Positions 1 to 64,000 of a stretch of DNA of 64,000 bases are shown here, piece after piece. Both the position numbers and the translations under genes were made by a program. Numbering within the stretch: position 1 is the stretch's first letter; every line of letters begins with the position of its first letter. This stretch comes from Peptococcaceae bacterium CEB3 (GTDB lineage: Bacteria; Bacillota; Desulfitobacteriia; Desulfitobacteriales; Desulfitobacteriaceae): NCBI GenBank assembly GCA_001029295.1, contig LDXJ01000051.1, positions 1 to 64,000 on the forward strand, read 5' to 3'. The notes under the pieces are model-generated. The model was given only the letters and a program-made list of their open reading frames with translations. It was not told the origin of the DNA and made no database searches.

Positions 1-236
<236 letters not shown>

Positions 237-444
237 ACTTTTATCCACTCTCTTCCCGCCCCAGTGGCTACCCGGATTGCTCCGGCTGCCTCCGTCACGG
301 AAAAAGCAGATTCCTTTTTACGAAAGCGCCTTAGCTCTCTTAAAAATTTCTCTTGACGAGTCTCATTGGCTGTCCTTGTTGTTTAGTTTTCAAAGACCGA
401 TTCGCCTTACGGCTCTGCGTCGTCGTTACCCGCGACGGAATTTA

Positions 445-473
445 ATTCTAGCACCTTCGACATTATTTGTCAA
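445..473 (-). promoter_or_regulatory. rRNA operon promoter, proximal (P2)
   Basis: On the minus strand TTGACA (468-473), a 17-nt spacer and TAGAAT (445-450) form a near-consensus sigma-A promoter about 210 nt upstream of the 16S 5' end. The stretch between it and the 16S gene is untranslated pre-rRNA leader. Confidence 0.8.
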
Positions 474-557
474 CCGCTATTTTCTTCCGCCTTTTTTCAG
501 CCTGTCCGGCTCGAGTTCTCCTCGCGGCCGGAAGCTCTTGCCCCGCGACGCTTAATT

Positions 558-586
558 ATAATAGCATGCCGTCATCTTGGTGTCAA
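558..586 (-). promoter_or_regulatory. rRNA operon promoter, distal (P1)
   Basis: A second minus-strand promoter has TTGACA (581-586), a 17-nt spacer and TATTAT (558-563). Tandem P1/P2 promoters with perfect -35 boxes are typical of Firmicute rrn operons. The stretch 590-730 holds nothing else I can recognise. Confidence 0.8.
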
Positions 587-730
587 CAGTTATTTTAGTT
601 TTTTCTTCTCAAGTTTATACGGAGATTTTTCCGAGTCACTGCGGGAATTCTTTCGGGGTCCTAAGCTGTAATGGCCAAGGAAATTTTAACAAAACATCAG
701 GCCTGAATAGGATAGAGCAACCCCACGAGG

Positions 731-893
731 AACGCATACACGAGTGAATTCAAAAACAGCGCAGTCCTGGAAACTTTGAAGGAAGCAAAATCCATCTCGG
801 AGATTGCACGGTATATAGGCCTAGGCCCATCCCACTGTGTTTAAAAAGCGGGACGCTCAGGTACTGGAGAATTTACCTACGTGGCGTTTGATG
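731..893 (+). pseudogene. IS3-family transposase OrfA remnant
   Basis: Reading from 731 gives a YTSEFKNSAVLETLKEAKSI-like stretch, then SEIARYIGLGPS. This matches the N-terminal helix-turn-helix of IS3/IS150-type OrfA (a Y-T-x-E-F-K start followed by an IA-x-x-G-I-x HTH). The frame hits a TAA after about 37 codons. A one-base shift restores FKKRDAQVLENLPT, the usual WKK-x-x-LEN continuation. No OrfB or terminal repeats remain, so this is a decayed fragment between the rrn promoters and the convergent vor operon. Confidence 0.6.
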
Positions 894-978
894 ACCCTAA
901 CGGCAAGCGGCATGACGAAGTTCCCAACACTGCCCACCGTAAAAACCTCTCCGTGATTGCTGACGAGAGACGGGCTTG

Positions 979-1034
979 AAAAAAAGCCATACCCTCGACA
1001 GCGGCTCGGGTCTGCCTGGGCCGCTGTCGGGGTA
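979..1034 (-). terminator. Rho-independent terminator of the vor operon
   Basis: On the minus strand CGACAGCGGC and GCCGCTGTCG form a perfect 10-bp stem (996-1005 with 1020-1029), extended outward by TACCC/GGGTA. A T-run follows at 979-985, just after the last gene of the 2-oxoacid oxidoreductase operon. Confidence 0.85.
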
Positions 1035-1058
1035 CGGCCTCCGGATCTCCACCGGGCA

Positions 1059-1745
1059 TTATAACCTATTGGCAAACTCCATGCCTGCTTTCAGTGCTTT
1101 ACGGTTGAGCTCAGCCAGTTCCGGCTTTTTGCCCGCCAGATCCATCAAAGCCGCCTCCAGTTCCTCATCCGACACGGACGGGGTCAAAGCCTGCATAATC
1201 CCCAGCATGACAATGTTAGCCACCTTGGCACTGCCCAACTCGTGAGCCATTTCGTTGACCGAGGCTCTCACGATGCGAATATCATCGCGGCCCGGGAGTT
1301 CGGGTACGATCGATGAATTGACATAAAGTACTCCGCCCGCCACAACGGTGTGAAGAAATTTCTCGTAAGCGGCTTGATTCATGGTCAGGCAGACAGAAGG
1401 TTTGCCCACGGTCGGGCTGCCGATCTTTTTGTCCGAAATGACGACCGAACAATTAGCCGTCCCCCCGCGCATTTCCGGACCGTAGGCGGGAATCCAAGTG
1501 ACTTGTTTCTTCGCCATCATTCCGGCTTGGGCTAAGACTTTGCCAACGAAGAGGACTCCCTGCCCGCCGAATCCCGCCAGGACGTACTTCGTCGTCACGG
1601 GCTTCATCGTCGCGGACGTCGTCGTTACAGGCTCCGTCATCACGGACTTTGTCGTCGCGGACGCCGTCGTTACAGGCTTCGTCATTTCAGCCTCGGCCGT
1701 CCCCTGCACCGCCGTTTCTTGCCGCTTCATATCTCGCTCCGTCAT
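1059..1745 (-). CDS. vorC: 2-oxoacid:ferredoxin oxidoreductase, gamma subunit
   Basis: Gamma subunit of a ketoacid:ferredoxin oxidoreductase (VOR/KOR type), which oxidatively decarboxylates branched 2-oxoacids to acyl-CoA with ferredoxin reduction. The family signature GFGGQGVLFVGK lies near residue 45, followed by YGPEMRGG. The start is the ATG at 1745: it overlaps the beta stop in ATGA and has GGAGGGGGAGG upstream. The N-terminus is odd. Before the first beta-strand there are about 40 extra residues of near-repeats rich in T, V and A (KPVTTASAT / EPVTTTSAT / KPVTT) that the family lacks. Last gene of the operon. The symbol is by analogy; substrate specificity is inferred from the neighbours. 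Confidence 0.9.
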   Translation of the reverse strand: MTERDMKRQETAVQGTAEAEMTKPVTTASATTKSVMTEPVTTTSATMKPVTTKYVLAGFGGQGVLFVGKVLAQAGMMAKKQVTWIPAYGPEMRGGTANCSVVISDKKIGSPTVGKPSVCLTMNQAAYEKFLHTVVAGGVLYVNSSIVPELPGRDDIRIVRASVNEMAHELGSAKVANIVMLGIMQALTPSVSDEELEAALMDLAGKKPELAELNRKALKAGMEFANRL

Positions 1746-2497
1746 TCTTTGCCTCCCCCTTCCACGGTCGGCACTTTCAGTTCTCCTAAAGTGAAATAAG
1801 GCTTCATCTTGTCCCTTACCCACTCCAGGGCCTCAACCGGGGTCACTCCCCAGTTCGTCGGACACGTGGAGAGAATGCTGACAAAGGAGTAACCCAGCCC
1901 ATCCACTTGAACCTGGAACGCCTTCTTCAGTGCCTTTTTCGCTTCCCTCACCGCCTGCGGGCTGTCCACCGAAACCGAGGCCACATAAGCCGCACCCTTG
2001 ACCTGAGCCAGCAGTTTGGGCAGATCCAGCGGATAGCCCATGCTCTCATCCCGTCCGTAGGGCGAGGTTGCGGTCTTCATTCCTAACAAAGTCGTGGGGG
2101 CCATTTGCCCTCCGGTCATCCCGTAAATTGCGTTGTTCACGAAGATAGATGTCAGTTTTTCCCCCCGGGCGGCGGCGGAAATCGTTTCTGCCAAACCGAT
2201 GGAAGCCCCGTCACCATCCCCCTGGTACGTGAAGACAATTCGATCGGGGCGCGCCCTCTTGGCCCCCGTAGCCGCGGCGACCGCCCGCCCGTGGGCGGCT
2301 CCGATGATATCACAGGCAAAATAGTTTTCACAAAAGCCGGCACAGCCGACGGGAGCCACTCCGACGGTCTGCCCGATAATCTCCATCTCCTCCAAGATCT
2401 CTCCAATCAGACGGTGGATAATCCCATGCGTACAGCCCGGACAATAGTGAAATACACGATCTGTCAGTCCTGTCGTCTTCGCAAAAACAGTCTTCAC
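1742..2497 (-). CDS. vorA: 2-oxoacid:ferredoxin oxidoreductase, beta subunit (TPP-binding)
   Basis: Thiamine-pyrophosphate subunit of the ketoacid:ferredoxin oxidoreductase. It has CPGCTHG near residue 19, the TPP/Mg motif GDGDGASIG and downstream NN (VNNAIYGMTGGQ), all typical of PorB/VorA/KorB. The start is a GTG at 2497 whose TGA overlap with the alpha gene (GTGA) implies translational coupling. Length 251 aa is normal. Forms the complex with the flanking alpha, gamma and delta subunits in the cytoplasm. Confidence 0.93.
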   Translation of the reverse strand: MKTVFAKTTGLTDRVFHYCPGCTHGIIHRLIGEILEEMEIIGQTVGVAPVGCAGFCENYFACDIIGAAHGRAVAAATGAKRARPDRIVFTYQGDGDGASIGLAETISAAARGEKLTSIFVNNAIYGMTGGQMAPTTLLGMKTATSPYGRDESMGYPLDLPKLLAQVKGAAYVASVSVDSPQAVREAKKALKKAFQVQVDGLGYSFVSILSTCPTNWGVTPVEALEWVRDKMKPYFTLGELKVPTVEGGGKE

Positions 2498-3561
2498 CCT
2501 CGGACACCCCCTTTGAGGATCTGTGTTTTAAAAGCCGCCACGATCTCTTCCGGTTCCGGGGTCATACCGCCTTGCCGTCCGTAAAAACCGACCGGGGCCC
2601 GGCCGTTAACGACCAGCCGGACGTCCTGAACCATCTGGCCGGCGCTCAGCTCAATACTCATCCAGCCTTTAATCTGCGGAACCCTCTTTAACAGACCGTC
2701 CGCCGGGAAAGGCCAGAGGCTGATCGGGCGAAAAAGCCCTACTTTGACCCCTTCGGAGCGCAACATATCAATGGCCGTTTCCGTGATCCTCGAACTCGTC
2801 CCGAAAGCCACAAAGGCATACTCCGCGTCGTCCAGAGACAATTCGGCAAAACGCTGCTCCGCCGCCTGCATTTGCGCCATCTTTTTTCCCCAGCGCAAAT
2901 TATCCGCTTCCCCCGCTTCGGAGGAAAGATAATAACTAATCACATTGTTCTTCGGTCGCCCCTCGCAGCCGTCGGCCGCCCAAGTCTTGGCCGGCAGGAC
3001 TTTGGCTTCATACTTGCCCGGAAACTCAACCGGTTCCATCATCTGGCCCAGGATCCCGTCTACCGCCAGAATAACAGGATTCCGATAGATGTCCGCCAAA
3101 TCAAAGGCTTCTTTCGTCAAATCGATCATTTCCTGAACCGTCGCCGGGGCCAAGACGATAGGATGGTAATCACCGTGTCCGCCGCCCTTGGTCAGCTGAA
3201 AATAGTCCGCCTGTGTCGGTCCCAAGCCTCCCAGACCGGGGCCCCCTCTCATGACATCGGCAATCACGCAGGGAATCTCCGCCGCAAACAGATAAGAAAG
3301 TCCTTCCTGCATCAGACTGAAACCCGGGCTCGAAGTTCCGCTCATAACCCTGGCACCGGCAGCCCCTGCCCCGTAAACCATATAAATGGCTGCCACTTCA
3401 CTTTCCGCCTGCAAATAGGTCCCGCCGGCCTTTTTCATCTTCTTGGCCATATATTCCGGGATCTCAGTTGAGGGAGTGATAGGGTAGCCGCAGAACAAGC
3501 GACATCCGGCTTGGATCGCCGCTTCCGCGATCGCCTCATTGCCTTTCATCAGGATCGCCAT
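2494..3561 (-). CDS. vorB: 2-oxoacid:ferredoxin oxidoreductase, alpha subunit
   Basis: Alpha subunit (pyrimidine-binding domain) of the VOR/KOR-type enzyme: GNEAIAEAAIQAGC then GYPITPSTEIPEY at residues 25-37, and SGTSSPGFSLMQEGLSY. The 355-aa length is usual for VorB/KorA. Four bases separate it from the delta ferredoxin gene and it overlaps beta by 4 nt. The order delta-alpha-beta-gamma is that of VOR and KOR operons. In this setting (leucine dehydrogenases, ptb, buk) the substrates are most likely 2-ketoisovalerate, 2-ketoisocaproate and 2-keto-3-methylvalerate. Confidence 0.93.
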   Translation of the reverse strand: MAILMKGNEAIAEAAIQAGCRLFCGYPITPSTEIPEYMAKKMKKAGGTYLQAESEVAAIYMVYGAGAAGARVMSGTSSPGFSLMQEGLSYLFAAEIPCVIADVMRGGPGLGGLGPTQADYFQLTKGGGHGDYHPIVLAPATVQEMIDLTKEAFDLADIYRNPVILAVDGILGQMMEPVEFPGKYEAKVLPAKTWAADGCEGRPKNNVISYYLSSEAGEADNLRWGKKMAQMQAAEQRFAELSLDDAEYAFVAFGTSSRITETAIDMLRSEGVKVGLFRPISLWPFPADGLLKRVPQIKGWMSIELSAGQMVQDVRLVVNGRAPVGFYGRQGGMTPEPEEIVAAFKTQILKGGVRG

Positions 3562-3565
3562 AATC

Positions 3566-3790
3566 TCACTCTCCTTTCTCAGCCCGATAAACCTCCAGGG
3601 CCAGATCCGGGCACATCAAAGCACAAAAGGCACAACCGATACATTTCTCCTCATCTTGCATGATCACTGCATAGTATCCTTTGCTGTTGGCAATTTCGCC
3701 GATCTCCAGGATCTTCTTGGGGCAGACGCTGACGCACAGCCCACACCCCTTGCAGCGTTCTGTCTTAATTTCGACGTGATTGTTCGCCAT
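3566..3790 (-). CDS. vorD: 2-oxoacid:ferredoxin oxidoreductase, delta subunit (2[4Fe-4S])
   Basis: Small ferredoxin-like subunit that passes electrons from TPP to soluble ferredoxin. Two clusters are visible: CKGCGLCVSVCP and CIGCAFCALMCP. I chose the ATG at 3790 (74 aa, MANNHVEIKTERC) because it has a GGGAGAAGGG ribosome site and matches family length. A longer frame upstream to 3874 has no support. Confidence 0.92.
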   Translation of the reverse strand: MANNHVEIKTERCKGCGLCVSVCPKKILEIGEIANSKGYYAVIMQDEEKCIGCAFCALMCPDLALEVYRAEKGE

Positions 3791-3895
3791 TTTCCCTTCT
3801 CCCTTTCCCACAGTTTCTCCCGCATCAATCTCAGACAGCGGCGGCAGGAGCTCTCTCCCAGTGAACTCGCTCAACCAAAGTTGAACGGGGGAACC

Positions 3896-3919
3896 ACTCC
3901 CACTTGTAGAAGTGGGAGT
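3896..3919. repeat. IS200/IS605-type right-end hairpin remnant (copy 1)
   Basis: A perfect 10-bp palindrome (ACTCCCACTT, gtag loop, AAGTGGGAGT) followed by CTCACG lies between the delta subunit gene and the NTPase gene. The same motif with one change recurs at 34544-34567. Hairpins of this sequence class occur at the 3' ends of TnpB-bearing IS200/IS605 elements. No transposase or tnpB is present. A tandem duplication (TTCCCTGGGCAGCTAT, twice) lies next to it at about 3951-3982. Confidence 0.5.
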
Positions 3920-4008
3920 CTCACGATTGGATGAACGGTTCCGACGGTTTTCCCTGGGCAGCTATTTTTCCCTGGGCAGCTATCCCGGTTCACTACCGGA
4001 CGATTAAC

Positions 4009-4722
4009 CTATTCCCTCTTCGACCCTTTCCAGCCCAACTTCAGATAACGCTTTACGGGAATCCACTCCGGCTGCCAAACTAAACCCAAGGCCTCTGCCC
4101 ACTCTGGATTTACCCCACATCCCACCAGGGGAATACGACTCGCCTTGACCAGGTCGGCCAGGACTTCCCCGGACTTTTCCCAATCCGCCAGGGTTGTCCA
4201 ATCTTGCAGGTTGGAATTGTTAATCCAGCCCTGCACTTTCAGATGAGAGCGATTCTCCATCACCAGGCGCAGTTCTTCGATTTCGGCCACCGATGTGCTA
4301 AAGGGCCGAAAGACATTGACGACCTGAAGCACGGCGATATCACGGCCTTGCAGCAGATCATGATAGCGGCCCACGATCGCAGCGCCGTTTTCATTGCCGC
4401 CGACATCGAGCACCACGTCCATTGACCTGTCCCTGAGAACCCCGGCAATTTGGGCCGGGAGGGACGGGTTCTCGGCAAAGGCCAAATCCCCCTCAGGCCG
4501 TATTACTCGGACCCCTTCCTCCGACAACCGCTCGGATATTTCCCGTGAACGAAAATAAGGGTTCACTAAGTCAAGATCCACCAAAGCCACCCTTCGGCCG
4601 GCTCGGGCCCGTTGTAAGGAAAGGTTGATGGCCAGCTGGGTTTTACCGGCCCCATATCCGCCCATCAAGACCAGGACCCGCCTGCCAAGCAGACCCTCCC
4701 TGTCAGCGGCCCGCGTGTTCAT
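4009..4722 (-). CDS. MinD/CobQ-like P-loop NTPase of unknown role
   Basis: A 237-aa P-loop protein: GGYGAGKTQ Walker A near the N-terminus, VALVDLDLVNPYF (deviant switch region as in MinD/ArsA/CooC) and a VVLDVGGN Walker B-like strand. The start is the ATG at 4722, preceded by GGGGGTAAGGGG, just after the ptb stop. It sits inside the ketoacid catabolic operon, between ptb and the VOR subunits. A chaperone or metallocluster-loading ATPase for the oxidoreductase would fit, but that is inference. No membrane segment or Cys cluster is seen. Confidence 0.8.
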   Translation of the reverse strand: MNTRAADREGLLGRRVLVLMGGYGAGKTQLAINLSLQRARAGRRVALVDLDLVNPYFRSREISERLSEEGVRVIRPEGDLAFAENPSLPAQIAGVLRDRSMDVVLDVGGNENGAAIVGRYHDLLQGRDIAVLQVVNVFRPFSTSVAEIEELRLVMENRSHLKVQGWINNSNLQDWTTLADWEKSGEVLADLVKASRIPLVGCGVNPEWAEALGLVWQPEWIPVKRYLKLGWKGSKRE

Positions 4723-4738
4723 ACCCCTTACCCCCGTT

Positions 4739-5668
4739 TCAGCGCGCACACTGCAGATTGTTCCGAGCCGCCCGGCTGAGAGCCGCCATGGCTAAAGACA
4801 TCAGTTTACTCCGGGGGGGATCGTTGCGGGAAGTCAAGACGACGGGTACCTGAGCCCCTAAAACGATTCCCGCCATCGTCGCGCCCCCGAAATAGACCAT
4901 GGACTTACCGAGGACGTTCCCCACCTCAATGGAAGGAACCAGGAAGAGGTCCGCCTCCCCTTTGATCTCACTGGGCAGGCCCTTGTGTTTCAACGCAGCC
5001 GCACTGACCGCGCAATCCAGAGCCAAAGGGCCTTCCACGATGGCCCCGGGAAATTCCCCGGCCCGGCTCATCTCCGCCAAGGCCTTGGCGTCCAGGGTCG
5101 CCGGCATTTTCGGACTGGGCACCTCATTCGCCGTTAAAACCGCCACCTTGATTTCTTCCATGCCAATCGTGTGCAGATAGTCTACCGTACCGGCTAGGAT
5201 CTCCTTTTTCTGGCCGAGGTCCGGGGCAATATTCATCCCCCCGTCCGTGACGAACAACAAGCGGGAATAGCCGGGGACTTCAAACACCGCTAAGTGGGAA
5301 AGCAGCCTTCCCGTACGCAAGCCGCGTTCTGAACGCAGCACGGCCCGCAGAAAATCCGAGCTGTTGACAAGGCCCTTCATCAAAAGGTCGGCTTTATTGT
5401 CCGCCACGACATCCACAGCCGCATGGGCCGCTTTGGACGGTTCCGCCTCGTCAATGACTTCGATGTGCTGCAGATTCAGTTCGATCGTGGCGGCAATTTC
5501 ACGGATGCGCCTGGCCCCTCCCACCAGGACGGGCTGGATCAAGTCTTCATGAAAAGCCAATTTTACCGCTTCGAGCACTTGCCGGTCCGCCGCGGCAGCC
5601 ACCGCCACCCTGGCCCTGCCCAAGCTCTTTGCTTTGGCCAATAAGGCTTCAAAATCAGAAAATCTCAT
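4739..5668 (-). CDS. ptb: Phosphate butyryltransferase
   Basis: Converts (iso)butyryl- or isovaleryl-CoA plus phosphate to acyl-phosphate plus CoA. Family features are KADLLMKGLVNSSDFLRAVL (about 96-115), VTDGGMN and VGNVLGKSMVYFGGATMAG near the C-terminus. About 309 aa is typical for Ptb. The start is the ATG at 5668 with GGAGGG upstream; a GTG at 5677 is an alternative. It follows buk directly, as in Bacillus bkd operons, and supplies acyl-phosphate for ATP synthesis. Confidence 0.93.
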   Translation of the reverse strand: MRFSDFEALLAKAKSLGRARVAVAAAADRQVLEAVKLAFHEDLIQPVLVGGARRIREIAATIELNLQHIEVIDEAEPSKAAHAAVDVVADNKADLLMKGLVNSSDFLRAVLRSERGLRTGRLLSHLAVFEVPGYSRLLFVTDGGMNIAPDLGQKKEILAGTVDYLHTIGMEEIKVAVLTANEVPSPKMPATLDAKALAEMSRAGEFPGAIVEGPLALDCAVSAAALKHKGLPSEIKGEADLFLVPSIEVGNVLGKSMVYFGGATMAGIVLGAQVPVVLTSRNDPPRSKLMSLAMAALSRAARNNLQCAR

Positions 5669-5701
5669 TTTAAACACTCCAACCCTCCGGGAGGCAGACG
5701 G

Positions 5702-6808
5702 TCAAGCTCGGTAGACCAAAGCCTCTTCCTCTTTTCTCAAAACCCGTAAGGCCCCCAAAACCAAAGATTCCATCTCTTCTTCGCCCGGGATGATCACGAC
5801 CGGTGCCAGGAAAGACACCCTACGACAGATTTCTCCGGTGATAAACTCAGAGTAAGCCAGGCCTCCGGTCAAAACGATCCTGTCCACCTCACCCAAAAGC
5901 ACCGTCGCCATCGCCCCGATTTCTTTGGCCACTTGATAAGCCAGCGCTTCCAACACCAATTTCGCCTGGGCGTCGCCCTCCCGCATGCGCCTCTCGGCTT
6001 CGCGGGCGTCTTTCGTGCCCAAATAGGCGTAGAGGCCGCCTTCCTTGAGGATCTTTTTCAGCATTTCCACTTCAGAATATCGGCCCGAATAACAAAGTTT
6101 TACCAAGAGGCCGACTGGCAAAGTGCCGCAGCGTTCCACGGAAAACGGCCCTTCCATATTGGCGTTGTTGACGTCGATCATTAGGCCCCGACGATGAGGT
6201 GTCACTGAAATACCGCTGCCCAAATGAGCAATCACCAAATTTACTTCGTGATAGGATTTCCCCAGCTGCCGGGCGACCTTCCTCGCCACGGCCTTCATGT
6301 TCAGCGCGTGCCCCTGGCTGAGGCGCGGAAGCTCCGGCAACCCCGACAGGCGCGCCACCGCCTCCATCTCGTCTACGGCCACCGGGTCTACGATATAAGC
6401 GGGAACCTTAATTCGCTGCGCCAGGTGGAAGGCGATGATGGCACCGAGATTCGAAGCGTGTTCCCCGCCGGGCGCATTACGGCATTCGGCAGCCAAATAC
6501 TCATCGACGACATAAGTGCCGCCGGGGAGCGGTTTCAACAAACCGCCCCGTCCCACGATCGCAGCAAACTCTTCTAACTTTTGTCCTTTATCCCGCAGTA
6601 CCCCCAGGATCTTCTCTATCCGGTAGGAATCTTGATCCGCAATCCGCGCAAAAGGCTGTAACTCCTCCGCGGAATGCTCAATGACCTCTTTCCAGAGGCA
6701 GAACTTATCCTGATAGGTTGCTATTTTTGTAGAGGTCGAGCCCGGATTGACCGCCAAAATAAGAATTGACTTCGCCCCCTCCCATTCGAACTTGCTTGAG
6801 AACCCCAA
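5702..6808 (-). CDS. buk: Butyrate kinase (branched-chain acyl kinase)
   Basis: Acetokinase-family enzyme that transfers phosphate from (iso)butyryl-phosphate to ADP. It contains NPGSTSTK at the N-terminus, GRGG, AHLGSG and the adenosine-binding LTGGLAYS. The annotated start is a TTG at 6808. The family normally begins about six residues before NPGSTS, and in that position there is an ATT at 6766 behind GGAGGGGGCG, so the true start may be a rare ATT. Partner of ptb in the energy-conserving step of branched-chain fermentation. Confidence 0.92.
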   Translation of the reverse strand: MGFSSKFEWEGAKSILILAVNPGSTSTKIATYQDKFCLWKEVIEHSAEELQPFARIADQDSYRIEKILGVLRDKGQKLEEFAAIVGRGGLLKPLPGGTYVVDEYLAAECRNAPGGEHASNLGAIIAFHLAQRIKVPAYIVDPVAVDEMEAVARLSGLPELPRLSQGHALNMKAVARKVARQLGKSYHEVNLVIAHLGSGISVTPHRRGLMIDVNNANMEGPFSVERCGTLPVGLLVKLCYSGRYSEVEMLKKILKEGGLYAYLGTKDAREAERRMREGDAQAKLVLEALAYQVAKEIGAMATVLLGEVDRIVLTGGLAYSEFITGEICRRVSFLAPVVIIPGEEEMESLVLGALRVLRKEEEALVYRA

Positions 6809-6859
6809 TTTGTTCCGCCCATGCCCAAGCCGCTCCGGCCATCATCCGCTCCGTACAGG

Positions 6860-7960
6860 CTAACGTGTATATTTGCGCTGAACGCGGCCTGTCGTCTCAA
6901 TCTTTCTGTCGAGCATCACATCGGCTGCTTGAGCGGTAGAAATGTTCTCTTTCTTGGCCACGGCAAAGATGCGCAAAAGGATATCATAGATCAGACTGGC
7001 ATTCTTGAAAGCCCGCTCTTTGTTATATCCCTGCAGTTCGTCAGCGACTTGAATCAACCCACCCGCGTTGGCAACATAATCGGGGGCGTAGAGAATTCCT
7101 TTTTCTTTCAAAAGATCGCCATGCCGGGGCTCTTTCAACTGATTATTGGCCGCTCCGCAAATGGCTTTGCATTTGAATTGAGGAATCGTCTCATCGTTAA
7201 TAATAGCACCCAAAGCATTCGGTGAGAAGATATCGCACTCGACCCCGAAGATCTCATCAGGTTTAACGGTTGTGATGCCAGGATACTCCTCTTTGGCCCG
7301 GCGTACATTATTTTCCTCAATATCCGTTACAATCAATTTGGCGCCGTCTTGATAGAGACGACCGACCAGGTCATAGCCGACTTTGCCCAGTCCCTGAACG
7401 GCAATTGTCAGCCCGCTCAGAGAATCCGAACCAAAAGCTTCCAGGGCTGTGGCTTTCATTCCGCGATAGACGCCAAAGGCGGTGATAATAGCCGAATTGC
7501 CGCTGCCGCCATATTCTTCGGGCACTCCGACCACGTACTTCGTCTGCTTGCCGGCGGAGACAAAATCCATCCCCACTGTGCCGACATCCGTCCCGGTATA
7601 ATAACGCCCTTTAAGGGTCTCGACAAAGGTCCCCAGAGCCTGAAACAACTCATCCGATTTTTCGGTTTTGGGGTCGCCGATGATGACGGTCTTTCCGCCC
7701 CCATGGATGGCTCCCGAAACGGCACATTTATAAGTCATGCCCCGGGACAAACGCAAAGCGTCTGTCAAGGCATCCTGCTCTGTCTCGTAGTTCCACATCC
7801 GGCATCCACCCAAGGCGGGCCCCAAAGTCGTGTCATGGATGGCGATGATGGCTTTGAGCCCGGTCGCCTTGTCGTAATTGAAGATCACCTGTTCATGCCC
7901 GTACTCAGCCATTTGGTCAAAGATACTTTTGAAAGCTGTTTCCTTGTCAGACATTTCCAT
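6860..7960 (-). CDS. bcd: Leucine (branched-chain amino acid) dehydrogenase, copy 2
   Basis: NAD-dependent oxidative deaminase of Leu/Val/Ile in the Glu/Leu/Phe/Val dehydrogenase family. Seen are GPALGGCRMW, substrate lysine TYKCA, catalytic lysine in GGGKTVIIGD (Lys90), GTDVGT and the Rossmann motif GLGKVG. The 366-aa length is usual. It is closely similar to the upstream copy at 8027-9127; such a tandem pair suggests split substrate preference or dosage. The gap to buk is 51 nt. Confidence 0.92.
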   Translation of the reverse strand: MEMSDKETAFKSIFDQMAEYGHEQVIFNYDKATGLKAIIAIHDTTLGPALGGCRMWNYETEQDALTDALRLSRGMTYKCAVSGAIHGGGKTVIIGDPKTEKSDELFQALGTFVETLKGRYYTGTDVGTVGMDFVSAGKQTKYVVGVPEEYGGSGNSAIITAFGVYRGMKATALEAFGSDSLSGLTIAVQGLGKVGYDLVGRLYQDGAKLIVTDIEENNVRRAKEEYPGITTVKPDEIFGVECDIFSPNALGAIINDETIPQFKCKAICGAANNQLKEPRHGDLLKEKGILYAPDYVANAGGLIQVADELQGYNKERAFKNASLIYDILLRIFAVAKKENISTAQAADVMLDRKIETTGRVQRKYTR

Positions 7961-8026
7961 CTTCCTCTCTCATTTTCTAAATAACTGGTCAGAGACACCC
8001 GCCTGCACAACAAACACGAATCTTCG

Positions 8027-9127
8027 TTATTTTCGCCCGGTATATTTCGTTTGCAGTCGGGCAATCGTCTCCAATTTCTTTTCTACGTAGAGATCGGCGA
8101 CCGTATGTGGTGGGAGTTTCTCCTCCCGGGAAACCTTGTAGATCTGCTCCAAGGTCTCGTAAATCAGACCCGCATTTTTGAAAGCCCGCTCTTTCCTGAA
8201 GCCCTGGAACTCGTCGGCCACCGCAATCAGGCCCCCCGCGTTCACTACATAGTCCGGGGCGTAGACGATTCCCATCTCAAAAAGTTTTTTCCCATGACGG
8301 GGCTCCAGCAGTTGGTTATTGGCAGCGCCGCAGATGGCTTTGCATTTGAGCGAGGGAATGGTTTGGTCATTGATGACTGCACCCAAGGCATTGGGGGAAA
8401 GGATATCGCAGGTGACGCCGAGTATTTCTTCCGGTTTTACGATCTCAACCTCCGGGTGAGCCTCTTTCACCTTCCGCACATTTTCCTCGGAGATATCCGC
8501 GGCGACGACTTTAGCGCCCTCGTCCAGCAGATGACCGACCAACACCTGTCCGACTTTGCCCAGACCCTGAACGGCTACCGTCAAGCCCCGCAGCGCATCC
8601 GTGCCGAAGGCCTCTTTGGCGGTCGCTTTCATGCCGCGGTATACTCCGAAAGCTGTGATAATTCCGGAATTGCCACTGCCCCCGTACTCGACCGGCAAAC
8701 CGTTGACGAAGTTCGTCTGTTTATGAGCGGAGACAAAGTCCATCCCAACCGTACCCACATCGGTTCCCGTCCAAAAGCGCCCTTTTAAAGTCTCAACAAA
8801 AGTACCCAGGGCCTGAAACATTTCATCTGATTTATCCTTCTTGGAGTCCCCGATGATCACTGTTTTGCCACCGCCGCACATCACATTGGAAATGGCACAC
8901 TTGTATGTCATCCCGCGTGACAGGCGCATCACATCAATAATCGCGTCCTGTTCGGTCTCATAGTTCCACATCCGGCACCCACCCAGGGCCGGGCCCAAGG
9001 TCGTATCGTGAATACCGATGATAGCTTTGAGACCGGTCGCCTTGTCGTAATTGAAGATAATCTGCTCGTGACCGTATTTCTCCATTTCCTCGAAAATACT
9101 GAAAACCTCGTTTTTCTCCTCTGACAT
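8027..9127 (-). CDS. bcd: Leucine (branched-chain amino acid) dehydrogenase, copy 1
   Basis: Paralog of the next gene, with the same active-site blocks (GPALGGCRMW, TYKCA, GGGKTVIIGD, GLGKVG). The start is the ATG at 9127 (MSEEKN), preceded by AAGGAGG; the longer frame back to 9235 has no ribosome site. First gene of the catabolic operon and the one nearest the -24/-12 promoter at 9181-9197. Deamination here gives the 2-oxoacids used by the VOR enzyme at the operon's end. Confidence 0.92.
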   Translation of the reverse strand: MSEEKNEVFSIFEEMEKYGHEQIIFNYDKATGLKAIIGIHDTTLGPALGGCRMWNYETEQDAIIDVMRLSRGMTYKCAISNVMCGGGKTVIIGDSKKDKSDEMFQALGTFVETLKGRFWTGTDVGTVGMDFVSAHKQTNFVNGLPVEYGGSGNSGIITAFGVYRGMKATAKEAFGTDALRGLTVAVQGLGKVGQVLVGHLLDEGAKVVAADISEENVRKVKEAHPEVEIVKPEEILGVTCDILSPNALGAVINDQTIPSLKCKAICGAANNQLLEPRHGKKLFEMGIVYAPDYVVNAGGLIAVADEFQGFRKERAFKNAGLIYETLEQIYKVSREEKLPPHTVADLYVEKKLETIARLQTKYTGRK

Positions 9128-9180
9128 GATACATTTCCTCCTTGTGCAATTCCCCTCGGGACAACGATATGAACATCTGA

Positions 9181-9197
9181 TTGCAAAATCTATGCCA
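9181..9197 (-). promoter_or_regulatory. Sigma-54 promoter of the leucine catabolic operon
   Basis: Minus strand TGGCAT-N5-TTGCA, with the invariant GG and GC exactly 10 bases apart, sits about 55-70 nt upstream of the first leucine dehydrogenase start. The consensus is TGGCAC-N5-TTGCW. The sigma-54 activator gene at 11040-13010 makes this assignment strong. Confidence 0.85.
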
Positions 9198-9396
9198 GCA
9201 AAATTACCGTGAAAAGTCCCCGGAAAAGTCCGCAAAAGCTATATTTTCACAAGTTTTGGAACGAAACCTGCGCAACCGCCCGGGCCCCTGCACAGAAAAG
9301 TTTGCAGTCTCTGCGTGGTGATAACTTTTCTGCGCACCCGGCAAAGCCCAGGGGGTATGGAGCAAGAGTTCTTACGGCTGGAGCGGACGGAAAACG

Positions 9397-10791
9397 TTAT
9401 TTGCCCACTTCCTGGGGTCTCACATTCTCCAGCGTGTCTCTCTTTCCCATCTTATAGCTGACATAGAGCAGCAAGAACCAGACCGGAGCTACATACAGGG
9501 CAATACGCGTCGCGGGCATAAAGGCCATGACCACAACGATGAAAACCATAAAAGCTAAAGCGATATAGGAGATGAAGGGCCACAGCGGCAGCTTGAACTC
9601 TATCTTTTCTCCGCCGGCAATCTTCGCTTTGCGGAATTTCAATTGGGTCAGCAGAACGATCGTCCATACCGTCAGCATGGCGACCGTCGCCACGGCAGAG
9701 ACATAGGCAAAAACGCTGGCCGGAATGATATAGTTCAGCAAGACGCCGATAAGTAGGGCCGCCGCGGAAAAAATGATCCCATTGGCCGGAGTGCCCGATT
9801 TGCTGACTTTCGCAAACACCTTGGGCCCATTGCCTTGGAGCGACAGGTTGTAGAGCATCCTCCCCGTACTGAACAGTCCGGAGTTAAATGCGGAAAGCGA
9901 GGCCGTGATCACGACAAAATTGATGATAGACGCGGCCGCCGGAATACCCACTTTGGCAAACACCAGAACAAACGGGCTTCCTTTGCTGCCGATTTCGTTC
10001 CAGGGATAAATCGCCATCATGACGCCGATAGCGCCGACATAGAAAATCAGAATACGCCAGATCACACTGTTTACCGCTTTAGGAATGGTCTTGTTCGGGT
10101 TTTTGGCCTCCCCGGCCGTAATACCGATCAACTCGACTCCCCCGAAGGAGAACATCACCATGACGAAAGCGAGGGCAAATCCTCCGAGACCGTGTGGCAT
10201 GAATCCGCCGTGAATCCACAGGTTAGCAAGACCGATCGGATGCCCTGCGTTGCCGAGTCCGAAAAAGATAACCAGTCCGCCGACCACGATCAACCCCAAA
10301 ATCGTGACGACTTTAATCATGGCAAACCAAAACTCAAATTCTCCGTATGACTTGACGTTAATTAAGTTGACAAGCGTCATAACCACGAGAGCCAGGAGTG
10401 CGGAAGTCCATTGAGGAACCGAGGGAAACCAATATTGTATATAGATGCCGAAAGCACTGATCTCCGCCATGCCCACGACGATCCAAAGAAACCAATAGGT
10501 CCACCCGGTGAAAAATCCGGCAAAACGGCCCAGGTAGCGATTGGCGTAAGAACTAAAAGAACCTGATACCGGCTCTGCCACCGCCATTTCACCCAGAGCG
10601 CGCATGATAATGAAAATGATAATCCCGCCCAATAAATAGGACAGCATCACGGCCGGGCCGGTCAGCTGAATCGTCGTGGCTGAACCGTAGAACAAACCGA
10701 CACCGATGGCGCCACCCAAGGCGATCATCTGAATGTGCCGGTCGCTCAATCCCCTTCTCAATTGTTCTTGTTCCTGAACATCTTTGCCCAT
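9397..10791 (-). CDS. Amino acid permease (APC superfamily)
   Basis: A 464-aa integral membrane transporter with about 12 hydrophobic spans. It opens with LSDRHIQMIALGGAIGVGLF, the signature of the AAT/APC family (ProY, GabP, AnsP, AroP types), and has an FGGVELIGITAGEAKNP block. It has its own strong sigma-54 promoter and lies between the activator and the catabolic operon, so uptake of branched-chain or related amino acids is likely. The exact substrate cannot be read from sequence. Confidence 0.9.
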   Translation of the reverse strand: MGKDVQEQEQLRRGLSDRHIQMIALGGAIGVGLFYGSATTIQLTGPAVMLSYLLGGIIIFIIMRALGEMAVAEPVSGSFSSYANRYLGRFAGFFTGWTYWFLWIVVGMAEISAFGIYIQYWFPSVPQWTSALLALVVMTLVNLINVKSYGEFEFWFAMIKVVTILGLIVVGGLVIFFGLGNAGHPIGLANLWIHGGFMPHGLGGFALAFVMVMFSFGGVELIGITAGEAKNPNKTIPKAVNSVIWRILIFYVGAIGVMMAIYPWNEIGSKGSPFVLVFAKVGIPAAASIINFVVITASLSAFNSGLFSTGRMLYNLSLQGNGPKVFAKVSKSGTPANGIIFSAAALLIGVLLNYIIPASVFAYVSAVATVAMLTVWTIVLLTQLKFRKAKIAGGEKIEFKLPLWPFISYIALAFMVFIVVVMAFMPATRIALYVAPVWFLLLYVSYKMGKRDTLENVRPQEVGK

Positions 10792-10854
10792 ACCTTACCC
10801 CTCTTTCAAATACATTTGCTAGTGCGTTTATAGCGAGAATTGTCAATAATTCAC

Positions 10855-10870
10855 TGCAATATACGTGCCA
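10855..10870 (-). promoter_or_regulatory. Sigma-54 promoter of the permease gene
   Basis: A perfect consensus TGGCAC-GTATA-TTGCA on the minus strand lies about 65-80 nt upstream of the permease ATG. It is the second -24/-12 promoter of the island. Confidence 0.9.
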
Positions 10871-10929
10871 AGCATTTCACCGTAAGAAAAGGTCGAATCC
10901 GCCGACAATTTAGCATTTTATTACGTTAA

Positions 10930-10972
10930 AATGCCAAGGTTATTTAGCAAAGTGATAAATAACCTTGGCATT
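10930..10972. promoter_or_regulatory. 17-bp perfect inverted repeat: terminator or activator site
   Basis: The arms AATGCCAAGGTTATTTA and TAAATAACCTTGGCATT (930-946 and 956-972) flank a 9-nt loop. The repeat lies just downstream of the activator gene, so it may terminate it, although the T-run after it is weak. It also lies about 60-100 bp upstream of the permease sigma-54 promoter, where enhancer-binding sites for such activators usually sit. Confidence 0.55.
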
Positions 10973-11039
10973 ATGATAAGATATCTTGCCACTTTCATCG
11001 TTCTTCAGTGCTCAGTCTTCGTCGCTTAGTTTCCGTCGC

Positions 11040-13010
11040 CTAGTCTTCGTCGTTTTCCAGGACGATCCCGTAGGCGTTGATTTTGTTGAGGACAGTCGTA
11101 CTGGAGACCCCCAATACCCGACCGGCTTTGCGGGAGGAAGGATGTTTAGCCAGTACGTTCATAAGAACCTGTTTTTCCACTTCGTTGACGATTGTCTTCA
11201 GGGGAGGCCATTTGCCCGCAAACGGGATCATCACATGGAGGACGCGAACTCCGGCGCCGGAGTCAACATTCTCGCCTTTGACCCGGATAGGCAGTGCCCC
11301 CGCTTGGCCGGCGGAGTCTCCGGCGCCTTTTTCTGCCACGACTATGTCCGGAGCGGTGTACAAGCCCCTTGCCTCCATACCCCCCTGCAAGACCGGCGCG
11401 GTGTTGGGACTCCTCGTCTCTATACTCTCGATCACGGCCGATGCGACCCCCGCATGCTGAAGTCCAGCCGTTTCGGCCTCCGTACCCGAGCGGCGCGCAA
11501 TGGCCTCGCGCATCTCATCCCTGATTTCGGCTTCGATTTCACCTTCTGGCGTGCGCCCGGACCCACCTTCGCTTTCAAGCCCCCGCTCCTTTCCGGCAGC
11601 TTGCCGCTCCCTGCCGGCAGGACGGGGTAAGCTCATCCAACTGTAAAAATCCTCCGCCTTGATCCCCTCTATCTCCATGATGTTAATCATGCGCTCCAAG
11701 ACGTTCTCCAGTTGCCGAACATTGCCGGGCCAATCCTGTTTCATCAAAAACTCCACTGTATCTTTGGTCAGACAAAATTCCGGCCGTTCAAGCCTCAGAC
11801 ATATTTTGCGAATCAGATGTTGGGCGATGAACGGGATGTCCTCCCGGCGTTCACGCAAGGGCAAAATTCTCAGCGGAAAGACATTCAAGCGATAATAAAG
11901 ATCTTCTCTGAACTCCCCTGCCTGGATCATTTCCTCCAAGTTTCTGTGGGTAGCGGCAATAATGCGGACCTCGACCGGGATTTCCCTGGAGCCGCCCACC
12001 CTGCGGACGGTATTTTCCTGCAAAACCCGCAAAAGCCTGACTTGGACCGGGGCAGACACCTCTCCGATTTCATCCAGAAATAAGGTTCCCCCATGAGCCT
12101 GCTCGAAAAGCCCTTTCTTCCCGCCCCGGATCGCTCCGGTAAAAGCTCCCTCGTCATAGCCGAAAAGCTCGCTCTCCAAGAGAGAATCAGGCAAGGCCCC
12201 GCAGTTGATGGCGATGAACGGGCCCGAAGCCCGGTTGCTCTCCATATGAATAGCCCGCGCAAACAACTCTTTGCCAGTTCCGCTTTCACCGCGCAGCAAA
12301 ATCGTCGAATTTCCTTTGGCCACCGCTTTGGCGGTTTCCACCAACCGGCTCATGGCCGGACCCTGGTAAACGATATCCTCAAAGGTCGTTAATCGTTTTT
12401 TGGCGCCGACTTTGGAAACGATTTCCTCAACCTGACTGAAATCCGTGATCGTGGCCACTCCGCCGATGATCTGACCTTGGGCGTTGAAAATGGGCAAACC
12501 GCTCGTCAGGAAATGAAGACTGCGGTGGTCCTTTTGCATCTTGACTTCTTTCAGGCTGTAGGGCTGTCCGCTCTTGAGCGTCTGCAAGATAGGCGCCTTG
12601 GCTTGAAAAACCTCATCAACATCCTTACCGATCACTTCTTCCTTCGAGCAAAAGAAAGTGCGACAAGCGACCTCGTTCAAGTGAGTGATGACTCCTTTAT
12701 TATTGACCGCGATGATACCTTCACTGACTGAATTCAAAATCGTGCTCAGCTCGTATTCCCTCTGTTCACACAGAAGGTAATCTTTCAACTCCAGGGCCTT
12801 GACTCCCTCGATGGTTATCAATTCATTCATTAACGCCTGCAAATACTCCCGGACCGTTTGGCATTTAATCAGCATGCGCTCGTTGGACGTGGCCTCCATC
12901 CCCACCAGATTTATCTTCCGGTTTTTAAAAACCTCAAAAATCTCGTAAGCCAAGCCCAGGCGATCGACGAAATCGATTTGAATCACGTAGTCTTGGACGC
13001 GTAGTTCCAT
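11040..13010 (-). CDS. Sigma-54-dependent activator (ACT-PAS-AAA+-HTH, TyrR/BkdR-like)
   Basis: A 656-aa enhancer-binding protein. Residues 1-75 resemble an ACT amino-acid sensor and 80-190 a PAS domain (ILNSVSEGIIAVN). An AAA+ core at about 205-440 has GESGTGKE (Walker A), the sigma-54 contact loop GAFTGA, TLFLDEIGE (Walker B) and WPGNVRQLEN. A Fis/TyrR-type HTH ends the protein (SSRKAGRVLGVSSTTVLNKI). Between the AAA+ core and the HTH is an unusual linker of about 120 residues rich in E, A, G and R. The promoters at 9181 and 10855 are its obvious targets. The ligand is probably a branched-chain or aromatic amino acid. Confidence 0.92.
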   Translation of the reverse strand: MELRVQDYVIQIDFVDRLGLAYEIFEVFKNRKINLVGMEATSNERMLIKCQTVREYLQALMNELITIEGVKALELKDYLLCEQREYELSTILNSVSEGIIAVNNKGVITHLNEVACRTFFCSKEEVIGKDVDEVFQAKAPILQTLKSGQPYSLKEVKMQKDHRSLHFLTSGLPIFNAQGQIIGGVATITDFSQVEEIVSKVGAKKRLTTFEDIVYQGPAMSRLVETAKAVAKGNSTILLRGESGTGKELFARAIHMESNRASGPFIAINCGALPDSLLESELFGYDEGAFTGAIRGGKKGLFEQAHGGTLFLDEIGEVSAPVQVRLLRVLQENTVRRVGGSREIPVEVRIIAATHRNLEEMIQAGEFREDLYYRLNVFPLRILPLRERREDIPFIAQHLIRKICLRLERPEFCLTKDTVEFLMKQDWPGNVRQLENVLERMINIMEIEGIKAEDFYSWMSLPRPAGRERQAAGKERGLESEGGSGRTPEGEIEAEIRDEMREAIARRSGTEAETAGLQHAGVASAVIESIETRSPNTAPVLQGGMEARGLYTAPDIVVAEKGAGDSAGQAGALPIRVKGENVDSGAGVRVLHVMIPFAGKWPPLKTIVNEVEKQVLMNVLAKHPSSRKAGRVLGVSSTTVLNKINAYGIVLENDED

Positions 13011-13176
13011 TTAGTTCACCTCACTCCTGTGCGGACAGCCGCCCGAATCTTTCGTGACCCCCAGCCAAACCCCCGGGGCATGCCGCCTCTTCATCTCGAA
13101 AGCATCTTTACCTAAATCTTTACCTAAATCTTTCCCCGAAACGCCAAAACCATTAGGGTAATCCGCGCCTCAGCCC

Positions 13177-13219
13177 AAAAACCCCGCCGAGGGCCGCAGG
13201 CTCCAACGACAGGGTTTTT
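13177..13219 (-). terminator. Terminator downstream of tyrS
   Basis: On the minus strand AAAAACCC and GGGGTTTTT close a long GC-rich stem-loop ending in T5, after tyrS. The rest of 13011-13335 holds no gene; a short AAATCTTTACCT direct repeat lies at about 13105-13135. Confidence 0.6.
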
Positions 13220-13335
13220 CAGTCTTCGTTCCAAGGGTACCCCCTAACCGGAACTACCCCCGCAGACCTTGTTTCGGGCGATCCCCGCCCCGGACACCCG
13301 GTTCAAGCGACCGTTTTGCCCCGGCGTAAGAGGCG

Positions 13336-14580
13336 CTACAAAACCAACCTGGCAAACTTGCGTTTACCCACTTGCAGAACGTCTCCGGAATTGACGGAAA
13401 CGATCATCTGTGGGTCGGTTACTCTCTCTTCGCGCAAGCGAACCCCACCCTGCCCGATGAGCCTCCTCGCTTCCCCCCGGCTGGGGGCCAAACCCGAGCC
13501 CACCAAAAGGTCCACCAGTTCCAGCCGTCCGTCGGGACGCCTCAGAGCCCCTACTTCTATCTCCGGCATTTCGTCGGGGGCTTCCTTCTGTTGGAACATC
13601 CTGATAAACTCCGCCTGGGCCCTTGCCGCTTCTTCTTCCCCGTGGTAAATACCCACGATCTCGCGGGCCAAACGCATCTTCAAGTCCCGGGGATGCACTT
13701 TTCCCTCATGCAAGCCTGCTTCCAGCCGCCGGATTTCCGCGACCGGAACTTTGGTAACCAGTTCGAGATAACGGATCATCAACTCATCCGGGAGAGACAT
13801 CGTCTTGCCGAACATCTCACGCCCCGATTCGTAAACCCCAATGTAGTTACCCAGACTCTTACTCATCTTCTGAACCCCGTCCAAACCCTCCAGCAGAGGC
13901 AGAGTGAAAGCAACCTGGGGTTCCTGGCCCGCTTCCTTCTGGAGGGTCCGCCCCATCAGCAGGTTGAACGTCTGGTCCGTGCCTCCTAACTCCACATCAG
14001 CCCGCAAGGCGACCGAATCATATCCCTGCATCAGGGGGTAAAAGAATTCGTGCACACCGATGGGCAAGCCCGCGGCATAGCGTTTGGCAAAATCGTCTCT
14101 TTCCAGCATGCGCGCCACTGTCGTCGCCGAGGCCAATTTTATGACATCCTCAAACATCAGCTTGCCCAACCAGCTTGAATTAAACGCAATTCGCGTTTTG
14201 GCGGGATCGAGGATCTTGAAAACCTGCTCTTGATAAGTCTTAGCGTTGCGCAATAACTCTTCCGGGGTCATCGGCTTGCGCGTTTCCGACTTTCCGGTGG
14301 GATCTCCGATCCGGCCGGTGAAATCTCCGATGACGATGACGGCCTGATGACCCAAATCCTGAAACTGCCTCAACTTTTGCAAAGGGACGGTATGCCCCAA
14401 ATGCACATCCGGCGCGGTGGGATCCAGACCCAATTTGACGACCAAAGGTTTCCCTTCGCGCAGGGAACGCTCCAGCTTGGCGGCCAGTTCCACTTCCGGA
14501 ATGATCTCCGCCGCGCCGGTTTTCAGTATGCTCAATTGCTCTTCTACCGTTTTGCCGTACTCTTTTTTGTTTTCTGCCAC
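13336..14580 (-). CDS. tyrS: Tyrosyl-tRNA synthetase
   Basis: Charges tRNA-Tyr. Class I synthetase with HLGH (HIGH) in [11 protein letters not shown], the KMSKS loop [11 protein letters not shown] and a C-terminal S4 RNA-binding domain ([16 protein letters not shown]). About 414 aa is normal. I chose the GTG at 14580 because AGGAG lies just upstream; a GTG five codons earlier overlaps that site. No T-box is visible in the short 14581-14704 gap. Confidence 0.95.
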
Positions 14581-14704
14581 GTTACCGCTCCTCACACCAG
14601 GTTCACCCTTTTCGAGACCGAACCTGTAGGCTTTGTTTCAGTATAGCTTTCTTACATTATATTCTATCATATTTTCTCATACATTCTATCATTTTTATCC
14701 AATG

Positions 14705-17074
14705 TCACTTTAACTCCACGACCGTCACCCCATAATCTCCCTCTCCATGCTGTCCGAGGCGAAAAGAACGGACATGGGGGTGGCTGCGCAGGAACTCCTG
14801 CACCCCGGCCCTGAGCGCGCCGGTCCCTTTACCGTGGATCACATAGATTTGGCCAACCCCCGAGAGAACGGCATCATCCAAATATTTGTCCAACTGAAAG
14901 GTCGCCTCTTCCACCAACATCCCCCGCAAATCGATTTCGCTGCGCACGTTTTCCGCCTTGTTTAAGCCAAGACTGCCGGCACCGCCTGTCACCGCCTTCT
15001 TTTTCGGCTTGTCTTCGGGAACCGGGCGGAGTTCGGCCAAGGGAACGCTCACTTTCATAATGCCCGCTTGCAGCAAAACTTCGCCGTTTTCATCAGGTAA
15101 TTGCAAGACCTGTCCTTTCTGCCGCAGCTTAATCATGTAGAGCGTCTGCCCGGGCTTAAGCTCCTCTGCTCTCAAACCGGGCCCTTGCGGCAGCGAAGGC
15201 TCTCCCGTCCGTTCAAGCCGGCCGGACAGGCGTCTTAACCCCTCTCTTGCTTTTTCAATCTCCCGCGCGTCCTTCTGCTCCTGCTTAAGCGCGTTCTTCA
15301 ACTCCGCTACGAGCGCGGCCGCTTCTCTCTTGGCTTGGCGGATCACTTCTGTCGCCTCATCCCGGTTCCGAACCAGCAAAGCCCGCTGTTCTTCCGCCTG
15401 GCGCAGCCTGTCTTGCTCAAGTCGCCGCCGTTCTTCCCCGGCTAGGCGCAGTTCCTCCCGCACCCGCAGTCTTTCCCGTTCGATATCCCTCTGGCTGTCT
15501 TCCAGATTTTCGATGAGGTCCGCCATTTGCAAATCGCGCTCACTCAAAAAGGTCTTGGCCTTGGCCAAAACACTCTCTTTCAAGCCGAGGCGGGAAGCAA
15601 TACTAAACGCGTTGCTTTTGCCCGGAATCCCGATCAGCAAACGGTAAGTCGGGCGCAGAGTGGCCTCATCAAAATCCACCGAAGCGTTCTCTACTCTCTC
15701 CGTTCTATAAGCAAAACTCTTTAGGGCTCCGTAGTGGGTTGTCGCCACAACCCGCGCACCCCGTGCATGCAATTCCTCCAGAACCGCCATCGCCAAAGCC
15801 GCCCCCTCCGTGGGATCCGTTCCGGCCCCTACCTCGTCGAGAAGCACGAGAGATCGTTCGTCGGCTTCATTAATAATCTCGACGATATTGCGCATGTGCC
15901 CCGAGAAAGTACTCAAAGACTGCTCTACACTCTGCTCATCCCCGATATCGACAAAGATCCGGCTGAACACCCCCAAGCGCGACCCGTCCTCAGCCGGAAT
16001 GTGCAAGCCTGCCTGCGCCATCGCCACCAGAAGGCCGATCGTCTTCAGCGCTACGGTTTTTCCGCCGGTGTTGGGGCCGGTGATCACGAGACTGTCAAAG
16101 GAAATGCCCAGTTCGGCAGTTAAAGGCACGGCTCCTTCCCCCAGCAGGGGATGTCTCGCCTGCACCAATCTCACTTCCGCCCTGTCCAGGAGGAGCGGGG
16201 TCCCCGCATTCATCTCCCAACTAAGACGGGCTTTGGCTAAGACAAAATCCAGGCGAATTAGGGACTCGCACATTACCGTCAACACGGCTGACCGGTTTCC
16301 GATATCGCGGGAAAACTCCTGCAGAATGCGCAGGACCTCACGCTGTTCTTTGAGCACCGTCTCCCGCAATTCGTTGCCTAAATGCACGACCGGCATCGGC
16401 TCAATGAATAAGGTCGCCCCACTGCCGGACTGGTCATGGACAATCCCGGCAAAAGCAGCGCGATATTCCTGTTTCACAGGCACGACATAGCGATCGGACC
16501 GTTGGGTTATGATCGGATCCTGAAGCATCTTCTGGTAAGCGGGATTGCGCAGGAAGCTTTCCACGCTCTCCCGAATTTTCTGCTGCAACCTAAGCACGGA
16601 TCTCCTCAGTTGAGCTAATTCAGGTGAAGCGCCGTCGACCACCGTCCCCTCCTCACTGATGCAGCGGGTGATCTCATCTTCCAGCCCTTTTTGCGGTTCA
16701 ATCGGATTGACAATCTCGCGCAGGGATAAATAATTCCCTTTGTCCTCCAGCAAGAACTGCCGCACCCGGCGCCCAACTTTGAGGGTGTCGCGGATTTGGA
16801 GAAGTTCCTCCGGATCCAGCACAGCACCCCTGCCACAACGTTCCAGGAAAGGCTGAATGTCCTTGGCACCGCGCACGGAGAACTGTGGGTTTAGCCGAAG
16901 AAGTTCTTTGGCCTGGTCGGTTTCCCCAAGAGCTTCCCTCACGCTCTGTTTATCGACGAAAGGGGAAAGCTCGGCGACCCTATTCTCCGCCCCCTTAAGC
17001 AGACAGAGACCCGCCAGGCGGCTTCTTATACGATCAAAATCCAGTTTCTTTAAAGTTCGCTCCATAATCGTCAT
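14705..17074 (-). CDS. mutS2: MutS2 endonuclease / ribosome collision factor
   Basis: MutS-like ATPase with GPNTGGKTVALKT (Walker A) and LVLLDEVGAGTDPTEG (Walker B). A long charged coiled coil (about 520-620) follows, then a KOW-like segment and a C-terminal Smr domain with IDLRG and HGKGTGALR. MutS2 suppresses recombination and rescues collided ribosomes in Firmicutes. The start is the ATG at 17074 behind GGAGGAG. The length of about 789 aa fits the family. Confidence 0.95.
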   Translation of the reverse strand: MTIMERTLKKLDFDRIRSRLAGLCLLKGAENRVAELSPFVDKQSVREALGETDQAKELLRLNPQFSVRGAKDIQPFLERCGRGAVLDPEELLQIRDTLKVGRRVRQFLLEDKGNYLSLREIVNPIEPQKGLEDEITRCISEEGTVVDGASPELAQLRRSVLRLQQKIRESVESFLRNPAYQKMLQDPIITQRSDRYVVPVKQEYRAAFAGIVHDQSGSGATLFIEPMPVVHLGNELRETVLKEQREVLRILQEFSRDIGNRSAVLTVMCESLIRLDFVLAKARLSWEMNAGTPLLLDRAEVRLVQARHPLLGEGAVPLTAELGISFDSLVITGPNTGGKTVALKTIGLLVAMAQAGLHIPAEDGSRLGVFSRIFVDIGDEQSVEQSLSTFSGHMRNIVEIINEADERSLVLLDEVGAGTDPTEGAALAMAVLEELHARGARVVATTHYGALKSFAYRTERVENASVDFDEATLRPTYRLLIGIPGKSNAFSIASRLGLKESVLAKAKTFLSERDLQMADLIENLEDSQRDIERERLRVREELRLAGEERRRLEQDRLRQAEEQRALLVRNRDEATEVIRQAKREAAALVAELKNALKQEQKDAREIEKAREGLRRLSGRLERTGEPSLPQGPGLRAEELKPGQTLYMIKLRQKGQVLQLPDENGEVLLQAGIMKVSVPLAELRPVPEDKPKKKAVTGGAGSLGLNKAENVRSEIDLRGMLVEEATFQLDKYLDDAVLSGVGQIYVIHGKGTGALRAGVQEFLRSHPHVRSFRLGQHGEGDYGVTVVELK

Positions 17075-17142
17075 TAGCCTGCTCCTCCACTCCGAACCCC
17101 TGAGCACACCGGCCATGGGCCTGCCACCATTCTACTCTTAAG

Positions 17143-19725
17143 CTAAAGAATCCCGCGAAAAAAATGTCCTTTGGTAAACCCCTGAGGATAAAGCCTCGCC
17201 AAAACTTTCTGGCTCTCTTCTATATCCCCGGCATCCCGTTTTTCCGGGTCGCTTTTTTCCCAGGCGGCACGAAACAGGCCGACGACTTGCCTCACCCGCT
17301 CTCGGTCCGAGCGCGCGAGCTGCAGCCGGATCCTTTTCATACCCATAGCCGCGATTTGTCCCAACTCCCCGTAAAGGTTGAGCCTCTTCACGTTAAACAA
17401 ATGCATCCGGCAGTCCCAATCCGTTTCCAGCGGGAAATCATATTTGAGCCGGTCACGTAAGAAATAAGGCCCCTCGCGGCACAGTCCGGCACAGGTCTGC
17501 CCTTTTTTTCCGCCCAAGGCGGCCCCGATCAGACAGTACTCACTCACCATCATTTCCAGGTCCCCAAAGACCAACATTTCCAGGTGAGCTCCTCCGGCCA
17601 AGCGCTCGATTTGTTCATGGTGCAGTTCGGGCGATAAGGTAATGACTCGGACTTTTTCCCGCCGAAAATAATCTACTCCGGCCTCATTGAAAACGTTAAG
17701 GGAATAGTCCGCCTCCAGCGGCCAATCCGGATCTACGGCCTTTATCATCTCCAATTCCCCTAAGTTGGCCACCATGAGCGGAGGTCGGATCTCCCAACGC
17801 GCCGCTTGTTTTAGTATTTTTAGCCAGTAAAGACTCTGTTCCTCATTGAGAATGCGGGGCAGACGCCAAACGCTTTCTACTCCCAGCTCATGACAGTGTT
17901 CCACGGCCCGGCGGATTTCCGCCGGAGAAAAACCCGCTTGCGAACGCCACCTCTCGCCCCCGAGAAGGAGCCGCCCGGCCCCGGCTTCCAAAGCCCCAGC
18001 CAGTCCCTCGCTATCGGCGACCGCAACCGAAACCAGCCGAGCCCCTGCTTTCGGCGCGGCCCGCCGGCCGGCACGCAGGCTCTCCGACCATTTTCCCACC
18101 CGCCTGTGATACTCATCGGGAGTCAGGCCGGATGTTCTGTTCTCCTCCCCTGCCAAAAGCGCCGCCACCACTTTTCTTCTCAGCTCGTTGAGCTCACTCA
18201 CCGGCAGGATCACATCCCCTTCCAGATCGACCCGCAAGCTCTCGAGGTAAAATGGAGTGGTGCCCAGTCTTCCTAATTGCTGCCGCAGATAATCTTCCGT
18301 CAAAGGCCTTTGGCGAGCCTTCTCCAAGAAGCCGGAAGAAGAGAAAACCAGGTGGCGGCCCCAGCTCTCCGCATCGAGTTCGAGCTTCGCCCCGACCCGT
18401 CCCCTCACTCTCAAGGTCAGGGCGAATCGGCGCTCCTCTTTTCCTTCCTGAAAACTGCGCCGGGCTTTTTCCATCAGCACGGCGTCATGGGTTTTGAAAA
18501 CCCGGTCTCCCGGGGCAGATCGGCCTGAAAACTCCAGCTCAACGACATCCCCCGCTTGGGCGCGCGCCACGGGAGATCCGGCGACCCGCAGGCCGGTCAC
18601 GCTCAACCCTTCGCGGCCTTGTCCCGTCCAAATCTCGACTCCGTCCCCTTGATTCAGCTCAGCCTCCAATTTAAGGAAAAGCCGGCCTCTACCGTAGCTT
18701 TTGACCCGACCCAGCCGTGTTCCGCGATTATTGGGCCGCTTGTAGCTCATAAGTTCCGCTCCAGGGTGAGAAAAAAAATAGGCCTGCGTAAAATCACGAT
18801 TAAAAATCTGGGTCAGTTCCCGGCGTTCCTCCGGCTCAAGCAGTTCCGGACCCTCCGAACTTTCCACCCGCTCCAGGCGACCCAGAGCCTGGCGGTAGAT
18901 GCGCGTCACCGTCGCCACATATTCCGGCCGTTTCATCCGGCCCTCGATTTTAAGGGAATCCACTCCGATTTTCCGGAGCTCCCCCAGTTCTTCCACCAGA
19001 TTCAAGTCTCGCGGACTGAGAAGATGGTCCCCGAGATTAGCCTCCGCCAGTACATCTTTCCCGGCCCCGTCCACCAGCGTATAGCTCAGACGGCAAGGCT
19101 GGGCACAGGTACCCCGGTTGCCGCTGCGCCCGCCGATAAAGCTGGACATCAGACACTGCCCCGAATAGCAAACACACAGGGCGCCGTGGACGAAGACCTC
19201 GATCGCCAAAGGGGTGGAGGCACAAATTTGCGCCATCTCCCCGGCGGACAGTTCACGCGCCAAGACCACCCGGGCAAAACCCATGGACTCGAGACGGCGA
19301 ACCCCCCACTGGGTATTGACCGTCATTTGAGTGCTGGCATGGATCTCCATCTCCGGCAGGATATGGCGCATGAACCAAGCCACCCCCGGATCCTGGAGGA
19401 TCACGGCATCCGCGCCGAGGCTGTAAAGCGCGTACAGGTATTCTGTGAGTTCGGGAAATTCCCGGTCGGCAACCAGAATATTAACTGTCACGTAAACTTT
19501 CACTCTGCGCTCATGAGCGTAGCGAACGGCGGACTTCAACTCCTCCAACGCGAAGTTGGCCGCACCGGCCCTGGCATTGAAGCTCTTTCCGCCGAGATAC
19601 ACCGCGTCAGCCCCGTTTTCGACCGCCGCCTTAAAGGCCTCCCAACTTCCGGCGGGAGCCAGGAGTTCCATGGTCCCATCCCCCGCTTCCGGCCCCGAAC
19701 CAGTCGTTTCACTCTGTTTGACCAT
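17143..19725 (-). CDS. U32 peptidase family protein (DUF3656-type, RNA hydroxylation-like)
   Basis: About 860 aa. The N-terminal U32 domain (MELLAPAGSWEAFKAAVENG; GADAVYLGG) carries the family cysteine region CYSGQCLMSS ... NRGTCAQPCR and IEGRMKRPEY, then a DUF3656-like domain and a second half resembling another U32 repeat with CAGLC. Relatives (RlhA, TrhP/YegQ) act in tRNA or rRNA 5-hydroxylation rather than proteolysis; which one applies here is open. The start is uncertain: ATG at 19725 overlaps the upstream gene, and ATG at 19671 (MELLAPAG) is possible. Confidence 0.85.
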   Translation of the reverse strand: MVKQSETTGSGPEAGDGTMELLAPAGSWEAFKAAVENGADAVYLGGKSFNARAGAANFALEELKSAVRYAHERRVKVYVTVNILVADREFPELTEYLYALYSLGADAVILQDPGVAWFMRHILPEMEIHASTQMTVNTQWGVRRLESMGFARVVLARELSAGEMAQICASTPLAIEVFVHGALCVCYSGQCLMSSFIGGRSGNRGTCAQPCRLSYTLVDGAGKDVLAEANLGDHLLSPRDLNLVEELGELRKIGVDSLKIEGRMKRPEYVATVTRIYRQALGRLERVESSEGPELLEPEERRELTQIFNRDFTQAYFFSHPGAELMSYKRPNNRGTRLGRVKSYGRGRLFLKLEAELNQGDGVEIWTGQGREGLSVTGLRVAGSPVARAQAGDVVELEFSGRSAPGDRVFKTHDAVLMEKARRSFQEGKEERRFALTLRVRGRVGAKLELDAESWGRHLVFSSSGFLEKARQRPLTEDYLRQQLGRLGTTPFYLESLRVDLEGDVILPVSELNELRRKVVAALLAGEENRTSGLTPDEYHRRVGKWSESLRAGRRAAPKAGARLVSVAVADSEGLAGALEAGAGRLLLGGERWRSQAGFSPAEIRRAVEHCHELGVESVWRLPRILNEEQSLYWLKILKQAARWEIRPPLMVANLGELEMIKAVDPDWPLEADYSLNVFNEAGVDYFRREKVRVITLSPELHHEQIERLAGGAHLEMLVFGDLEMMVSEYCLIGAALGGKKGQTCAGLCREGPYFLRDRLKYDFPLETDWDCRMHLFNVKRLNLYGELGQIAAMGMKRIRLQLARSDRERVRQVVGLFRAAWEKSDPEKRDAGDIEESQKVLARLYPQGFTKGHFFRGIL

Positions 19726-20647
19726 CCATCCCATCCTTCTTGTAATCCGGCCCCGCCCCGCACACGATCCGCACAATCCCGGGGGTCACATCCGCCAGAG
19801 TCTTCCACTCCGGCCAGCGGAGAGCGGGGTTAGACCAAGCGAGAGCCGGAACCGGGTTCAGTGTATGCCCCTTGACACTTACGTCCTCAATATTGCCGTG
19901 GTCGCTGGTCAGGAGCCAAGCTGCTTCCTCCCCCGCGACCACCGACATCAAACCTCCAAGCAGTCCGTCTATCTCCTCGACCGTTTCGATGCTCTCTTGC
20001 CAGAGCTGCTTGTGGCCGATTCTGTCCGTCCGGAAAAACTCGTAGAGCGTAAAATCATAGTCTAACGTCAGTCTCCCCAAAATTTGCCCCGCCGTATACG
20101 GAGAAATCACGGGGACATCCAAACCACGCTCGCGCAGGAGGGCATTTGTCATCTCCTGGTAAACCGCTCGCCCGGCCGAGAGGTCGGGAATCCTGCGCAA
20201 AACGACCCCACCGGCCAAAGCGCACAAGGTGGATGCCGTCAGCCGTTTCTTCCCGGTCTGCACGAGTTTTTCAAAGTCACCCGTAAAAGCGTTGGCAAAC
20301 ATGACCTTTTTTCCCCGCTCAGCCAGTTGGCGGAAGATACTCTTCTCCTCAATGATCCGGGTCAGGGCCTTATTCGGGTAGGCATTTAAATGACGACCCA
20401 GGGCTTGGGCCGCGTTGACTCCAGTCCAGAGGGTGGTCTGTCCGGTCGCGCTCTGGGGTAAACCGGGTACGCCCAGGCGGGCATCCAGGGCCGCGAGTTC
20501 GGCTTGCCCCTGGCGCAGACTCCTGTCTCCCCAAAGCAAATGCCCACCCAGAAGTTTATCCAGGACAGGGGTACGGGCACTGTAAACCGGATTGCCCTCG
20601 ACCCCGCCTAGCCCGAATCCGTCGACAAAGATCAATAAAAAATGCAT
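19709..20647 (-). CDS. Alkaline-phosphatase-superfamily metalloenzyme
   Basis: A 312-aa protein beginning MHFLLIFVDGFGLGG. FVDGFG is the metal-binding start of the phosphoglycerate/phosphopentomutase superfamily, and TGQTTLWTG supplies the nucleophile Thr/Ser loop. LTSDHGNIED with a later GHT supplies the second metal site. It is shorter than iPGM or DeoB. It is coupled to the U32 gene by overlap. Substrate unknown. Confidence 0.8.
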   Translation of the reverse strand: MHFLLIFVDGFGLGGVEGNPVYSARTPVLDKLLGGHLLWGDRSLRQGQAELAALDARLGVPGLPQSATGQTTLWTGVNAAQALGRHLNAYPNKALTRIIEEKSIFRQLAERGKKVMFANAFTGDFEKLVQTGKKRLTASTLCALAGGVVLRRIPDLSAGRAVYQEMTNALLRERGLDVPVISPYTAGQILGRLTLDYDFTLYEFFRTDRIGHKQLWQESIETVEEIDGLLGGLMSVVAGEEAAWLLTSDHGNIEDVSVKGHTLNPVPALAWSNPALRWPEWKTLADVTPGIVRIVCGAGPDYKKDGMDGQTE

Positions 20648-20677
20648 CGTCTGAGTCCCCCTACCGGAGTCCCCCCA

Positions 20678-20704
20678 GAAAAAGCACCCGGATCATCCAG
20701 GTGC
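20678..20704 (-). terminator. Terminator downstream of zapA
   Basis: On the minus strand GCACCTGGAT-g-ATCCGGGTGC forms a 10-bp stem with one wobble pair, followed by T5, between zapA and the metalloenzyme gene. Confidence 0.75.
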
Positions 20705-20715
20705 CCAATAGCTTC

Positions 20716-20970
20716 TCACTCCGTTTTTTCATCCAAAAGTTGAAGCAGGGCCTCCTGCTCTTCTTGGAGCTTTAAGAGGTCGTCCGCAAAATTAAGCGCG
20801 GTCAGGATGGCCACCTGATGAAGGGATAAGCGCGGGGACCTGCGGGCAATCTGGTGCATCTTGTCGTCCACCGCGCGGGCCAATTCCAGAATATGCTCTT
20901 CGCTTCCCTCGCCGCGTATGACATGCTTCTCCCCAAAGATCTCGACCTCGATCTTCCGGATATCCGTCAC
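20716..20970 (-). CDS. zapA: Cell division protein ZapA
   Basis: Small FtsZ-ring stabiliser of 84 aa. The N-terminal strand pair VEIFGEKHVIRG is followed by the long helix EEHILELARAVDDKM and a C-terminal coiled coil, as in Firmicute ZapA. The start is a GTG at 20970 behind GGGGGA; upstream in-frame codons have no site. It lies downstream of pheT, a common neighbour in Clostridia. Confidence 0.9.
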   Translation of the reverse strand: MTDIRKIEVEIFGEKHVIRGEGSEEHILELARAVDDKMHQIARRSPRLSLHQVAILTALNFADDLLKLQEEQEALLQLLDEKTE

Positions 20971-21040
20971 CCTGCATTTCCCCCAAAATTCTACTGTTCT
21001 ATTGACTCTTTCCTTACCTTTTCGCCTTACTCTGCTCGCC

Positions 21041-23455
21041 TTACTCTTTTCGCCATTCCGCGTCAAAATCCTGCTGAATCCCCTCGATAATACGGACATT
21101 CAAGGCATTGACTTCCTCGTCGGTCAGGGTACGTTCAGGTGAGAGGTAGTGCAAGCTAAAAGCCAGACTGCGATGATCCTCCGGAATCGGCTGTCCCGTG
21201 TAGACGTCAAAAATCTCCGCCTCCTGAAGGAGTTCACCCCCGAGTTCCAGAATGCGCTCCCTGACCTTAACTGCCGGAACCTCCCGGGGCACCACAACGG
21301 CCAAGTCCCTCTGAACACCCGGATAACGAGGAACGGAACGGGCCTTAAGCCGCATCCCCGCCTGCCGAAAGAGCGGATCGACCTCCAACTCGAAAACAAC
21401 CCCCCGCTCCGGAGCCCATTCTTTGGCCACAGCCGGATGAATTTCACCGAGAACGCCCACTTTGGTTTCACCCAGATAGATGTCCGCGGAGCGCCCCGGA
21501 TGAAGCAGGGGCTCATCCCGCGCCGGGCGGAAAACGAAAGAGAGCCTTAACTCCCGGGCCATTTTCTCTACAATACCCTTCAGATAAAAGAAATCATGGA
21601 CGTAGGGAGAAGTCAGCCAATGGCGCTTGCTCTTGCCGGCCGCAAGGCCGGCCACCCGCAGGGATTCCCTGGGAAGGCGCCTGAGTGGGCGGTCCGGCTG
21701 GTCCGCCAGGTAAACATTTCCTATCTCAAAAACACTCACATCCAAGTTGTGCCTGGACACATTCCGGTTGGCGACTTCCAGCAAACCCGGAATCAGACTG
21801 GTGCGCATCACCCCCTGCTCCTCACGCAAAGGATTCAGCAAGGCGACGGCGTCTTCAGCACTTCCCCAGGCAGCGTCCGCCTCTGCCCGCACAAAGGAAT
21901 AGGTAGTCACCTCGTCCATTCCCGCCCCGACCAGTACATGGCGCAAGCGCCGCCGGAATTCCTGCTGCTCAGTCCGTCTGCCCTCAGTTTGCCCGCCCCG
22001 GGGCTGGGTGGCCGAAATGCGGCCATAGCCCAATAAGCGGGCTGCCTCTTCAATTATATCTTCCTCGATTTCCAGGTCCATGCGGTAAGATGGAATCTCC
22101 ACCCGGAACTCGTCCCCCTCCAACTTAAAGGGAAAACCCAAGCGGTCTAAGACCAAACGCAGATCCCTTTCGCTCACCGCGAATCCTAAGACCTCCGCCG
22201 TGCGCCGGGCGGTGAAAATGACTTGCCGCGGCCCCGGCAGCCGGCCCACCTCATCAACTAAGGCCAGCGGCTGTCCCGCCCCTAAGCGGACCAAGAGCTC
22301 ACTTACCCTTCCCAAAGCAGCCAGGCAGCCATAGGGATTAACCCCTTTTTCAAAACGGTTGGCGGCTTCCGACCTGAGCCCCAGCCGCCGCCCGGTGCGG
22401 CGGATGCTGACCGGGGCAAAGTGTGCCGACTCCACCAAGATCTTGCGGGTCTTGGCCGTGACCTCGCTTTCAAGTCCGCCCATGACACCCGCCAGCCCCA
22501 GGGCCTTGCGGTCATCGGCGATGAGGAGCATATCCGGGTCCAAAGAGCGTTCCGCTTTGTCCAAGGTGACCAGCTTCTCCCCGGCTTGGGCCCGGCGCAC
22601 ATGCACCGCCCCCTCAATCGTTTCCCAGTCGAACGCGTGCAAAGGCTGACCCAATTCCAACATGACATAATTCGTAATATCGACGATATTGTTGATGGGA
22701 CGCACCCCGGCCGCACTCAGACGCCGGCGCATCCAGTCGGGAGAAGGAGCAATCTTAACATCGTCCACCAACAAACCCGCGTAACGCCGGCACAAATCCG
22801 GCTCATCGATCACCACCCGAATATCCTCACTAAAAGGCAGTCGCGGCAATTGCGTCGTATCCGCCCATTTGGGCAGATGCGTCTTTTCTCCCGTGAGGGA
22901 GGAGACTTCCCGCGCCACATTGACCATGGCAAGACAATCCGGGCGATTCGGGTAGAGCTCCAAATCGAGCACATGATGGTCGAGACCCAAATAAGCCGCT
23001 AACTTCTCCCCCACCGGAGCCTCCGGGGCCAAAATCAGAATTCCCCCCGCACTTCGTTTTGCTCCCACCGTGGTCTCCAACAACAGTTCCTCGGCCGAAC
23101 AAAGCATCCCTTCGGAGAGCACTCCTCTTAATTTGGAGGCTTGAATGGACACACCGTTGGGCAGTTCCGCCCCCGGCAGGGCCAGCGGCACCTTGTCCCC
23201 TTTCCGCAAATTTCCGGCGCCGGTGACGACACTGAAACTTTTCTCGCCCGTGTTGACCAGGCAAAGCCAAAGTTTTTCCGAGTTTGGGTGCCTGTCCAGT
23301 TGCTGGATAACCCCGATCACAACCTGAGCCAAACCGGCGTTCAGGTCGTCAACACTTCCCACTTCAATTCCACCGTTGGTCAGGGTATCGGCCAAGTCAG
23401 CGGCGTCCTGCCGCACCTCCACCAATTCCCTCAGCCATTCTAAACTGACTTTCAT
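21041..23455 (-). CDS. pheT: Phenylalanyl-tRNA synthetase beta chain
   Basis: Beta subunit of the (alpha-beta)2 PheRS. At 804 aa it has the usual order: N-terminal tRNA-binding EMAP-like domain (about 40-150), B3/B4 editing domain, B5, catalytic-like core and C-terminal anticodon-binding FDX-ACB domain (VYTGQPIPEDHRSLAFSL). The ATG at 23455 has GGGAGGGCGGAG upstream. Co-transcribed with pheS under T-box control. Confidence 0.97.
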   Translation of the reverse strand: MKVSLEWLRELVEVRQDAADLADTLTNGGIEVGSVDDLNAGLAQVVIGVIQQLDRHPNSEKLWLCLVNTGEKSFSVVTGAGNLRKGDKVPLALPGAELPNGVSIQASKLRGVLSEGMLCSAEELLLETTVGAKRSAGGILILAPEAPVGEKLAAYLGLDHHVLDLELYPNRPDCLAMVNVAREVSSLTGEKTHLPKWADTTQLPRLPFSEDIRVVIDEPDLCRRYAGLLVDDVKIAPSPDWMRRRLSAAGVRPINNIVDITNYVMLELGQPLHAFDWETIEGAVHVRRAQAGEKLVTLDKAERSLDPDMLLIADDRKALGLAGVMGGLESEVTAKTRKILVESAHFAPVSIRRTGRRLGLRSEAANRFEKGVNPYGCLAALGRVSELLVRLGAGQPLALVDEVGRLPGPRQVIFTARRTAEVLGFAVSERDLRLVLDRLGFPFKLEGDEFRVEIPSYRMDLEIEEDIIEEAARLLGYGRISATQPRGGQTEGRRTEQQEFRRRLRHVLVGAGMDEVTTYSFVRAEADAAWGSAEDAVALLNPLREEQGVMRTSLIPGLLEVANRNVSRHNLDVSVFEIGNVYLADQPDRPLRRLPRESLRVAGLAAGKSKRHWLTSPYVHDFFYLKGIVEKMARELRLSFVFRPARDEPLLHPGRSADIYLGETKVGVLGEIHPAVAKEWAPERGVVFELEVDPLFRQAGMRLKARSVPRYPGVQRDLAVVVPREVPAVKVRERILELGGELLQEAEIFDVYTGQPIPEDHRSLAFSLHYLSPERTLTDEEVNALNVRIIEGIQQDFDAEWRKE

Positions 23456-23502
23456 GCTCCGCCCTCCCTAGAGACATCCGTTACATCCGTTGCTTCTAAC
23501 CC

Positions 23503-24534
23503 TCAAAACTGCCGCAAAAAGCGCAAGTCGTTGTCAAACATCAGGCGCATATCCTCAATCCCGTATTTCAGCATCGCCACCCGTTCCGCTCCCATCCCGA
23601 AAGCAAAACCGGTCACTTCGCGCGGGTCATACCCTCCCATGGCCAAGACTTTGGGATGGACCATGCCGGAACCCAGGATCTCAAGCCAACCGGTCCCTTT
23701 ACACACCCGGCAACCCGCTCCCCCACAGAGCATGCAGGAGACATCGACCTCCGCGCTCGGCTCGGTGAAAGGAAAGAAACTGGGCCGCAAGCGGATCTCC
23801 CTGTCCGCTCCGAACATTTGGCGGGAAAAGTTGAGAAGCACCCCTTTCAAATCTGACATCCGGATCCCCCGGTCGACGAACAGCCCCTCCACTTGATGAA
23901 ACATGGGAGAGTGGGTGGCATCGTCATCTTTACGGTATACTTTGCCCGGCGCGATAATTTTTACCGGAAGCCGGGGGTGCTGCCTTTCCATGGTCCGGAT
24001 CTGCACCGGTGAAGTCTGAGACCGCAGGAGAATCTCCTCGCTGATATAGAAAGAATCCTGCATATCCCGGGCCGGATGCTCCTTCGGCAGGTTTAGGGCT
24101 TCAAAGTTATAATAGTCCGTCTCGATTTCCGGCCCCTCCGCGATTTCGAAACCCATGCCCAGAAAGATGTCCTCGATCTCCTCGATGATCTGACTGAGGG
24201 GGTGCAGGTGCCCCTCGGGAAAACGGAAGCCGGGCAGAGTTACATCGACCCGTTCCCCTTCCAAGCGTTCCTGTAGAATCCGTTCCTCCAGCAAACGCTC
24301 ACGTTCGTTCCAGGCCTGTTCCAGCTTATTTCTCGCCTCGTTGACAATCTGCCCCATAAGCGGGCGCTCTTGCGGGGGCAGGCTCCCCATCTGTCGGAGC
24401 AAAGCAGTAAGTGTCCCTTTCTTGCCCAATACCTTGACTTTAAGATCCCGGATGCCATCCAGGGTATCGGTTTTGGCCAACAGCGCCAGGGTCTCCGCCT
24501 CAAGCCGGCGTACTTCTTCTTGCAAACGAACCAT
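23503..24534 (-). CDS. pheS: Phenylalanyl-tRNA synthetase alpha chain
   Basis: Class II catalytic subunit. It has a coiled-coil N-terminus ([19 protein letters not shown]), motif 2 region [20 protein letters not shown], the loop [10 protein letters not shown] and motif 3 [14 protein letters not shown]. The 343-aa frame from ATG 24534 matches family size. The frame is open for 64 more codons upstream, but that stretch is a purine-rich repeat in the leader and is probably untranslated. Confidence 0.96.
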
Positions 24535-24710
24535 CCTTTCCTTTGCGTCCCCGGGTCCCCTCTCTCCGGCTCCACACTGTCTCAAGATCCTCTCCCTGAA
24601 GATCCTCTTTCCGGATCTCTTCTGTCTCGGATCTCTTCTGTCTCCGGATCCTCTCCCTCGGGCTCCTCTCTCCCTCCGGATCTCTTCTCTCTCCGGATTC
24701 CGTCTCCATA

Positions 24711-25110
24711 AAGAAAAAACCCTCATCCCTCCAAGGGACGAGAGTTCGCTCCCGCGTTACCACCCAAATTCGGCCCAAGGCCGCACTCTTTTCCGCTAAC
24801 GGTGGAAAACCGGGCTGCTTACTTTCTCGATCAGCCGCTCCCGGGCGAAACTTAACCCCATTCTTTCGGGGAGAACATCTTCCTTGGTTTGGCTTCCATT
24901 CCGCGGCCAATCCTCCCTGCAAAGGAACCGTTCTTTTAACCCGGTCATCGCATTCTCTTTGATGGTTGCACTTCTTAATTGTCCGCATAGCGACGGTAAA
25001 GTAAATAGACTTTGGGAGAACCGGTTGCCTCGAAAATCTTCCAAAACCACTCTGCAGGTGACATAACAGTGCCCACCTTTCCGGCTTCGATTTCCTGAAC
25101 CTGTTCACAG
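24711..25110 (-). promoter_or_regulatory. T-box leader of pheST
   Basis: The minus strand shows the T-box sequence GGGTGGTAACGCGGGAGC (24748-24765). It is followed by a terminator stem (CTCGTCCCTTGGAGGGATGAG) with a T-run at 24712-24720, the classic layout for uncharged-tRNA sensing. Upstream Stem I spans roughly 24800-25110. A phenylalanine UUC specifier is expected but I did not pin it down. Between the terminator and pheS (24570-24705) lies a CT/GA-rich imperfect repeat built on GGATCTCTTCT. Confidence 0.9.
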
Positions 25111-25113
25111 AAA

Positions 25114-25143
25114 ATTATAGCATAAATCTCCCGTGACTTACAA
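25114..25143 (-). promoter_or_regulatory. Promoter of the pheST leader
   Basis: Minus strand TTGTAA (25138-25143), an 18-nt spacer and TATAAT (25114-25119) directly precede the T-box leader. Confidence 0.65.
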
Positions 25144-25175
25144 GAAATCCCGCCGGCAGAGTTAACAAAACACGC

Positions 25176-25973
25176 TCAAAAAACATGATCCCGCTGCCGA
25201 ACGATCTCGAAAAGCATGATTCCCGCCGCCATTGCCACATTGAGGGACTCCACTCCCCCAGCCATGGGAATGGCCACCCGTGCATAGGCCCGCTCCTTAA
25301 ACACCCGGGCGGGACCCGCACCCTCATTCCCCACGACCAAAGCCGAGGGCCAAGGGATTTTCGCTCCCGAGTAGAGGGAACGCCCTTCCACATCCGCAAC
25401 CACCACCGGCAGAGACTCCTCCCGGCACAAAGCCAGGACCTCCCCCGCCTCCAAACCCCGGAGAAAGACCGTGGAAAAGAGAGCACCCATCGTGCCGCGC
25501 ACGACCTTCGGATTATAAATGTCCACGGTTCCCCGGGTAAGACAGAAGCGTGATACACCGGCAGCCAGTGCCGTCCGGATCATCGTCCCCAAGTTTCCCG
25601 GATCCTGAATTCCGTCCACGACCAAGAGCAGCCCCTCGGGTGAACGCCGCAGGTCCTGGCGGGAAAATTGCGCTTGCTCTGCCAGGAGCAACACCCCCTG
25701 AGGCTCTTCCGTCGCACTCATTTTACGCAAAACCCGGGCTTCAACTTCTTCCAGAGGCACACCTCGGCGGCGGAAACTCTCTAAGAGGCTCCCGCCCCGG
25801 GCATCCACCTCTTCGGGACAGTAGATGACTTGTTTAACCCTGGCACCACGCGTCAAAGCTTCCCCGGCGGAGCGCCAGCCCTCCGCCACAAACTCCAGGG
25901 CTTCGTCCCGCCGCTTTTTCTGTTGCAGCGCCACGACATGTTTGACCAGCGGATTTTGCATGGAAGTAATCAT
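25176..25973 (-). CDS. TrmH/SpoU-family RNA 2'-O-methyltransferase
   Basis: SPOUT methyltransferase acting on rRNA or tRNA. The N-terminal substrate-binding part (NPLVKHVVALQQKKRRDE) is followed by the knot motifs LLLVVDGIQDPGNLGTMIRTA, VVGNEGAG and IPMAGGVESLNVAMAAGIMLFE. About 265 aa, typical of the RlmB-like group next to pheS in Firmicutes. The start is ATG 25973 or a GTG nine bases earlier. Confidence 0.9.
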   Translation of the reverse strand: MITSMQNPLVKHVVALQQKKRRDEALEFVAEGWRSAGEALTRGARVKQVIYCPEEVDARGGSLLESFRRRGVPLEEVEARVLRKMSATEEPQGVLLLAEQAQFSRQDLRRSPEGLLLVVDGIQDPGNLGTMIRTALAAGVSRFCLTRGTVDIYNPKVVRGTMGALFSTVFLRGLEAGEVLALCREESLPVVVADVEGRSLYSGAKIPWPSALVVGNEGAGPARVFKERAYARVAIPMAGGVESLNVAMAAGIMLFEIVRQRDHVF

Positions 25974-26015
25974 CAGGTCCACTCACTTCCGTTCACCGCA
26001 TTGACGGTCCCACTG

Positions 26016-26036
26016 AAAAAGGGTGCTGCCGCACCC
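26016..26036 (-). terminator. Terminator of the infC-rpmI-rplT operon
   Basis: On the minus strand GGGTGC-ggca-GCACCC followed by T5 lies immediately after the rplT stop. Confidence 0.85.
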
Positions 26037-26037
26037 C

Positions 26038-26397
26038 TTAGGCATTGATTTGCGTCTTCGCCAGATTAACCAACTCCGTAAAAGCCCCCGCGTCATGCAC
26101 AGCCAAATCCGCCAGCATCTTCCGGTTCATAAATACCCCGGCCTTCTTCAGCCCATTCATCATTCTGCTGTAGGAGAGCCCGTTCATCCGGGCGGCCGCA
26201 TTGATCCGGGTGATCCAAAGTTTACGGAAATCGCCTTTTTTGTCACGGCGGTGCACATAGGCATACATTAAAGATTTGAGCACTTGTTCGTTGGCAGGGC
26301 GGAAAAGCTTACTCTTCGCGCCCCTATAACCTTTGGCTAATTTCAATATTTTTTTGTGATGTTGATGCTTCGTTACCCCTTTTTTAACGCGGGCCAT
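26038..26397 (-). CDS. rplT: 50S ribosomal protein L20
   Basis: A 119-aa basic protein beginning [20 protein letters not shown], with the conserved [20 protein letters not shown] and [12 protein letters not shown] blocks. Binds 23S rRNA early in assembly and in many bacteria represses its own operon. Third gene of infC-rpmI-rplT. Confidence 0.98.
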
Positions 26398-26476
26398 CGC
26401 GAAGACCTCCTTAATTTCCAGTTAATCCAGTGAGTCCAATTTCTGACCTCTGGCTTCTGACCTCCGACCTCTGGTA

Positions 26477-26674
26477 CTACATATACGCTATTAAACGCTC
26501 GACCCGTTTGGCATCTGTCTTATGCATAACTGCCGATTTACGCAGATTGCGCTTGCGTTTGGGCGATTTTTTCTCCAGGATGTGACTGGTAAAGGCATGA
26601 TTGCGAACAATCTTGCCGGTTCCGGTCTTCTTAAAACGTTTGGCCGCACCGCGGTGTGTCTTCATCTTCGGCAT
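26477..26674 (-). CDS. rpmI: 50S ribosomal protein L35
   Basis: A 65-aa highly basic protein, [20 protein letters not shown], with the C-terminal [18 protein letters not shown] block typical of L35. Lies between infC and rplT in the standard order. Confidence 0.98.
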
Positions 26675-26829
26675 TTGGGTCTTCCCCTTTCCCTTGTCCT
26701 AAGCTTTACGAATTCTTATGTCTCCAAAACCCCGGCGTCTCCGACATCCGGCCAAGGAATTTTCGCCCCTGAAACTCCGGTATCCCGGCATCCGGCAAAC
26801 TTATCTGACCTGGTGCAATGACGTTCCGG

Positions 26830-27477
26830 TCAGCGGGGCTGCTGAGTCTGCCGGGCTTGTGGCGCCTGCTGGACTTGTGGCGCCTGCCGGACTTGTGGCG
26901 CCTGCCGGACTTGTGGCGCCTGCTGGACTTGCGAAGTCTGCTGGACTTGCGAGGTCTGCTGGACTTGCGGTTTAATCGCAGCCAGAATCATCACCATATT
27001 CCGACCCTCCAGCTTCGGGTCACGCTCTATGACAGCCTCCGTTTTCAGGAACTCCGCCAGGCGCAGGCATAAAATCCTGCCCTGTTCGGGATGCGTGATC
27101 TCCCGCCCCCGGAACATGATCGTCACTTTGACCTTGTCGCCTTCTCCCAAGAAGCGTTGGGCGTTGCGCGCCTTCGTCTCGAAATCATGATCCTCAATAT
27201 TCGGGCGCAGCTTCACCTCTTTGATTTCCATCGTCTTGTGCTTCTTGCGGGTTTCCTTGTCGCGTTTGGCTTGCTCATATTTGTATTTTCCGTAATCCAT
27301 GAGTTTGCAGACAGGCGGTTTTGCCGTAGGCGCGATCTCCACCAGGTCCACCGACTTTTCCATAGCCAGATGCTGGGCGTCGCGCACCTGCATGATCCCG
27401 AGTTGTTCCCCGCCTTCACCCACTAAACGCACTTCCCGGGCCCGGATTTCCTCGTTAATCCGTAAATCCTTGCTAAT
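26830..27477 (-). CDS. infC: Translation initiation factor IF-3 with repeat tail
   Basis: IF3 prevents premature subunit joining and proofreads start codons. N-terminal IF3 domain LVGEGGEQLGIM...A; linker; C-terminal domain with EIKEVKLRPNIEDHDFETK. The frame extends upstream of the first ATG to ATT at 27477 (ISKDLRINEEIRAREVRL) behind GGGGGTGG. A rare ATT start is the known autoregulated start of infC, so I use it. After the normal C-terminus come about 40 extra residues of a six-residue repeat (QVQQTS, QVQQAP, QVRQAP) coded by 18-bp tandem DNA repeats at 26835-26970. The family does not need this tail. Confidence 0.95.
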   Translation of the reverse strand: MSKDLRINEEIRAREVRLVGEGGEQLGIMQVRDAQHLAMEKSVDLVEIAPTAKPPVCKLMDYGKYKYEQAKRDKETRKKHKTMEIKEVKLRPNIEDHDFETKARNAQRFLGEGDKVKVTIMFRGREITHPEQGRILCLRLAEFLKTEAVIERDPKLEGRNMVMILAAIKPQVQQTSQVQQTSQVQQAPQVRQAPQVRQAPQVQQAPQARQTQQPR

Positions 27478-27560
27478 AACTGACCACCCCCAAATTTAAT
27501 ATTGCCCATACAAATAAAGCCGTCTCATCCAACCAAAGCCTTATCCTTTCCGAAAGGAAA

Positions 27561-27590
27561 AACAAAAAGACGGGCTGATGACCACCCGTC
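27561..27590 (-). terminator. Leader attenuator of the infC operon
   Basis: On the minus strand GACGGGTGGTCATCAGCCCGTC plus a T-rich run forms a terminator about 85 nt upstream of the infC start. It lies inside a structured leader (27478-27704), as in the L20-type leaders of Firmicutes. Regulation by L20 is inferred from that family knowledge. Confidence 0.75.
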
Positions 27591-27704
27591 TTCCTCACTA
27601 AATCAGAGCAACCGTACCAATCTGATGACCTTGCTCGGACCAGAAGATACCTCATCGACTTAAGCCATGAGGTGAGAAGCGGATGGCTTCTTCTTACCAT
27701 CTGT

Positions 27705-27733
27705 ATCTTAGCCTAAAATCCGGCCTCTGTCAA
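27705..27733 (-). promoter_or_regulatory. Promoter of infC-rpmI-rplT
   Basis: Minus strand TTGACA (27728-27733), a 17-nt spacer and TAAGAT (27705-27710). Confidence 0.75.
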
Positions 27734-27751
27734 TCTTTTTCCGGTCAGGCG

Positions 27752-29404
27752 TCAATCCGCCCCAAACTCACGCATCTCTACATACCCGAAGATCCGGCCT
27801 GACAAAAACAATAGTAAGATACCCATACCCAAGTTAGCACCAATAATACCCACCACGGCCAACACCGTACTTCGGGTTACAAGCCAAAAAACCCCACCGA
27901 CCAGTCCCGCCGGAATCAATACCACCAGAATCTGGACGAAGATAAAGAGCGGATAAAATATTTTCCGATCCAAATCCGAGGGCAAGAGAACGTGCCCCAA
28001 AACGATGGTATTGCCCTGTTCAAAATACACGGATGCCACAACCAGGGCGAAAAATACCCCCGTCAGCCAGGGTTGAATTCCGGGCGGCGGCCCACCCGGC
28101 CCTGAAACATGGCTCAGCCCGACGAGCAAAGCGTAGCTGAGATTCAATAGCAATACATTGAGGGTAAAGCGCAGGGTGGGCAAAAGATTGACCGCCAGGG
28201 TCTTGCGCAAAAAGGTGCCGGGCAGAGTATAGAAATAAGGAAGGCTGAGTTCTGCCCCGAGTGGTCCCTGAGCACCGCGCAATAATTGAAGGTAAACGAC
28301 GATCCCGTTCATCATGAAAAATCCCGGCCATACTCCCATTCCGGTCTTGAGCGCAAAGGCCCCGACCGCAAGTCCGGCCAGCACGGCCAGGACAGTCGCA
28401 TAACCCAGGTATTCATTGAATCCCGTACGGCGGTAATGCACGATCTCCTTGAACAGGAACGCCTTACTCTCCACGTAGTATCCTTTGACGACCACTTTCT
28501 TATGTCTCTGTAATTTTGTCAGGCCTTCCAGGTTAAGCGTACCCTTTCTCTTGCGCTCACGTCTGTCCTCCACCAAAGCGGCGTAATCCAGGACATCTTC
28601 ATAATAATCTTTCGCCAGTCGATAAACCAAGAAATTCACGCCGGCTAAGAAAACCAACGCCCAGACGAGGACGACACCAGTCGAGGAACCCGCTCCCCAA
28701 AAGGCGGCATGGGCCAACTGCAGCACCCAGCCGATGACCGGGAAATTCCAGAACCCGGGAGCAAGGTAACCTGTAAGCAATCCTTGAATCGTCGGGCTCT
28801 GTCCGGCTTGCCAAAGCCAGCTCCCAACCAGCCAAGCGGCCGAAACCGCGAGAACGGCGCGCACGAAGGCCACTTTCCGATAGCGCACAGAGAGCAAGAA
28901 GATGAGAAAAGACAGAGGAGAAATCAGCAAAGCAAAAAGTACGATAGAAGCATAGACGTAAGCGATGCCCGTTCCCCGCAGGCCCAGATTGAGGAGAGTC
29001 GGCGTGAGAAGCAAGACAGGCAAGACACTTTGCAAAAATGTGAGCGGGATTTTTTTGAGCAGACTCCAAAAAAGAATCCGGTTTGGCTCCAAAGGGGAGG
29101 GGAAGAGCAGATTTACATCCCCCATGCTAAATTTATACGACAGCTTCTTGAGGGAACTGAAGGCGACGGAAAAAAGCACGCCACTGAGAAACAAAACGTA
29201 GACCCCCAGGACCATTTCCAAGGCACCCGGGGACAAGTTGAAGGTCATACGGCTCCTGTTTTTCAAGCTGGGCAGCAGGAGCAGCATGAGCCAGGCCAAA
29301 AAGAGAAAATAGCTCACCAGTTTCTTCGGCGTGCGCCTGACTTCCACGAAGTAGTTGACGAGTTTATGCAGGTCCAAGCGCAGCATCTGCCAGTAATCAG
29401 ACAT
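27752..29404 (-). CDS. ABC exporter membrane subunit (ABC-2-like)
   Basis: A 550-aa integral membrane protein with about 10-12 hydrophobic segments and no enzymatic motif. Its start overlaps the end of the ATPase gene by 8 nt. Size, a TM pattern in two blocks and the internal cytosolic loop resemble the putative ABC exporter family of Firmicutes (two-domain YtrF/ABC_export type). Substrate unknown. Confidence 0.8.
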   Translation of the reverse strand: MSDYWQMLRLDLHKLVNYFVEVRRTPKKLVSYFLFLAWLMLLLLPSLKNRSRMTFNLSPGALEMVLGVYVLFLSGVLFSVAFSSLKKLSYKFSMGDVNLLFPSPLEPNRILFWSLLKKIPLTFLQSVLPVLLLTPTLLNLGLRGTGIAYVYASIVLFALLISPLSFLIFLLSVRYRKVAFVRAVLAVSAAWLVGSWLWQAGQSPTIQGLLTGYLAPGFWNFPVIGWVLQLAHAAFWGAGSSTGVVLVWALVFLAGVNFLVYRLAKDYYEDVLDYAALVEDRRERKRKGTLNLEGLTKLQRHKKVVVKGYYVESKAFLFKEIVHYRRTGFNEYLGYATVLAVLAGLAVGAFALKTGMGVWPGFFMMNGIVVYLQLLRGAQGPLGAELSLPYFYTLPGTFLRKTLAVNLLPTLRFTLNVLLLNLSYALLVGLSHVSGPGGPPPGIQPWLTGVFFALVVASVYFEQGNTIVLGHVLLPSDLDRKIFYPLFIFVQILVVLIPAGLVGGVFWLVTRSTVLAVVGIIGANLGMGILLLFLSGRIFGYVEMREFGAD

Positions 29405-30137
29405 CCGCGGTCACCTCGAGAAAGACTTCCTCCAAAGAGGCCTGCTCCTCGCCCAAGCGCCGCCTCAGTTCCTCCAGGCTCCCGTCGGCCAAGATCCTCC
29501 CTTGTTTGAGCACGATCACCCGGTTACAGATATTCTCAATGGGATCGAGCAAATGCGTGCTGATAAACAAGGTCTTCCCTCGCTCTTTCAGACTCTGAAT
29601 CAGATCTTTCAAGTTCTTGATAGCCCTGGGATCAAGCCCGACCATCGGTTCATCAAAGAGAAGGAAGGGGGCGTCCGTCAGCACGCCGCAACAGAGTGAA
29701 AGCTTTTGCCTCATCCCCTTGGAAAGTCCTTTGACAAAGTCATCCCGGCGCTCCCAAATCTCGAACAGGCTGAGAAGCTCCTCTGCCCTACCCTCCCAGC
29801 CACTCACTTCATACGCGCCCGCGATGAATTGCAGATGCTCCCAAACCGTGAGCATCCCGTAGAGCTGCGGAATCTCCGGGACATAGGCGCTGAGGCGGCG
29901 CGCCTCCCGCGTGCCCCTCGCATAACCCCCCAGGCGAATCTCCCCTTGGGTAGGCCGCAAAAGCCCGACGATACATTTGATCAAAGTGCTTTTTCCCGCT
30001 CCGTTCGGGCCCAAAAGCCCCACGACCTCCCCTTCCCGCAAAGCAAGACTAAGATCGTCGACCGCCTTGGACTGCCCGAACCTTTTTGTCAATTGACGAA
30101 TCTCTAACATGCTTTGCCTCGGTCCCGAGCCTTGCAT
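29397..30137 (-). CDS. ABC transporter ATP-binding protein
   Basis: A 246-aa nucleotide-binding subunit. It has GPNGAGKST (Walker A), signature LSKGMRQKL, Walker B FLLFDEPMVGLDP and the switch His in ISTHLLD. The start ATG at 30137 has AAGGAG nine bases upstream. Pairs with the overlapping membrane subunit. Confidence 0.93.
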   Translation of the reverse strand: MQGSGPRQSMLEIRQLTKRFGQSKAVDDLSLALREGEVVGLLGPNGAGKSTLIKCIVGLLRPTQGEIRLGGYARGTREARRLSAYVPEIPQLYGMLTVWEHLQFIAGAYEVSGWEGRAEELLSLFEIWERRDDFVKGLSKGMRQKLSLCCGVLTDAPFLLFDEPMVGLDPRAIKNLKDLIQSLKERGKTLFISTHLLDPIENICNRVIVLKQGRILADGSLEELRRRLGEEQASLEEVFLEVTADV

Positions 30138-30166
30138 AGAATCTCACTCCTTCTTCAAGCGAATAT

Positions 30167-32110
30167 TCAATCCCCGTGCAGCTGAGGGACGATACTCTTC
30201 TTGCTGCGGATCTCCTCCTGAATCAGGCTGATAAACTCCTCCACCCCCATCTTAGCACCCGCGTTGTCCTGCCCGTAGCGCCGCACCGCCACGGAAGCGG
30301 ATTCGGCCTCCCGGTCGCCCACAACCAGGGTAAAGGGGATCTTGTCCTTCTGCGCTTCCCGGATCTTGTAGTTCATCTTCTCCCGGCGGTCATCCGCCTC
30401 AGATCGGATGTCCAGTTCCCGCAGGCGCGCCACGACGGAGTCGGAATATTCCTCGTGCCGTTCGCTGATCGGAAGCACCCGCACTTGCACCGGCGCCAGC
30501 CAAGTCGGAAAAGCACCCGCGTACTGTTCCAGCAGGAGCGCGATAAAGCGCTCGATACTCCCATAGACCACCCGGTGAATCATGACCGGACGATGTTTCT
30601 GCCCGTCTTCCCCAACATAGGTCAGATCAAACTTCTCGGGCATTTGGAAATCAAGCTGGATCGTGCCGCACTGCCAAGTCCGGTCTAAACAATCCCTCAA
30701 GTGAAAATCGATTTTCGGGCCGTAGAAAGCTCCGTCGCCGGGGTTTACTTTGTACTCCATCCCCTTTGCCCGGAGGGCTTCCTCCAAAGCCCCGGTCGCC
30801 ATCTCCCAGGCTTCGTCCGAACCCATCGAATCCTCAGGCCTGGTCGAAAGTTCCACATGGTATTCAAAACCAAAAACGCGATAAAAATAATCCACTAAAT
30901 CGATAACCCCAATGATCTCGTCCTTGATCTGACTGGGGAGCATATAAATGTGAGCGTCATCCTGGGTAAAGTTCCTGACCCTGAGCAGCCCGTGCAGAGC
31001 CCCTGAAAGCTCATGCCTGTGAACCAGGCCCAGTTCTCCCAGGCGCAGGGGCAAATCCCGGTAGCTGCGCAGCTTGGATTTGTAGACGATCATCCCGCCC
31101 GGGCAATTCATGGGTTTCACCGCATAATCTTCGTCATCGATCCTCGTGAAATACATATTTTCTTTGTAGTGATCCCAATGACCGGACTGTTCCCAAAGGC
31201 CCCGGTTCAGTATGATAGGAGTCTTAATCTCCTGGTAGCCCCTTCTCTGATGTTCAAGCCGCCAAAAGTCCTCCAGGATATTACGCAGGATCATCCCTTT
31301 CGGATGGAAGAAGGGAAAACCGGGCCCTTCATCGTGCAGGCTGAAAAGATCCAGTTCCTGGCCGAGTTTGCGGTGATCCCGCCGTTTGGCCTCTTCCAGT
31401 TTAAACAAGTAATCGTCCAAGTCCGCCTGCTTGTCAAAAGCGGTGCCGTAAATGCGCTGCAGCATTTTGTTTTTCTCATTCCCGCGCCAGTAAGCGCCGG
31501 CAAGATTAAGGAGCTTAAAGGCTTTGATCTTCCCCGTTGCGGGCACATGCGGACCCGCGCAAAGGTCGGTAAAGTTGCCCTGGGTGTACATAGAAATAGC
31601 AACTCCGGCAGGTAAATCTTCAATCAGCTCAACCTTGTAGTTCTCCCCCCGCCCGCCGAAAAAAGCCAGCGCTTCGCCGCGCTCCACCTCGCGCCGTTCA
31701 TAAGGAAAATTCGCTTTGGCCAAATGGGCCATCTCCGCTTCCAGCCGGCTGAGATCTTCCGGCGTGAAAACGTGCTCGGAGTCAAAATCGTAATAAAACC
31801 CGTTGGCGATAGCCGGACCGATGCCTAAGCGCGTACCCGGAAAGAGATTTTGCACCGCCTGAGCCAAGAGATGGGAAGCCGAGTGGCGCAGGACCTTGAG
31901 CCCCTCTTCTCCCTCCGCCGTCAAGATTTCCACCTCCGCGTCCGCCTGCAAAGCATAAGTGAGATCCCGGATCTCGCCGTCTACCTTGGCCGCCAGGGCC
32001 GCTTTCCCCAGTCCCCGCGCAATGGAAGCCGCCAAAGAGGCTAAGCTTGTTCCCGGTTCAACCGAACGGATTGAACCGTCTTTCAAAGTCACCTGAATCA
32101 TGTGCTTCAC
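30167..32110 (-). CDS. thrS: Threonyl-tRNA synthetase
   Basis: A 647-aa class II synthetase. TGS domain at 1-65; editing domain N2 with the zinc-type HSASH motif (LRHSASHLLAQA); catalytic core with NCPGGMIVYKS, motif 2 RVRNFTQDDAHIY and motif 3 near GSIERFIALLLE; C-terminal anticodon domain. The full family architecture is intact. Controlled by the T-box upstream. Confidence 0.97.
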   Translation of the reverse strand: MKHMIQVTLKDGSIRSVEPGTSLASLAASIARGLGKAALAAKVDGEIRDLTYALQADAEVEILTAEGEEGLKVLRHSASHLLAQAVQNLFPGTRLGIGPAIANGFYYDFDSEHVFTPEDLSRLEAEMAHLAKANFPYERREVERGEALAFFGGRGENYKVELIEDLPAGVAISMYTQGNFTDLCAGPHVPATGKIKAFKLLNLAGAYWRGNEKNKMLQRIYGTAFDKQADLDDYLFKLEEAKRRDHRKLGQELDLFSLHDEGPGFPFFHPKGMILRNILEDFWRLEHQRRGYQEIKTPIILNRGLWEQSGHWDHYKENMYFTRIDDEDYAVKPMNCPGGMIVYKSKLRSYRDLPLRLGELGLVHRHELSGALHGLLRVRNFTQDDAHIYMLPSQIKDEIIGVIDLVDYFYRVFGFEYHVELSTRPEDSMGSDEAWEMATGALEEALRAKGMEYKVNPGDGAFYGPKIDFHLRDCLDRTWQCGTIQLDFQMPEKFDLTYVGEDGQKHRPVMIHRVVYGSIERFIALLLEQYAGAFPTWLAPVQVRVLPISERHEEYSDSVVARLRELDIRSEADDRREKMNYKIREAQKDKIPFTLVVGDREAESASVAVRRYGQDNAGAKMGVEEFISLIQEEIRSKKSIVPQLHGD

Positions 32111-32189
32111 TCCTGTCCTTATCGATTCTTACTTCGCCGAATACCACGGCACCAACGAATACCACGGAACATACGAATACCACGGGACA

Positions 32190-32545
32190 TGCAAAAAGCT
32201 CCCGTCCCATAGGGACGAGAGCACCGCTCCCGTGGTTCCACCCACATTCAGACCTGCGCCCAAACCCAACCGCACTCTCCGAAACATCGGCCCGGAGCGG
32301 AGGGAAAGATTGCCGGACTCAAGACCGGCAAAAAGCAGCGCAGACCTTTCTCCAAATCCTTTAACGCGGGATAACGTCCGAGCTTACTTATCTTTCAGCC
32401 CGACACTCCGGGGTGGTCTTCACCATCCTCCCACGAGAAATGCTTCCAGCCTATGGCATTCCCTCTCTGGCACGGAACCTGACGGCTACTTTCCCCATCA
32501 TTATTTTTGCTTATTTGACAGTCCATCAAACCGTAATACTTTTAC
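32190..32545 (-). promoter_or_regulatory. T-box leader of thrS
   Basis: The minus strand has the T-box GGGTGGAACCACGGGAGC (32226-32243) followed by the terminator CTCGTCCCTATGGGACGGGAG and T5 (about 32193-32221). Stem I extends upstream to about 32545. Between the terminator and the thrS ATG, GAATACCACGG is repeated three times with a period of about 19 bp (32139-32185). Confidence 0.9.
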
Positions 32546-32550
32546 GTCTA

Positions 32551-32578
32551 ATTATAGCATGCCCCGTTCGACTGTCAA
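32551..32578 (-). promoter_or_regulatory. Promoter of the thrS leader
   Basis: Minus strand TTGACA (32573-32578), a 16-nt spacer and TATAAT (32551-32556). Confidence 0.8.
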
Positions 32579-32619
32579 CTCGCCCTTGGGTAAGATTTTT
32601 ATATGAGTTGACGCGCGGG

Positions 32620-33507
32620 TCACGGTTCTGTCAACATTTCACAGAGAACACAGCCGGGGCAGTCTTGCACTTTGTCTTCAAAGACGTCGCGAATCGTGTG
32701 CAAAGTGTCCCGGTAACCGGGAAAACGAATGTGCAGGACGACCCGCCGGGGGGCCGCCGAGATCAAGGCACTGATGAGCAAGTCTTCGTAAGTTAATTCC
32801 TGCCCGCTTTCCTCCGCGGCAAACCCCTCCAGGTAAAGCCCCGTCACCTTTTCCCCTTGATCGTTGAACAGGTGGAATTTGCCGCAGGCACTGATCCCGA
32901 CATGGAGCGTGTCAACCCGCGGAACTTGGGATTCCAGGAAGTATTTAAGCAACTTGACGAATTCGTAATATTCCCTCTCCAGGATATATTCGTCAACCGT
33001 CTGAGCCACTGTCCTCTCCAATTCGGTTTTGTATTCCTGGGCCCGGAACCTCAGAAAACCCTCCACGTCAAACGTCGGGTTTTTTTCCAGCACCGCCAGG
33101 ATCTGTGCCACCAACTTAGTCTTTCTTTGGGTTTTGTACCCGGAGCTGATTTTACCCCCGTTTAGGCTTTGGAGCGTCAGCGGAAGAACATGAGAGCACT
33201 CCGCTTTTTTCAAGTGATATTTCTTCCCCAAGAGGCCCAGAACGTATTTCTCCTCCCAATGTTCCAGGATCGTCTCCGCCAAAGCATTGGCCAAATAATA
33301 GCCTTGTATCTTACGGACCATCGTTTGCTCCTCCTCGGCCTCTCCGGACGGAAGTTGAAAACTGCAGCGGATGAGCCAACGCTCTCCCAAGCGGGTTTCA
33401 CTGATTTCAAACGGCAGTTGCTCCCGTTTGCGCAGCTCGAGTAAGTGTTCGTAGATATTATCTTTGTAATGTTGCGTTCCCAACTGAACTGAGTATTCCA
33501 CCGGCAT
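32620..33507 (-). CDS. ytxC: YtxC-like sporulation protein
   Basis: A 295-aa protein without TM segments, beginning MPVEYSVQLGTQHYKDNIYEHL. It matches my memory of the YtxC family (found in spore formers next to thrS), including the DEYILEREYYEFVKLLKYFLE helix and the C-terminal YEDLLISALISAAPRRVVLH block. The C-terminal CPGCVLC is a possible metal site. Biochemical role unknown. The thrS neighbourhood supports the call. Confidence 0.8.
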   Translation of the reverse strand: MPVEYSVQLGTQHYKDNIYEHLLELRKREQLPFEISETRLGERWLIRCSFQLPSGEAEEEQTMVRKIQGYYLANALAETILEHWEEKYVLGLLGKKYHLKKAECSHVLPLTLQSLNGGKISSGYKTQRKTKLVAQILAVLEKNPTFDVEGFLRFRAQEYKTELERTVAQTVDEYILEREYYEFVKLLKYFLESQVPRVDTLHVGISACGKFHLFNDQGEKVTGLYLEGFAAEESGQELTYEDLLISALISAAPRRVVLHIRFPGYRDTLHTIRDVFEDKVQDCPGCVLCEMLTEP

Positions 33508-33695
33508 ACCCCCATGATAGAGTATATGACAGACCCTTCCTACTATTGCCAGTGGAACCTTCCCTTATTCCTTGCCCAGACGCAAAACTTATGCCGTTGG
33601 ACAGTAACACTTTTTCTTTTCCGGCGTATCCTATTTTCAGAATCGCCCAGTGAAGTTAACCAAGGCTAACCCCTAAAAATACAATTTAAGGAGGC

Positions 33696-34136
33696 TCACC
33701 CCTCGCTATCCTTGTTCTTCCCGGCTCCGCCCTCGGCCATAAAGTCGTAAAAGGCTTGTTGCCAGTGCACATTACTCTTCATGAATGCAACCAGGATTTT
33801 TATAGCCTCAATCGTTGCGGTTGACAAGTAATGCTCCATCGCTTCAGCTTCAGCAGCAAAGTTACACTTGCTACATATCAAGGCAAGAAACTCCTGCAAC
33901 AGTTGATTTCTCGTCACCAAATAAGAGCCGAGTTCTTTTCCTTTATCAGTAAGCTTGATTTCGCCGTACCGTTCGTACTTTATGTAGTTCTCATCCCGCA
34001 ATTTATAGAGGGCTTTGGTTACCGACGGCAAAGCGACTTTAAGCTTATTACTGATGTCCGTTACCCGGATGGCGTCCCGGGATAAAGAGAACCGGTATAT
34101 TTCCTCTAAATAATCCTCCAAACTGGGTGTCAACAT
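33696..34136 (-). CDS. mntR: Manganese-dependent repressor MntR (DtxR family)
   Basis: A 146-aa DtxR/MntR-type regulator. It has an N-terminal winged helix (SLEDYLEEIYRFSLSRDAIR; VTDISNKLKVALPSVTKAL), then the metal-binding/dimer domain with AEAEAMEHYLS. D8, E11 and the C-terminal E-x-x-EH match MntR metal ligands. No SH3 domain, as expected for MntR. Divergent from mntH, its natural target. Confidence 0.88.
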   Translation of the reverse strand: MLTPSLEDYLEEIYRFSLSRDAIRVTDISNKLKVALPSVTKALYKLRDENYIKYERYGEIKLTDKGKELGSYLVTRNQLLQEFLALICSKCNFAAEAEAMEHYLSTATIEAIKILVAFMKSNVHWQQAFYDFMAEGGAGKNKDSEG

Positions 34137-34439
34137 TTCAGCACCCCTTCTTTAAACACGCCCACAACACAGCCGCCGATGATGGCCGATCATGCTTAGT
34201 TGGGAAATGATATTAGTCTGAGCAATGATACATCATGTCACTCTATCATATTCCGCTATGTCTCGTTCGTGCTTTAGGTAAATTGAGGAATCTTCCGGCG
34301 ATCTGAAGGGGCGCCACGCTTCCGGCCGTCGGGACCGGACACCTGGACGAGAAAACATCGCTACGAGAAATGCCGGCACGAAAAATGACGGCACGCCAAG
34401 AGCATCTAAAGTGAACTCGTGCAGTCTAAGCTGAGCATC

Positions 34440-34578
34440 ACGACAGTGTCCTGTGAACACTATCGCCGAAGGCGCTTATCCCAAAAGGATACTTCGCAGC
34501 GAAGGCTGAGTCTGCCCCCACCGAAGCGGGGTACGTGGAACCCACTCCCACTTGTAGAAGTGAGAGTCTTACGCTTTG
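34440..34578 (+). repeat. IS200/IS605-type right end / omega-RNA-like remnant (copy 2)
   Basis: This 140-bp stretch upstream of mntH contains several short hairpins and ends in CACTCCCACTT-gtag-AAGTGAGAGTCTTACG. The same hairpin occurs at 3896-3919. The layout resembles the 3' end of TnpB elements, where a structured guide RNA scaffold ends at the right border. No tnpA or tnpB is nearby. The rest of the 34137-34439 gap shows no gene. Confidence 0.45.
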
Positions 34579-34608
34579 GATAAAAGAGTTCGGAGGAGGA
34601 GAAGAAAG

Positions 34609-35367
34609 ATGAGTGATGGGCTCAATTTACCCCGAAGTCTCACCCATAAGGCAGCTGTTCCCTTAAAACTAAGTAATACGAACAAAACGGTGGAAGCGTG
34701 CCGCGCGGCAATTGCCGGCCAACGAAAAGGAATCTTCGCTTTGCTCCCATTTTTGGGCCCCGCTTTCATCGCCTCCATCGCGTACATCGATCCCGGAAAC
34801 TTCGCCACTAACGTCCAAAGCGGGTCCGAATTCGGGTATAACATGTTGTGGGTCGTGGTTCTCGCCAATTTAATGGCGATGCTTCTGCAAAACATGTCGG
34901 CCAAGCTGGGTATAGCCACCGGCCAAAACCTGCCGGAGCTTTGCCGGATACACTTCAAAAAGTGGCTGTCTTTCACCATGTGGGGAGTCTCGGAAGTGGC
35001 GGCCATGGCCACGGATCTGGCGGAATTCTTGGGAGCAACCCTGGGGCTGAATTTGCTGTTCGGCCTGCCCATGCTCTATGCCGCCCTCCTCACCGGTTTA
35101 GTCACCTATCTTATTCTTATGCTGGATCGCTACGGCTTCCGGCCCTTGGAAAAGTTCATTGCCGCCTTTGCCGTGCTGATCGGGGCCTGTTATCTCATCG
35201 AGACTTTTCTTTCCCATCCGAACTTTGCCCAGGTCGCCTACCACAGTGTGGTACCCTGGCTGGGCGACAGGAACAGTATCATACTGGCCGTCGGTGTGGT
35301 CGGCGCCACCGTCATGCCCCCTACAGATAAACATATTATTAGGAGCCGGACTAACCTTGGGGATTAG
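34609..35367 (+). pseudogene. mntH: Manganese transporter MntH, truncated by insertion
   Basis: NRAMP-family Mn(II)/H+ symporter. The first half is intact, including the metal motif IDPGN (IAYIDPGNFATN) and about six TM spans. The family should continue VGATVMPHxLYLHS, but here the frame diverges after GATVMP at about 35319 and stops 16 codons later. The protein is about 250 aa instead of about 430 and lacks the MPH metal ligand and TMs 7-11. The start is ATG 34609 behind GGAGGAG. The recombinase gene just downstream points to element integration as the cause. Confidence 0.85.
35311..35335. other. Predicted element-chromosome junction (attL)
   Basis: Homology to mntH ends at about 35319, inside the codons for the MPH motif. 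Everything to the right is element-like, beginning with a terminator and a leftward tyrosine recombinase gene. The core sequence cannot be fixed because the other junction lies beyond the window. Confidence 0.6.
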
Positions 35368-35411
35368 ACCCATCACCAACCCCCGTGCTGACTTGTCGCG
35401 TGTGCCGCGAA

Positions 35412-35451
35412 AAGGGACCGGTCGGTATAATTTATCGACCGGTCCTTTTTT
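35412..35451 (+). terminator. Strong hairpin terminator at the element edge
   Basis: GGACCGGTCG and CGACCGGTCC pair perfectly (10 bp, 11-nt loop), followed by T6. It faces out of the mntH fragment and could insulate element genes from chromosomal transcription. Confidence 0.8.
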
Positions 35452-35650
35452 CGTTTCTAGGGCCTCTCTGAGGCCCGTAGGCACGTCTTAGCATTTTGAG
35501 CAACCCTAGGTTAATTTCATAGAGCTTTTTCATCCTCGGATGAATCTCTTTCCCGATCTTGGCCTCGTATTCACGGATCGTTCTGTCAATTTTGCGATCT
35601 ACGACTATACCTCCTCCCACGCAAGGTCCTTCAGCGCGATCCGCCGGCAC
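35432..35650 (-). CDS. Small hypothetical protein (doubtful)
   Basis: A short frame whose C-terminal 55 residues are charged and helical (IDRTIREYEAKIGKEIHPRM). It follows the 35605-35799 gene, whose last codons form a GGAGGAGG ribosome site, but no standard start codon lies at good spacing after it. It ends inside the terminator at 35412-35451. Coding status uncertain. Confidence 0.3.
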   Translation of the reverse strand: MPADRAEGPCVGGGIVVDRKIDRTIREYEAKIGKEIHPRMKKLYEINLGLLKMLRRAYGPQRGPRNEKRTGR

Positions 35651-35799
35651 TCCTCCATAAAGCGGAGCCGTTCATAAAGATCCTTCAGATCCGGATCGTC
35701 TGACGGGATCCCTTTTGCACGGAGAGCATGGATCCGATCTCTTACCAGCTTGATCCGTTTGTTCCAGATAGCCACCATCTTCGCTGGATGGATGCTCAC
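35605..35799 (-). CDS. Small hypothetical protein downstream of the integrase
   Basis: A 64-aa helical, charged protein (MSIHPAKMVAIWNKRIKLV...) whose start overlaps the integrase stop (ATGA-like coupling at 35796-35799). Not recognised. It might be an excision or DNA-binding accessory given its position, but no motif shows this. Confidence 0.5.
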   Translation of the reverse strand: MSIHPAKMVAIWNKRIKLVRDRIHALRAKGIPSDDPDLKDLYERLRFMEECRRIALKDLAWEEV

Positions 35800-36647
35800 A
35801 GATCATCACCCTCCTTGTGCCCCTCGACCGCCCGCTCCAGGTCACGCCAGCTCGGCTGCGTATAAATGGCCGTCGTGTCGATCCGGGAGTGACCAAGGAG
35901 CGCGGCCACCGTCACGATGTCCACGCCGGAGCGCAAGCGCCTGGTGGCGAATGTGTGCCTAAGCACGTGCGGAGTCACGCTTTCCGGCTCCAACTGTGCT
36001 TGATAGGCATATTTCTTGATCATATCCTGAACGGCACGCGGGGATAGATGCCCCGTCCGTACCCCCGGAAACAGGTACTCGCCCTGAACTTTAGTTAACC
36101 ATGGCCGGATCACTTCACGGGCGTCGCCGTTGGCCGGTACCTCCCTGCGTTTCATCCCCTTGCCGTTGCGGATCATCACTTTGCCTTTCCGCTCGTGTAG
36201 CTCCACATCCCTTGCCCGTAAAGACACTGCCTCGCTGACCCGGAGGCCGCAATATAACATCAGGCCTATAAGAGCACTATCCCGGAGATCGCCGGCCCTA
36301 CTTACGGCCCTAACGAGTCGCGCTTCTTCGGTCCTTTCCAGAGCCTTGGGAGCACGCCGGGGCTCCTTGAGATGCTTGGTAAAGACAGGCAGCTCAGGGA
36401 TAATCCTTTCCGCCTTGGCCCACTCAAGCCAGGCCCGGATCGCCGCTAAGCGACGATTAATGGTTGTTGGCTTGAGACCGCGGACCGTGAGCGCATGGCC
36501 GACGTAATCCCGCAGATCAAGTGTCGTCACGAGACCGGGAGCAAGGTCGCGGCCGTTCGTGTCTACAAACCAACGCGCAAAATCAACCAGGTCCTCGCCG
36601 TATGCCTTGGCCGTGGTTCTTCCAAGGGTTCCCAAAAAGTCTTTCAT
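35796..36647 (-). CDS. Tyrosine recombinase / integrase (XerC/D-like)
   Basis: A 283-aa phage-type integrase without an arm-binding domain. A SAM-like N-terminal domain (YGEDLVDFARWF) is followed by a catalytic domain with R136 in CGLRVSEA, H227-x-x-R230 in PHVLRHTFATR, H253 in LLGHSRIDTT and the nucleophile Tyr262 in AIYTQP. The start is the ATG at 36647, overlapping the upstream stop in ATGA. Adjacent to the mntH junction, it is the obvious enzyme for integration and excision. Confidence 0.93.
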   Translation of the reverse strand: MKDFLGTLGRTTAKAYGEDLVDFARWFVDTNGRDLAPGLVTTLDLRDYVGHALTVRGLKPTTINRRLAAIRAWLEWAKAERIIPELPVFTKHLKEPRRAPKALERTEEARLVRAVSRAGDLRDSALIGLMLYCGLRVSEAVSLRARDVELHERKGKVMIRNGKGMKRREVPANGDAREVIRPWLTKVQGEYLFPGVRTGHLSPRAVQDMIKKYAYQAQLEPESVTPHVLRHTFATRRLRSGVDIVTVAALLGHSRIDTTAIYTQPSWRDLERAVEGHKEGDDL

Positions 36648-37105
36648 GCTGACTTCACCACGATTTCCCATCTGTACTTAGGCTTCTGCTCGATCCCCGC
36701 GGGAACATTCCGCTGCCTTTTTTCCGTTGTCCAAGGACATGGCCTTACCTTGGCCACCGCCTTCCACCCGGCGGCTCTAAGACTTATCCCGGACTCTTCC
36801 TGCAATGTGTAGGTTATAAGCTTTTTGTAACCCAAGGCTTTGGCCGCCCTAAAGCAGGCCCCATAGAGCATCGAATTGGCGTTTTTCGTGGAGACAGTAC
36901 AGGTTCTCCTTACCTCTAACGTAAGACCGTCATTCATATATTGGTTGACCGGCAATCCCGCTATGGCCACACCTACTATTACGTCGGCGTCGTTGGCTAC
37001 CGCCACACAAAATTTATATCCATGCTTTACTCCTTCATGATGTCTGTGGTTTTCCGTTATGAACTTATTTGCATTCTTGAAGTGAATAGGGACTATCTTC
37101 AGCAT
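36644..37105 (-). CDS. XF1762-like phage protein
   Basis: A 153-aa protein opening MLKIVPIHFKNANKFITENHRHH, with GLTLEVRRTCTVSTKNANSMLYGA and a helix then YKKLITYTLQEESG. I recall this pattern as the XF1762 family of phage proteins, possibly GNAT-fold. Activity unknown. Translationally coupled to the integrase. The ATG lies only one base after GAGGAGGT, so the true start may differ slightly. Confidence 0.7.
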   Translation of the reverse strand: MLKIVPIHFKNANKFITENHRHHEGVKHGYKFCVAVANDADVIVGVAIAGLPVNQYMNDGLTLEVRRTCTVSTKNANSMLYGACFRAAKALGYKKLITYTLQEESGISLRAAGWKAVAKVRPCPWTTEKRQRNVPAGIEQKPKYRWEIVVKSA

Positions 37106-37224
37106 ACCTCCTCACCTCTTTCTGAATGTAATCGGATTATGCGCGGTGTTTTTCTTCCTATAATAAGGCCGGAAACCCGCATTCCACCGTTGGGATCCCG
37201 GCCTGTTTCCGCGCCTAAGAGTCA

Positions 37225-37488
37225 TTATGCGCGGAGATTATCCGCTTTGAAGTTTTCGAGCCAGCCGATTTTTATACCACCCTTGCGACCCTTTGCTTCC
37301 AACGCAAGTTGGCGATCCAACCGCCAGTCTAATGTGTGGGACCCAATGACACGGTCCGGGAACAACATATACAACAAGCAATGGATCTCCACATCGTCTT
37401 TTTGGCAGAGCTCCTTATGGCTGAGAATGGCGTCGAAGCTGCTTGACAAGTCTGCTTCAACTGCTTTGTCACTATTTTTATCACTCAT
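37225..37488 (-). CDS. Hypothetical protein
   Basis: An 87-aa acidic then basic protein. Starts at ATG 37488, overlapping the upstream stop in ATGA with GGAGAG before it. No recognised motif. Ends the Zot operon. A GC-rich inverted repeat (GGCCGG...CCGGCC, about 37165-37202) downstream may be its terminator. Confidence 0.6.
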   Translation of the reverse strand: MSDKNSDKAVEADLSSSFDAILSHKELCQKDDVEIHCLLYMLFPDRVIGSHTLDWRLDRQLALEAKGRKGGIKIGWLENFKADNLRA

Positions 37489-37709
37489 AATTCTGCTCTC
37501 CTTACATCACTTTTGGCCCCTCTCAACAGAGCACGCGCCATTTCCTGACAACTAATTTCTTCAATGTCATCAAGGGTAAGATTTTGCCAGTATCCAGCGT
37601 CTACGTAGTCAATAAAACACTCCTTCAGTTGCTGAGAGGCAGAAACTTCTGGGTCGTAATGATAGCCGGCCTTTCTCAGGGCAAGTCGGAATAGCTTTTC
37701 ATCTTCCAA
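37485..37709 (-). CDS. Hypothetical protein
   Basis: A 74-aa acidic protein with a TTG start at 37709, preceded by GGAGGAGG. Contains LTLDDIEEISCQEMARALL, predicted helical. Not recognised. Lies 24 nt after the Zot-like ATPase gene, in the same transcription unit. Confidence 0.55.
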   Translation of the reverse strand: MEDEKLFRLALRKAGYHYDPEVSASQQLKECFIDYVDAGYWQNLTLDDIEEISCQEMARALLRGAKSDVRRAEL

Positions 37710-37733
37710 TGTCCTCCTCCCTGCCTTTCTTTC

Positions 37734-38438
37734 CTATGCCGGCTCGTTTTCTGCCGCAAACGGATCCTCGGCTGCCATTTCCTCTGGTTCCTTTAGGAGG
37801 TCCGCGAACATTTCATCCTCGGCGTCCTGCGCGGAGCCGTATCGTTCATTCCGCACACGGATTACCTCGTTCAGGAACTCGTCGAAAGCACGCTCATTGC
37901 TCGGAAACTGCACATTTCTTACGATGTTGTCCGTGTTATAGAGCCTAGCCTTGAACAATTCCTGGACGCGATACGGTGGCAGGAACATTTTCCGAAGCAG
38001 TTTTTCTCCGGCATAATCATACACATCGTAGGAAAAACCACCACCTCCGGTCTTCCGGCAGTCGACAAGTATGTTGGTTAGGTTCCGGATCCGACTGTCA
38101 AGGTTACGAATGCTGGGAGAGGTCATGAAAAGACTGCTATGCAATTTGCGGAGGTAGAAGAAAAACTGGGTCATGTAGATGTTGGACCCCTTGCTGAACA
38201 TCCGGGAGTCAAGGTTTACATGCGCCTCGTCCATGACTTGGATGCTGTTGGGACTCCTGGCCACGTTATAGTAGTCCTTATAATGTGTCAGTGGCCTGGA
38301 ACCCCTTAATCCGTAATTGCTGTAGATGTCGACCAGCACTCCGGCCTTCTTGGCGCGGGCCGCGTAGTAATGTGCCAAAACACTGGCGCCAAAGGTTTTC
38401 CCGTCCCCCAGGTGGCCCTGGAACACCCACAAATACAT
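37734..38438 (-). CDS. Zot/pI-like P-loop ATPase (filamentous phage assembly)
   Basis: A 234-aa ATPase: Walker A GHLGDGKT (residues 8-15), Walker B IQVMDEAH (66-73), then LRKLHSSLFMTSPS and DSRIRNLTN (114-122). This is the pattern of Zot/pI proteins, in which an R/K-H segment is followed by a D-x-RIR sensor. In inoviruses this protein powers extrusion through the membrane. Unlike Ff pI it lacks a transmembrane helix and outer domain; the tail-anchored gene at 38802-39158 could supply these. FtsK/HerA-like packaging ATPases are the alternative family. Last large gene of the module, as gene I is in Ff. Confidence 0.8.
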   Translation of the reverse strand: MYLWVFQGHLGDGKTFGASVLAHYYAARAKKAGVLVDIYSNYGLRGSRPLTHYKDYYNVARSPNSIQVMDEAHVNLDSRMFSKGSNIYMTQFFFYLRKLHSSLFMTSPSIRNLDSRIRNLTNILVDCRKTGGGGFSYDVYDYAGEKLLRKMFLPPYRVQELFKARLYNTDNIVRNVQFPSNERAFDEFLNEVIRVRNERYGSAQDAEDEMFADLLKEPEEMAAEDPFAAENEPA

Positions 38439-38440
38439 GG

Positions 38441-38788
38441 TTACTTCCCGCCTTTCAAGGCATTGTTGACCATCCTCTTATCAATGAGGTTGCCGGTAAA
38501 GTAGCTGTTAATGACCTCAATAAACGTCCCCGGAGGAGTAAGGTTTTTAGACTGATACAAGATCGTGTTTATGATCGGGTCAAATGTCTTGTGTCCCCTG
38601 TTCGCCTGGATGTATTTAAGCAATGCAATTCCCTGCATCTGCAACGGATGCAGAGGCGTCCCGTGACCCTCCATAAAGCGGAGTGTCTCGACCAGCTCTC
38701 CTTTGGCAGACGCGAAAAGGTCCCCGCTCATGATGTCCTGGAGAGATCGCTTCTGGTACTCGGACCCGTTGCCGTTACTATCTGACAT
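38441..38788 (-). CDS. Hypothetical protein of the assembly operon
   Basis: A 115-aa soluble protein; its ATG at 38788 has GGGAGG upstream. Contains the helical stretch LVETLRFMEGHGTPLHPLQM. Not recognised. It is two bases from the Zot-like ATPase start, suggesting a partner of it. Confidence 0.7.
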   Translation of the reverse strand: MSDSNGNGSEYQKRSLQDIMSGDLFASAKGELVETLRFMEGHGTPLHPLQMQGIALLKYIQANRGHKTFDPIINTILYQSKNLTPPGTFIEVINSYFTGNLIDKRMVNNALKGGK

Positions 38789-38801
38789 GTCGGTTCCTCC
38801 C

Positions 38802-39158
38802 TTAATGATGCAAGACCAGTATTGTTATGAGCAAGATGACCAGCGTGGCGTAAAGTGGTATGTTGAGCTGCTTTGCCACTCCATAGTTAAACATGGATTT
38901 AAGAGCGACATTCTTTTCGAGCTCAGTGATCCGTTCGCTTTCGGCAAGATAGTTCCCGGTGTAGCCGAAAATATAGGCTCTGCCGCCGCTTGGATAGTAT
39001 CTCACTTCTGCATCGGCTACCGGCAGCGTCAGGGATCCGGCACATACCGATTCTTCGCTGAGTTGCTCGACTGGGAGCACTCGTATCTCCGCAGGGGATA
39101 TGAGGATCACGTCGTCGGTCACTGTTTTTTTCTTGCCCAAAAGTTGTTTTAGCATCAT
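38802..39158 (-). CDS. Tail-anchored membrane protein of the assembly operon
   Basis: A 118-aa protein with a soluble N-terminal domain of about 95 residues and a single C-terminal membrane helix (IPLYATLVILLITILVLHH). Its ATG overlaps the stop of the small gene upstream. In inovirus terms it may be the missing membrane part of a split pI/pXI-like complex. That is inference. Confidence 0.7.
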   Translation of the reverse strand: MMLKQLLGKKKTVTDDVILISPAEIRVLPVEQLSEESVCAGSLTLPVADAEVRYYPSGGRAYIFGYTGNYLAESERITELEKNVALKSMFNYGVAKQLNIPLYATLVILLITILVLHH

Positions 39159-39283
39159 CCACGCCTCCCCGTGCTAACCCTGCCTGCAAAGCGCTGATAC
39201 AACCAGAGGGCCGGCAAGACGATCACCGCGATCCCCAGGGATATTCCCGCCGCGGCCGCGAAGAAAAAGTTAAAAGCGTTCAC
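39155..39283 (-). CDS. Small single-span membrane protein (42 aa)
   Basis: A GTG start at 39283 with GGAGGAGG upstream encodes 42 residues: a short N-terminus, one hydrophobic span (GISLGIAVIVLPALWLY) and a basic tail (QRFAGRVSTGRRG). The TGA overlaps the next ATG. The size and charge pattern resemble minor coat proteins pVII/pIX. First gene after the promoter at 39319-39347. Confidence 0.7.
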   Translation of the reverse strand: MNAFNFFFAAAAGISLGIAVIVLPALWLYQRFAGRVSTGRRG

Positions 39284-39318
39284 CCGCTATACCTCCTCCA
39301 AAATCAGTTCCTGGTCCC

Positions 39319-39363
39319 ATTATCCCGCGCCCAAGTTTTGCGCACAATGAACAAAAACTGCAC
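39319..39363 (-). promoter_or_regulatory. Promoter of the Zot operon with shared 19-bp element
   Basis: Minus strand: GTGCAGTTTTTGTTCATTG (39345-39363), running into -35 TTGTGC (39342-39347), a 17-nt spacer and -10 GATAAT (39319-39324). The same 19-bp element with one change lies at 48581-48599, at the same place relative to the coat-operon promoter. Confidence 0.65.
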
Positions 39364-39367
39364 TCTT

Positions 39368-39631
39368 TTACCACCACTTGACCCCGGTCTTGAAAGCTAA
39401 GTACATGTCATAACTCTTGCGCACAATGAGCACCACGAGGAGTAGGAAAGCGCTGGCAACGATAGACCCGATGAGCATTTGCCAACCAGGACCCATGAGC
39501 ACAATAGGCCCCAAGAAATAGTCAAGGTTTAGTCCCCGGCCAGCTACCAAGGAAACCTGGCCGAGGTAATTGAGCGCGTTTTGCAAAAGAGAGATGATCG
39601 GACCGATGATACTGTCAACTATCGAGTGCAT
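39368..39631 (-). CDS. Small hydrophobic virion-like membrane protein
   Basis: An 87-aa protein with an amphipathic N-terminus (SIVDSIIGPIISLLQNALNY), one or two hydrophobic spans (WQMLIGSIVASAFLLLVVLIV) and a basic C-terminus (RKSYDMYLAFKTGVKWW). The start ATG at 39631 has GGAGGAGGAG upstream, within the end of the previous gene. Probably a coat or cap protein of the filamentous module. Not matched to a named family. Confidence 0.7.
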   Translation of the reverse strand: MHSIVDSIIGPIISLLQNALNYLGQVSLVAGRGLNLDYFLGPIVLMGPGWQMLIGSIVASAFLLLVVLIVRKSYDMYLAFKTGVKWW

Positions 39632-40087
39632 TTATTCTCCTCCTCCACCGGCGATCCTTATGACGGCGTATGCGGTGATAATCCAGACAAAGACCGCCAT
39701 GATATACGCTATTGTGTTAAATCCTGTCTGGCCAAGAAATCCTGTCACGGCAGAAAATCCCTGCTGATAGGCGCTAGGGAGAGCGTAATAAGACGTGCTC
39801 CCGCTAAATCCCATCAAATCAGCAAACGTAGTAACTATTCCCCCGACGATCGCCGTTACCACCCCGAAAAGTCCCAAAACCACTCGGATGATGAGCACTA
39901 TCACCTGGAAAATCTGCGTGATGAGATACCAGATCCCGCCCAACAATAAAATGATCGGCCCAAATAGGGCCGTCAGAAAGCTCTTCAGAGCATTAAACAG
40001 GCCCGTAAAAACATTACCGAACCAATTGGCAATACTTGAGAGAGAATTGAAAAGCACTTGGAATAGACTTTGGAAAAACTGATACAT
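39632..40087 (-). CDS. Multi-span membrane protein, pVI-like
   Basis: A 151-aa hydrophobic protein with a long amphipathic N-terminus, paired spans at about 42-85 (ALFGPIILLLGGIWYL; VIVLIIRVVLGLFGVV) and a last span near 125-145. It sits between the large secreted proteins and the Zot-like ATPase. Gene VI of Ff, the hydrophobic minor coat protein, occupies the same place. The analogy rests on position and hydrophobicity, not sequence. Confidence 0.7.
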   Translation of the reverse strand: MYQFFQSLFQVLFNSLSSIANWFGNVFTGLFNALKSFLTALFGPIILLLGGIWYLITQIFQVIVLIIRVVLGLFGVVTAIVGGIVTTFADLMGFSGSTSYYALPSAYQQGFSAVTGFLGQTGFNTIAYIMAVFVWIITAYAVIRIAGGGGE

Positions 40088-40091
40088 GTAA

Positions 40092-40778
40092 TCAACTCCC
40101 CGGCGTTAAAGGTGGTTGTGCAGTAAGCGGAGCTTGGGGAGACAGGGGACCCTGGGCAGAAACAGGCTGGTCCTGAGAGACCGGCTGATTCGGGGAAACC
40201 GGAGCATCCGGCGTAGTCGGAGGTGACATCTGTGTAGAGGTCTGTGGCAGGGGAGGTTGGGCAGTTACAGGAGGTTGGGACGCTGTTGGACCTTGCGGCG
40301 TCAGCGGCGTGTCTGGCGTCACGGAGCCGGGAGAGAGTGGAGATTGCGCGGCTACCGGCGGCTGCGCCGTGGTCGGTGCCTGGCCGGAAACGGGCGCGTC
40401 TGGCGTAAGAGGTGTGTCACCGACCGTCGGCGCGTCATGCGGCATGACGGAGGGCGCAGGAATTGTCGGGAGGACGCCCGGCGTCTGCACGAACGTCGGC
40501 ATCTGCGGGGGAGGCGTGGTGTACGTGTACGGCTGGTTATTCGGTTCCCCCGGAATAGTGGGGACCGTCGGGTCGAAACTCGGCATAGACGGCTCAGGAA
40601 AAGAGACAGAGGGGTTTGTTGGTGTCGTGAGGTAGCTGGACAATCCTCCCAGGGTGTTATTGATGTTGCCTAATGTTGTATTGGTCTGTCCTAGTTGGTT
40701 CGTGATGGTGTCCAAGGTATTGCCTATTCCGGAAAGATCCGATGCTAAGGTGCCCTGGTTGTTGATAATGGTGGTCAA
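40092..40778 (-). CDS. Pro-rich C-terminal domain following a UGA, copy 1
   Basis: Read from a TTG at 40778 this is 228 aa. A polar coiled-coil-like head (TIINNQGTLASDLSGIGNTL and NQLGQTNTTLGNINNTLGG) is followed by about 150 residues of P/T/Q/S-rich repeats (APVSxQ, PLxPQ). It has only a poor start site. It lies in the same frame as the gene at 40815-42107, separated by a single UGA and twelve sense codons (DVVNAINALGGQ). I interpret it as a readthrough extension. Copy 2 at 42131-42823 is highly similar. Confidence 0.75.
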   Translation of the reverse strand: MTTIINNQGTLASDLSGIGNTLDTITNQLGQTNTTLGNINNTLGGLSSYLTTPTNPSVSFPEPSMPSFDPTVPTIPGEPNNQPYTYTTPPPQMPTFVQTPGVLPTIPAPSVMPHDAPTVGDTPLTPDAPVSGQAPTTAQPPVAAQSPLSPGSVTPDTPLTPQGPTASQPPVTAQPPLPQTSTQMSPPTTPDAPVSPNQPVSQDQPVSAQGPLSPQAPLTAQPPLTPGS

Positions 40779-40814
40779 CTGACCACCTAACGCGTTTATC
40801 GCGTTTACGACGTC

Positions 40815-42107
40815 TCAGAGAGTATCATTGCAGGGTGGGGGCGGCGGAGGAGGTGGCGTAGAAACCGTCAGAGCCGCCGTGCCGCTTGTCCCGTCGTATG
40901 TTGCGGTTATCGTACTGCTCCCGGCAGTTACGCCGGTAGCCGTGGCCCCTGATATGGTGGCCACGCCCGTATCGGAACTCGTCCACGTAGCACTTGAATG
41001 GACGTCAGAAGTTGAGCCGTCAGAGTAGTGAGCAGTGGCGGTGAAAGCTTGTGTACCGCCTACATCTATTGTTGCGGTGTCAGGGGAGACAGACAGAGAT
41101 TCCAGAGTGGGTGCAGAAGCCGCAGTCACGGTGAGGGAAGCAGTTCCGGTCATTCCGCCGTATGCAGCCGTAATTGTACAGGTTCCAGCGGCCTCCCCGG
41201 TGGCGTCATTGGCGGAAAGGGTCGCCACGCTTGTGTCCGAACTGCTCCACGTAGCTGCCGAGGTGATGCTGCTTTGCGATCCGTCAGAATAATGGGCCAT
41301 TGCCGTATAGTAGACTGTGCCTCCTACTTGTATCGAGGTTGTCGACGGCGACACTGTTATCGACTGAAGAGTGGGCGCAGTGGCGGTCACTGTAATCGTT
41401 CCGCTGCCGCTAAATCCGCCATACGTGGCAGATATAGTACTTGTCCCCGCCGAAACCCCCGATACTACATTGCCTGACATGGTGGCGACGCTTGTATCGG
41501 AGCTCGTCCATGAGGCGCTGGAAGTCACATCGGAACTGGATCCGTCGCTGTAATGGGCGGTTGCCGTAAAAGCTTGCGTATGCCCCACCTGAACACTTGC
41601 TGAGGACGGGGAGACAGTCAGACTCTGGACGGTGGGCGTGCTGTTATTGACGTAATTGCTTGTATCTGGCGCTGGCCACGTTGTCTCATTACCGTCGGAG
41701 TTCGTTGCCTGGTCGTACCAGAGGTACCTGTAGCCGCTAATGGATCCGCTTGTAAGCTCCAATTGGGCATAGCTCGCACCCGACGGAGGGGTTATGGAGA
41801 CATTCGTGCCACTGGTCCCAGACATACTTATCGTGGAACTGCTAATAAATGTGTTGCTTGAGTCAAACCAATTTATCAATCCGGTATCTCCCGCTTGTAC
41901 CAGATAGGATATCTCCGCTCCCGTAAACGTCGTACTGGGGTTGCTTACCCCGGCCATCAGGTGCTGGTCGTCAACGGTCGTGCTTGCGCTGTTGGTCCAA
42001 ATGTAGGCCGGAGTACTACTATTGGTCACTGTGGCCAGAGCGGGAAAGGGTAAGGTCAAGTTGACGAAAAGAATGACCAATGCTATGATCCATATCTTCT
42101 TAACCAT
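40815..42107 (-). CDS. Secreted Big_2-domain protein ending at a candidate readthrough UGA
   Basis: 430 aa to the UGA. Signal peptide (KKIWIIALVILFVNLTLPFPALA); an N-terminal beta domain of about 130 residues homologous to the gene at 42848-43381 (shared WYDQATNSDGNETTWPAPD-like block); then three Big_2-type Ig repeats of about 85 residues, each with SVQVGHTQAFTATAHYSDGS and SWTSSDTSVATMS-like lines; then P8-CNDTL-UGA. The same frame continues 240 codons beyond UGA, giving a 671-codon product. ATG 42107 has GGAGGAG. A likely adhesin or minor coat spike. Confidence 0.85.
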   Translation of the reverse strand: MVKKIWIIALVILFVNLTLPFPALATVTNSSTPAYIWTNSASTTVDDQHLMAGVSNPSTTFTGAEISYLVQAGDTGLINWFDSSNTFISSSTISMSGTSGTNVSITPPSGASYAQLELTSGSISGYRYLWYDQATNSDGNETTWPAPDTSNYVNNSTPTVQSLTVSPSSASVQVGHTQAFTATAHYSDGSSSDVTSSASWTSSDTSVATMSGNVVSGVSAGTSTISATYGGFSGSGTITVTATAPTLQSITVSPSTTSIQVGGTVYYTAMAHYSDGSQSSITSAATWSSSDTSVATLSANDATGEAAGTCTITAAYGGMTGTASLTVTAASAPTLESLSVSPDTATIDVGGTQAFTATAHYSDGSTSDVHSSATWTSSDTGVATISGATATGVTAGSSTITATYDGTSGTAALTVSTPPPPPPPPCNDTL

Positions 42108-42130
42108 TTTTTCTCCTCCGAGACTTATTG

Positions 42131-42823
42131 TTACGGACCGAGTGGGGGTTGAGGTGTCAGGGGGGCTTGAGGAGATAAGGCGGACTGGGCAGAAACAGGC
42201 TGGTCCTGCGAGACCGGCTGACTCGGGGAAACCGGGGCATCTGGTGTAGTCGGAGGTGACATCTGCGTTGAGGTCTGCGGCAGGGGGGACTGGGCAGTTA
42301 CAGGAGATTGGGACGCCGTTGGACCCTGCGGGATTAGCGGCGCGTCCCGAGCCACGGATGAGGGGGACAGGGGAGACTGTGGGGCCACGGGTGTCTGCGC
42401 CGCCGTGGGGGCTTGGCCGGAGACCGGCGTGGCCGGAGTTAGAGGAGGCTGGACATAACCCGGAGCGTCATGGGGCATAACGGTAGGGGCAGGGATGGTT
42501 GGCAGAGCCCCCGGCGTCTGGATGTATGTCGGCATCTGCGGGGGAGGCGTGGTGTACGTGTACGGTTGATTGTTCGGTTCCCCCGGAATGCTAGGCACGG
42601 TCGGATCGAAGCTCGGCATAGACGGCTCAGGAAAAGAAACGGAGGGGTTTGTCGGTGTCGTGAGATAGCTGGAGAGGCCTCCCAAGGTGTTATTGATGCT
42701 GCCTAACGTGGTATTGGTCTGTCCCAGTTGGTTCGTGATGGTGTTGAGGGTATTGCCTATGCCAGACAGGTCCGATGCTAAGGTCCCTTGGTTGTTGATG
42801 ATGGTGGTCAACTGACCGCCCAA
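42131..42823 (-). CDS. Pro-rich C-terminal domain following a UGA, copy 2
   Basis: 230 aa from a TTG at 42823, highly similar to copy 1 (same TIINNQGTLASDLSGIGNTL head and P/Q/S-rich tail). It is in frame with the upstream gene across UGA at 42848-42850. No good independent ribosome site (GGGCGG very close to TTG). In the interval from UGA to that TTG the two copies differ only at three synonymous third positions. Confidence 0.75.
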   Translation of the reverse strand: MGGQLTTIINNQGTLASDLSGIGNTLNTITNQLGQTNTTLGSINNTLGGLSSYLTTPTNPSVSFPEPSMPSFDPTVPSIPGEPNNQPYTYTTPPPQMPTYIQTPGALPTIPAPTVMPHDAPGYVQPPLTPATPVSGQAPTAAQTPVAPQSPLSPSSVARDAPLIPQGPTASQSPVTAQSPLPQTSTQMSPPTTPDAPVSPSQPVSQDQPVSAQSALSPQAPLTPQPPLGP

Positions 42824-42847
42824 CGCGTTTATCGCGTTTACGACATC

Positions 42848-43381
42848 TCAGAGAGTGCAGGTGCCACCAGATCCGCTACCTCCGGAACTGCCCGTAGTGG
42901 ACAATTGCGAGTCGGATGGTGTCGGGAAATTGGTCACGTTATTTTGGACATTTGTGGCTTGGCTAATCCATGCATAATTACCCCCGCCGCTGGATGAAGC
43001 GCACAATTCTAAATCGACTCCATAAGCATTTGTGGGGGCGTAATCTGTAAGTGGATCTAGTGGTGCATATACATAGCTCCCGTAAGGTCCATATTGATTA
43101 CTGCTTAGTAACGTTCCTGATTGGCTGTAATAATTGACTTTGACGTAGCTGTTGCCTTGCAACGCTACGTGGAATTGAATTTGTGACAGTGCAACTGTGT
43201 TATTGGCTTCGTCACCCCAGACTATTTGCGTTGACGCACTCTGCGGCGGCCCCCCGTCTGTCGGCTGTATTATAGCTACATACACTGGGGCCGGTGCCGT
43301 GTAGGTCGTTGCGTACGCGGGAGACAGACTTAGGATAAAAAACAGGAGAGTCATAACCGGCAAAAGTATTCGCCGTTTCAT
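42848..43381 (-). CDS. Secreted protein ending at a candidate readthrough UGA
   Basis: 177 aa to the UGA. Signal peptide (KRRILLPVMTLLFFILSLSPAYA), a beta-rich domain with QATNVQNNVTNFPTP homologous to the N-terminal domain of the Big_2 protein, a Gly/Ser linker and CTL-UGA. Reading on gives a 416-codon protein. ATG 43381 has GAGG upstream and overlaps the previous gene's end closely. Cys at the end (C-T-L-UGA) is shared in kind with the other copy (CNDTL-UGA). Confidence 0.8.
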   Translation of the reverse strand: MKRRILLPVMTLLFFILSLSPAYATTYTAPAPVYVAIIQPTDGGPPQSASTQIVWGDEANNTVALSQIQFHVALQGNSYVKVNYYSQSGTLLSSNQYGPYGSYVYAPLDPLTDYAPTNAYGVDLELCASSSGGGNYAWISQATNVQNNVTNFPTPSDSQLSTTGSSGGSGSGGTCTL

Positions 43382-43389
43382 TCTTGTCC

Positions 43390-44403
43390 TCACCGCCTTA
43401 CCGACTGTTTCAGCATCTTTGCCATCTTCAGTGCCGCCACGACGGCAAACAGCAGCACAATGTATATCTGCACATCGGGCATATGCCCGAAGACGTTACT
43501 CTCTATGTTGGCTACAGTCAAAGGTTGAGCCGGGCTTTCCGTCTGAACGGAAATCTTGCTCGGAAGGCTTTGTTCCCCGTCGGTCGCCACAGTGGTCACC
43601 GCGATCTGGTAGGAGGTGTCTGCTGTCAAACCTTGGACTTCATAGGACGTCTGATAAGTGTTCCCTACCACCTGCCCATTCAGCAGCACGTTATAGCTCT
43701 GTGCGTTCGGCACCGGCTGCCAAGCTACCCAGACTGCGTCCGCGGACTTGTTGTAGGCCTGGAGGCCGGTTGGGGCCGGCACGGTGCTAATTGTGAAGGT
43801 CACCGGTTGGGATTGCGGGCCTTCGCGGTTATCATTTGTAGCAGAAACGGCCACGGTATGCTGTCCCGCGGCCAGGTTTTTGAGTGTATCCGTCTGCATC
43901 CCGGCGGTCGGCGTCACCGTTGCCGCTATCTTCCCGTCCAGATAGAGTGTATAGTCCGTAACGTTATAACTGCTCGGCAACGGCTGCCACAAGAGTTTGG
44001 CCGTTGTGCCAGTCGTGGACACCGTGGGAGCGTTCGGAGCAATCGGTACTGGGGACAGGGTAGTAAAATTCACCGCGGATGATTGCGGCGAGTCACCGCC
44101 GGTATTGTTGGCGATGACATACACCGAATAGTTTGTATGCGGCGTTAGTCCCGATAAAGCGGCGGAGGGCTTGTTCGATCCAGCGTACACTTGGCCGTTA
44201 AGATACAGAGTGTATTGCGACGCAGACGTAACCGCCGGCCAGGACACCTGGGCCGCGGTATCCGTTACGGCTGATATGACCACGCCAGTGGGTGATGCGG
44301 GAGGCGGAGGCGGCACTACGTTTACGTCTTGTACTGTAGCCAGGGCCGGCCTAGCTAGTGTCATCAAAAACAGTAGGGCAAGCGCGACTGAGAGCCTTTT
44401 CAT
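43390..44403 (-). CDS. Secreted three-FN3 protein with C-terminal anchor
   Basis: A 337-aa type I membrane protein. Signal peptide (KRLSVALALLFLMTLARPALA), three fibronectin type III repeats of about 90 residues (each with W-P/W-Q-P, Y-x-L/V-Y-L-N-G-x-V and LTPHTNYSVYV lines), and a C-terminal span plus basic tail (IYIVLLFAVVAALKMAKMLKQSVRR). The layout is like pIII-type adsorption proteins: secreted domains held by a C-terminal membrane helix. Function inferred from position. Confidence 0.8.
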   Translation of the reverse strand: MKRLSVALALLFLMTLARPALATVQDVNVVPPPPPASPTGVVISAVTDTAAQVSWPAVTSASQYTLYLNGQVYAGSNKPSAALSGLTPHTNYSVYVIANNTGGDSPQSSAVNFTTLSPVPIAPNAPTVSTTGTTAKLLWQPLPSSYNVTDYTLYLDGKIAATVTPTAGMQTDTLKNLAAGQHTVAVSATNDNREGPQSQPVTFTISTVPAPTGLQAYNKSADAVWVAWQPVPNAQSYNVLLNGQVVGNTYQTSYEVQGLTADTSYQIAVTTVATDGEQSLPSKISVQTESPAQPLTVANIESNVFGHMPDVQIYIVLLFAVVAALKMAKMLKQSVRR

Positions 44404-44467
44404 GGACGTACACCTCTTAACTCTTTAACTGTAAGTGACCCGGACTTCTCCTCTCCTCTTCCCTTCC

Positions 44468-46231
44468 TCACCTCCATTTACGAAAGACTTTTGCGGCCGC
44501 TACCATCATTGGGCTTGCCTTTAGTGCCAAAGCCAAAGCCAGCAGACTTCCCATGGGCAACAACGTAAGACCTATGTTCCCCAAAAGTCCTCCGGTGAGC
44601 ATACTAGCACCCGGAGTTACCAGGGCAGAAACTGTGCTGCTGACAACGTTGCTAGGATACTGGCTGCCATTATGGACCTCTATCACCTGTAGCTGATAAT
44701 TTCCCGGTTTCTCTGTCAGGGTGTATTGGTTCCCGGAGACGTTTGCTACTTGGTTGCCGTTAACCATGACGAGATAACTGTCAGACCCGGAAATTCCCGC
44801 CCATGATAACTGGACATTGTGATTGTCTATACTGACCCTTAAGACAGGTGCTGGCACGGTGGTTGTAACGCTCAAAGGCTGGGAAGCTGGACTCATTCCG
44901 AACTGGTTCACGGCTTTGATAGTGATAGAGTTCATAGAGCCGGGTTGCAGACCCGTGACGGTGTAAGAGGGATTATAGACCACTGGCTGATTGACAGTTC
45001 CCAGCAGTGTTCCGTCTAGGTAGACTTCGTAGCTTTGAGCGTCGGATTCTTTGCTCCAGTAGATGGTGAAAGAGGTATTGGTAATGTTTCCTGCACTTAA
45101 ACCGCTTGGTGCCACAGGTGGTATACCCTGTGTCGTCACAGTGAGGGGAGAGGACAGCTGACTATGCCCCCATATGTTTGCGGCTGCCACTTGGAAACTG
45201 TATGTCGTGTTGGGAGTTAGCCCTGTTACCGTGTAGGTAGTCGCCGTCGTGATTCCGACCTCACTGCCGTTTTCATAGATAATGTAATTGCTTGTGTTCG
45301 GAATGGCCGGCCACGAAAGCTCAACTGAACTCGACGTGACGTTAGGGGCCTGTAGCCCAGTTGGGACAGTAGGGATACTCATGGGCCATTGGTAAGTTCC
45401 CCCGTAGACCCCGATGTTTGCCTGTGTTCCATCTGGATTTGTCCCGGTCCCAACATTTTGCCAAGCGGGAGACGAAATAAGGTACCTCTCTTGATCTGCA
45501 AAGGTAACTTTGAACAGGTTTACGTAGCCTGCAGTGGCATTATAAACTCCTTGAGGGACAAAGGCGCAATTTATGAAGGTATCTTTGGTGTAAAAATCAC
45601 GAGTATTTGCAGATAAAGGGGACAGAAAATCGCAGTTGTTGAATTGAAGCTCAGTAACTGCAGCTCCAAGGGAATTTCCGGCGCAAATAGGGTAAAGGGC
45701 AGGGGATACCGGTCCCGTGTCAAACACGCAGTTTGAAAACAGCAAGTTTATGCGTGCTCCGTCGTAAAAATACTCGTAAAAGCGGTTTCCGTTGTGTGGT
45801 CCGTTGCCGCTTAGAACAAATCTGATACCTACGAATTGATTCAATGAGTCCATTTGCATATTTCCGTTTGACTCGGTCGTTTGAAGATTAAAAGTTACCT
45901 GCCCGTCGTAGCCGGGAGCAGCCATGTAGGTAACACGTTTGTCCGTTGTGAGTATGGACTCCAAACCTCCCGGAATATCGAATGTACCGGCACTCTCAAT
46001 GTAGATAAGGGTGTTGTCCTGGGTGATGGAGGAAAACGCTTTGTCAATGGATTGATACGGATGAGCAGCGGAGCCGCTACCTGTGCTATCGCTGCCGGCG
46101 GCGCTCACATAAATAGTTTGGCTGTAAGTAGCCGCCTTGCCGGGAAGAGGAAAGACAAGTAGGCTCAGGCCGGCCACTAACAACGATATGAAGATCTTAA
46201 TGCGGCGTCCGCCACCAGCCCTGCTTTGCAT
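44468..46231 (-). CDS. Secreted beta-helix/FN3 protein with C-terminal anchor
   Basis: 587 aa. Signal peptide (IKIFISLLVAGLSLLVFPLPGKA); a parallel beta-helix-like domain at about 40-270 opening YVSAAGSDSTGSGSAAHPYQ, the usual start of right-handed beta-helix surface proteins, with NCVF/NCDF/NCAF rungs; three FN3 repeats at about 285-555; then a membrane span and basic end (KVFRKWR). Overlaps the glycosyltransferase gene by 35 nt. The best candidate for the receptor-binding tip protein. A carbohydrate-active domain is possible. Confidence 0.8.
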   Translation of the reverse strand: MQSRAGGGRRIKIFISLLVAGLSLLVFPLPGKAATYSQTIYVSAAGSDSTGSGSAAHPYQSIDKAFSSITQDNTLIYIESAGTFDIPGGLESILTTDKRVTYMAAPGYDGQVTFNLQTTESNGNMQMDSLNQFVGIRFVLSGNGPHNGNRFYEYFYDGARINLLFSNCVFDTGPVSPALYPICAGNSLGAAVTELQFNNCDFLSPLSANTRDFYTKDTFINCAFVPQGVYNATAGYVNLFKVTFADQERYLISSPAWQNVGTGTNPDGTQANIGVYGGTYQWPMSIPTVPTGLQAPNVTSSSVELSWPAIPNTSNYIIYENGSEVGITTATTYTVTGLTPNTTYSFQVAAANIWGHSQLSSPLTVTTQGIPPVAPSGLSAGNITNTSFTIYWSKESDAQSYEVYLDGTLLGTVNQPVVYNPSYTVTGLQPGSMNSITIKAVNQFGMSPASQPLSVTTTVPAPVLRVSIDNHNVQLSWAGISGSDSYLVMVNGNQVANVSGNQYTLTEKPGNYQLQVIEVHNGSQYPSNVVSSTVSALVTPGASMLTGGLLGNIGLTLLPMGSLLALALALKASPMMVAAAKVFRKWR

Positions 46232-47345
46232 ACGTCACCATCCCCCATGCCGTAACCGGAATCCAGCTAAAGAAGAAAATCCCCGACGTTAGAAGATAGC
46301 CAAATGCCGTTTTGCTTTTTATTTTTTCGGCTAATACTGGCAACAAATAAAACACCGGTGTCATCACAAACATGTTGAGAAAATAGATCGGGCCGGTCGA
46401 AATCAGGGAGTAAATAAACGAGACAATAAGAATGACCTGCATCGGCACCCACATGACCGCGTCGAACGCACTTAACGCCGCCCGATAGTTTCCTTTGAAC
46501 CAGTTCCTAAGCGCATATACGAAGAGCGCCGGAACGTATTTGAGCGTCACTTGCGTTTGCCCGCGGATCCAGCGCAGCCTTTGTCTCATCGAATCTTTCA
46601 GATTGTCTGGTTTCTGATCGTACGCGACGGCACCGGCGGCCAAGGCTACTCTTTCCCCCTGCAGGAGCAGCTGGCAGGTATACTCTACATCGTCTACGAG
46701 CGATGTGACATGCCAGCCTATCTTCCTGATTATCTGCGTGCTGATGCAGACGCCGGTCCCGGCCAGCCATACGGACATTCCCAACTGCTGCCGGGTCATC
46801 ATCATACGATACATGTACCAGTACATGTATGCGTTGTTCATGCTCACCCAGGAATCACTGGCGTTCTGCGTTTCTCCATATGCCTGGATCACCTTGTCCC
46901 CCCGGCCCAGATGATAGTCCAAAACCCCGAAGAAATTCCGGTCAATGTGATTGTCTGCATCCAGCACTACTACTGCATCGTACCGGCTTAAATCTATCTG
47001 CTGAAACGCCCATTCCAGGGCGAATTGCTTCCCGCGTTGCAAAACGTTTTTTCTCTCTAAGACTTCGGCTCCGGCGCGCCGAGCTAGTTCCACGGTCCTG
47101 TCCGTGCAGTTATCGGCCACCACAAAAACGCTGAATTGGCCATGGGGATAATCGGCCCCTAGAATCGATCCCACGGACGAGACTATGACTCTTTGCTCGT
47201 TGTGAGCAGGAACAAATACTGCGAAGGTGCTCTTTCCTGGCCCCCTCGGAGTTCCCACTTCCGGCCGCTTGATATGCAGACTGAAAAGCAGAAATGTAAG
47301 GTGGTAGAGGTAATAGGCTAGAATAATTGTCAAGACGATTATCAC
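46197..47345 (-). CDS. Membrane-bound family 2 glycosyltransferase
   Basis: About 382 aa. An N-terminal membrane span is followed by a GT2 catalytic domain with FVPAHNEQRVI, VVADNCTDRT, VVVLDADNHID (DxD-type), LAGTGVCIS, DDVEYTCQL and the processive-type QRLRWIRGQ (QxxRW), then three C-terminal spans. The start is probably a GTG at 47345 behind GGGGG; the frame upstream overlaps a terminator and coat genes. May glycosylate virion or surface proteins, or the host wall. Its place between coat and spike genes is unusual. Confidence 0.85.
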   Translation of the reverse strand: MIIVLTIILAYYLYHLTFLLFSLHIKRPEVGTPRGPGKSTFAVFVPAHNEQRVIVSSVGSILGADYPHGQFSVFVVADNCTDRTVELARRAGAEVLERKNVLQRGKQFALEWAFQQIDLSRYDAVVVLDADNHIDRNFFGVLDYHLGRGDKVIQAYGETQNASDSWVSMNNAYMYWYMYRMMMTRQQLGMSVWLAGTGVCISTQIIRKIGWHVTSLVDDVEYTCQLLLQGERVALAAGAVAYDQKPDNLKDSMRQRLRWIRGQTQVTLKYVPALFVYALRNWFKGNYRAALSAFDAVMWVPMQVILIVSFIYSLISTGPIYFLNMFVMTPVFYLLPVLAEKIKSKTAFGYLLTSGIFFFSWIPVTAWGMVTYAKQGWWRTPH

Positions 47346-47360
47346 TGCATTATTCCCCCA

Positions 47361-47392
47361 AACAAAAATGAAAGCGGCCATGAAGGCCGCTT
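47361..47392 (-). terminator. Terminator between coat genes and downstream virion genes
   Basis: On the minus strand AAGCGGCC-ttcat-GGCCGCTT followed by a T-rich run lies just after the coat cluster and before the glycosyltransferase start. It would give high coat and low downstream expression, as the terminator after gene VIII does in Ff phage. Confidence 0.8.
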
Positions 47393-47449
47393 GGCGTGTT
47401 GACCGGGCACCGGCGGCCCGGGTGCTCCCGGTGGGAAAGAAAGGGATGC

Positions 47450-47602
47450 TTAGCGGCGCCGGCCACCAAAGGCGGTCTTGGCTGCTCCTATGACCATGGG
47501 GGCGGCCATAATGCCGAGACCAATCGCAAGAATCGGCCAAATCGCGGTGAAAACTTGGCCCAGGTAAAGAAGGACATCCGACGCAGAAATACCTAACGAC
47601 AT
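47450..47602 (-). CDS. pVIII-like major coat protein candidate A (50 aa)
   Basis: A 50-residue protein with a strong AAGGAGG site. Short N-terminus with one acid (MSLGISASDVLLYLG), one hydrophobic span (IWPILAIGLGIMAAPMVIG) and a basic C-terminus (AAKTAFGGRRR). Length, single span and basic DNA-facing end match filamentous phage major coat proteins. It has no signal peptide, as in Pf3. Nearly identical to the next gene. Confidence 0.75.
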   Translation of the reverse strand: MSLGISASDVLLYLGQVFTAIWPILAIGLGIMAAPMVIGAAKTAFGGRRR

Positions 47603-47644
47603 GGGGGGCTACCTCCTTTCCAGAAAGAGTGGGACGAGAGGGGT

Positions 47645-47794
47645 TTAGCCGCGTCTGCCAAAAGCAGACTTGGCAGCACCAATAACCATCGGTGCGGCCA
47701 TGATGCCCAGGCCAATTGCAAGAATCGGCCAAATGGCGGTAAAGACCTGGCCCAGATAGTTGAGCACATCCGGAGCGGAAATGCCTAGACTCAC
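47645..47794 (-). CDS. pVIII-like major coat protein candidate B (49 aa)
   Basis: A 49-residue paralog of candidate A: GTG start at 47794 with GGAGGG upstream. Shares SLGISAPDVLNYLGQVFTA and the span IWPILAIGLGIMAAPMVIGA, ending AAKSAFGRRG. Differences between the copies are mostly conservative, and DNA third positions have drifted, so both are under selection. Either may be the main or a variant subunit. Confidence 0.75.
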   Translation of the reverse strand: MSLGISAPDVLNYLGQVFTAIWPILAIGLGIMAAPMVIGAAKSAFGRRG

Positions 47795-47810
47795 TTTGCT
47801 CCCTCCTCTC

Positions 47811-47969
47811 TCAATCGTCTTTGATTTTACGGAAAGCTGCTATTATGCCACCTAACACGAGACCGGCTAGCATTATGGCGAATGCCGGAGCTATGATAGG
47901 CCACAAACTTGTCATTGTAGAACTGAAAGCTTGGTAAAACAGGTTGATATTGTAATTGAGTGTCAACAC
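47811..47969 (-). CDS. Small membrane protein (52 aa) of the coat cluster
   Basis: GTG start at 47969 with AGGTGATG upstream; 52 aa. Polar N-terminus with NYNINLFYQAF, one span (WPIIAPAFAIMLAGLVLGGII) and a basic/acidic end (AAFRKIKDD). Same topology as the coat candidates but diverged; shares the W-P-I motif at the span's start. Confidence 0.7.
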   Translation of the reverse strand: MLTLNYNINLFYQAFSSTMTSLWPIIAPAFAIMLAGLVLGGIIAAFRKIKDD

Positions 47970-47983
47970 TTACATCACCTACA

Positions 47984-48139
47984 TCACCTATTCTGGTAGG
48001 CTTTTAAAATGTGTATAATGCCTCCGAACACGAACAAGGCCAAGAGCGCTCCGATAAATGGCCACAGAAGCGGAGTGAGGCTGCCAAATACATTGGCAAA
48101 CTGTTGGTATACGGAGGTCATATCAACGGTAAAACTCAT
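47984..48139 (-). CDS. Small membrane protein (51 aa) of the coat cluster
   Basis: 51 aa from ATG 48139 with GGGG upstream. N-terminal SFTVDMTSVYQQFANVFG, then WPFIGALLALFVFGGIIHIL and the basic end KAYQNR. Again W-P-F/I precedes the hydrophobic span, so it looks like a diverged member of the same coat-like family. Confidence 0.7.
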   Translation of the reverse strand: MSFTVDMTSVYQQFANVFGSLTPLLWPFIGALLALFVFGGIIHILKAYQNR

Positions 48140-48143
48140 CTCG

Positions 48144-48269
48144 TCATCCCCTACCAAATTTAAGAATTGCCGTGAAGACGGCTAGACCCAAGGAAATGAG
48201 CCCGAGAATGTCTATCAGAAAAGGATTCGACAGGAACCAGAACACGCAGGCGTTGAAATTGTAGTCCAT
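48144..48269 (-). CDS. Small membrane protein (41 aa) of the coat cluster
   Basis: 41 aa, MDYNFNACVFWFLSNPFLID then a second hydrophobic stretch (LGLISLGLAVFTAI) and the basic end LKFGRG. The start is ATG 48269, overlapping the end of the gene upstream; its stop lies just before the next gene's start. Confidence 0.65.
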   Translation of the reverse strand: MDYNFNACVFWFLSNPFLIDILGLISLGLAVFTAILKFGRG

Positions 48270-48270
48270 G

Positions 48271-48381
48271 TCATCGCCACCAGGTTATCAATTTGCCTAT
48301 CAGGTAGCTCGCAATGAACGGAGCCAAGATCACAAAAGCATAGACGGCAAGGAGTGAATGACTGTCCAAGACGGTCCACAT
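48271..48381 (-). CDS. Small membrane protein (36 aa) of the coat cluster
   Basis: 36 aa: MWTVLDSHSLLAVYAFVILA, a continuing hydrophobic segment and a basic end (GKLITWWR). Its ATG overlaps the stop of the upstream gene (TGATG), so it is translationally coupled. Size like pVII/pIX. Confidence 0.65.
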   Translation of the reverse strand: MWTVLDSHSLLAVYAFVILAPFIASYLIGKLITWWR

Positions 48382-48536
48382 CAGATATAACCCTCCCGAT
48401 CGGCAATGTCATAAAGGACCTTGACACCGACTAGGAGCGCGATCACCAGCAGGATACCGGCAATGATCATGTCGCCGTAACTCAGACTCTGTATGACTTC
48501 AAATACGCCATGAGGCGTTTGCACCTGGTAATTCAT
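48381..48536 (-). CDS. Small membrane protein (51 aa), first gene of the coat operon
   Basis: 51 aa from ATG 48536 with AGGTGA upstream. Polar N-terminus (NYQVQTPHGVFEVIQSLS), one span (MIIAGILLVIALLVGVKVL) and an acidic C-terminus (YDIADREGYI). The acidic end differs from the basic-tailed coat candidates and suggests another role, such as a cap protein. Confidence 0.65.
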   Translation of the reverse strand: MNYQVQTPHGVFEVIQSLSYGDMIIAGILLVIALLVGVKVLYDIADREGYI

Positions 48537-48553
48537 GCTAATCACCTACTTGC

Positions 48554-48599
48554 ATTATAGGCATATGATCCAGAGAACCGCAATGAACAAAAACTGTAC
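48554..48599 (-). promoter_or_regulatory. Promoter of the coat operon with shared 19-bp element
   Basis: Minus strand: GTACAGTTTTTGTTCATTG (48581-48599), overlapping -35 TTGCGG (48578-48583), an 18-nt spacer and TATAAT (48554-48559). The 19-bp element matches 39345-39363 at 18 of 19 positions, upstream of the Zot operon. A phage-encoded activator or repressor site is likely. Confidence 0.7.
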
Positions 48600-48604
48600 A
48601 AAAA

Positions 48605-48631
48605 GTGAAGCGCCTAACGTGTGTTAGGCGC
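48605..48631 (-). terminator. Hairpin terminator before the coat promoter
   Basis: On the minus strand GCGCCTAAC-acac-GTTAGGCGC followed by a T-rich run ends the upstream operon (48638 onward) and isolates the coat promoter. Confidence 0.75.
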
Positions 48632-48637
48632 GGTTTC

Positions 48638-49006
48638 CTATTCTTCTTCGGGAGTGTTTCCGGATTTCTTTAATTGCCTGAGCTCGTTTCTGAGCTCCGA
48701 CAAGGCGTGGGGAATGCAAAGGTAGTATCCCAGAAATCCTTCTCGCCCGAAGCGCGTCATGTCTATGGCCCGATATAAGCGCCCCGTGTGAGAACATAGC
48801 ATACATTTTCCGATCTGCGGCATGTTGGCCGCCGCGGCCTCCTCGGCCTCGGTCATTTCAGAGAGGAAAAAGTCTGCGTTTCCCGCTATGACGTACTTGT
48901 TCCAGCACTCAATATGAAAAACTTGTAATTTGCCGTTAAGGCGTCCCATGTGCGCGTCCAGGGGCTGAACTACCTTCTTGCACAAGCCACATTCCATAAC
49001 TTCCAT
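48638..49006 (-). CDS. Small zinc-binding protein
   Basis: A 122-aa protein with two potential zinc knuckles: CGLC...HIEC in the first third and CMLC...CIPH in the second, plus a Glu-rich tail. LIM- or treble-clef-like spacing. Not recognised as a named family. Last gene of the leftward accessory operon. Could be a regulator of the coat promoter just downstream, but no DNA-binding motif is certain. Confidence 0.65.
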   Translation of the reverse strand: MEVMECGLCKKVVQPLDAHMGRLNGKLQVFHIECWNKYVIAGNADFFLSEMTEAEEAAAANMPQIGKCMLCSHTGRLYRAIDMTRFGREGFLGYYLCIPHALSELRNELRQLKKSGNTPEEE

Positions 49007-49064
49007 TGTTTATCTCTCCTTTTTTATTCTTGTTAGGCGAATTTTACATATTCCTCCCGCAATA

Positions 49065-50036
49065 CTATTTAGCAGATATCGGCGGCATATCGTCCCAAGT
49101 CCGCCCATCCAGTAGGCGGCCAGCTTCCTTTTTGCCCCAATGCTTGAAGAAGAAAGGTACACCCGCTTCCTGGCATTGATCCCGTAGGCCCCGCACCCAA
49201 TCCGGATGCATCGGCCGGGCGTTGTGACCCGTCTCGGCACCCGCAATTACCCAGTCGAGCTTTCTAAGACCGTCATACTCATTCGTCATACTAGATTGAG
49301 GGTTCGACGCTTTGCCGTCCCAAGCCGCTAACCACCTTAGACTCACCGGCTCCAACAATGGCTCTGCACTAATAAAACGCACAGCGGCCGGTGTCTGTAG
49401 GAGCAGCGGAATTCGTTCGTCTGCCGTGGTTTGGTTCTCGACGGAGACACCGAACCAGACATTGGGCAGCGGGAATAGCTTGTTAGTATATCCCCAGGGC
49501 TTATATTCACTTCCTGAACTGTTTCTGCCATTTGAATCCCAATCGTGGCACGTCTCAGAAAACACTAATTCGCTGAAAAGCACGTCCGGATCTTCAACCA
49601 TTGCAACCCATTTCATTGTCTGTGCCCAGCGTTGGAGCAAATCTGACGGCGACGAAGATGTGAAATATCGCCGCATCCTTTCTGGACGTTTGGTGAGAAT
49701 CTGAAAGATATGATCCGGTTCGTTCTTAAATACTTTGCACGCCAATATCGTCCCGAACACCTCGTCCAGAAAATAATCCGGCACGTCATCGTGGAACAAA
49801 TCGCTCATAGAATTTACGAAGACACGGCGCGGCTTGCGCCAGTGCAGGGGAGCGTACAGTTTGTCGGGATGAAGGGTCACGCTGAAAGGATCGTGCGCCG
49901 GGTATCCACAGCGCCCAGCAAGACGTTTGGCCATGCGTTCGGCATAGCAATGCCGGCAACCGTCGGATACCTTGGTGCAGCCTGACACCGGATTCCACGT
50001 ATTGTCTGTCCATTCGATTTTAGATTTGACACCCAT
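49065..50036 (-). CDS. Phage Gp37/Gp68-like protein (DUF5131, radical-SAM-like)
   Basis: About 323 aa beginning MGVKSKIEWTDNTWNPVSGC, the hallmark of the Gp37/Gp68 phage family. The Cys cluster GCTKVSDGCRHCYAERMAKR resembles an iron-sulfur site, and VWFGVSVENQ, FISAEPLLEP and VIAGAETG are also conserved. Function not established; related to radical-SAM folds. The start is ATG 50036 behind AGAGGTG. Confidence 0.85.
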   Translation of the reverse strand: MGVKSKIEWTDNTWNPVSGCTKVSDGCRHCYAERMAKRLAGRCGYPAHDPFSVTLHPDKLYAPLHWRKPRRVFVNSMSDLFHDDVPDYFLDEVFGTILACKVFKNEPDHIFQILTKRPERMRRYFTSSSPSDLLQRWAQTMKWVAMVEDPDVLFSELVFSETCHDWDSNGRNSSGSEYKPWGYTNKLFPLPNVWFGVSVENQTTADERIPLLLQTPAAVRFISAEPLLEPVSLRWLAAWDGKASNPQSSMTNEYDGLRKLDWVIAGAETGHNARPMHPDWVRGLRDQCQEAGVPFFFKHWGKKEAGRLLDGRTWDDMPPISAK

Positions 50037-50080
50037 AGTTCGCACCTCTTTTATTCGTTTCTTTAAAGAAAAGGGTTGTT

Positions 50081-50389
50081 TTATCCGCTGTAATACATTA
50101 AGTGGTTCATCTTTCCTTGGAACATTCCAGAAAGAAGGCTTAAATTTTTATCCCTTTCCAGGGCATTAACAATATCTGTCTCTTCAAGCCTCGAATATTC
50201 GAGAAGTTTTTCGTATTTCTCCTTAATCTCGGCATTCAAGCTCTTTAGAACTTCGTTTTCTTTTGACAATTGATGGTTGACATCAATCAGTTCCATTATC
50301 CGTTCTGTGTAACGCTTCATCTCTTGTCTGATTTTGACCTCTTTTTCCTGAAAATGCTTTTCAGCTGCGGTAAACTTTTTGCCTTTCAT
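50081..50389 (-). CDS. Coiled-coil hypothetical protein
   Basis: About 102 aa, almost wholly helical with heptad-like leucines (MELIDVNHQLSKENEVLKSL). Starts at ATG 50389 (MKGKKF). No catalytic motif. Follows the 391-codon gene upstream with little gap. Confidence 0.6.
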   Translation of the reverse strand: MKGKKFTAAEKHFQEKEVKIRQEMKRYTERIMELIDVNHQLSKENEVLKSLNAEIKEKYEKLLEYSRLEETDIVNALERDKNLSLLSGMFQGKMNHLMYYSG

Positions 50390-50403
50390 GACAATTCTCC
50401 CTA

Positions 50404-51567
50404 TCACTCAAATAAACTTGGTTGCTCAATCTTTTTCATCTCCGGCAATTCCGCTATTTTTTTGATTAAGCGCGTGGATAGCCCAACCCGCTCAGCTATT
50501 TCCTCATAATCTTCCAATGCTTCAGATAACATTTCTTTGGTCTTATCAATTGTTTCCTGTTCCGTAATCCTTAGAAGTTTTTTGAGAACATTTTCTGGCC
50601 GTGCACGCTCCTCCCTTGCTTTCCTTCGTCGGTCACTCTTTACCTTCGCAGCCACTTTTCGGAGATCGCTATCGTGTCTGACCTCAATTCCCTCCTGTGT
50701 ATCCTGGAGGTCCTTCAACATGTCCCGTGATTCCCGTTTCTCAATCCGAATATTTAGTGGCGTAACGGAAAATTTACAGAAATCGTATTCCCCGTAGCCT
50801 GTATCCCCGTGATGTTCGCTAAAATATAGTTCTTTCCGGTCAATTGGCGTAAGCCCTGGTTTAAATTTCTCCTTATTTTCATTTTCCTTGATCCATATTT
50901 CTGCGTCGGTTCTAGCTATTGATTTTTCAAATGTTTTGACGCCCTTAGTTACGCTCCGTTCCGTATGCTCAATTAAACCTTTCCGGTAATGCCTTTCCCG
51001 AAGTACATCGTAAAAAATATTTACCCTTTCGAGGTTTCTAGGCTGCTTGGTTATGGCACAAACGCCATTTTTGCAGTCTCTATTAATGCAATTCTCTACG
51101 ATAAACCTCGGCACATACTTCCTTTTCCGTCTGTCCCAGACCATATTTTCACAGAATCCGCTTTTAATGGTCAGTTCTAGGAAGGCGGCATTTTTAATCC
51201 TGTCCCATTCGTCCCACAGCTTTTCAATGCTTTGCTCGTAGTTGTAGGATTTATCCGTCTGGTGCAGTGTGCAGTTCCATCCCCAAAGGTTTACTGTAGT
51301 GTGTCGATATTGGCATGGCTTTTCATCGAAATAGGGGCAGCCGTATCGCGGATTATCGTTTTCTGGGCAGTAATCGACGCCCATGGAACTGCCGTGATTG
51401 TACGAGTTAATTCCTTGTTTGAGTAATCCACATGGCGCTTCCCATACTGTGCTTATGAGGAATTCTCGCGTGTATTCGAAGTCGTTCCAACTTGACCACT
51501 CGACATAATCCGGATGACTGTCTTTGGTGTAGCCAGCTTCGAGTAGGCGTTCAGTAAGCTTGTTCAT
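50404..51567 (-). CDS. Cys-rich hypothetical phage protein
   Basis: About 387 aa. N-terminal third with cysteine pairs (CPYFDEKPCQYRH, WGWNCTLH) and NCINRDCKNGVCAI, then a long basic/acidic helical C-terminal part (KVKSDRRRKAREERARPENV) with an HTH-like segment (YEEIAERVGLSTRLIKKIAE), ending PSLFE. ATG 51567 overlaps the previous stop in ATGA. Possibly a DNA-binding protein with a metal or iron-sulfur site. Not recognised. Confidence 0.6.
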   Translation of the reverse strand: MNKLTERLLEAGYTKDSHPDYVEWSSWNDFEYTREFLISTVWEAPCGLLKQGINSYNHGSSMGVDYCPENDNPRYGCPYFDEKPCQYRHTTVNLWGWNCTLHQTDKSYNYEQSIEKLWDEWDRIKNAAFLELTIKSGFCENMVWDRRKRKYVPRFIVENCINRDCKNGVCAITKQPRNLERVNIFYDVLRERHYRKGLIEHTERSVTKGVKTFEKSIARTDAEIWIKENENKEKFKPGLTPIDRKELYFSEHHGDTGYGEYDFCKFSVTPLNIRIEKRESRDMLKDLQDTQEGIEVRHDSDLRKVAAKVKSDRRRKAREERARPENVLKKLLRITEQETIDKTKEMLSEALEDYEEIAERVGLSTRLIKKIAELPEMKKIEQPSLFE

Positions 51568-51764
51568 AGTCCCTGACAAGGCCTCATGCCGAAGAAATCT
51601 TCTAGCCGGCCCCTAACCTCGTCGATTGATACCTCGTATTCCTGAGCTAGGCACTTCTCGCAGACCGGATTTTTATAGCCTAAAGCTTTACTGCAACGGA
51701 TATCCCATGATGTCAGTTCTTGGCCGCAGGAACAATACTGGCCTGTCTGCCTAATGCCTTTCAA
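51564..51764 (-). CDS. Small zinc-ribbon protein
   Basis: A 66-aa protein from a TTG at 51764 behind GGAGG. CSCG and CEKC form a four-Cys zinc ribbon, followed by an acidic helix (YEVSIDEVRGRLEDFFG). Overlaps the next gene in ATGA. Unknown function. Confidence 0.6.
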   Translation of the reverse strand: MKGIRQTGQYCSCGQELTSWDIRCSKALGYKNPVCEKCLAQEYEVSIDEVRGRLEDFFGMRPCQGL

Positions 51765-52060
51765 AGTAATGCACCTCCGCTCCTCAGAGTCTCATCTTCT
51801 CCATCTTCCGAGTCTTTTTGTGGAGAAACCCATATTGCTTCCGCATCCATCGTCCACACTCCCTCCGCGCTGGCCAGGAAGGCGTAGAGTGCTTGTTCTG
51901 CCATAACCTGAGCCGCAGCCGGTGGAACCATGTTTCCGATCTGCTCACGCCAGAAGGCGTCCGAATTGCCCGCGAGCTGGAGAGGCTTGCCCTGCACTGT
52001 AAGCGGAAGTCTCTGAATGACGGCGAGCTCAAATGTCGTCAGCGGAAGAAGAAAAGTTAT
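51761..52060 (-). pseudogene. C-terminal remnant of a C5-cytosine DNA methyltransferase
   Basis: The frame encodes LTTFELAVIQRLPLTVQG then AGNSDAFWREQIGNMVPPAA. This is the end of C5-cytosine methyltransferases: motif IX region and motif X IGNxVPP. The catalytic PC and ENV motifs are absent and the frame upstream becomes a Gly/Tyr/Cys repeat. Only about 95 meaningful residues remain, so it is a truncated relic or a detached domain. Confidence 0.6.
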
Positions 52061-52182
52061 CTCAAAGCGGCAACCATCGAAACACCCATCATAACCACAG
52101 TACCCATCATAACCACACAACCCACAACAAAGAGAACCTCTCCAACAGCTTTGAGAATAAATTCCCGCCTGGAATCGTCCAC
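52057..52182 (-). CDS. Small membrane protein (41 aa)
   Basis: GTG at 52182 with a strong AAGGAGG site gives 41 residues: charged start (MDDSRREFILKAVG) and one hydrophobic span (EVLFVVGCVVMMG, TVVMMGVSMVAAL). The span is coded by an 18-bp tandem repeat (GTGGTTATGATGGGTACT). It overlaps the start of the methyltransferase remnant in another frame. Holin-like size, but function unknown. Confidence 0.5.
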   Translation of the reverse strand: MDDSRREFILKAVGEVLFVVGCVVMMGTVVMMGVSMVAALR

Positions 52183-52207
52183 AATACTTGCCTCCTTAGC
52201 GCTACCC

Positions 52208-52564
52208 CTAAACCATTTCTATCGGCGGCACAGGCAACTTTTCATTCTGCGGACGCCACAGATGGAGAACGTACGGACGCATATTCGCGTACTGAGCTTT
52301 AGGCGGGTGATACTGGACGGCGTATTCGTCCTCCCGGAAGAAGATGCCCTTGATGAGCGCCATTTCATGCCAGGTACAAGAACTTTTTTCGTTGCTTATC
52401 GAAACGTGATCCCAGCCCCCTCCCCAACTGAAGATTACTAGGGATGGTTTCTTCCTCGTGGGAAGATACACAAACGCCCATCCCCCGTCTTCTCCAGTGT
52501 CCTGTATCATGACTTCTCGACGTCGGTTGATTTCCTCCAAGCTTTTCACGCTCTCTTCACCCAC
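52208..52564 (-). CDS. Phage protein (DUF7694-like)
   Basis: A 118-aa protein with WGGGWDHVSISNEKSSCTWHEM and IKGIFFREDEYAVQYHPPKA, ending in HLWRPQNE. The W-D-H-V-S-x-S / H-P-P / H-L-W-R-P pattern recalls a small phage family seen in many Siphoviridae accessory regions. Function unknown. Confidence 0.7.
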   Translation of the reverse strand: MGEESVKSLEEINRRREVMIQDTGEDGGWAFVYLPTRKKPSLVIFSWGGGWDHVSISNEKSSCTWHEMALIKGIFFREDEYAVQYHPPKAQYANMRPYVLHLWRPQNEKLPVPPIEMV

Positions 52565-52818
52565 TCTTTCTGCGACACTATTTCATCCATAAAATACCAC
52601 CGGAACAAAATCTTGCGCCTGAACTTGAAAAGATTACGCTCGCTGTAACCCATTTCGCGCGCTATGGTCGGTATTGTTTTGCCCTCCGTGTAACGTTTCA
52701 GGGCAAATTCTCGGCAGTCTTCGTCCAGCTTGGAGAAGAATTCATCCACCATGGCCCTGCGGGTCGGGCTCAGAAATCTGTAAAGCTCCAGTTCACTCGG
52801 GTTTTTTAGATAAGCCAT
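52546..52818 (-). CDS. Small HTH regulator (sigma region 4-like)
   Basis: A 90-aa protein with an HTH: FALKRYTEGKTIPTIAREMGYSERNLFKFRRKIL. The form resembles phage late regulators such as ArpU/RinA or a sigma-70 region 4 module. It could act on the 19-bp promoter element of the virion operons; that is inference only. Confidence 0.65.
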   Translation of the reverse strand: MAYLKNPSELELYRFLSPTRRAMVDEFFSKLDEDCREFALKRYTEGKTIPTIAREMGYSERNLFKFRRKILFRWYFMDEIVSQKEWVKRA

Positions 52819-53221
52819 GGTTACCCGCCGCCTTCCTAGAATGACGAGAGAGAGTAAGACTCTTACTAAGACTGCTCGCCATCTTTATTTTGAACTCCTC
52901 ATATCGGCGCCTCAAACCAGTGGTCATCTCTGAGGATTTTAGCAAATAAAAAGTCATTTTTCCCACACTTACCATTCTCTCAGAAACTCCGTCCCTCAAA
53001 GCGTGCCGCATTAACAATTCACTTGGTACCGGCTCCATTTCCATGACCTTACTTGCTTGGATTAAAGTCATGTACATGCGGTTCTGCGTGTACTTCTGCG
53101 CCCATTTCATGAGTTTTACCGGCGAGTAACTGCTCGGATTGAAGTAGTAGCAGCGATAAGGTGACACGTGATAATTTGCTATCACGCGACACTTTTCTAC
53201 GGCGCGATCGACTGCGCTCAT
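52793..53221 (-). CDS. Hypothetical protein of the replication operon
   Basis: 142 aa. ATG 53221 overlaps the helicase-loader stop (ATGA). Aromatic N-terminus (YHVSPYRCYYFNPSS) and a basic C-terminus rich in S/R/K. Not recognised. Confidence 0.6.
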   Translation of the reverse strand: MSAVDRAVEKCRVIANYHVSPYRCYYFNPSSYSPVKLMKWAQKYTQNRMYMTLIQASKVMEMEPVPSELLMRHALRDGVSERMVSVGKMTFYLLKSSEMTTGLRRRYEEFKIKMASSLSKSLTLSRHSRKAAGNHGLSKKPE

Positions 53222-54096
53222 ACCCCTTTACCTCCTCCCGCACGCTGTTTCCGGTAGTCGTCCCCGGGAACAGCAACCAGATCACACATTTCGCGAATCC
53301 GACTGGAAATCCGCTTCCCGATGAGATCCTCCAGGATGTCCGGCTGGCAGTTCGTTGTAACGATAATCGGCAGATCATTGCGATACCGATAGTCGAACAC
53401 GGTGAAGAGTTTCTCAGTCGCCCAATCGTTCCCTCCTTCCCTGTGCCTCTCGGCTCCCAAATCGTCCAGGATCAGAATGTCACACTGTTTGACCACTCGA
53501 AGCAGATCTGCCTCACTGCTTGACGCTGTCACGCTGTACGTAGCCCGAATAGTGTCTAGCAACTCAGGCACGTTCTGGAATATGCACGCCTTCCCTTGTT
53601 TCGTCAGCTGGTTAAAGATTGCCGCAGCTATATGGCTCTTCCCTACGCCTACCGGTCCTACCAGCATGAACCCCTTAACAATGTCACGACCGGCTTTAGC
53701 ATCCGCCAGGAATCGGTGTGCCCTTCTTAAGCCCGCTGACGTACCTGACTTGGGTTCAAAATCCTCCAGGGTCTTCGAGTTGAATTTCTTACCAACTGTC
53801 GACCAGCCGAAATAACTAGCTACCTGACGCTGCTTCTCATACTCTGTCGCCCTCCTGACTATTTCGTTGTGCCTATCAACGGAACAGGTGCATCGGCCTT
53901 TGAGGTACCGGCTTCCCCCTAAAGCCGGCAGAAACTCGACCAAGATTGGTTTCACTAGCTTCCCACAGTCCTCACACACGTACTCAAGCTCAACTGGATA
54001 CCGTTCAGCTGGATACCGCGAAACCTGCTCGCTCCCATGCTGAGGGATCATAGCTTGCTGCATCGTCATACCGAGGACGTCGCTTATCTTGTGCAT
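53218..54096 (-). CDS. DnaC/DnaI-like helicase loader
   Basis: 292-aa AAA+ protein that loads the replicative helicase. An N-terminal zinc-type motif (CEDCGKL...GRCTC) is followed by GPVGVGKSH (Walker A) and ILILDDLGAE (Walker B), then sensor IIVTTNCQP and SRIREMC (arginine finger region). Overlaps the end of the DnaD-like gene by 92 nt, a common pairing in Gram-positive phages. It points to theta-type replication using the host helicase. Confidence 0.9.
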   Translation of the reverse strand: MHKISDVLGMTMQQAMIPQHGSEQVSRYPAERYPVELEYVCEDCGKLVKPILVEFLPALGGSRYLKGRCTCSVDRHNEIVRRATEYEKQRQVASYFGWSTVGKKFNSKTLEDFEPKSGTSAGLRRAHRFLADAKAGRDIVKGFMLVGPVGVGKSHIAAAIFNQLTKQGKACIFQNVPELLDTIRATYSVTASSSEADLLRVVKQCDILILDDLGAERHREGGNDWATEKLFTVFDYRYRNDLPIIVTTNCQPDILEDLIGKRISSRIREMCDLVAVPGDDYRKQRAGGGKGV

Positions 54097-55351
54097 CCCG
54101 TGTCACTCCCTTCCCATTCTCACGTGCTGTCCTGCTTTCTGGTGGGTCTCGTCGCTTACTTCGCAATCGCTCTTTTTGGGCAGACCATTCCTCGTCTCTG
54201 GCCGTAATATCTGCCAGAGACATCACTCCGTGTGCAAGCCAATCACTCATGATTCCCCGTAGGTAGCTCACTTTGCGCTGGTTTTGCTCTGCGCACCGTT
54301 TCAGTCCCTCGCACACAAGTGTCTCTGGCATAGGACTCCCCGCAACTCGAAACTGAGTGCACCAATCGAGCACATCGTCAATCTCCGAAGGCGACAGCAT
54401 CCTGCCGAAATTCATTTCCGCAAAGGCGATGATTTCTTGCGAATCGTGACCTTTTTGCGAGTACGCCTCCTGACTAATCCATTCCTTGGCCTGTGATTGG
54501 TCTCCTAGCCCCTCAGTGGCTTGTAAAACATCCAACTCGTGTGGTTCATGGTCTGATTCCATTTTCGTCTCTAAGGCCACTAGAAGCTCCGTTGCGGTGT
54601 CCATGCATTTCGGCTTCTCAGCAAGTAGCAGGGGACTAACCGTGGCCACGTCGGGTATGCTCAAGCTATCAGGATGTGCAGGTTCCTTTGTGAGCCGTTC
54701 CCCCGATAAGGGGTTGATACAGCACACAGAGACCTCTGTCTCCACCGATTCACTAGGATCATCGACCTGTACGCTCTCCTTTGTGGGCCGTTCCCCCGTC
54801 ATCTCGGGTACTTCGGTGTCCGCAAAGACAGCTAGTCCCTCATCGTCCCTCGCGCGCGCACGCGCGTTATCATCATCATCCGTTATACTCTCTACTCTAC
54901 TCTTATCTACTCTAGCCCCTGTACGTGCATCGCACATGAGTTGAACGTGTTCGCCTTGTGCGTCACACGTTCGTTGCACACCTTTTCCCCGTGCTTTCCT
55001 CATGCGTTCCGCATTTGCTTGTCGGTTATCAATAAGCTTACCTGCGTACTCCATCCAATCATGAACAAGCAACCCGTTTTCCGTGCGCTCAACGAACCCA
55101 TGTGAGCCACCGTAACCACACTCGGTCAAAGCTTTCAGGAAAAGGTCAGGGTCTCCCTCCCAACCTGCTCCCTCAGCAATGTCCTGCCATTCGTACCGGG
55201 TAAGGTCGCCATCTTGAGCGTATTTGAGGCACCACCACCAGAAGATATGCAGGTGGCCAATCATCGTCGGCACCGATACATTCAAGAGCCTTGCCGCACG
55301 TCTGACCTTTGGGTGTGTCGCGATTTCTTCGTTTGACTTAATCCACGCCAT
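54005..55351 (-). CDS. Replication protein with N-terminal winged helix (DnaD-like organiser)
   Basis: 448 aa. The N-terminus (MAWIKSNEEIATHPKVRRAA) is typical of phage replication organisers that precede DnaC. The middle is acidic and repetitive (two GERPTKE/GERLTKE motifs). A C-terminal DnaD-type helical domain (SPSEIDDVLDWCTQFRV; KVSYLRGIMSDW) follows. Likely binds the element's origin and hands over helicase with the next gene's product. The exact subfamily is uncertain. Confidence 0.75.
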   Translation of the reverse strand: MAWIKSNEEIATHPKVRRAARLLNVSVPTMIGHLHIFWWWCLKYAQDGDLTRYEWQDIAEGAGWEGDPDLFLKALTECGYGGSHGFVERTENGLLVHDWMEYAGKLIDNRQANAERMRKARGKGVQRTCDAQGEHVQLMCDARTGARVDKSRVESITDDDDNARARARDDEGLAVFADTEVPEMTGERPTKESVQVDDPSESVETEVSVCCINPLSGERLTKEPAHPDSLSIPDVATVSPLLLAEKPKCMDTATELLVALETKMESDHEPHELDVLQATEGLGDQSQAKEWISQEAYSQKGHDSQEIIAFAEMNFGRMLSPSEIDDVLDWCTQFRVAGSPMPETLVCEGLKRCAEQNQRKVSYLRGIMSDWLAHGVMSLADITARDEEWSAQKERLRSKRRDPPESRTARENGKGVTRDAQDKRRPRYDDAASYDPSAWERAGFAVSS

Positions 55352-55436
55352 AAATACCCTCCTGAAAGTCCTTAGTCAGTCTTAGGGACACTATGGAAAT
55401 GTGTGACATGTGATAGAGTCTCACAGTATGCGCCAC

Positions 55437-55802
55437 CTACCTTTTGCCTTTTAGCAGTTCTAATACTTCGGGGTCACTCTCCGTTCCAGTAAGTTCTAAG
55501 AGGCCGAAGACGTCGTCTGCCTCGATAGTTGGCACGGTATCAGAGGTCTCGCCCACAGTCACAGCTTCACCGCCTCGAGGCGATGCGATGTCGCTCGGCG
55601 GGAACCACCGACACGATTCAGAGGCATTAAGCAGCTCAGGGATTGACACTCCCTCGCTCATGACCCTCCGGAGGGCCGCTTTTGCGACCCTCGCCCGTTT
55701 GCCTTTGCCAAACGAGTTCAACCAGTCCAAAATATCCCGGTCGAGTTCATCGAAGTGGAGATTCAGGCGATCCGAGACCGAAGTTTGTCCACTACTTGGC
55801 AT
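55437..55802 (-). CDS. ParR-like partition adaptor
   Basis: 121 aa overlapping the ParM gene's end by 11 nt, with GGAGGG before ATG 55802. The N-terminus (VSDRLNLHFDELDRDILDWL) resembles the ribbon-helix-helix start of ParR-type DNA-binding adaptors; the C-terminus is acidic, as expected for filament contact. The assignment rests mostly on position and size. Confidence 0.65.
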   Translation of the reverse strand: MPSSGQTSVSDRLNLHFDELDRDILDWLNSFGKGKRARVAKAALRRVMSEGVSIPELLNASESCRWFPPSDIASPRGGEAVTVGETSDTVPTIEADDVFGLLELTGTESDPEVLELLKGKR

Positions 55803-56865
55803 CCGCTTTCCCTCCAGCTAAAGCCAAACTGGCAGATAGCCTATTCCCTATGGCCGTAGCAAACACTGGGTTCTCAACAAGCTCTGATGAGAAACTTTCC
55901 GCGCCTAACAACTCTGCCAGACCAGGATAGAGTACTTGGCCGCCTCCGTCTGAGATAAACACGTTATCAATTTTCAGCCAGACATCCTGCCACTTCACTC
56001 GCAGCTTAGAGAGTATCTGCCGAGACAAAACCTTGAGCTCCTCCTCGCACATGCTCTTTATGGTCGATGCCCACCGGCCACCCAAAGAGCCCATGAACGC
56101 ATGGTCAATCTCATGCTCAGAAAAGTCGACCCCGGCATCCTGTGACAACCTATCAGACACACGCTTATGAGCCGTGGCAATGCCCAGTTCCAACGAACCC
56201 GAAAGCTCATCTACCGGCTTACCGTCGTTGAACAGAATGAATTCCGTCGTTCGGAAGCCCGGTCCTAGCAGGGCCTGATAACCGGAGAGCAGAGATACCT
56301 TCCCCTTCTGCTGGACCTCGCGTACAAACACCCCCAGACCCTCCGGGTATGCGCGGCAGCGGATGATCTGGATTGTCTTCGTGACTCCCCCAAGGGGACC
56401 AGAAAGAAAGTGTACCTCAAATGTGCCTGTTAATCCTTCCTCATACGCCGCCCTGAACCGCTTGTAATTCTTTACCGGCAGACTTACGGCCAAGTAAATG
56501 ACAGCCTTGTTCCCCGCGACACCCGCCGCTATGCCGGCCAGGAGAAGTGCAGTGGCCGTTTTGTTGGCTCCCTTGTCATCACTCCACTGAGTTAAGGGCT
56601 GGCCCTCACGCGCCGCCAGAGACCCGCAAAAGTAGTGCTCCTGGTGGTTTCCCCTTACGTCCTTGACGACGACATCCAGTGAATCAACCTGTTTGAACGC
56701 TAGCCCACTTTCAACTAAGGAGTCGGCCTTTTCCATGAGCTTTGCTATCTGGCGATCACCACCAGCGGCAACCAGTGACGGGTAACTGATCTCCATGTTC
56801 TCAAACGATATCTTTGTGTAGCCATTTCCGCAGTCCGCGCCAATAACCAGCAGTCCCGAATCCAC
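55792..56865 (-). CDS. parM: ParM-like actin ATPase for plasmid segregation
   Basis: About 357 aa. Actin-fold phosphate-1 motif VIGADCGNGYTKISF at the N-terminus, SYPSLVAAGG (ParM/StbA signature), adenosine region FISDGGGQVLYPG near the C-terminus and a final AEFF-like helix. The start is more likely the GTG at 56865 (GGAGG eight bases upstream) than the TTG at 56886. With the adaptor gene and upstream repeats it makes a type II partition locus, which implies a plasmid-like phase for the element. Confidence 0.85.
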   Translation of the reverse strand: MDSGLLVIGADCGNGYTKISFENMEISYPSLVAAGGDRQIAKLMEKADSLVESGLAFKQVDSLDVVVKDVRGNHQEHYFCGSLAAREGQPLTQWSDDKGANKTATALLLAGIAAGVAGNKAVIYLAVSLPVKNYKRFRAAYEEGLTGTFEVHFLSGPLGGVTKTIQIIRCRAYPEGLGVFVREVQQKGKVSLLSGYQALLGPGFRTTEFILFNDGKPVDELSGSLELGIATAHKRVSDRLSQDAGVDFSEHEIDHAFMGSLGGRWASTIKSMCEEELKVLSRQILSKLRVKWQDVWLKIDNVFISDGGGQVLYPGLAELLGAESFSSELVENPVFATAIGNRLSASLALAGGKADAK

Positions 56866-56889
56866 AGTGAATCCCTCCGTCCCCAATGA

Positions 56890-57015
56890 TTCATCTCTAC
56901 CATCTGTAACACCGAATGCACACTAACAACACACTGTTGTTACAGAACGAGGTTCATAGATAAGATAGACACAAACCTGTAACAAGGCTGACACATGTCC
57001 GTAACACAAGGTATA
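56890..57015. repeat. Repeat-rich region upstream of parM (candidate parC)
   Basis: Several copies of a CTGTAACA/TGTTACAG-type motif occur in both orientations (at about 56900, 56930, 56978 and 56996) in an AT-rich gap upstream of parM. ParR-type adaptors bind such iterons, and the region commonly doubles as the par promoter. Confidence 0.5.
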
Positions 57016-57022
57016 ATAGAAG

Positions 57023-57187
57023 CTATAGCCTGTGCCTCTTCGTCGTTCTGTCCCAAGGTCGCGGCCACTCGCTCTCTTTCATGGGCTGCTCCAGCTCTTC
57101 CTCCTCATCTGAATAATGGTCGAGATTGCCCACAAACAGTAACATGATAGCCGCCATGAGAATGAATATCTCGAGTACCTTAATCAT
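57023..57187 (-). CDS. Small membrane protein (54 aa)
   Basis: ATG at 57187 with AAAGGGG upstream. N-terminal span (KVLEIFILMAAIMLLFVGNL), then an acidic stretch (DEEEELEQ) and a basic end (RPWDRTTKRHRL). Unknown role. Directly upstream of the par region. Confidence 0.6.
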   Translation of the reverse strand: MIKVLEIFILMAAIMLLFVGNLDHYSDEEEELEQPMKESEWPRPWDRTTKRHRL

Positions 57188-57214
57188 CCGTAAATCCCCT
57201 TTCTCCTTCGGTTT

Positions 57215-57883
57215 TCAGTAGCTCTGGGTTATCATGAATTCTGCGTTATGTCGTTGTCCCGAGATGTTCTCAAACTCTATGACCCAGACGTAGGGATTTA
57301 CGGCCCATCTGAATCCCCTTTTGGAGTTGAGCCTATCCCACAGGACCCGGAATTCCTCCCTAGACTCGACCCCTTCTTTGCGAGCGTCCACATCTGTGAT
57401 ATCTTGCAACCTTTGCACTCGCACATCTCTTACGGAGAGGAAGACTCGAGCCGCTTTACAGGGCATGAAGATGGACGGATGCCAATGTGCCCCAGCCACA
57501 CGGTCTGTTGCACGATAGTTGTAACACCCTTCCTCATCTGACTGGTATGGACATCTGTAACTAAGCAGATCTCCTTCGCACGACTCGCATAGGACGTGCT
57601 CCCAGGTCTCCCGTACCCACAGGGTATCCCCGCGGCGCCAACGGCAGTGAACGGGTTTTGTTCTTTGGTTCCAGACTCCGCCACGTCCCCTGCTATACAG
57701 CACATAGCCACTCTCAGGCACATCGGTGCAATAATGCCCTAAAGACGTTACTGAGCTATTAAAGTCAAATTGTTCACCATTGGCGCAAGGCTTCCATTTT
57801 ACGACTCTTCTCGTCATCGTTTTTCGCCCTTCGAGAATGGCCAAAACCATCTCAGAAGAGAAGAGAATAGGCTGCTTACTCAC
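57215..57883 (-). CDS. ASCH-domain protein
   Basis: 222 aa from a GTG behind GGAGGG. FSSEMVLAILEGRKTMTRRVV is the hallmark N-terminus of phage ASCH proteins (PUA-like RNA/base-modification fold). It also has WRRGDTLWVRETW, a Cys pair CESCEG and the C-terminal VNPYVWVIEFE strand. Probably binds nucleic acid or modified bases. Common in phage accessory regions. Confidence 0.85.
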   Translation of the reverse strand: MSKQPILFSSEMVLAILEGRKTMTRRVVKWKPCANGEQFDFNSSVTSLGHYCTDVPESGYVLYSRGRGGVWNQRTKPVHCRWRRGDTLWVRETWEHVLCESCEGDLLSYRCPYQSDEEGCYNYRATDRVAGAHWHPSIFMPCKAARVFLSVRDVRVQRLQDITDVDARKEGVESREEFRVLWDRLNSKRGFRWAVNPYVWVIEFENISGQRHNAEFMITQSY

Positions 57884-57946
57884 TGTAATCCCTCCATATT
57901 TGTACTGAACTTTGTGGCAGCGCTTAGGTCTTACCCCTGTACTTTC

Positions 57947-58525
57947 TCATTTTCCTACTCCCTTTCTGTTTCTTTCCTTTTCCCAAGCCAACGGCGTGAA
58001 TATAGTTTCGCCCTTCAATTTGTCTGTGCAATAAACAAATGTTCCTTTACCCATATCACCCAATAAGCCATAGATTTTCCAGTCGCATTTACCGTCTTTG
58101 GTCCCCTTAAGTGGTTGCCCACTATTGCAAGTGTAGGGATTTGTGGATATTCCCCCACATCTAGGACATCTAAATCCACCCTCTCCGATGCTTCGAAGCA
58201 TTGCTTTAACTGTGTTAAATACGCGTACATTATCACCTTTGATTTCTGGTTGATTAGACTCTTGGTAATAATTCATGTACCAGTAACTACGACGAGATTC
58301 CCATGAATCAAGGATGTCTTCCCAATTCAGCCCTAGCCTTTGCCCGTATTGTTTGGATCGGTCTATTATCCATTTGAACTTGTCGCAGTAATCATTGAAA
58401 CAAGCTTTCCCATCTTTGCGCCGGTTTGGATTGTTACAACCGTCCGGGTTAAAGCAACCACAGCCGCCTTGATTGCAGTCCACTTCAACCGAAGCTTTTA
58501 GTTTTTCGTAACCCGTTAATTCCAT
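57947..58525 (-). CDS. Cys-rich hypothetical protein
   Basis: 192 aa. N-terminal cysteine cluster (CNQGGCGCFNPDGC...C...C) and a zinc ribbon (CPRCGG...C...C) in the second half. GGAGG precedes the ATG at 58525. Shares the cysteine-dense style of the gene at 50404 but I see no alignment. Function unknown. Confidence 0.6.
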   Translation of the reverse strand: MELTGYEKLKASVEVDCNQGGCGCFNPDGCNNPNRRKDGKACFNDYCDKFKWIIDRSKQYGQRLGLNWEDILDSWESRRSYWYMNYYQESNQPEIKGDNVRVFNTVKAMLRSIGEGGFRCPRCGGISTNPYTCNSGQPLKGTKDGKCDWKIYGLLGDMGKGTFVYCTDKLKGETIFTPLAWEKERNRKGVGK

Positions 58526-58554
58526 AATGCAGACCTCCTAGCTCAATCCGACTT

Positions 58555-58812
58555 TCATATCGCCCTCACCCGCGACCACTCATGCTTACAGTCAGCAATG
58601 CTTCCCAACGCCAGGAACCTCCAGAACAAAGCCTCCTCCTTGCGTCGCATCCTTCGGCCATAACCTGTATCGTGAGACCACGAAGCACCCTTGGGATCCC
58701 TTGTCAGGATGATGTCCACACTCAATGGGCCTCCCTCTTCATAAGCGCCGCAAAGACAGAACATGACCTCACGAGCTCCGACACCTGGACTGTGCTTGTA
58801 AATCAGAATCAT
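58555..58812 (-). CDS. Hypothetical protein
   Basis: 85 aa, MILIYKHSPGVGAREVMFCL, ending CKHEWSRVRAI. GAGAGGGG precedes the start. No recognised family. First gene of the long leftward run; the gap 58813-59092 to the right separates it from rightward genes. A 25-codon hydrophobic frame at about 58880-58954 on the minus strand is too weak to call. Confidence 0.5.
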   Translation of the reverse strand: MILIYKHSPGVGAREVMFCLCGAYEEGGPLSVDIILTRDPKGASWSHDTGYGRRMRRKEEALFWRFLALGSIADCKHEWSRVRAI

Positions 58813-59092
58813 TCCCCTCTCAACCTCACTTCCTGCGTCTTCTATCGCTCATCTCGCTTGGCGCGTTAAGCGTCAGTCTAACAGTCCAGATCATCAATCC
58901 ATGCTAGGCCAATCCACGCTAGGCCTAAGATTATCGCCGCCGCTATCACAGTCATTCTCGCATACCACTCCTTCTTATCGGTCTTCCCACTTATTTCCCT
59001 ATATTGGGGCTCACAAGCAGGAGCCCGAAGATTTTCCGGAGAAAAGATTAAGTTTATGGCCGATGAGAGAAAAAGCAAAGGGAGGCCAAACC

Positions 59093-59506
59093 ATGCCGAC
59101 TGAAAATTTCACACTTATTGAAACCGTCTCAGGCAAGTGGGTGAAAGCCCAAAAGGAAACTGAAAGAGGAACCTTCGCAATCGAGTTATCGGAGAGCATT
59201 TTACTCATCATCTACGTTTCCTCAAGTTGCATGACACTCCATATAAAAGATGAAGATGACATCTATACCTACGTTGGCGATCAAACCTTAAAGAGTTCTC
59301 AGTCAAGTACACTGTCGATCTGGTTACATACTTCCCGCTTTGAGAAAGTACTCCTTAGCAGAGAACAGTTCCCTATAAAAGAGTCCCTGAAGAATGTTCA
59401 TGACCTCACCGTTCTTCTTACCACCAAGCCAGAAAAGGAAAATAACATGAAGATCCTAGCTCTCAGTCGAGACACCGATGTGCGCTCCGAGCCGACGGAC
59501 CCCTGA
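59093..59506 (+). CDS. Hypothetical protein
   Basis: 137 aa from ATG 59093 with GGGAGG upstream (the longer open frame has no site). Beta-rich with FAIELSESILLIIYVSSSC. No known family. One of the few rightward genes, transcribed toward the Mrr-like gene. Confidence 0.55.
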   Translation: MPTENFTLIETVSGKWVKAQKETERGTFAIELSESILLIIYVSSSCMTLHIKDEDDIYTYVGDQTLKSSQSSTLSIWLHTSRFEKVLLSREQFPIKESLKNVHDLTVLLTTKPEKENNMKILALSRDTDVRSEPTDP

Positions 59507-59686
59507 GCTGAGATGTTCAATCCTGTACGATAAAATCTCCGGGTCAAACCTCTTGTGGTCACGGAGCATGATTGATACACATCCCTGTACTTCCTCTAAT
59601 GTCCTCTCTAGCTGTGACACTCTGGTCTCAAGCTCCAAAACTTTGGTCTCTGAATCTACAACGCGATTTTCCAATGTCTGCACCAC
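59456..59686 (-). CDS. Coiled-coil protein (doubtful)
   Basis: 76 codons with a clear heptad pattern (NRVVDSETKVLELETRVSQL) and a GTG start after AGAAGG. It opposes and overlaps the 3' end of the 59093 gene by 51 nt. Coding is possible because the heptad is strong, but the overlap makes it uncertain. Confidence 0.4.
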   Translation of the reverse strand: MVQTLENRVVDSETKVLELETRVSQLERTLEEVQGCVSIMLRDHKRFDPEILSYRIEHLSSGVRRLGAHIGVSTES

Positions 59687-59775
59687 CTTCTAAAAATTTT
59701 CCAGCTGAATCTGTCCAGATCTACCAAGATAAAAACTTACACTACAGGAAAAACAGCACGAAGGGAACTGATACT

Positions 59776-60384
59776 ATGCACATTGACACCTGGAGGATGC
59801 TTACCCAACTACTCTGGGTCATGGTTCCAATCCTCATCGTCGGGACTCTCATAACCCTGGCCGGTGAGGCTTGGAGAGCACTTCTTCGCAAGATATCCGG
59901 GAGATCAGTTGCCCGGCGTCCGAGGAGAACCACACTTGCACAAACATACCGCCCTTTACCTAAACTCAAAAAAGGTAATTTCAGCATTCACGACATTGAC
60001 CGTATGTCCGGAGAGGAATTTGAGCAGTTTGTTGAGAGATTGTTTTTGGTGCTGGAGAAGGAGAACATAATTAAAACAGAACTCACGCCACCTTCCGGGG
60101 ACCAGGGCTGCGATGTAATAATCCACTACCACGACGGTGGCCGACTAGGTATCCAATGTAAGCGGCACTCACAAAACGTCACTAATACGGCGGTTCAGAA
60201 CATTGTCACTGCCCGTGCCATCTATGGCTTGACCATGCTGATGGTATTCACAAATAGCTTTTATACCGACGGTGCCAAAGATGCCGCCCGAATGAACCAC
60301 GTGGAGCTTGTGGACAGGACAATTCTCATCAACATGATCCGGAACTACAACAGGGCCATGGTTCAAACTCCAGCCCGAAACTAA
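59776..60384 (+). CDS. Membrane-anchored Mrr-like restriction endonuclease
   Basis: 202 aa. An N-terminal membrane span (LTQLLWVMVPILIVGTLITL), a basic linker, then an Mrr-type PD-(D/E)xK domain: FEQFVERLFLVLE, catalytic GDQGCDVIIHYHDGG and IQCKR (QxK). The start is ATG 59776 behind GAAGGGAAC. Mrr proteins cut modified DNA; TM-anchored versions occur in phages and Firmicutes. Probably host-takeover or superinfection exclusion. Confidence 0.8.
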   Translation: MHIDTWRMLTQLLWVMVPILIVGTLITLAGEAWRALLRKISGRSVARRPRRTTLAQTYRPLPKLKKGNFSIHDIDRMSGEEFEQFVERLFLVLEKENIIKTELTPPSGDQGCDVIIHYHDGGRLGIQCKRHSQNVTNTAVQNIVTARAIYGLTMLMVFTNSFYTDGAKDAARMNHVELVDRTILINMIRNYNRAMVQTPARN

Positions 60385-60719
60385 CTCTGCTCAGTCTCCC
60401 GCAATTTCGCTCGCACTAGGTCGCGAAGCGTTTCAGTATGCTCGACAAAAGTTAAAATCTCGCTCAACCCCATGGAGCTGGTCTCTACTTTCTCCGGCTG
60501 ATTCCAAGATGCATTCGGACAATCCGCCACATATAAAACCACAAAGAACGCGCCGCAATCAATGTAAGCCTTGTGTACCGTCTCTATGAACAACTTGTCT
60601 ACGTAGTCTGTCGTGACTAATTTTTTGACAAATACCAGTCTACGGCTCGGACCTGCTTCCAACGTCTTTTCCACGCTCACTCGCAAAACTTCCGGTAACT
60701 CACGAACATCAACCGCCAT
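60381..60719 (-). CDS. Hypothetical protein, duplicated copy 1
   Basis: 112 aa from ATG 60719 (GGGGGAATA upstream). Convergent with the Mrr gene, overlapping its stop. Shares with copy 2 (60867-61202) the lines ELPEVLRVSVEKTLE, AYIDCGAFFVVLYVADC and LRDLVRAKLRETEQS. No known family. Confidence 0.65.
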   Translation of the reverse strand: MAVDVRELPEVLRVSVEKTLEAGPSRRLVFVKKLVTTDYVDKLFIETVHKAYIDCGAFFVVLYVADCPNASWNQPEKVETSSMGLSEILTFVEHTETLRDLVRAKLRETEQS

Positions 60720-60744
60720 CCGTATATTCCCCCTTCTTCCTGTC

Positions 60745-60868
60745 TTAAGCACTACCCATTGGACAAGCAGCCCTCAGCGACGTATCCTTATCTTCGGCTT
60801 TGTCAACTAATATCTGCGCGAGCTATGCAACTACAACAAGGCCATAGGTCAAACCGCAACCCGAAGCT
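60745..60868. pseudogene. Fused gene remnants between the duplicated copies
   Basis: Bases 60815-60868 on the plus strand repeat the last codons of the Mrr-like gene (YNKAIGQTATRS versus YNRAMVQTPARN). Bases 60745-60820 on the minus strand repeat the end of the 61595-61762 gene (AQILVDKAEDKDTSLRAA versus AQVLVEKGEDTTLRAA). Both are fragments left by a tandem duplication followed by deletion. Confidence 0.75.
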
Positions 60869-61202
60869 AGCTCTGTTCAGTCTCGCGTAATTTCGCTCCG
60901 ACAAGATTGCGAATCGTTTCAGATTGCTCAACAAGAGCTAAGATGTCGCTCGACCAGACGGTGTAGGTTTCGACGTTCTCTCCCCGCTTCCAAGACGCAC
61001 TGCGACAATCCACCACATACGAGACCATAAAGAATCCGCCGCAATCAATGTAAGCTTTCCATTCCGTCTTCAGCGACTCGTCGATAAATGGTACCGCGAT
61101 TGATTTACTGACAAAGAGTAGTCTATGACTTGAACTTAGTCCCAATATCTCTTTAACACTCACCTGTAAAACCTCGGGTGCCTCTTTAAGATCAATCTTC
61201 AT
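60867..61202 (-). CDS. Hypothetical protein, duplicated copy 2
   Basis: 111 aa paralog of the 60381-60719 product, with APEVLQVSVKEIL, AYIDCGGFFMVSYVVDC and IRNLVGAKLRETEQS. Start ATG 61202 after GAGAGGGG. The two differ at many positions, so the duplication is not recent. Confidence 0.65.
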   Translation of the reverse strand: MKIDLKEAPEVLQVSVKEILGLSSSHRLLFVSKSIAVPFIDESLKTEWKAYIDCGGFFMVSYVVDCRSASWKRGENVETYTVWSSDILALVEQSETIRNLVGAKLRETEQS

Positions 61203-61260
61203 CCCTGTATTCCCCCTCTCCAGTGGAGATATTTTCCAGAATGTGCTACACTGTCATCAA

Positions 61261-61578
61261 TTACTCGCTTGCCCAGCTCCCATACACGAATAAGAGCGTC
61301 GTGACGATATCTTGTGCATCCAGACTCCTAGGCTTTATGTCCCAGCCTCTGTCGTATCTGGCGTACCATAGGCCATCTTTTTTAATCTCAAGCTTTGATA
61401 TTCTCCCGCCATCGATGCCTACCTTGGACGGCTTGTCGTAAACCTTGCAGCAGTACTCATAGCCACAGCTGCTTCCTCTGACCCAACCGGCCCGACGCCT
61501 GAAAAGTCTAGGAAACAATGATGCCACCCATCCACCCAGCACTGATGTCAGTTGATTTCTACCTATTGCCTGATTCAT
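61261..61578 (-). CDS. Hypothetical protein with W/Y-rich C-terminal domain
   Basis: 105 aa from ATG 61578 (AGGAGGTGAAACC upstream). Central GGRISKLEIKKDGLWYARYD then RGWDIKP and a C-terminal helix. The GLWYARYDRGW motif recalls a small domain found in phage and plasmid proteins, but I cannot name it with certainty. Confidence 0.6.
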   Translation of the reverse strand: MNQAIGRNQLTSVLGGWVASLFPRLFRRRAGWVRGSSCGYEYCCKVYDKPSKVGIDGGRISKLEIKKDGLWYARYDRGWDIKPRSLDAQDIVTTLLFVYGSWASE

Positions 61579-61594
61579 GGTTTCACCTCCTGTC

Positions 61595-61762
61595 CTAAGC
61601 ACTAACTATTTCACGGGCAGCCCTCAACGTTGTATCCTCGCCCTTCTCGACTAGTACCTGCGCCATTATCCTAGCGTACACAACCTTTAGCTCACTTTGT
61701 TTTGATTCGTCCAGCTGCTCCCAATTACTCCGGATCTTTACCTTTGCAAGCCCCAATTGCAT
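61595..61762 (-). CDS. Small helical hypothetical protein (55 aa)
   Basis: ATG 61762 after AAGGTGA. 55 aa: MQLGLAKVKIRSNWEQLDES, ending AAREIVSA. Its C-terminus also exists as a remnant near 60760, which confirms that this frame is coding. Confidence 0.65.
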   Translation of the reverse strand: MQLGLAKVKIRSNWEQLDESKQSELKVVYARIMAQVLVEKGEDTTLRAAREIVSA

Positions 61763-61798
61763 TAGATCGTCACCTTACCTCTCTTTGGAGGCCCGAAC

Positions 61799-62038
61799 TC
61801 ATGTCCTGGTTAACCGAAGTATCTTATCCCTCCAAGACACGGACTTGCTACCAGAAATGGCTTTCTCATGGTACAGGATCGCAACACTGTAGGGTTGCTC
61901 ATAGCCATCCGTCTGATAGTCGAGCTGTTTGAGCTCAATGTTCCCTTGCGACAGAAACAGGTTTGTTCGGTGTTCCAGTTCCTTCGTGCTTTCCGCCGCA
62001 ATGATTTTTATCCGAGTGACTGACACTGTCGCAACCAT
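61799..62038 (-). CDS. Cse60-like small protein
   Basis: 79 aa: an N-terminal strand, AESTKELEHRTNLFLSQGNI, then a Q-x-D-Y-x-T and YSVAILYHEK strand. This fits the small Cse60 fold (first known from sporulation, widespread in mobile elements). Follows the XRE gene by four bases with GGGAG before its ATG. Confidence 0.6.
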   Translation of the reverse strand: MVATVSVTRIKIIAAESTKELEHRTNLFLSQGNIELKQLDYQTDGYEQPYSVAILYHEKAISGSKSVSWRDKILRLTRT

Positions 62039-62042
62039 CTCC

Positions 62043-62279
62043 CTATCCAGCTTTGACTGTTGGGTCCATGTGCATCTCCTGCGAGTCTGTAACCAAAAAA
62101 ATTTCGCTTACAGATCCCCTCACTATCTCAGCCAATCGAAGAGCCAAATCTACACGAACACTTTTGATCTTGCCCCTCTCTATTTTGTTGTAAATAGTAC
62201 GGTCGATATCGGCCATGGCTGCAACTTGACCTTGTGTCAACCCAGCTCTTTTCCTAGCACTATAGAGTTTCTCCCGCAT
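62043..62279 (-). CDS. XRE-family regulator (Cro-like), leftward
   Basis: 78 aa. Helix-turn-helix LTQGQVAAMADIDRTIYNKIERG, then a short dimer helix. ATG 62279 follows GAGGTGAGG. Divergent from the larger repressor at 62432. By analogy with ICE and phage switches it is the Cro-side regulator of the leftward operon. Confidence 0.85.
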   Translation of the reverse strand: MREKLYSARKRAGLTQGQVAAMADIDRTIYNKIERGKIKSVRVDLALRLAEIVRGSVSEIFLVTDSQEMHMDPTVKAG

Positions 62280-62324
62280 CTTTCCTCACCTCATCTCTTA
62301 AATGTATGTGAACCTGTTACACTT

Positions 62325-62410
62325 AGTATATGTGCAAGTAGAGCGCATGTCAACTTTAATTTCGCTATTTTTGCGAATATGTTGATGATCTGCTCATAAT
62401 GGGATACTCT
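62325..62410. promoter_or_regulatory. Divergent switch promoters with operator
   Basis: Leftward promoter: TTGACA (62348-62353), 17-nt spacer, TATACT (62325-62330). Rightward promoter: TTGATG (62382-62387), 17-nt spacer, TACTCT (62405-62410). Between the two -35 boxes lies an inverted repeat TTCGC-N7-GCGAA (62361-62377), the likely shared operator. Confidence 0.7.
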
Positions 62411-62431
62411 ATCAAGGAAGGAGTGTGCAGA

Positions 62432-62800
62432 ATGAACACATTAGGGGATCGACTCAGGAAACTAAGGCAGGAACACGAAAGCAGTCCTCGCCAAGAAGAT
62501 GTTGCGGTCTCCATAGGGTATTCCAGAGCAACCTACGCAAATTGGGAGCTAGGCCGGGGAGAACCAGATCATGACGCTTTACGGGCCTTGGCTAGATACT
62601 ACCGGTGTACCACAGACTACCTTCTTGGCCTTACTGATCGGCCCCGGCTAGAGTCACCCTCACAAGAAATTGAGGATGACTCAAACATTACCCTAGCGGC
62701 CAACAACGAAGACGGATACGGGAATGCACCGTCCCCGGAACTGAGGCAGTTTATCAGAAACATTATCCAAGACGAACTCAAAAAGCGCGAAAAAAAATAG
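62432..62800 (+). CDS. XRE-family repressor (CI/ImmR-like)
   Basis: 122 aa from ATG 62432 (AAGGAAGGAG upstream). The N-terminal HTH (LRKLRQEHES...QEDVAVSIGYSRATYANWEL) has the canonical YANWELGRGEPD; YRCTTDYLLGL follows, and an acidic C-terminus ends in PSPELRQFIRNIIQDELKKR. Together with the ImmA-like gene at 63491 it resembles the ImmR-ImmA switch of ICEBs1-type elements. Confidence 0.88.
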   Translation: MNTLGDRLRKLRQEHESSPRQEDVAVSIGYSRATYANWELGRGEPDHDALRALARYYRCTTDYLLGLTDRPRLESPSQEIEDDSNITLAANNEDGYGNAPSPELRQFIRNIIQDELKKREKK

Positions 62801-62847
62801 GGCCAGGCCCTACTGAAGAATAACGAAAAAGAAAGGGAAATACAGAG

Positions 62848-63225
62848 ATGACAAATGAAGAGTTTCAGGTGCTTGTTCTCGAAAAACTGTCCTTACTCGA
62901 CACAGACGTAAAAAAGCTCGAGACTACTCAAACTCAATTCGGCTCACAATTGCAAGACGTTAAGGAAAACCAGAATCGCTTTGCCAGTGATCTCCAAGAC
63001 GTCAAGGAAAACCAGAATCGCTTTGCCAGTGATCTCCAAGACGTCAAGGAAAGACTCATTCGGATCGAGCATGACCACGGTAAAACGCTCACTGCTCTCT
63101 TGGACGGATGGAAACTCCACGACGAGAAGATTGACCGAATTCTTCTCCGCCTAGATTCCGTGGAGGAAAAACTAGAAAGACACGACATTCAGATCTCCGT
63201 CTTGGATCGTCGCGCCACCCGTTGA
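62848..63225 (+). CDS. Coiled-coil protein with 14-residue tandem repeats
   Basis: 125 aa, helical throughout. Residues 35-66 hold two full and one partial copy of LQDVKENQNRFASD, coded by an almost exact 42-bp DNA repeat (62957-63050). Resembles small phage coiled-coil proteins. Function unknown. Lies between the repressor and its duplicated fragment. Confidence 0.65.
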   Translation: MTNEEFQVLVLEKLSLLDTDVKKLETTQTQFGSQLQDVKENQNRFASDLQDVKENQNRFASDLQDVKERLIRIEHDHGKTLTALLDGWKLHDEKIDRILLRLDSVEEKLERHDIQISVLDRRATR

Positions 63226-63227
63226 AG

Positions 63228-63426
63228 CTATATTGCGACAGACTACCTTTTTGGCCTTACCAACCAGCCCTGGCCACAGTCATCTCCACAACAAAGCGAA
63301 GACAACTCCGACATGACCCTAGCAGCCAACAACGAGGACGGTTATGGGGCCGAGCCCTCCCCGGAACTTCGGGAGTTCATTAGGAACATCATTCGAGACG
63401 AACTCAAAAAGCGCGAAAAAGAATAG
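63228..63426 (+). pseudogene. Duplicated C-terminal fragment of the repressor
   Basis: Reads TDYLFGLTNQPWPQSSPQQS, then LAANNEDGYG, then PSPELREFIRNIIRDELKKR and stop at 63426. This parallels the last 62 residues of the 62432-62800 repressor but lacks the HTH and any start. A remnant of a tandem duplication of the repressor region. Confidence 0.8.
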
Positions 63427-63490
63427 CACTCAGTTCTAACTGATGTACTTTTATTCGCAGCATTGGCTTGAGCAAGGTGACGGTTTCAGT

Positions 63491-63994
63491 ATGCAAGAAC
63501 TTTTGGATATAGTCGACCGCGAAGGAATTTCACTTCGCTACGACGATCTCTCGCGTTTACCAGAGAACATAAACGGCCTTTACATGTACGAAAGGCGAAT
63601 CGGCCCTCTGATAGTCTTAGACAGAGAGCTAGACCGATACCGACGATTACATCGATGCGTGTTGGCAGAGGAAATCGGGCATTACTACACAAGTCCCCGG
63701 ACCAACCTGCTCCTCTCATACTCCTCCTACGCTCTCCAGGTCCTGGAAGGTCAATCTGAAAGACGCGCGATGCAATGGGGTACCGACTTCCTCATTCCTG
63801 ACGCAGAACTCATCAAGGCGTTATCTGAGGGTTGCAGGAGCTGTTTTGAATTGGCCGAATACTTCGATGTTACGGAATCATTCATGTATCATAAACTTGG
63901 ATTCTTGAAAATGTGCTTCCGGCGTACGGGTCTGAAGATAAGAGGACGCGATCTGTTTGACATGGAGCTGCAACCGTGCCATATTAACTTGTGA
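63491..63994 (+). CDS. ImmA/IrrE-like metalloprotease
   Basis: 167 aa from ATG 63491 (AAGGTGA upstream; ATG 63443 is an alternative without a site). LAEEIGHYYTS is the zinc-binding active-site helix in the EExGH form seen in phage ImmA proteins, with RRAMQWGTDFLIPDAEL (third ligand region) and a C-terminal helical domain (ELAEYFDVTESFMYHKL). Likely cleaves the repressor to induce the element. Confidence 0.85.
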   Translation: MQELLDIVDREGISLRYDDLSRLPENINGLYMYERRIGPLIVLDRELDRYRRLHRCVLAEEIGHYYTSPRTNLLLSYSSYALQVLEGQSERRAMQWGTDFLIPDAELIKALSEGCRSCFELAEYFDVTESFMYHKLGFLKMCFRRTGLKIRGRDLFDMELQPCHINL

Positions 63995-64000
63995 TGTAAG

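What the first reader, a model, noticed from the sequence alone, without database searches (positions are those of the whole stretch)
40092..43381. Twin surface-protein genes interrupted by an in-frame UGA: probable programmed readthrough or recoding
Two paralogous secreted-protein genes (43381-42848 and 42107-40815) each end in ACT-CTC-UGA-GAY. In both, the same frame runs on without a stop for about 240 codons into a highly similar Pro/Gln-rich domain. Between UGA and the first possible TTG start the copies differ at three bases (GAC/GAT, TTA/TTG, GGT/GGC), all synonymous in the upstream frame, and the drift beyond also looks largely synonymous. A hairpin AACGCG-ATAAA-CGCGTT starts 9 nt after each UGA; in copy 1 a second stem (GGTGGTC-AGTT-GACCACC) follows. 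The TTG starts have poor ribosome sites. The likely output is a short abundant form plus a rare extended form, as with the Q-beta A1 protein. UGA-directed selenocysteine (context C-x-x-U in one copy) is a less likely alternative.
Basis: partly seen in the sequence, partly recalled or inferred. Interest (0 to 1): 0.92.

Follow-up and report, generated by a model that had tools for sequence, protein, structure and literature searches.

The report
Selenocysteine in a phage surface protein
Two neighbouring prophage surface-protein genes carry a UGA that looks like a stop but is very probably read as the rare amino acid selenocysteine, because related phages keep the UGA, a nearby cysteine and the matching RNA hairpin; I found no earlier report of such a protein in a phage in the literature I could search.

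Summary

Homologs in six other elements are single open frames, so head and Pro-rich tail are one protein. Three further copies (Desulfosporosinus metallidurans, a second Desulfosporosinus, and the active Moorella phage MCACPph1) keep the in-frame UGA.

All five UGA copies have a Cys within five residues (CTLU twice, CDLU, CNDTLU, UTC) and a downstream hairpin with an AGUU apical loop, 34 nt (26 in the phage) after the UGA. Its stem changes with compensation. The host's own UGA-containing formate dehydrogenase uses the same AGUU loop. The host encodes SelA, SelB, SelD and tRNA-Sec. The frame after the UGA is under purifying selection (dN/dS about 0.1).

Best explanation: a phage-encoded selenoprotein with a β-sandwich head, a Cys/Sec pair at the head–stalk joint, a helical stalk and a Pro-rich tail. 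UGA decoding as Sec is strongly supported but not measured. The role of Sec (redox cross-link, or making the full-length form depend on selenium) is inferred. The mechanism is known; its use in a phage surface protein appears new.

The parts
42131..43381 (-). Copy 1: one recoded ORF of 416 residues (signal peptide, beta-sandwich head, linker, Cys175-Thr-Leu-Sec178, helical stalk, Pro-rich tail)
   Evidence: fused homologs; model
42848..42850 (-). In-frame UGA of copy 1, read as Sec178 (inferred)
   Evidence: UGA and nearby Cys kept in L017, L049, L020
42822..42838 (-). Copy 1 hairpin 1, AACGCG-AUAAA-CGCGUU, probable spacer between UGA and SECIS
   Evidence: structure kept with compensation; spacer role inferred from distances
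42803..42820 (-). Copy 1 SECIS-type hairpin GGCGGUC-AGUU-GACCACC (one C-A mismatch), loop 34 nt after the UGA
   Evidence: same loop as host Fdh
40092..42107 (-). Copy 2: recoded ORF of 671 residues, as copy 1 but with three Big_2 Ig-like domains between head and junction; Cys426-N-D-T-L-Sec431
40815..40817 (-). In-frame UGA of copy 2, read as Sec431 (inferred)
   Evidence: As for copy 1
40789..40805 (-). Copy 2 hairpin 1 (probable spacer)
40770..40787 (-). Copy 2 SECIS-type hairpin GGUGGUC-AGUU-GACCACC, loop 34 nt after the UGA
39632..40087 (-). Conserved 151-aa hydrophobic protein next to the Sec gene in most related elements; used as the marker to find them
37734..38438 (-). P-loop ATPase of the element, weakly like M13 protein I / Zot
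   Evidence: phrog_1675 E=0.0014, phrog_197 E=0.008; conserved in L017 and L020
35796..36671 (-). Tyrosine integrase of the element
   Evidence: PF00589, 2.7e-38

Best explanation
Each gene encodes one continuous phage surface protein in which the UGA is decoded as selenocysteine. Translation makes the signal peptide and head. At the UGA, the host's SelB with Sec-tRNA(Sec), bound to an AGUU-loop SECIS hairpin 34 nt downstream, inserts Sec, and the ribosome continues into a helical stalk and Pro-rich tail. A 17-nt hairpin between UGA and SECIS loops out the extra RNA, leaving 17 nt, close to the 18 nt in the host's own formate dehydrogenase gene. When Sec is not inserted, termination leaves a head-only protein. 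Sec sits next to a Cys at the joint between head and stalk, so the most likely chemical role is a redox-labile selenylsulfide, within or between chains of the stalk. Shown here: conserved UGA, conserved and covarying hairpin, Cys pairing, purifying selection on the downstream frame, host machinery, fused homologs. Inferred: actual Sec insertion, the spacer role of hairpin 1, the two-product output, the chemical role of Sec (about 0.4), and location on the virion.
For: In-frame UGA kept in three further diverged copies: D. metallidurans, another Desulfosporosinus, Moorella phage MCACPph1. Six homologs are uninterrupted fusions. A Cys within five residues of the UGA in 5 of 5 copies, absent near the junction in 5 of 6 sense homologs. 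AGUU-loop hairpin after all five UGAs, at 34 or 26 nt, within the published bSECIS range of 16-37 nt with G in the first two loop positions (PMC13188914). Covariation: 96.2% of cells paired, five pairs changed on both sides, 0 of 500 shuffles reach the score, slid structures pair at 27-42%. The host's own UGA-containing Fdh has GGUGGCA-AGUU-UGUCACC, same loop. Host has selB, tRNA-Sec, selA and selD with one TGA. dN/dS 0.10 after the UGA. Chance controls.
Against: No direct evidence of Se in the protein. Sense homologs do not have Cys at the aligned position (Ser in L019 and L041), unlike most known selenoproteins. Spacing of 34 nt is near the upper end of the usual range. Copy 1's stem has one mismatch. 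There is no bulged U like E. coli U17, although the host's own AGUU Fdh hairpin has none either. The covariation set is only four sequences. All sense-homolog hosts tested also have selA, so host distribution does not discriminate.
Confidence: 0.9

Rival explanations
1. Generic programmed readthrough, as in Q-beta A1: a near-cognate tRNA (for example tRNA-Trp) reads the UGA at low rate, helped by downstream RNA structure, and the amino acid inserted does not matter.
For: Conserved UGA, conserved downstream structure and fused homologs fit this too.
Against: Gives no reason for a Cys beside every UGA (5 of 5) nor for an AGUU loop identical to that of the host's own Sec gene. The host has the complete Sec machinery, and an AGUU hairpin after a UGA should be read by SelB. 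No sense homolog has Trp at the site.
Confidence: 0.07
2. Two separate genes: the head gene ends at the UGA and a second gene starts at a TTG (or GTG) downstream.
For: One search lists such ORFs; GenBank annotates MCACPph1 this way (CDS0029 and CDS0030).
Against: Codons between the UGA and the first start are conserved as protein; dN/dS continues; six fused homologs; no signal peptide on the second part; weak ribosome sites. The TTG shared by the four Desulfosporosinus-type copies is part of the C-AGUU-G hairpin tip and is absent in the Moorella phage.
Confidence: 0.02
3. Decayed genes, or a reassigned UGA codon in the element.
For: The UGA does interrupt a protein that is continuous elsewhere.
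Against: Same UGA in diverged elements, no frame decay, dN/dS about 0.1. TGA is used as an ordinary terminator by other genes of the element and by copy 2 itself.
Confidence: 0.01

Closest known systems
Bacterial selenoproteins with an in-frame bSECIS, e.g. formate dehydrogenases of the same hosts (L064, L066)
   Same: In-frame UGA, downstream hairpin with the same AGUU loop, host SelA/SelB/SelD/tRNA-Sec
   Different: Those are redox enzymes with Sec in the active site and the loop 18 nt from the UGA. Here the carrier is a phage surface protein, Sec lies in a linker, the loop is 34 or 26 nt away, and the 34-nt copies carry an extra hairpin in between
Q-beta A1 readthrough coat protein
   Same: Viral surface protein with a head and an extension reached through a UGA, giving short and long products
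   Different: Q-beta readthrough is by an ordinary tRNA (own knowledge); here a SECIS-type element, Cys partners and host Sec decoding point to Sec
Poxvirus glutathione peroxidase selenoproteins (PMC8310308)
   Same: Virus-encoded selenoproteins
   Different: Captured host enzymes with eukaryotic SECIS elements; here a virus's own surface protein with a bacterial SECIS

Membership tests
Bacterial selenoprotein (bSECIS-dependent) | In-frame UGA conserved among homologs with coding continuing after it | tested here: met
   Five copies in four elements; dN/dS 0.10
Bacterial selenoprotein (bSECIS-dependent) | Hairpin with a small apical loop, G in the first two positions, 16-37 nt after the UGA | tested here: met
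   AGUU at 34 or 26 nt in all five; criteria from PMC13188914
Bacterial selenoprotein (bSECIS-dependent) | Hairpin maintained by compensatory change | tested here: met
   four sequences
Bacterial selenoprotein (bSECIS-dependent) | Host encodes SelA, SelB, SelD and tRNA-Sec | tested here: met
   Window host. The two Desulfosporosinus hosts: selA and selD. Moorella host not tested
Bacterial selenoprotein (bSECIS-dependent) | Cys at the Sec position in homologs (usual, not defining) | tested here: not met
   Ser at the aligned position in L019 and L041; no Cys there in any sense homolog
Bacterial selenoprotein (bSECIS-dependent) | E. coli-type bulged U17 in the stem (E. coli feature, not general) | tested here: not met
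   No bulge in the four Desulfosporosinus-type hairpins, but also none in the host's AGUU Fdh hairpin
Bacterial selenoprotein (bSECIS-dependent) | Selenium present in the protein | not testable with these tools
   Needs 75Se labelling or mass spectrometry
Q-beta-type readthrough | Ordinary amino acid inserted by a near-cognate tRNA, independent of SelB | not testable with these tools
   Indirect evidence points away
Inoviridae (for the element) | pI/Zot-type morphogenesis ATPase | tested here: inconclusive
   Only weak PHROG matches; no Pfam or NCBIfam match
Inoviridae (for the element) | 5.5-10.6 kb ssDNA genome with rolling-circle replication (PMC8491893 abstract) | tested here: not met
   MCACPph1 is 20 kb with an initiator matching DnaD-like loader and replication initiation families; window element has DnaB_2 and IstB/DnaC-like proteins. 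Not filed as an inovirus

The most novel reading that the evidence does not exclude
A bacterial virus uses host selenocysteine decoding in a non-enzymatic surface (probably receptor-binding) protein. The Cys/Sec pair forms a redox-labile cross-link at the head-stalk joint, and production of the full-length form depends on the host's selenium status. It would be the first phage selenoprotein and a structural rather than catalytic use of Sec.
Probability: 0.4. Interest if true: 0.9.

Novelty: new variant of a known kind. Interest (0 to 1): 0.83.

Why it matters
Known bacterial selenoproteins are mostly redox enzymes and selenium-metabolism proteins (own knowledge). A phage surface protein with Sec, shared by Desulfosporosinus-type prophages and an active Moorella phage, would extend Sec use to bacterial viruses. 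It would tie phage production to host selenium and give a natural case in which Sec sits in a fibrous joint rather than an active site. It also shows that gene callers split such genes in two (MCACPph1 CDS0029/CDS0030), so phage selenoproteins are probably being missed. The prediction can be tested in a deposited strain, Moorella carbonis DSM 116161, reported to release these particles.

Tried and rejected
Separate genes from TTG: rejected (conserved codons before it, fused homologs, TTG is part of the hairpin tip). Code reassignment: rejected (TGA ends other genes of the element). Explaining UGA versus sense by presence of Sec machinery in the host: did not work, since all nine hosts tested have selA. 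Rfam gathering scan of the window: only 16S rRNA. Viral-contig scans with the tail, with the Moorella neighbour protein and with a C-x-L-UGA DNA pattern: nothing new; plasmids: nothing. A repeat phylum-wide search drew what looks like the same genomes. Fold comparison of the model gave only weak, generic phage tailspike/depolymerase-type beta-sandwich matches, not relied on. Direct repeats of 14 nt or more between 35000-35900 and 47500-63900 as att sites: none.

Full report
OBSERVATION. The two genes and their in-frame UGAs are present as described. Paralog similarity starts exactly at ACTCTCTGA: upstream the heads differ, downstream the proteins are 95% identical over the first 129 residues. 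Substitutions after the UGA are mostly synonymous in this frame (dN 0.074, dS 0.740 over 235 codons; the other two frames show the reverse). One detail is corrected: the perfect second stem is in copy 2, and copy 1 has one C-A mismatch.

HOST. The window's genome is in the same family as Desulfosporosinus metallidurans (G040 contig 28 has the length of NZ_MLBF01000028.1, 56,805 bases). It has selB (C63:39264-41129; GTPase and SelB winged-helix domains), a tRNA-Sec with anticodon TCA about 10 kb away, selA and a selD that itself contains one in-frame TGA. It also has formate dehydrogenase genes with an in-frame TGA. The host is therefore equipped to decode UGA as Sec.

HOMOLOGS WITH UGA. D. metallidurans (L017)...TTTCTL-UGA-DVVNAINALSSQLATI. 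A second Desulfosporosinus-group genome (G041, same genus label as D. metallidurans; L049)...TPTCDL-UGA-QVLDAITAIGSQLT. Moorella phage MCACPph1 (L020)...SDGST-UGA-TCNVDFSPVVTELQ, annotated as two hypothetical proteins. This 20-kb region was found active by sequencing DNA from isolated phage particles of Moorella carbonis (PMC11328732), so it is an active phage.

HOMOLOGS WITHOUT UGA. Six related elements (L019, L039 = L031, L040, L041, L042, L043) have one uninterrupted ORF from signal peptide through head to Pro-rich tail. L019 and L041 read NS-EVVAELRNIGNQL and NS-DVVSALNEVKSQL where the window copies read LU-DVVNAINALGGQL. This argues strongly against the two-gene reading and shows that the full-length protein is the conserved product.

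THE CYS PARTNER. In all five UGA proteins a Cys lies 2-5 residues from the UGA (CTLU twice, CDLU, CNDTLU, UTC). In five of the six sense homologs there is no Cys near the junction; the sixth and most diverged, L043, has one at the end of its head and lacks the coil. The order of the pair is reversed in the Moorella phage. A readthrough signal gives no reason for this; a Cys/Sec pair does.

THE RNA. In the four Desulfosporosinus-type copies the loop AGUU starts 34 nt after the UGA. Stems are GGCGGUC/GACCACC, GGUGGUC/GACCACC, AGUAGCC/GGCUACU and GGGAGUC/GACUCCU. Counting pairs on the ungapped alignment: 96.2% of cells paired, five pairs with changes on both sides, no shuffle reaching the covariation score, and slid structures pairing at 27-42%. 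In D. metallidurans the stem change goes with amino acid changes (GG to SS, T to A), so the RNA appears selected beyond the protein. In the Moorella phage the hairpin CGGU-AGUU-ACCG is 26 nt after the UGA. A host Fdh gene (L066) has UGA, 18 nt, then the loop of GGUGGCA-AGUU-UGUCACC. Published bSECIS criteria are a small loop with G in its first two positions, 16-37 nt from the UGA (PMC13188914). In E. coli, G23 and U24 of the apical loop matter (PMC8659212); AGUU offers G and U at positions 2 and 3. The 17-nt hairpin 1 leaves 17 nt if looped out (9 + 1 + 7), close to Fdh's 18; this spacer role is my inference.

CHANCE. Among 349 TGA codons after at least 100 open codons in the held DNA, 8 have a perfect hairpin of 6 bp or more of SECIS type. 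Two are in-frame UGAs of formate dehydrogenases, three are in-frame UGAs of this family (the only AGUU loops), and three are others. Shuffling the 60 nt after each UGA gives an AGUU hairpin of 4 bp or more in 0.02-0.08% of cases.

THE PROTEIN. A model of copy 1 with the UGA read as Cys (mean pLDDT 58, so only the outline is used) gives a beta-sandwich head at 26-151, a flexible linker, a helix at 176-236 of low confidence and a disordered Pro-rich tail. Sec178 would be at the start of the helix, next to C175. Profile search finds coiled coils for the helix. Head matches are weak and of phage tail-spike type. I infer a surface or receptor-binding protein with a stalk; the Cys/Sec pair could link stalk chains or act as a redox switch. 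The function of Sec is the weakest part of the explanation (about 0.4).

THE ELEMENT. Integrase, a P-loop ATPase weakly like M13 protein I/Zot, several FN3 secreted proteins, a glycosyltransferase, DnaB_2 and DnaC-like replication proteins and an actin-like protein. The Caudovirales assignment of MCACPph1 in PMC11328732 rests on a protein called central tail fiber J, which corresponds in position to the FN3 protein of the other elements; no terminase, portal or capsid gene is among its 42 annotated features.

LITERATURE. Searches for phage or viral selenoproteins found no phage selenoprotein; poxvirus glutathione peroxidases are viral selenoproteins already described. The 2026 review of the prokaryotic selenoproteome does not mention phage or virus. 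The library holds only open-licence papers, so priority is not proven.

VERDICT. Sec decoding at both UGAs: 0.9. Generic readthrough: 0.07. The mechanism is known; the carrier appears new. New variant of a known kind.

Noticed in passing
L020:14184-15356 (OR602863.1): GenBank splits the Moorella phage gene into CDS0029 and CDS0030 at the UGA; its central tail fiber J call sits where the other elements have an FN3 protein, and no terminase, portal or capsid is annotated, so the tailed-phage assignment is doubtful.
   Followed up: partly
window 35796-56886: The prophage carries an integrase, DnaC-like and DnaB_2 replication proteins, an actin-like ParM/Alp protein (55792-56886) and a DUF5131 protein (49065-50045), and may have a plasmid-like stage. 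Its ends were not found.
   Followed up: partly
window 34576-35367: An NRAMP-like transporter frame beside the integrase appears cut short; possible insertion target or a decayed gene.
   Followed up: no
L064, L066, L054-L057: Within one host two SECIS loop types occur: GGUC in one formate dehydrogenase class and AGUU in another; the phage genes use the AGUU type.
   Followed up: partly
window 40092-42107: The two copies share stalk and tail but have different heads, copy 2 with three Big_2 domains inserted; this suggests duplication followed by head exchange at the UGA/SECIS block.
   Followed up: partly

Follow-up and report, generated by a model that had tools for sequence, protein, structure and literature searches.

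Among the described systems closest to the locus discussed in this article are the inoviruses, whose coat proteins are given as 30-90 aa long with one or two membrane spans and whose genomes are given as 5-20 kb (Roux et al., 2019; PMC6813254), the isolates being reported as ssDNA phages of 5.5-10.6 kb that replicate by rolling circle (PMC8491893). Another is MCACPph1 (OR602863), an active prophage of Moorella carbonis ACPs (DSM 116161) with a complete genome of 19,989 bp and 42 features. According to its authors, this 20-kb Moorella region is spontaneously released in particles that were passed through a 0.45-µm filter, treated with DNase and pelleted, and whose nuclease-resistant DNA was then sequenced by MiSeq, with Nextera XT named for the genome libraries; Caudovirales was inferred from one gene label, and the sections on the MCACPph1 particles report no microscopy (PMC11328732). 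Two labels in the deposited record, 'Hoc-like head decoration' and 'central tail fiber J', both rest on fibronectin-III (Fn3) repeats.

Here I consider a stretch of 64,000 nucleotides from Peptococcaceae bacterium CEB3 (the window, always meant at its full length), which lies on a contig of 107.5 kb in a Bacillota genome of 5.3 Mb; the host belongs to the same family as an apparent Desulfosporosinus metallidurans genome. The window holds seven consecutive small genes, c1-c7, that probably encode the coat of a temperate virus whose particles, most likely filaments, form in the host membrane and leave through it. Likely coat genes can thus be named for an unrecognised phage lineage without the tailed-phage signature, the one cultured case of which has been taken for Caudovirales and the pieces of which are scattered in virus databases; in the literature I found no publication that treats these elements as filamentous. 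Since a cultured member is available, direct experiments on morphology, strandedness and coat composition are possible.

The seven-gene cluster

The cluster (47450-48536) consists of seven minus-strand genes for proteins of 36-52 aa with one hydrophobic span each, and all seven frames lie where the original prediction, made from the letters alone, had placed them. In transcript order these are c1 (48381-48536, 51 aa), which is among the best conserved of the seven; c2 (48271-48381, 36 aa), whose start overlaps the c1 stop and which resembles pVII/pIX by size only; c3 (48144-48269, 41 aa); c4 (47984-48139, 51 aa), with 75-92% identity across most elements; c5 (47811-47969, 52 aa), with a GTG start; c6 (47645-47794, 49 aa), also with a GTG start and with a basic C-terminus; and c7 (47450-47602, 50 aa). 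Each hydrophobic segment reaches a Kyte-Doolittle value of 2.1-2.9 over 19 residues. The claimed close packing is borne out by gaps of -1, 1, 4, 14, 16 and 42 nt from c1 to c7, and ribosome sites, predicted to be good for most of the genes, are indeed present as a Shine-Dalgarno-like sequence before every start, weak at c3, strong at c6 (agaggaggga) and strongest at c7 (aaaggaggt). Two near-duplicates had also been noticed, and these are c6, ending in GRRG, and c7, ending in GGRRR, which are 88-89% identical; the shared W-P-I/F motif takes the form WPF in c4 and WPI in c5, c6 and c7. The expectation that such short frames escape standard gene callers was right only in part, because the MCACPph1 pipeline called six of six orthologues, one of them with a late start, and deposited them as hypothetical proteins.

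The chain is beyond chance: seven single-span ORFs in a row on one strand compare with 0-4 in 500 Markov shuffles of the stretch (4 occurring once), and elsewhere in the window, stretches overlapping the cluster aside, no such chain exceeds two. Searches with c1-c7 returned no Pfam family above the cut-off and only weak PHROG matches (E 0.14 or worse). In all 58 of the c2-c6/c7 proteins across elements the C-terminal side carries the more positive net charge, which argues for insertion with the C-terminus inside; c1 is without this bias, which is seen in 1 of 11 c1 proteins.

Conservation across related elements

Profile searches over the fetched elements and one further element gave 16 stretches (matches enter the profile and E-values are inflated), five of which stop short of the cluster's place: Bacillota MAG DBS2-4 (DBS, L024), G458b, G458c, L025 and L008. 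Homologous clusters, the finding on which the original prediction had staked itself, are present in all 11 elements that cover the place, in the form of the c1-c6 series. The carriers are the window's element (WIN), MCACPph1 (L011), the elements of Desulforamulus aeronauticus (DAE, L019-L021), D. metallidurans (DME, L042-L043) and a Syntrophomonadaceae MAG (SYN, L044-L045), the viral contig IMGVR_UViG_3300034520_000280 (META, L022-L023), and elements in the further genomes G257, G186, G522, G458 and G071; META and G522, being closely related, do not count as independent within the 11. The order of the six genes and their position are the same in the carriers, which come from several Bacillota lineages. 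In G458 the c3 frame is present without a usual start codon; and in G071, the most distant carrier, with an ATPase 29-31% identical to that of the window, c4, c5 and c6 are recognised by sequence, c1 only at E 0.008, and c2 and c3 by where they lie and by their hydropathy. MCACPph1 shares with the window's element one-to-one orthologues of c1-c6 in order, which are its CDS0019-0024 with CDS0024 as c6, the same regulator upstream, and a glycosyltransferase, Fn3, spike, ATPase and recombinase genes downstream, but it differs in its size (20 kb versus 31 kb), its single c6 copy and its early genes.

Elements bearing the ATPase are sparsely distributed over several Bacillota classes, with carriers numbering 2 among 61 relatives, 4 among the 82 genomes from the class and 6 among the 398 from the phylum, while three other classes yielded 3 of 113, 1 of 20 and 2 of 63 (each count includes the centre genome, and the genome sets overlap). 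Scans of viral contigs gave two records for c4, both already known, one for c6 and one for the glycosyltransferase; the human-gut 'Bacteriophage sp.' records L029 and L030 were discarded as relatives, the glycosyltransferase being their sole match. The IMG/VR records L005, L006 and L008 are 4-5 kb element fragments cut around the ATPase, so that the remainder of the virus is absent from them. G458 has three ATPase copies on contigs C3, C18 and C29 (L062-L065), two of them at contig ends.

Duplication and selection

The original prediction was of repeated duplication of one ancestral coat gene into major and minor subunits, and this stands for part of the cluster. Profile-profile comparison with hhalign gives probabilities of 98.9% for c4-c5, 94.3% for c4-c6 and 97.4% for c5-c6, supporting a single coat family made up of c4, c5 and c6/c7, whereas c1, c2 and c3 give less than 7% in every comparison among themselves or with c4-c6, so that for them the proposed duplication is not supported. 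Three of four control tails reach at most 5.3%; the fourth, the C-terminal tail of the fibronectin-III protein Fn43390, matches c4 at 85%, c6 at 80.5% and c5 at 0.6%, and I read it as a probable coat-like anchor of an adhesin. In filamentous phages, pIII is an adhesin with a comparable anchor.

Pairs of the c6/c7 type occur in 4 of the 11 elements, with within-element identities of 89% in WIN, DME and SYN and 28% in DAE. Between elements the copies are 48-77% identical (DAE, G458 and G071 are lower and were left aside), and the contrast with 89% within elements implies either several duplications or homogenised copies. The cluster genes are under purifying selection: between WIN and DME, each cluster gene has a dN of 0.06-0.35 and a dS that exceeds 1.4 or is saturated, and dN/dS of these pairs is about 0-0.13; c6/c7 pairs within WIN, D. 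metallidurans and the Syntrophomonadaceae MAG give 0.05-0.13, and the DAE pair gives 0.276. For the near-identical copies in the window, whose dN/dS had been proposed as a check, the value is 0.058.

The prophage and its late block

The borders of the prophage are given by a 22-bp perfect repeat, the attachment core, at 35299-35320 and again at contig positions 66447-66468 (outside the window), which leaves 31,148 bp between the cores; when the flanks are joined at the core, a single open transporter frame is restored, presumably that of an Nramp-type gene. At one end stands a XerC/D-type tyrosine recombinase (35796-36671, minus strand; Pfam Phage_integrase, E 2.7e-38) and at the other a large recombinase-like ORF (64562-66106, outside the window), which from its start I take to be a large serine recombinase. 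The early genes include, by Pfam, a DnaC/IstB-like helicase loader (53218-54096, minus) and a DnaD/DnaB_2-type replication protein (54005-55351, minus), together with an actin-like protein. A 119-aa ORF at 51761-52120 aligns with part of 473-621-aa proteins in relatives, which I assume to be DNA methyltransferases, and the window copy looks truncated.

The late block runs in the order regulator, accessory genes (in this element), c1-c7, glycosyltransferase, fibronectin-III proteins, two spike genes, small membrane proteins, Zot-like ATPase and recombinase, and the coordinates that follow are all on the minus strand. The regulator (52546-52818), with weak sigma-70 region-4 similarity, precedes the cluster in 10 of 11 elements, and the membrane glycosyltransferase of family 2 (46197-47342, proposed GTG start; Pfam Glyco_tranf_2_3, E 6.9e-27) follows it in 9 of 11. 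Next come two secreted fibronectin-III proteins, one an adhesin candidate with a C-terminal span (44468-46231) and the other Fn43390 (43390-44403), which has the C-terminal anchor similar to the c4/c6 coat family. Spike gene copy 1 (42131-43393) has a signal-peptide domain and a coiled-coil-like and Pro-rich stalk, and copy 2 (40092-42107) has a signal-peptide domain with Big_2 repeats and a stalk. They are followed by conserved proteins of 151 aa with three hydrophobic segments (39632-40087), of 87 aa with a single span (p39368, 39368-39631), of 118 aa with a soluble domain and a C-terminal membrane anchor (p38802, 38802-39158) and of 115 aa, soluble and adjoining the ATPase (p38441, 38441-38788), and finally by the Zot/pI-like assembly ATPase, which has no membrane span (37734-38438). 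A span or signal-like segment is present in 15 of the 19 late-block window ORFs scanned. The four exceptions are the ATPase, p38441, and the pair p42131 and p40092, each of which continues a signal-bearing frame in phase. Between p39368 and p38802, proteins of 124-164 aa with a coat-like match occur at L022:14356-14730, in the D. metallidurans element at 27402-27896 and in the L025 element at 831-1304.

In relatives the virion block also includes an SLT lytic transglycosylase (L011:12523-13161, L022:11481-12227 and L080-L081), in META (L022) with its domain fused to p39368; in WIN and the D. metallidurans element the profile searches revealed none. For the ATPase, the structural model (pLDDT 78.5) has the Neisseria Zot N-domain as its best solved structure in Foldseek (E 1.1e-8) and an Inoviridae Zot as its best viral match. 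The sequence scores are equivocal, with 16.9 bits against Pfam Zot (below the 20.3 cut-off) and PHROG matches headed by 'DnaA-like replication initiation protein' (E 1.8e-5), with 'protein I of M13' at E 0.0014, and in VIA-align the Z values for Zot (12.6), STIV B204 (11.7) and RecA (11.4) lie within about 1 Z. The protein p52793, which adjoins the ATPase in several elements, was considered as a gene V-like ssDNA-binding protein and rejected: its model is helical (pLDDT 84.9) and has no PDB match at E <1.0, which implies that it has no OB fold. An OB-fold ssDNA-binding protein was looked for and none was found, and Pfam scans of element proteins revealed DnaC/DnaD-type genes but no rolling-circle Rep.

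What kind of virus

The late-block order resembles that familiar from filamentous phages, with replication genes of the DnaC/DnaD type instead. Likeness to Inoviridae/Tubulavirales extends to c1-c7, which fit the coat range of 30-90 aa with one or two spans, to the exported adhesins and to the analogous gene arrangement, and may extend to the ATPase, whose best solved fold match is Zot but whose sequence scores for Zot/pI are weak. The differences are a prophage of 31,148 bp, larger than the small-genome range of 5-20 kb (MCACPph1 has 19,989 bp, and both are larger than the isolated inoviruses), DnaC/DnaD-type replication, a serine integrase, three related coat families and an ATPase without a span. 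I do not claim membership of Inoviridae, because the size fails, the ATPase scores are equivocal and a Rep was not seen.

It is from the observed genes, their order, conservation and selection, the c4-c7 homology and the prophage borders that I infer presence in the virion, the roles of the subunits, filament shape, extrusion and genome strandedness; the coat-gene reading draws in particular on the conserved place of the cluster in the virion module and on the release of MCACPph1 as nuclease-resistant particles. In this probable scheme, the coat family of c4, c5 and c6/c7 would lie in the membrane with its basic C-termini on the inner side, poised to bind DNA as pVIII is in filamentous phages, and, by analogy, would wait there until assembled round the genome by the ATPase during extrusion. 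The likeliest major subunit would be c6/c7, with c4 and c5 as related minor subunits; c1, c2 and c3 would be unrelated small proteins, probably end-caps or assembly factors, and c1 may have either a minor coat or an assembly role. The exported fibronectin-III and Pro-rich spike proteins would form the receptor-binding end, the Zot-like ATPase and its two conserved partners (p38441 and the membrane-anchored p38802) would power extrusion, and the lytic transglycosylase of relatives would open the wall locally.

An anatomy of this kind, with membrane proteins and spikes that are exported, would also suit a membrane-enveloped pleomorphic or spindle-shaped virus, in which the spans lie in a lipid envelope, the particle buds and the ATPase loads dsDNA, and this I regard as unlikely, though it is the strongest of the alternatives. 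The dsDNA-type replication genes speak for it, as do the closeness of the ATPase fold to packaging ATPases such as STIV B204 and the MiSeq sequencing of MCACPph1 particle DNA, probably via Nextera XT, since such libraries work best on dsDNA. However, Zot is the best solved fold match, the gene order resembles that of filamentous phages, and the coat proteins of spindle viruses have two spans while those here have one. Far less probable is a pilus, secretion or conjugation device on an integrative element with no virus coat at all: c1 has a sub-threshold T4SS_pilin match (E 0.037), and the transglycosylases in relatives' elements belong to a class also found in secretion systems, but no relaxase or VirB4/VirD4-type gene is present among the proteins scanned and the MCACPph1 region was recovered as filtered, nuclease-resistant DNA. 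That the element is a tailed phage, its small ORFs being holin- or exclusion-like accessory proteins and its fibronectin proteins tail parts, is scarcely credible, since the MCACPph1 labels, the Caudovirales inference of its authors and the PHROG tail-family matches of the Fn3 proteins are set against labels that are due to Fn3 repeats and stand alone when terminase, portal, HK97-type capsid and tail genes are asked for, against no terminase, portal, head-shell or tail-tube gene annotated among the 42 MCACPph1 features or present in the 20 Pfam-scanned stretches (one a META protein, the rest MCACPph1), against no tailed-phage head, tail or packaging gene in the PHROG/Pfam scans of element proteins, and against a conserved six-gene series that would be unexpected for holins.

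In-frame UGA in the spike genes

Both spike genes of the window are broken by a single in-frame TGA, at 42848-42850 in copy 1 and 40815-40817 in copy 2 (minus strand), and so are their homologues in DME (L042:4123-4125), MCACPph1 (L011:14664-14666) and G071 (L046:14972-14974, from an unbiased scan); six spike homologues, in META, DAE, SYN, G186, G257 and G522, are uninterrupted. Tandem RNA hairpins accompany the TGA in the window copies (42803-42850 and 40770-40817, both minus), the second with an AGUU loop and SECIS-like. Such an AGUU-loop hairpin, of at least 6 pairs, follows the UGA in five of five interrupted genes and in none of the six uninterrupted homologues, the loop starting 35, 35, 35, 27 and 35 nt past the UGA, against a background rate of 74 in 32,231 positions; the WIN copies and DME are related, which makes fewer than five independent cases. 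Over all elements, 18 TGAs are flanked on either side by 100 open codons; the five spike cases have the hairpin and the other 13 lack it. Between WIN and DME (three sequences) the stems show four compensated pairs, with one pair disrupted in window copy 1. Compared with shuffles, the folds of window copy 2 (z -2.78) and DME (z -4.24) are more stable, and those of window copy 1 (z -0.73) and MCACPph1 (z -0.87) are no more stable; an Rfam search at the hairpins of the window and MCACPph1 gave nothing convincing.

In the positive control, 16 host formate-dehydrogenase UGAs (the matches with a fetched locus, from a larger set of TGA-bearing matches) have GGUC-, AGUC- or GGUU-type loops 19 nt past the UGA, so that the spike loop type agrees and its spacing differs. 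The host genomes searched, including those of the window and D. metallidurans, all have a tRNA-Sec (8 of 8; the MCACPph1 and G071 hosts lie outside this set). A simple gene split was rejected: between window copy 1 and D. metallidurans the eight codons from the UGA to the first possible start show five synonymous and no amino-acid changes, the simulated chance of no amino-acid change over nine codons being 5e-5, which places the first codons past the UGA under constraint at the protein level, and the part after the UGA has neither a signal-like segment nor a clear Shine-Dalgarno sequence at its first possible starts. All five interrupted genes fit the bacterial SECIS criterion of a review of the prokaryotic selenoproteome, a 2026 paper whose main text does not contain the words 'phage' or 'virus' (PMC13188914); PMC1088965 served as a literature source alongside it and PMC6813254. 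The pattern suggests either a phage selenoprotein or programmed readthrough. Selenocysteine is weakened because the uninterrupted homologues have Ser in most cases and Cys in none at this position and no redox domain was seen in the spike protein; C-x-x-U is present in three of the five interrupted genes and missing from window copy 2 and MCACPph1. Generic readthrough may be the explanation instead.

The A1 protein of phage Qbeta is a UGA readthrough extension of the coat protein. The spike proteins are like it as structural proteins extended beyond a UGA, but differ in being exported, in belonging to a DNA phage and in the conserved downstream hairpin that fits the bacterial SECIS model. I know of no earlier viral structural selenoprotein, and the spike would be the first if the UGA reading is true. 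The most complete picture, of extruded filaments with a 20-31 kb, probably double-stranded genome, a repeatedly duplicating single-span coat family and a selenocysteine-encoding spike, is possible, though I hold it doubtful as a whole. The spike gene itself is tandemly duplicated at 40092-43393, its N-terminal domains having diverged and its stalks far less so.
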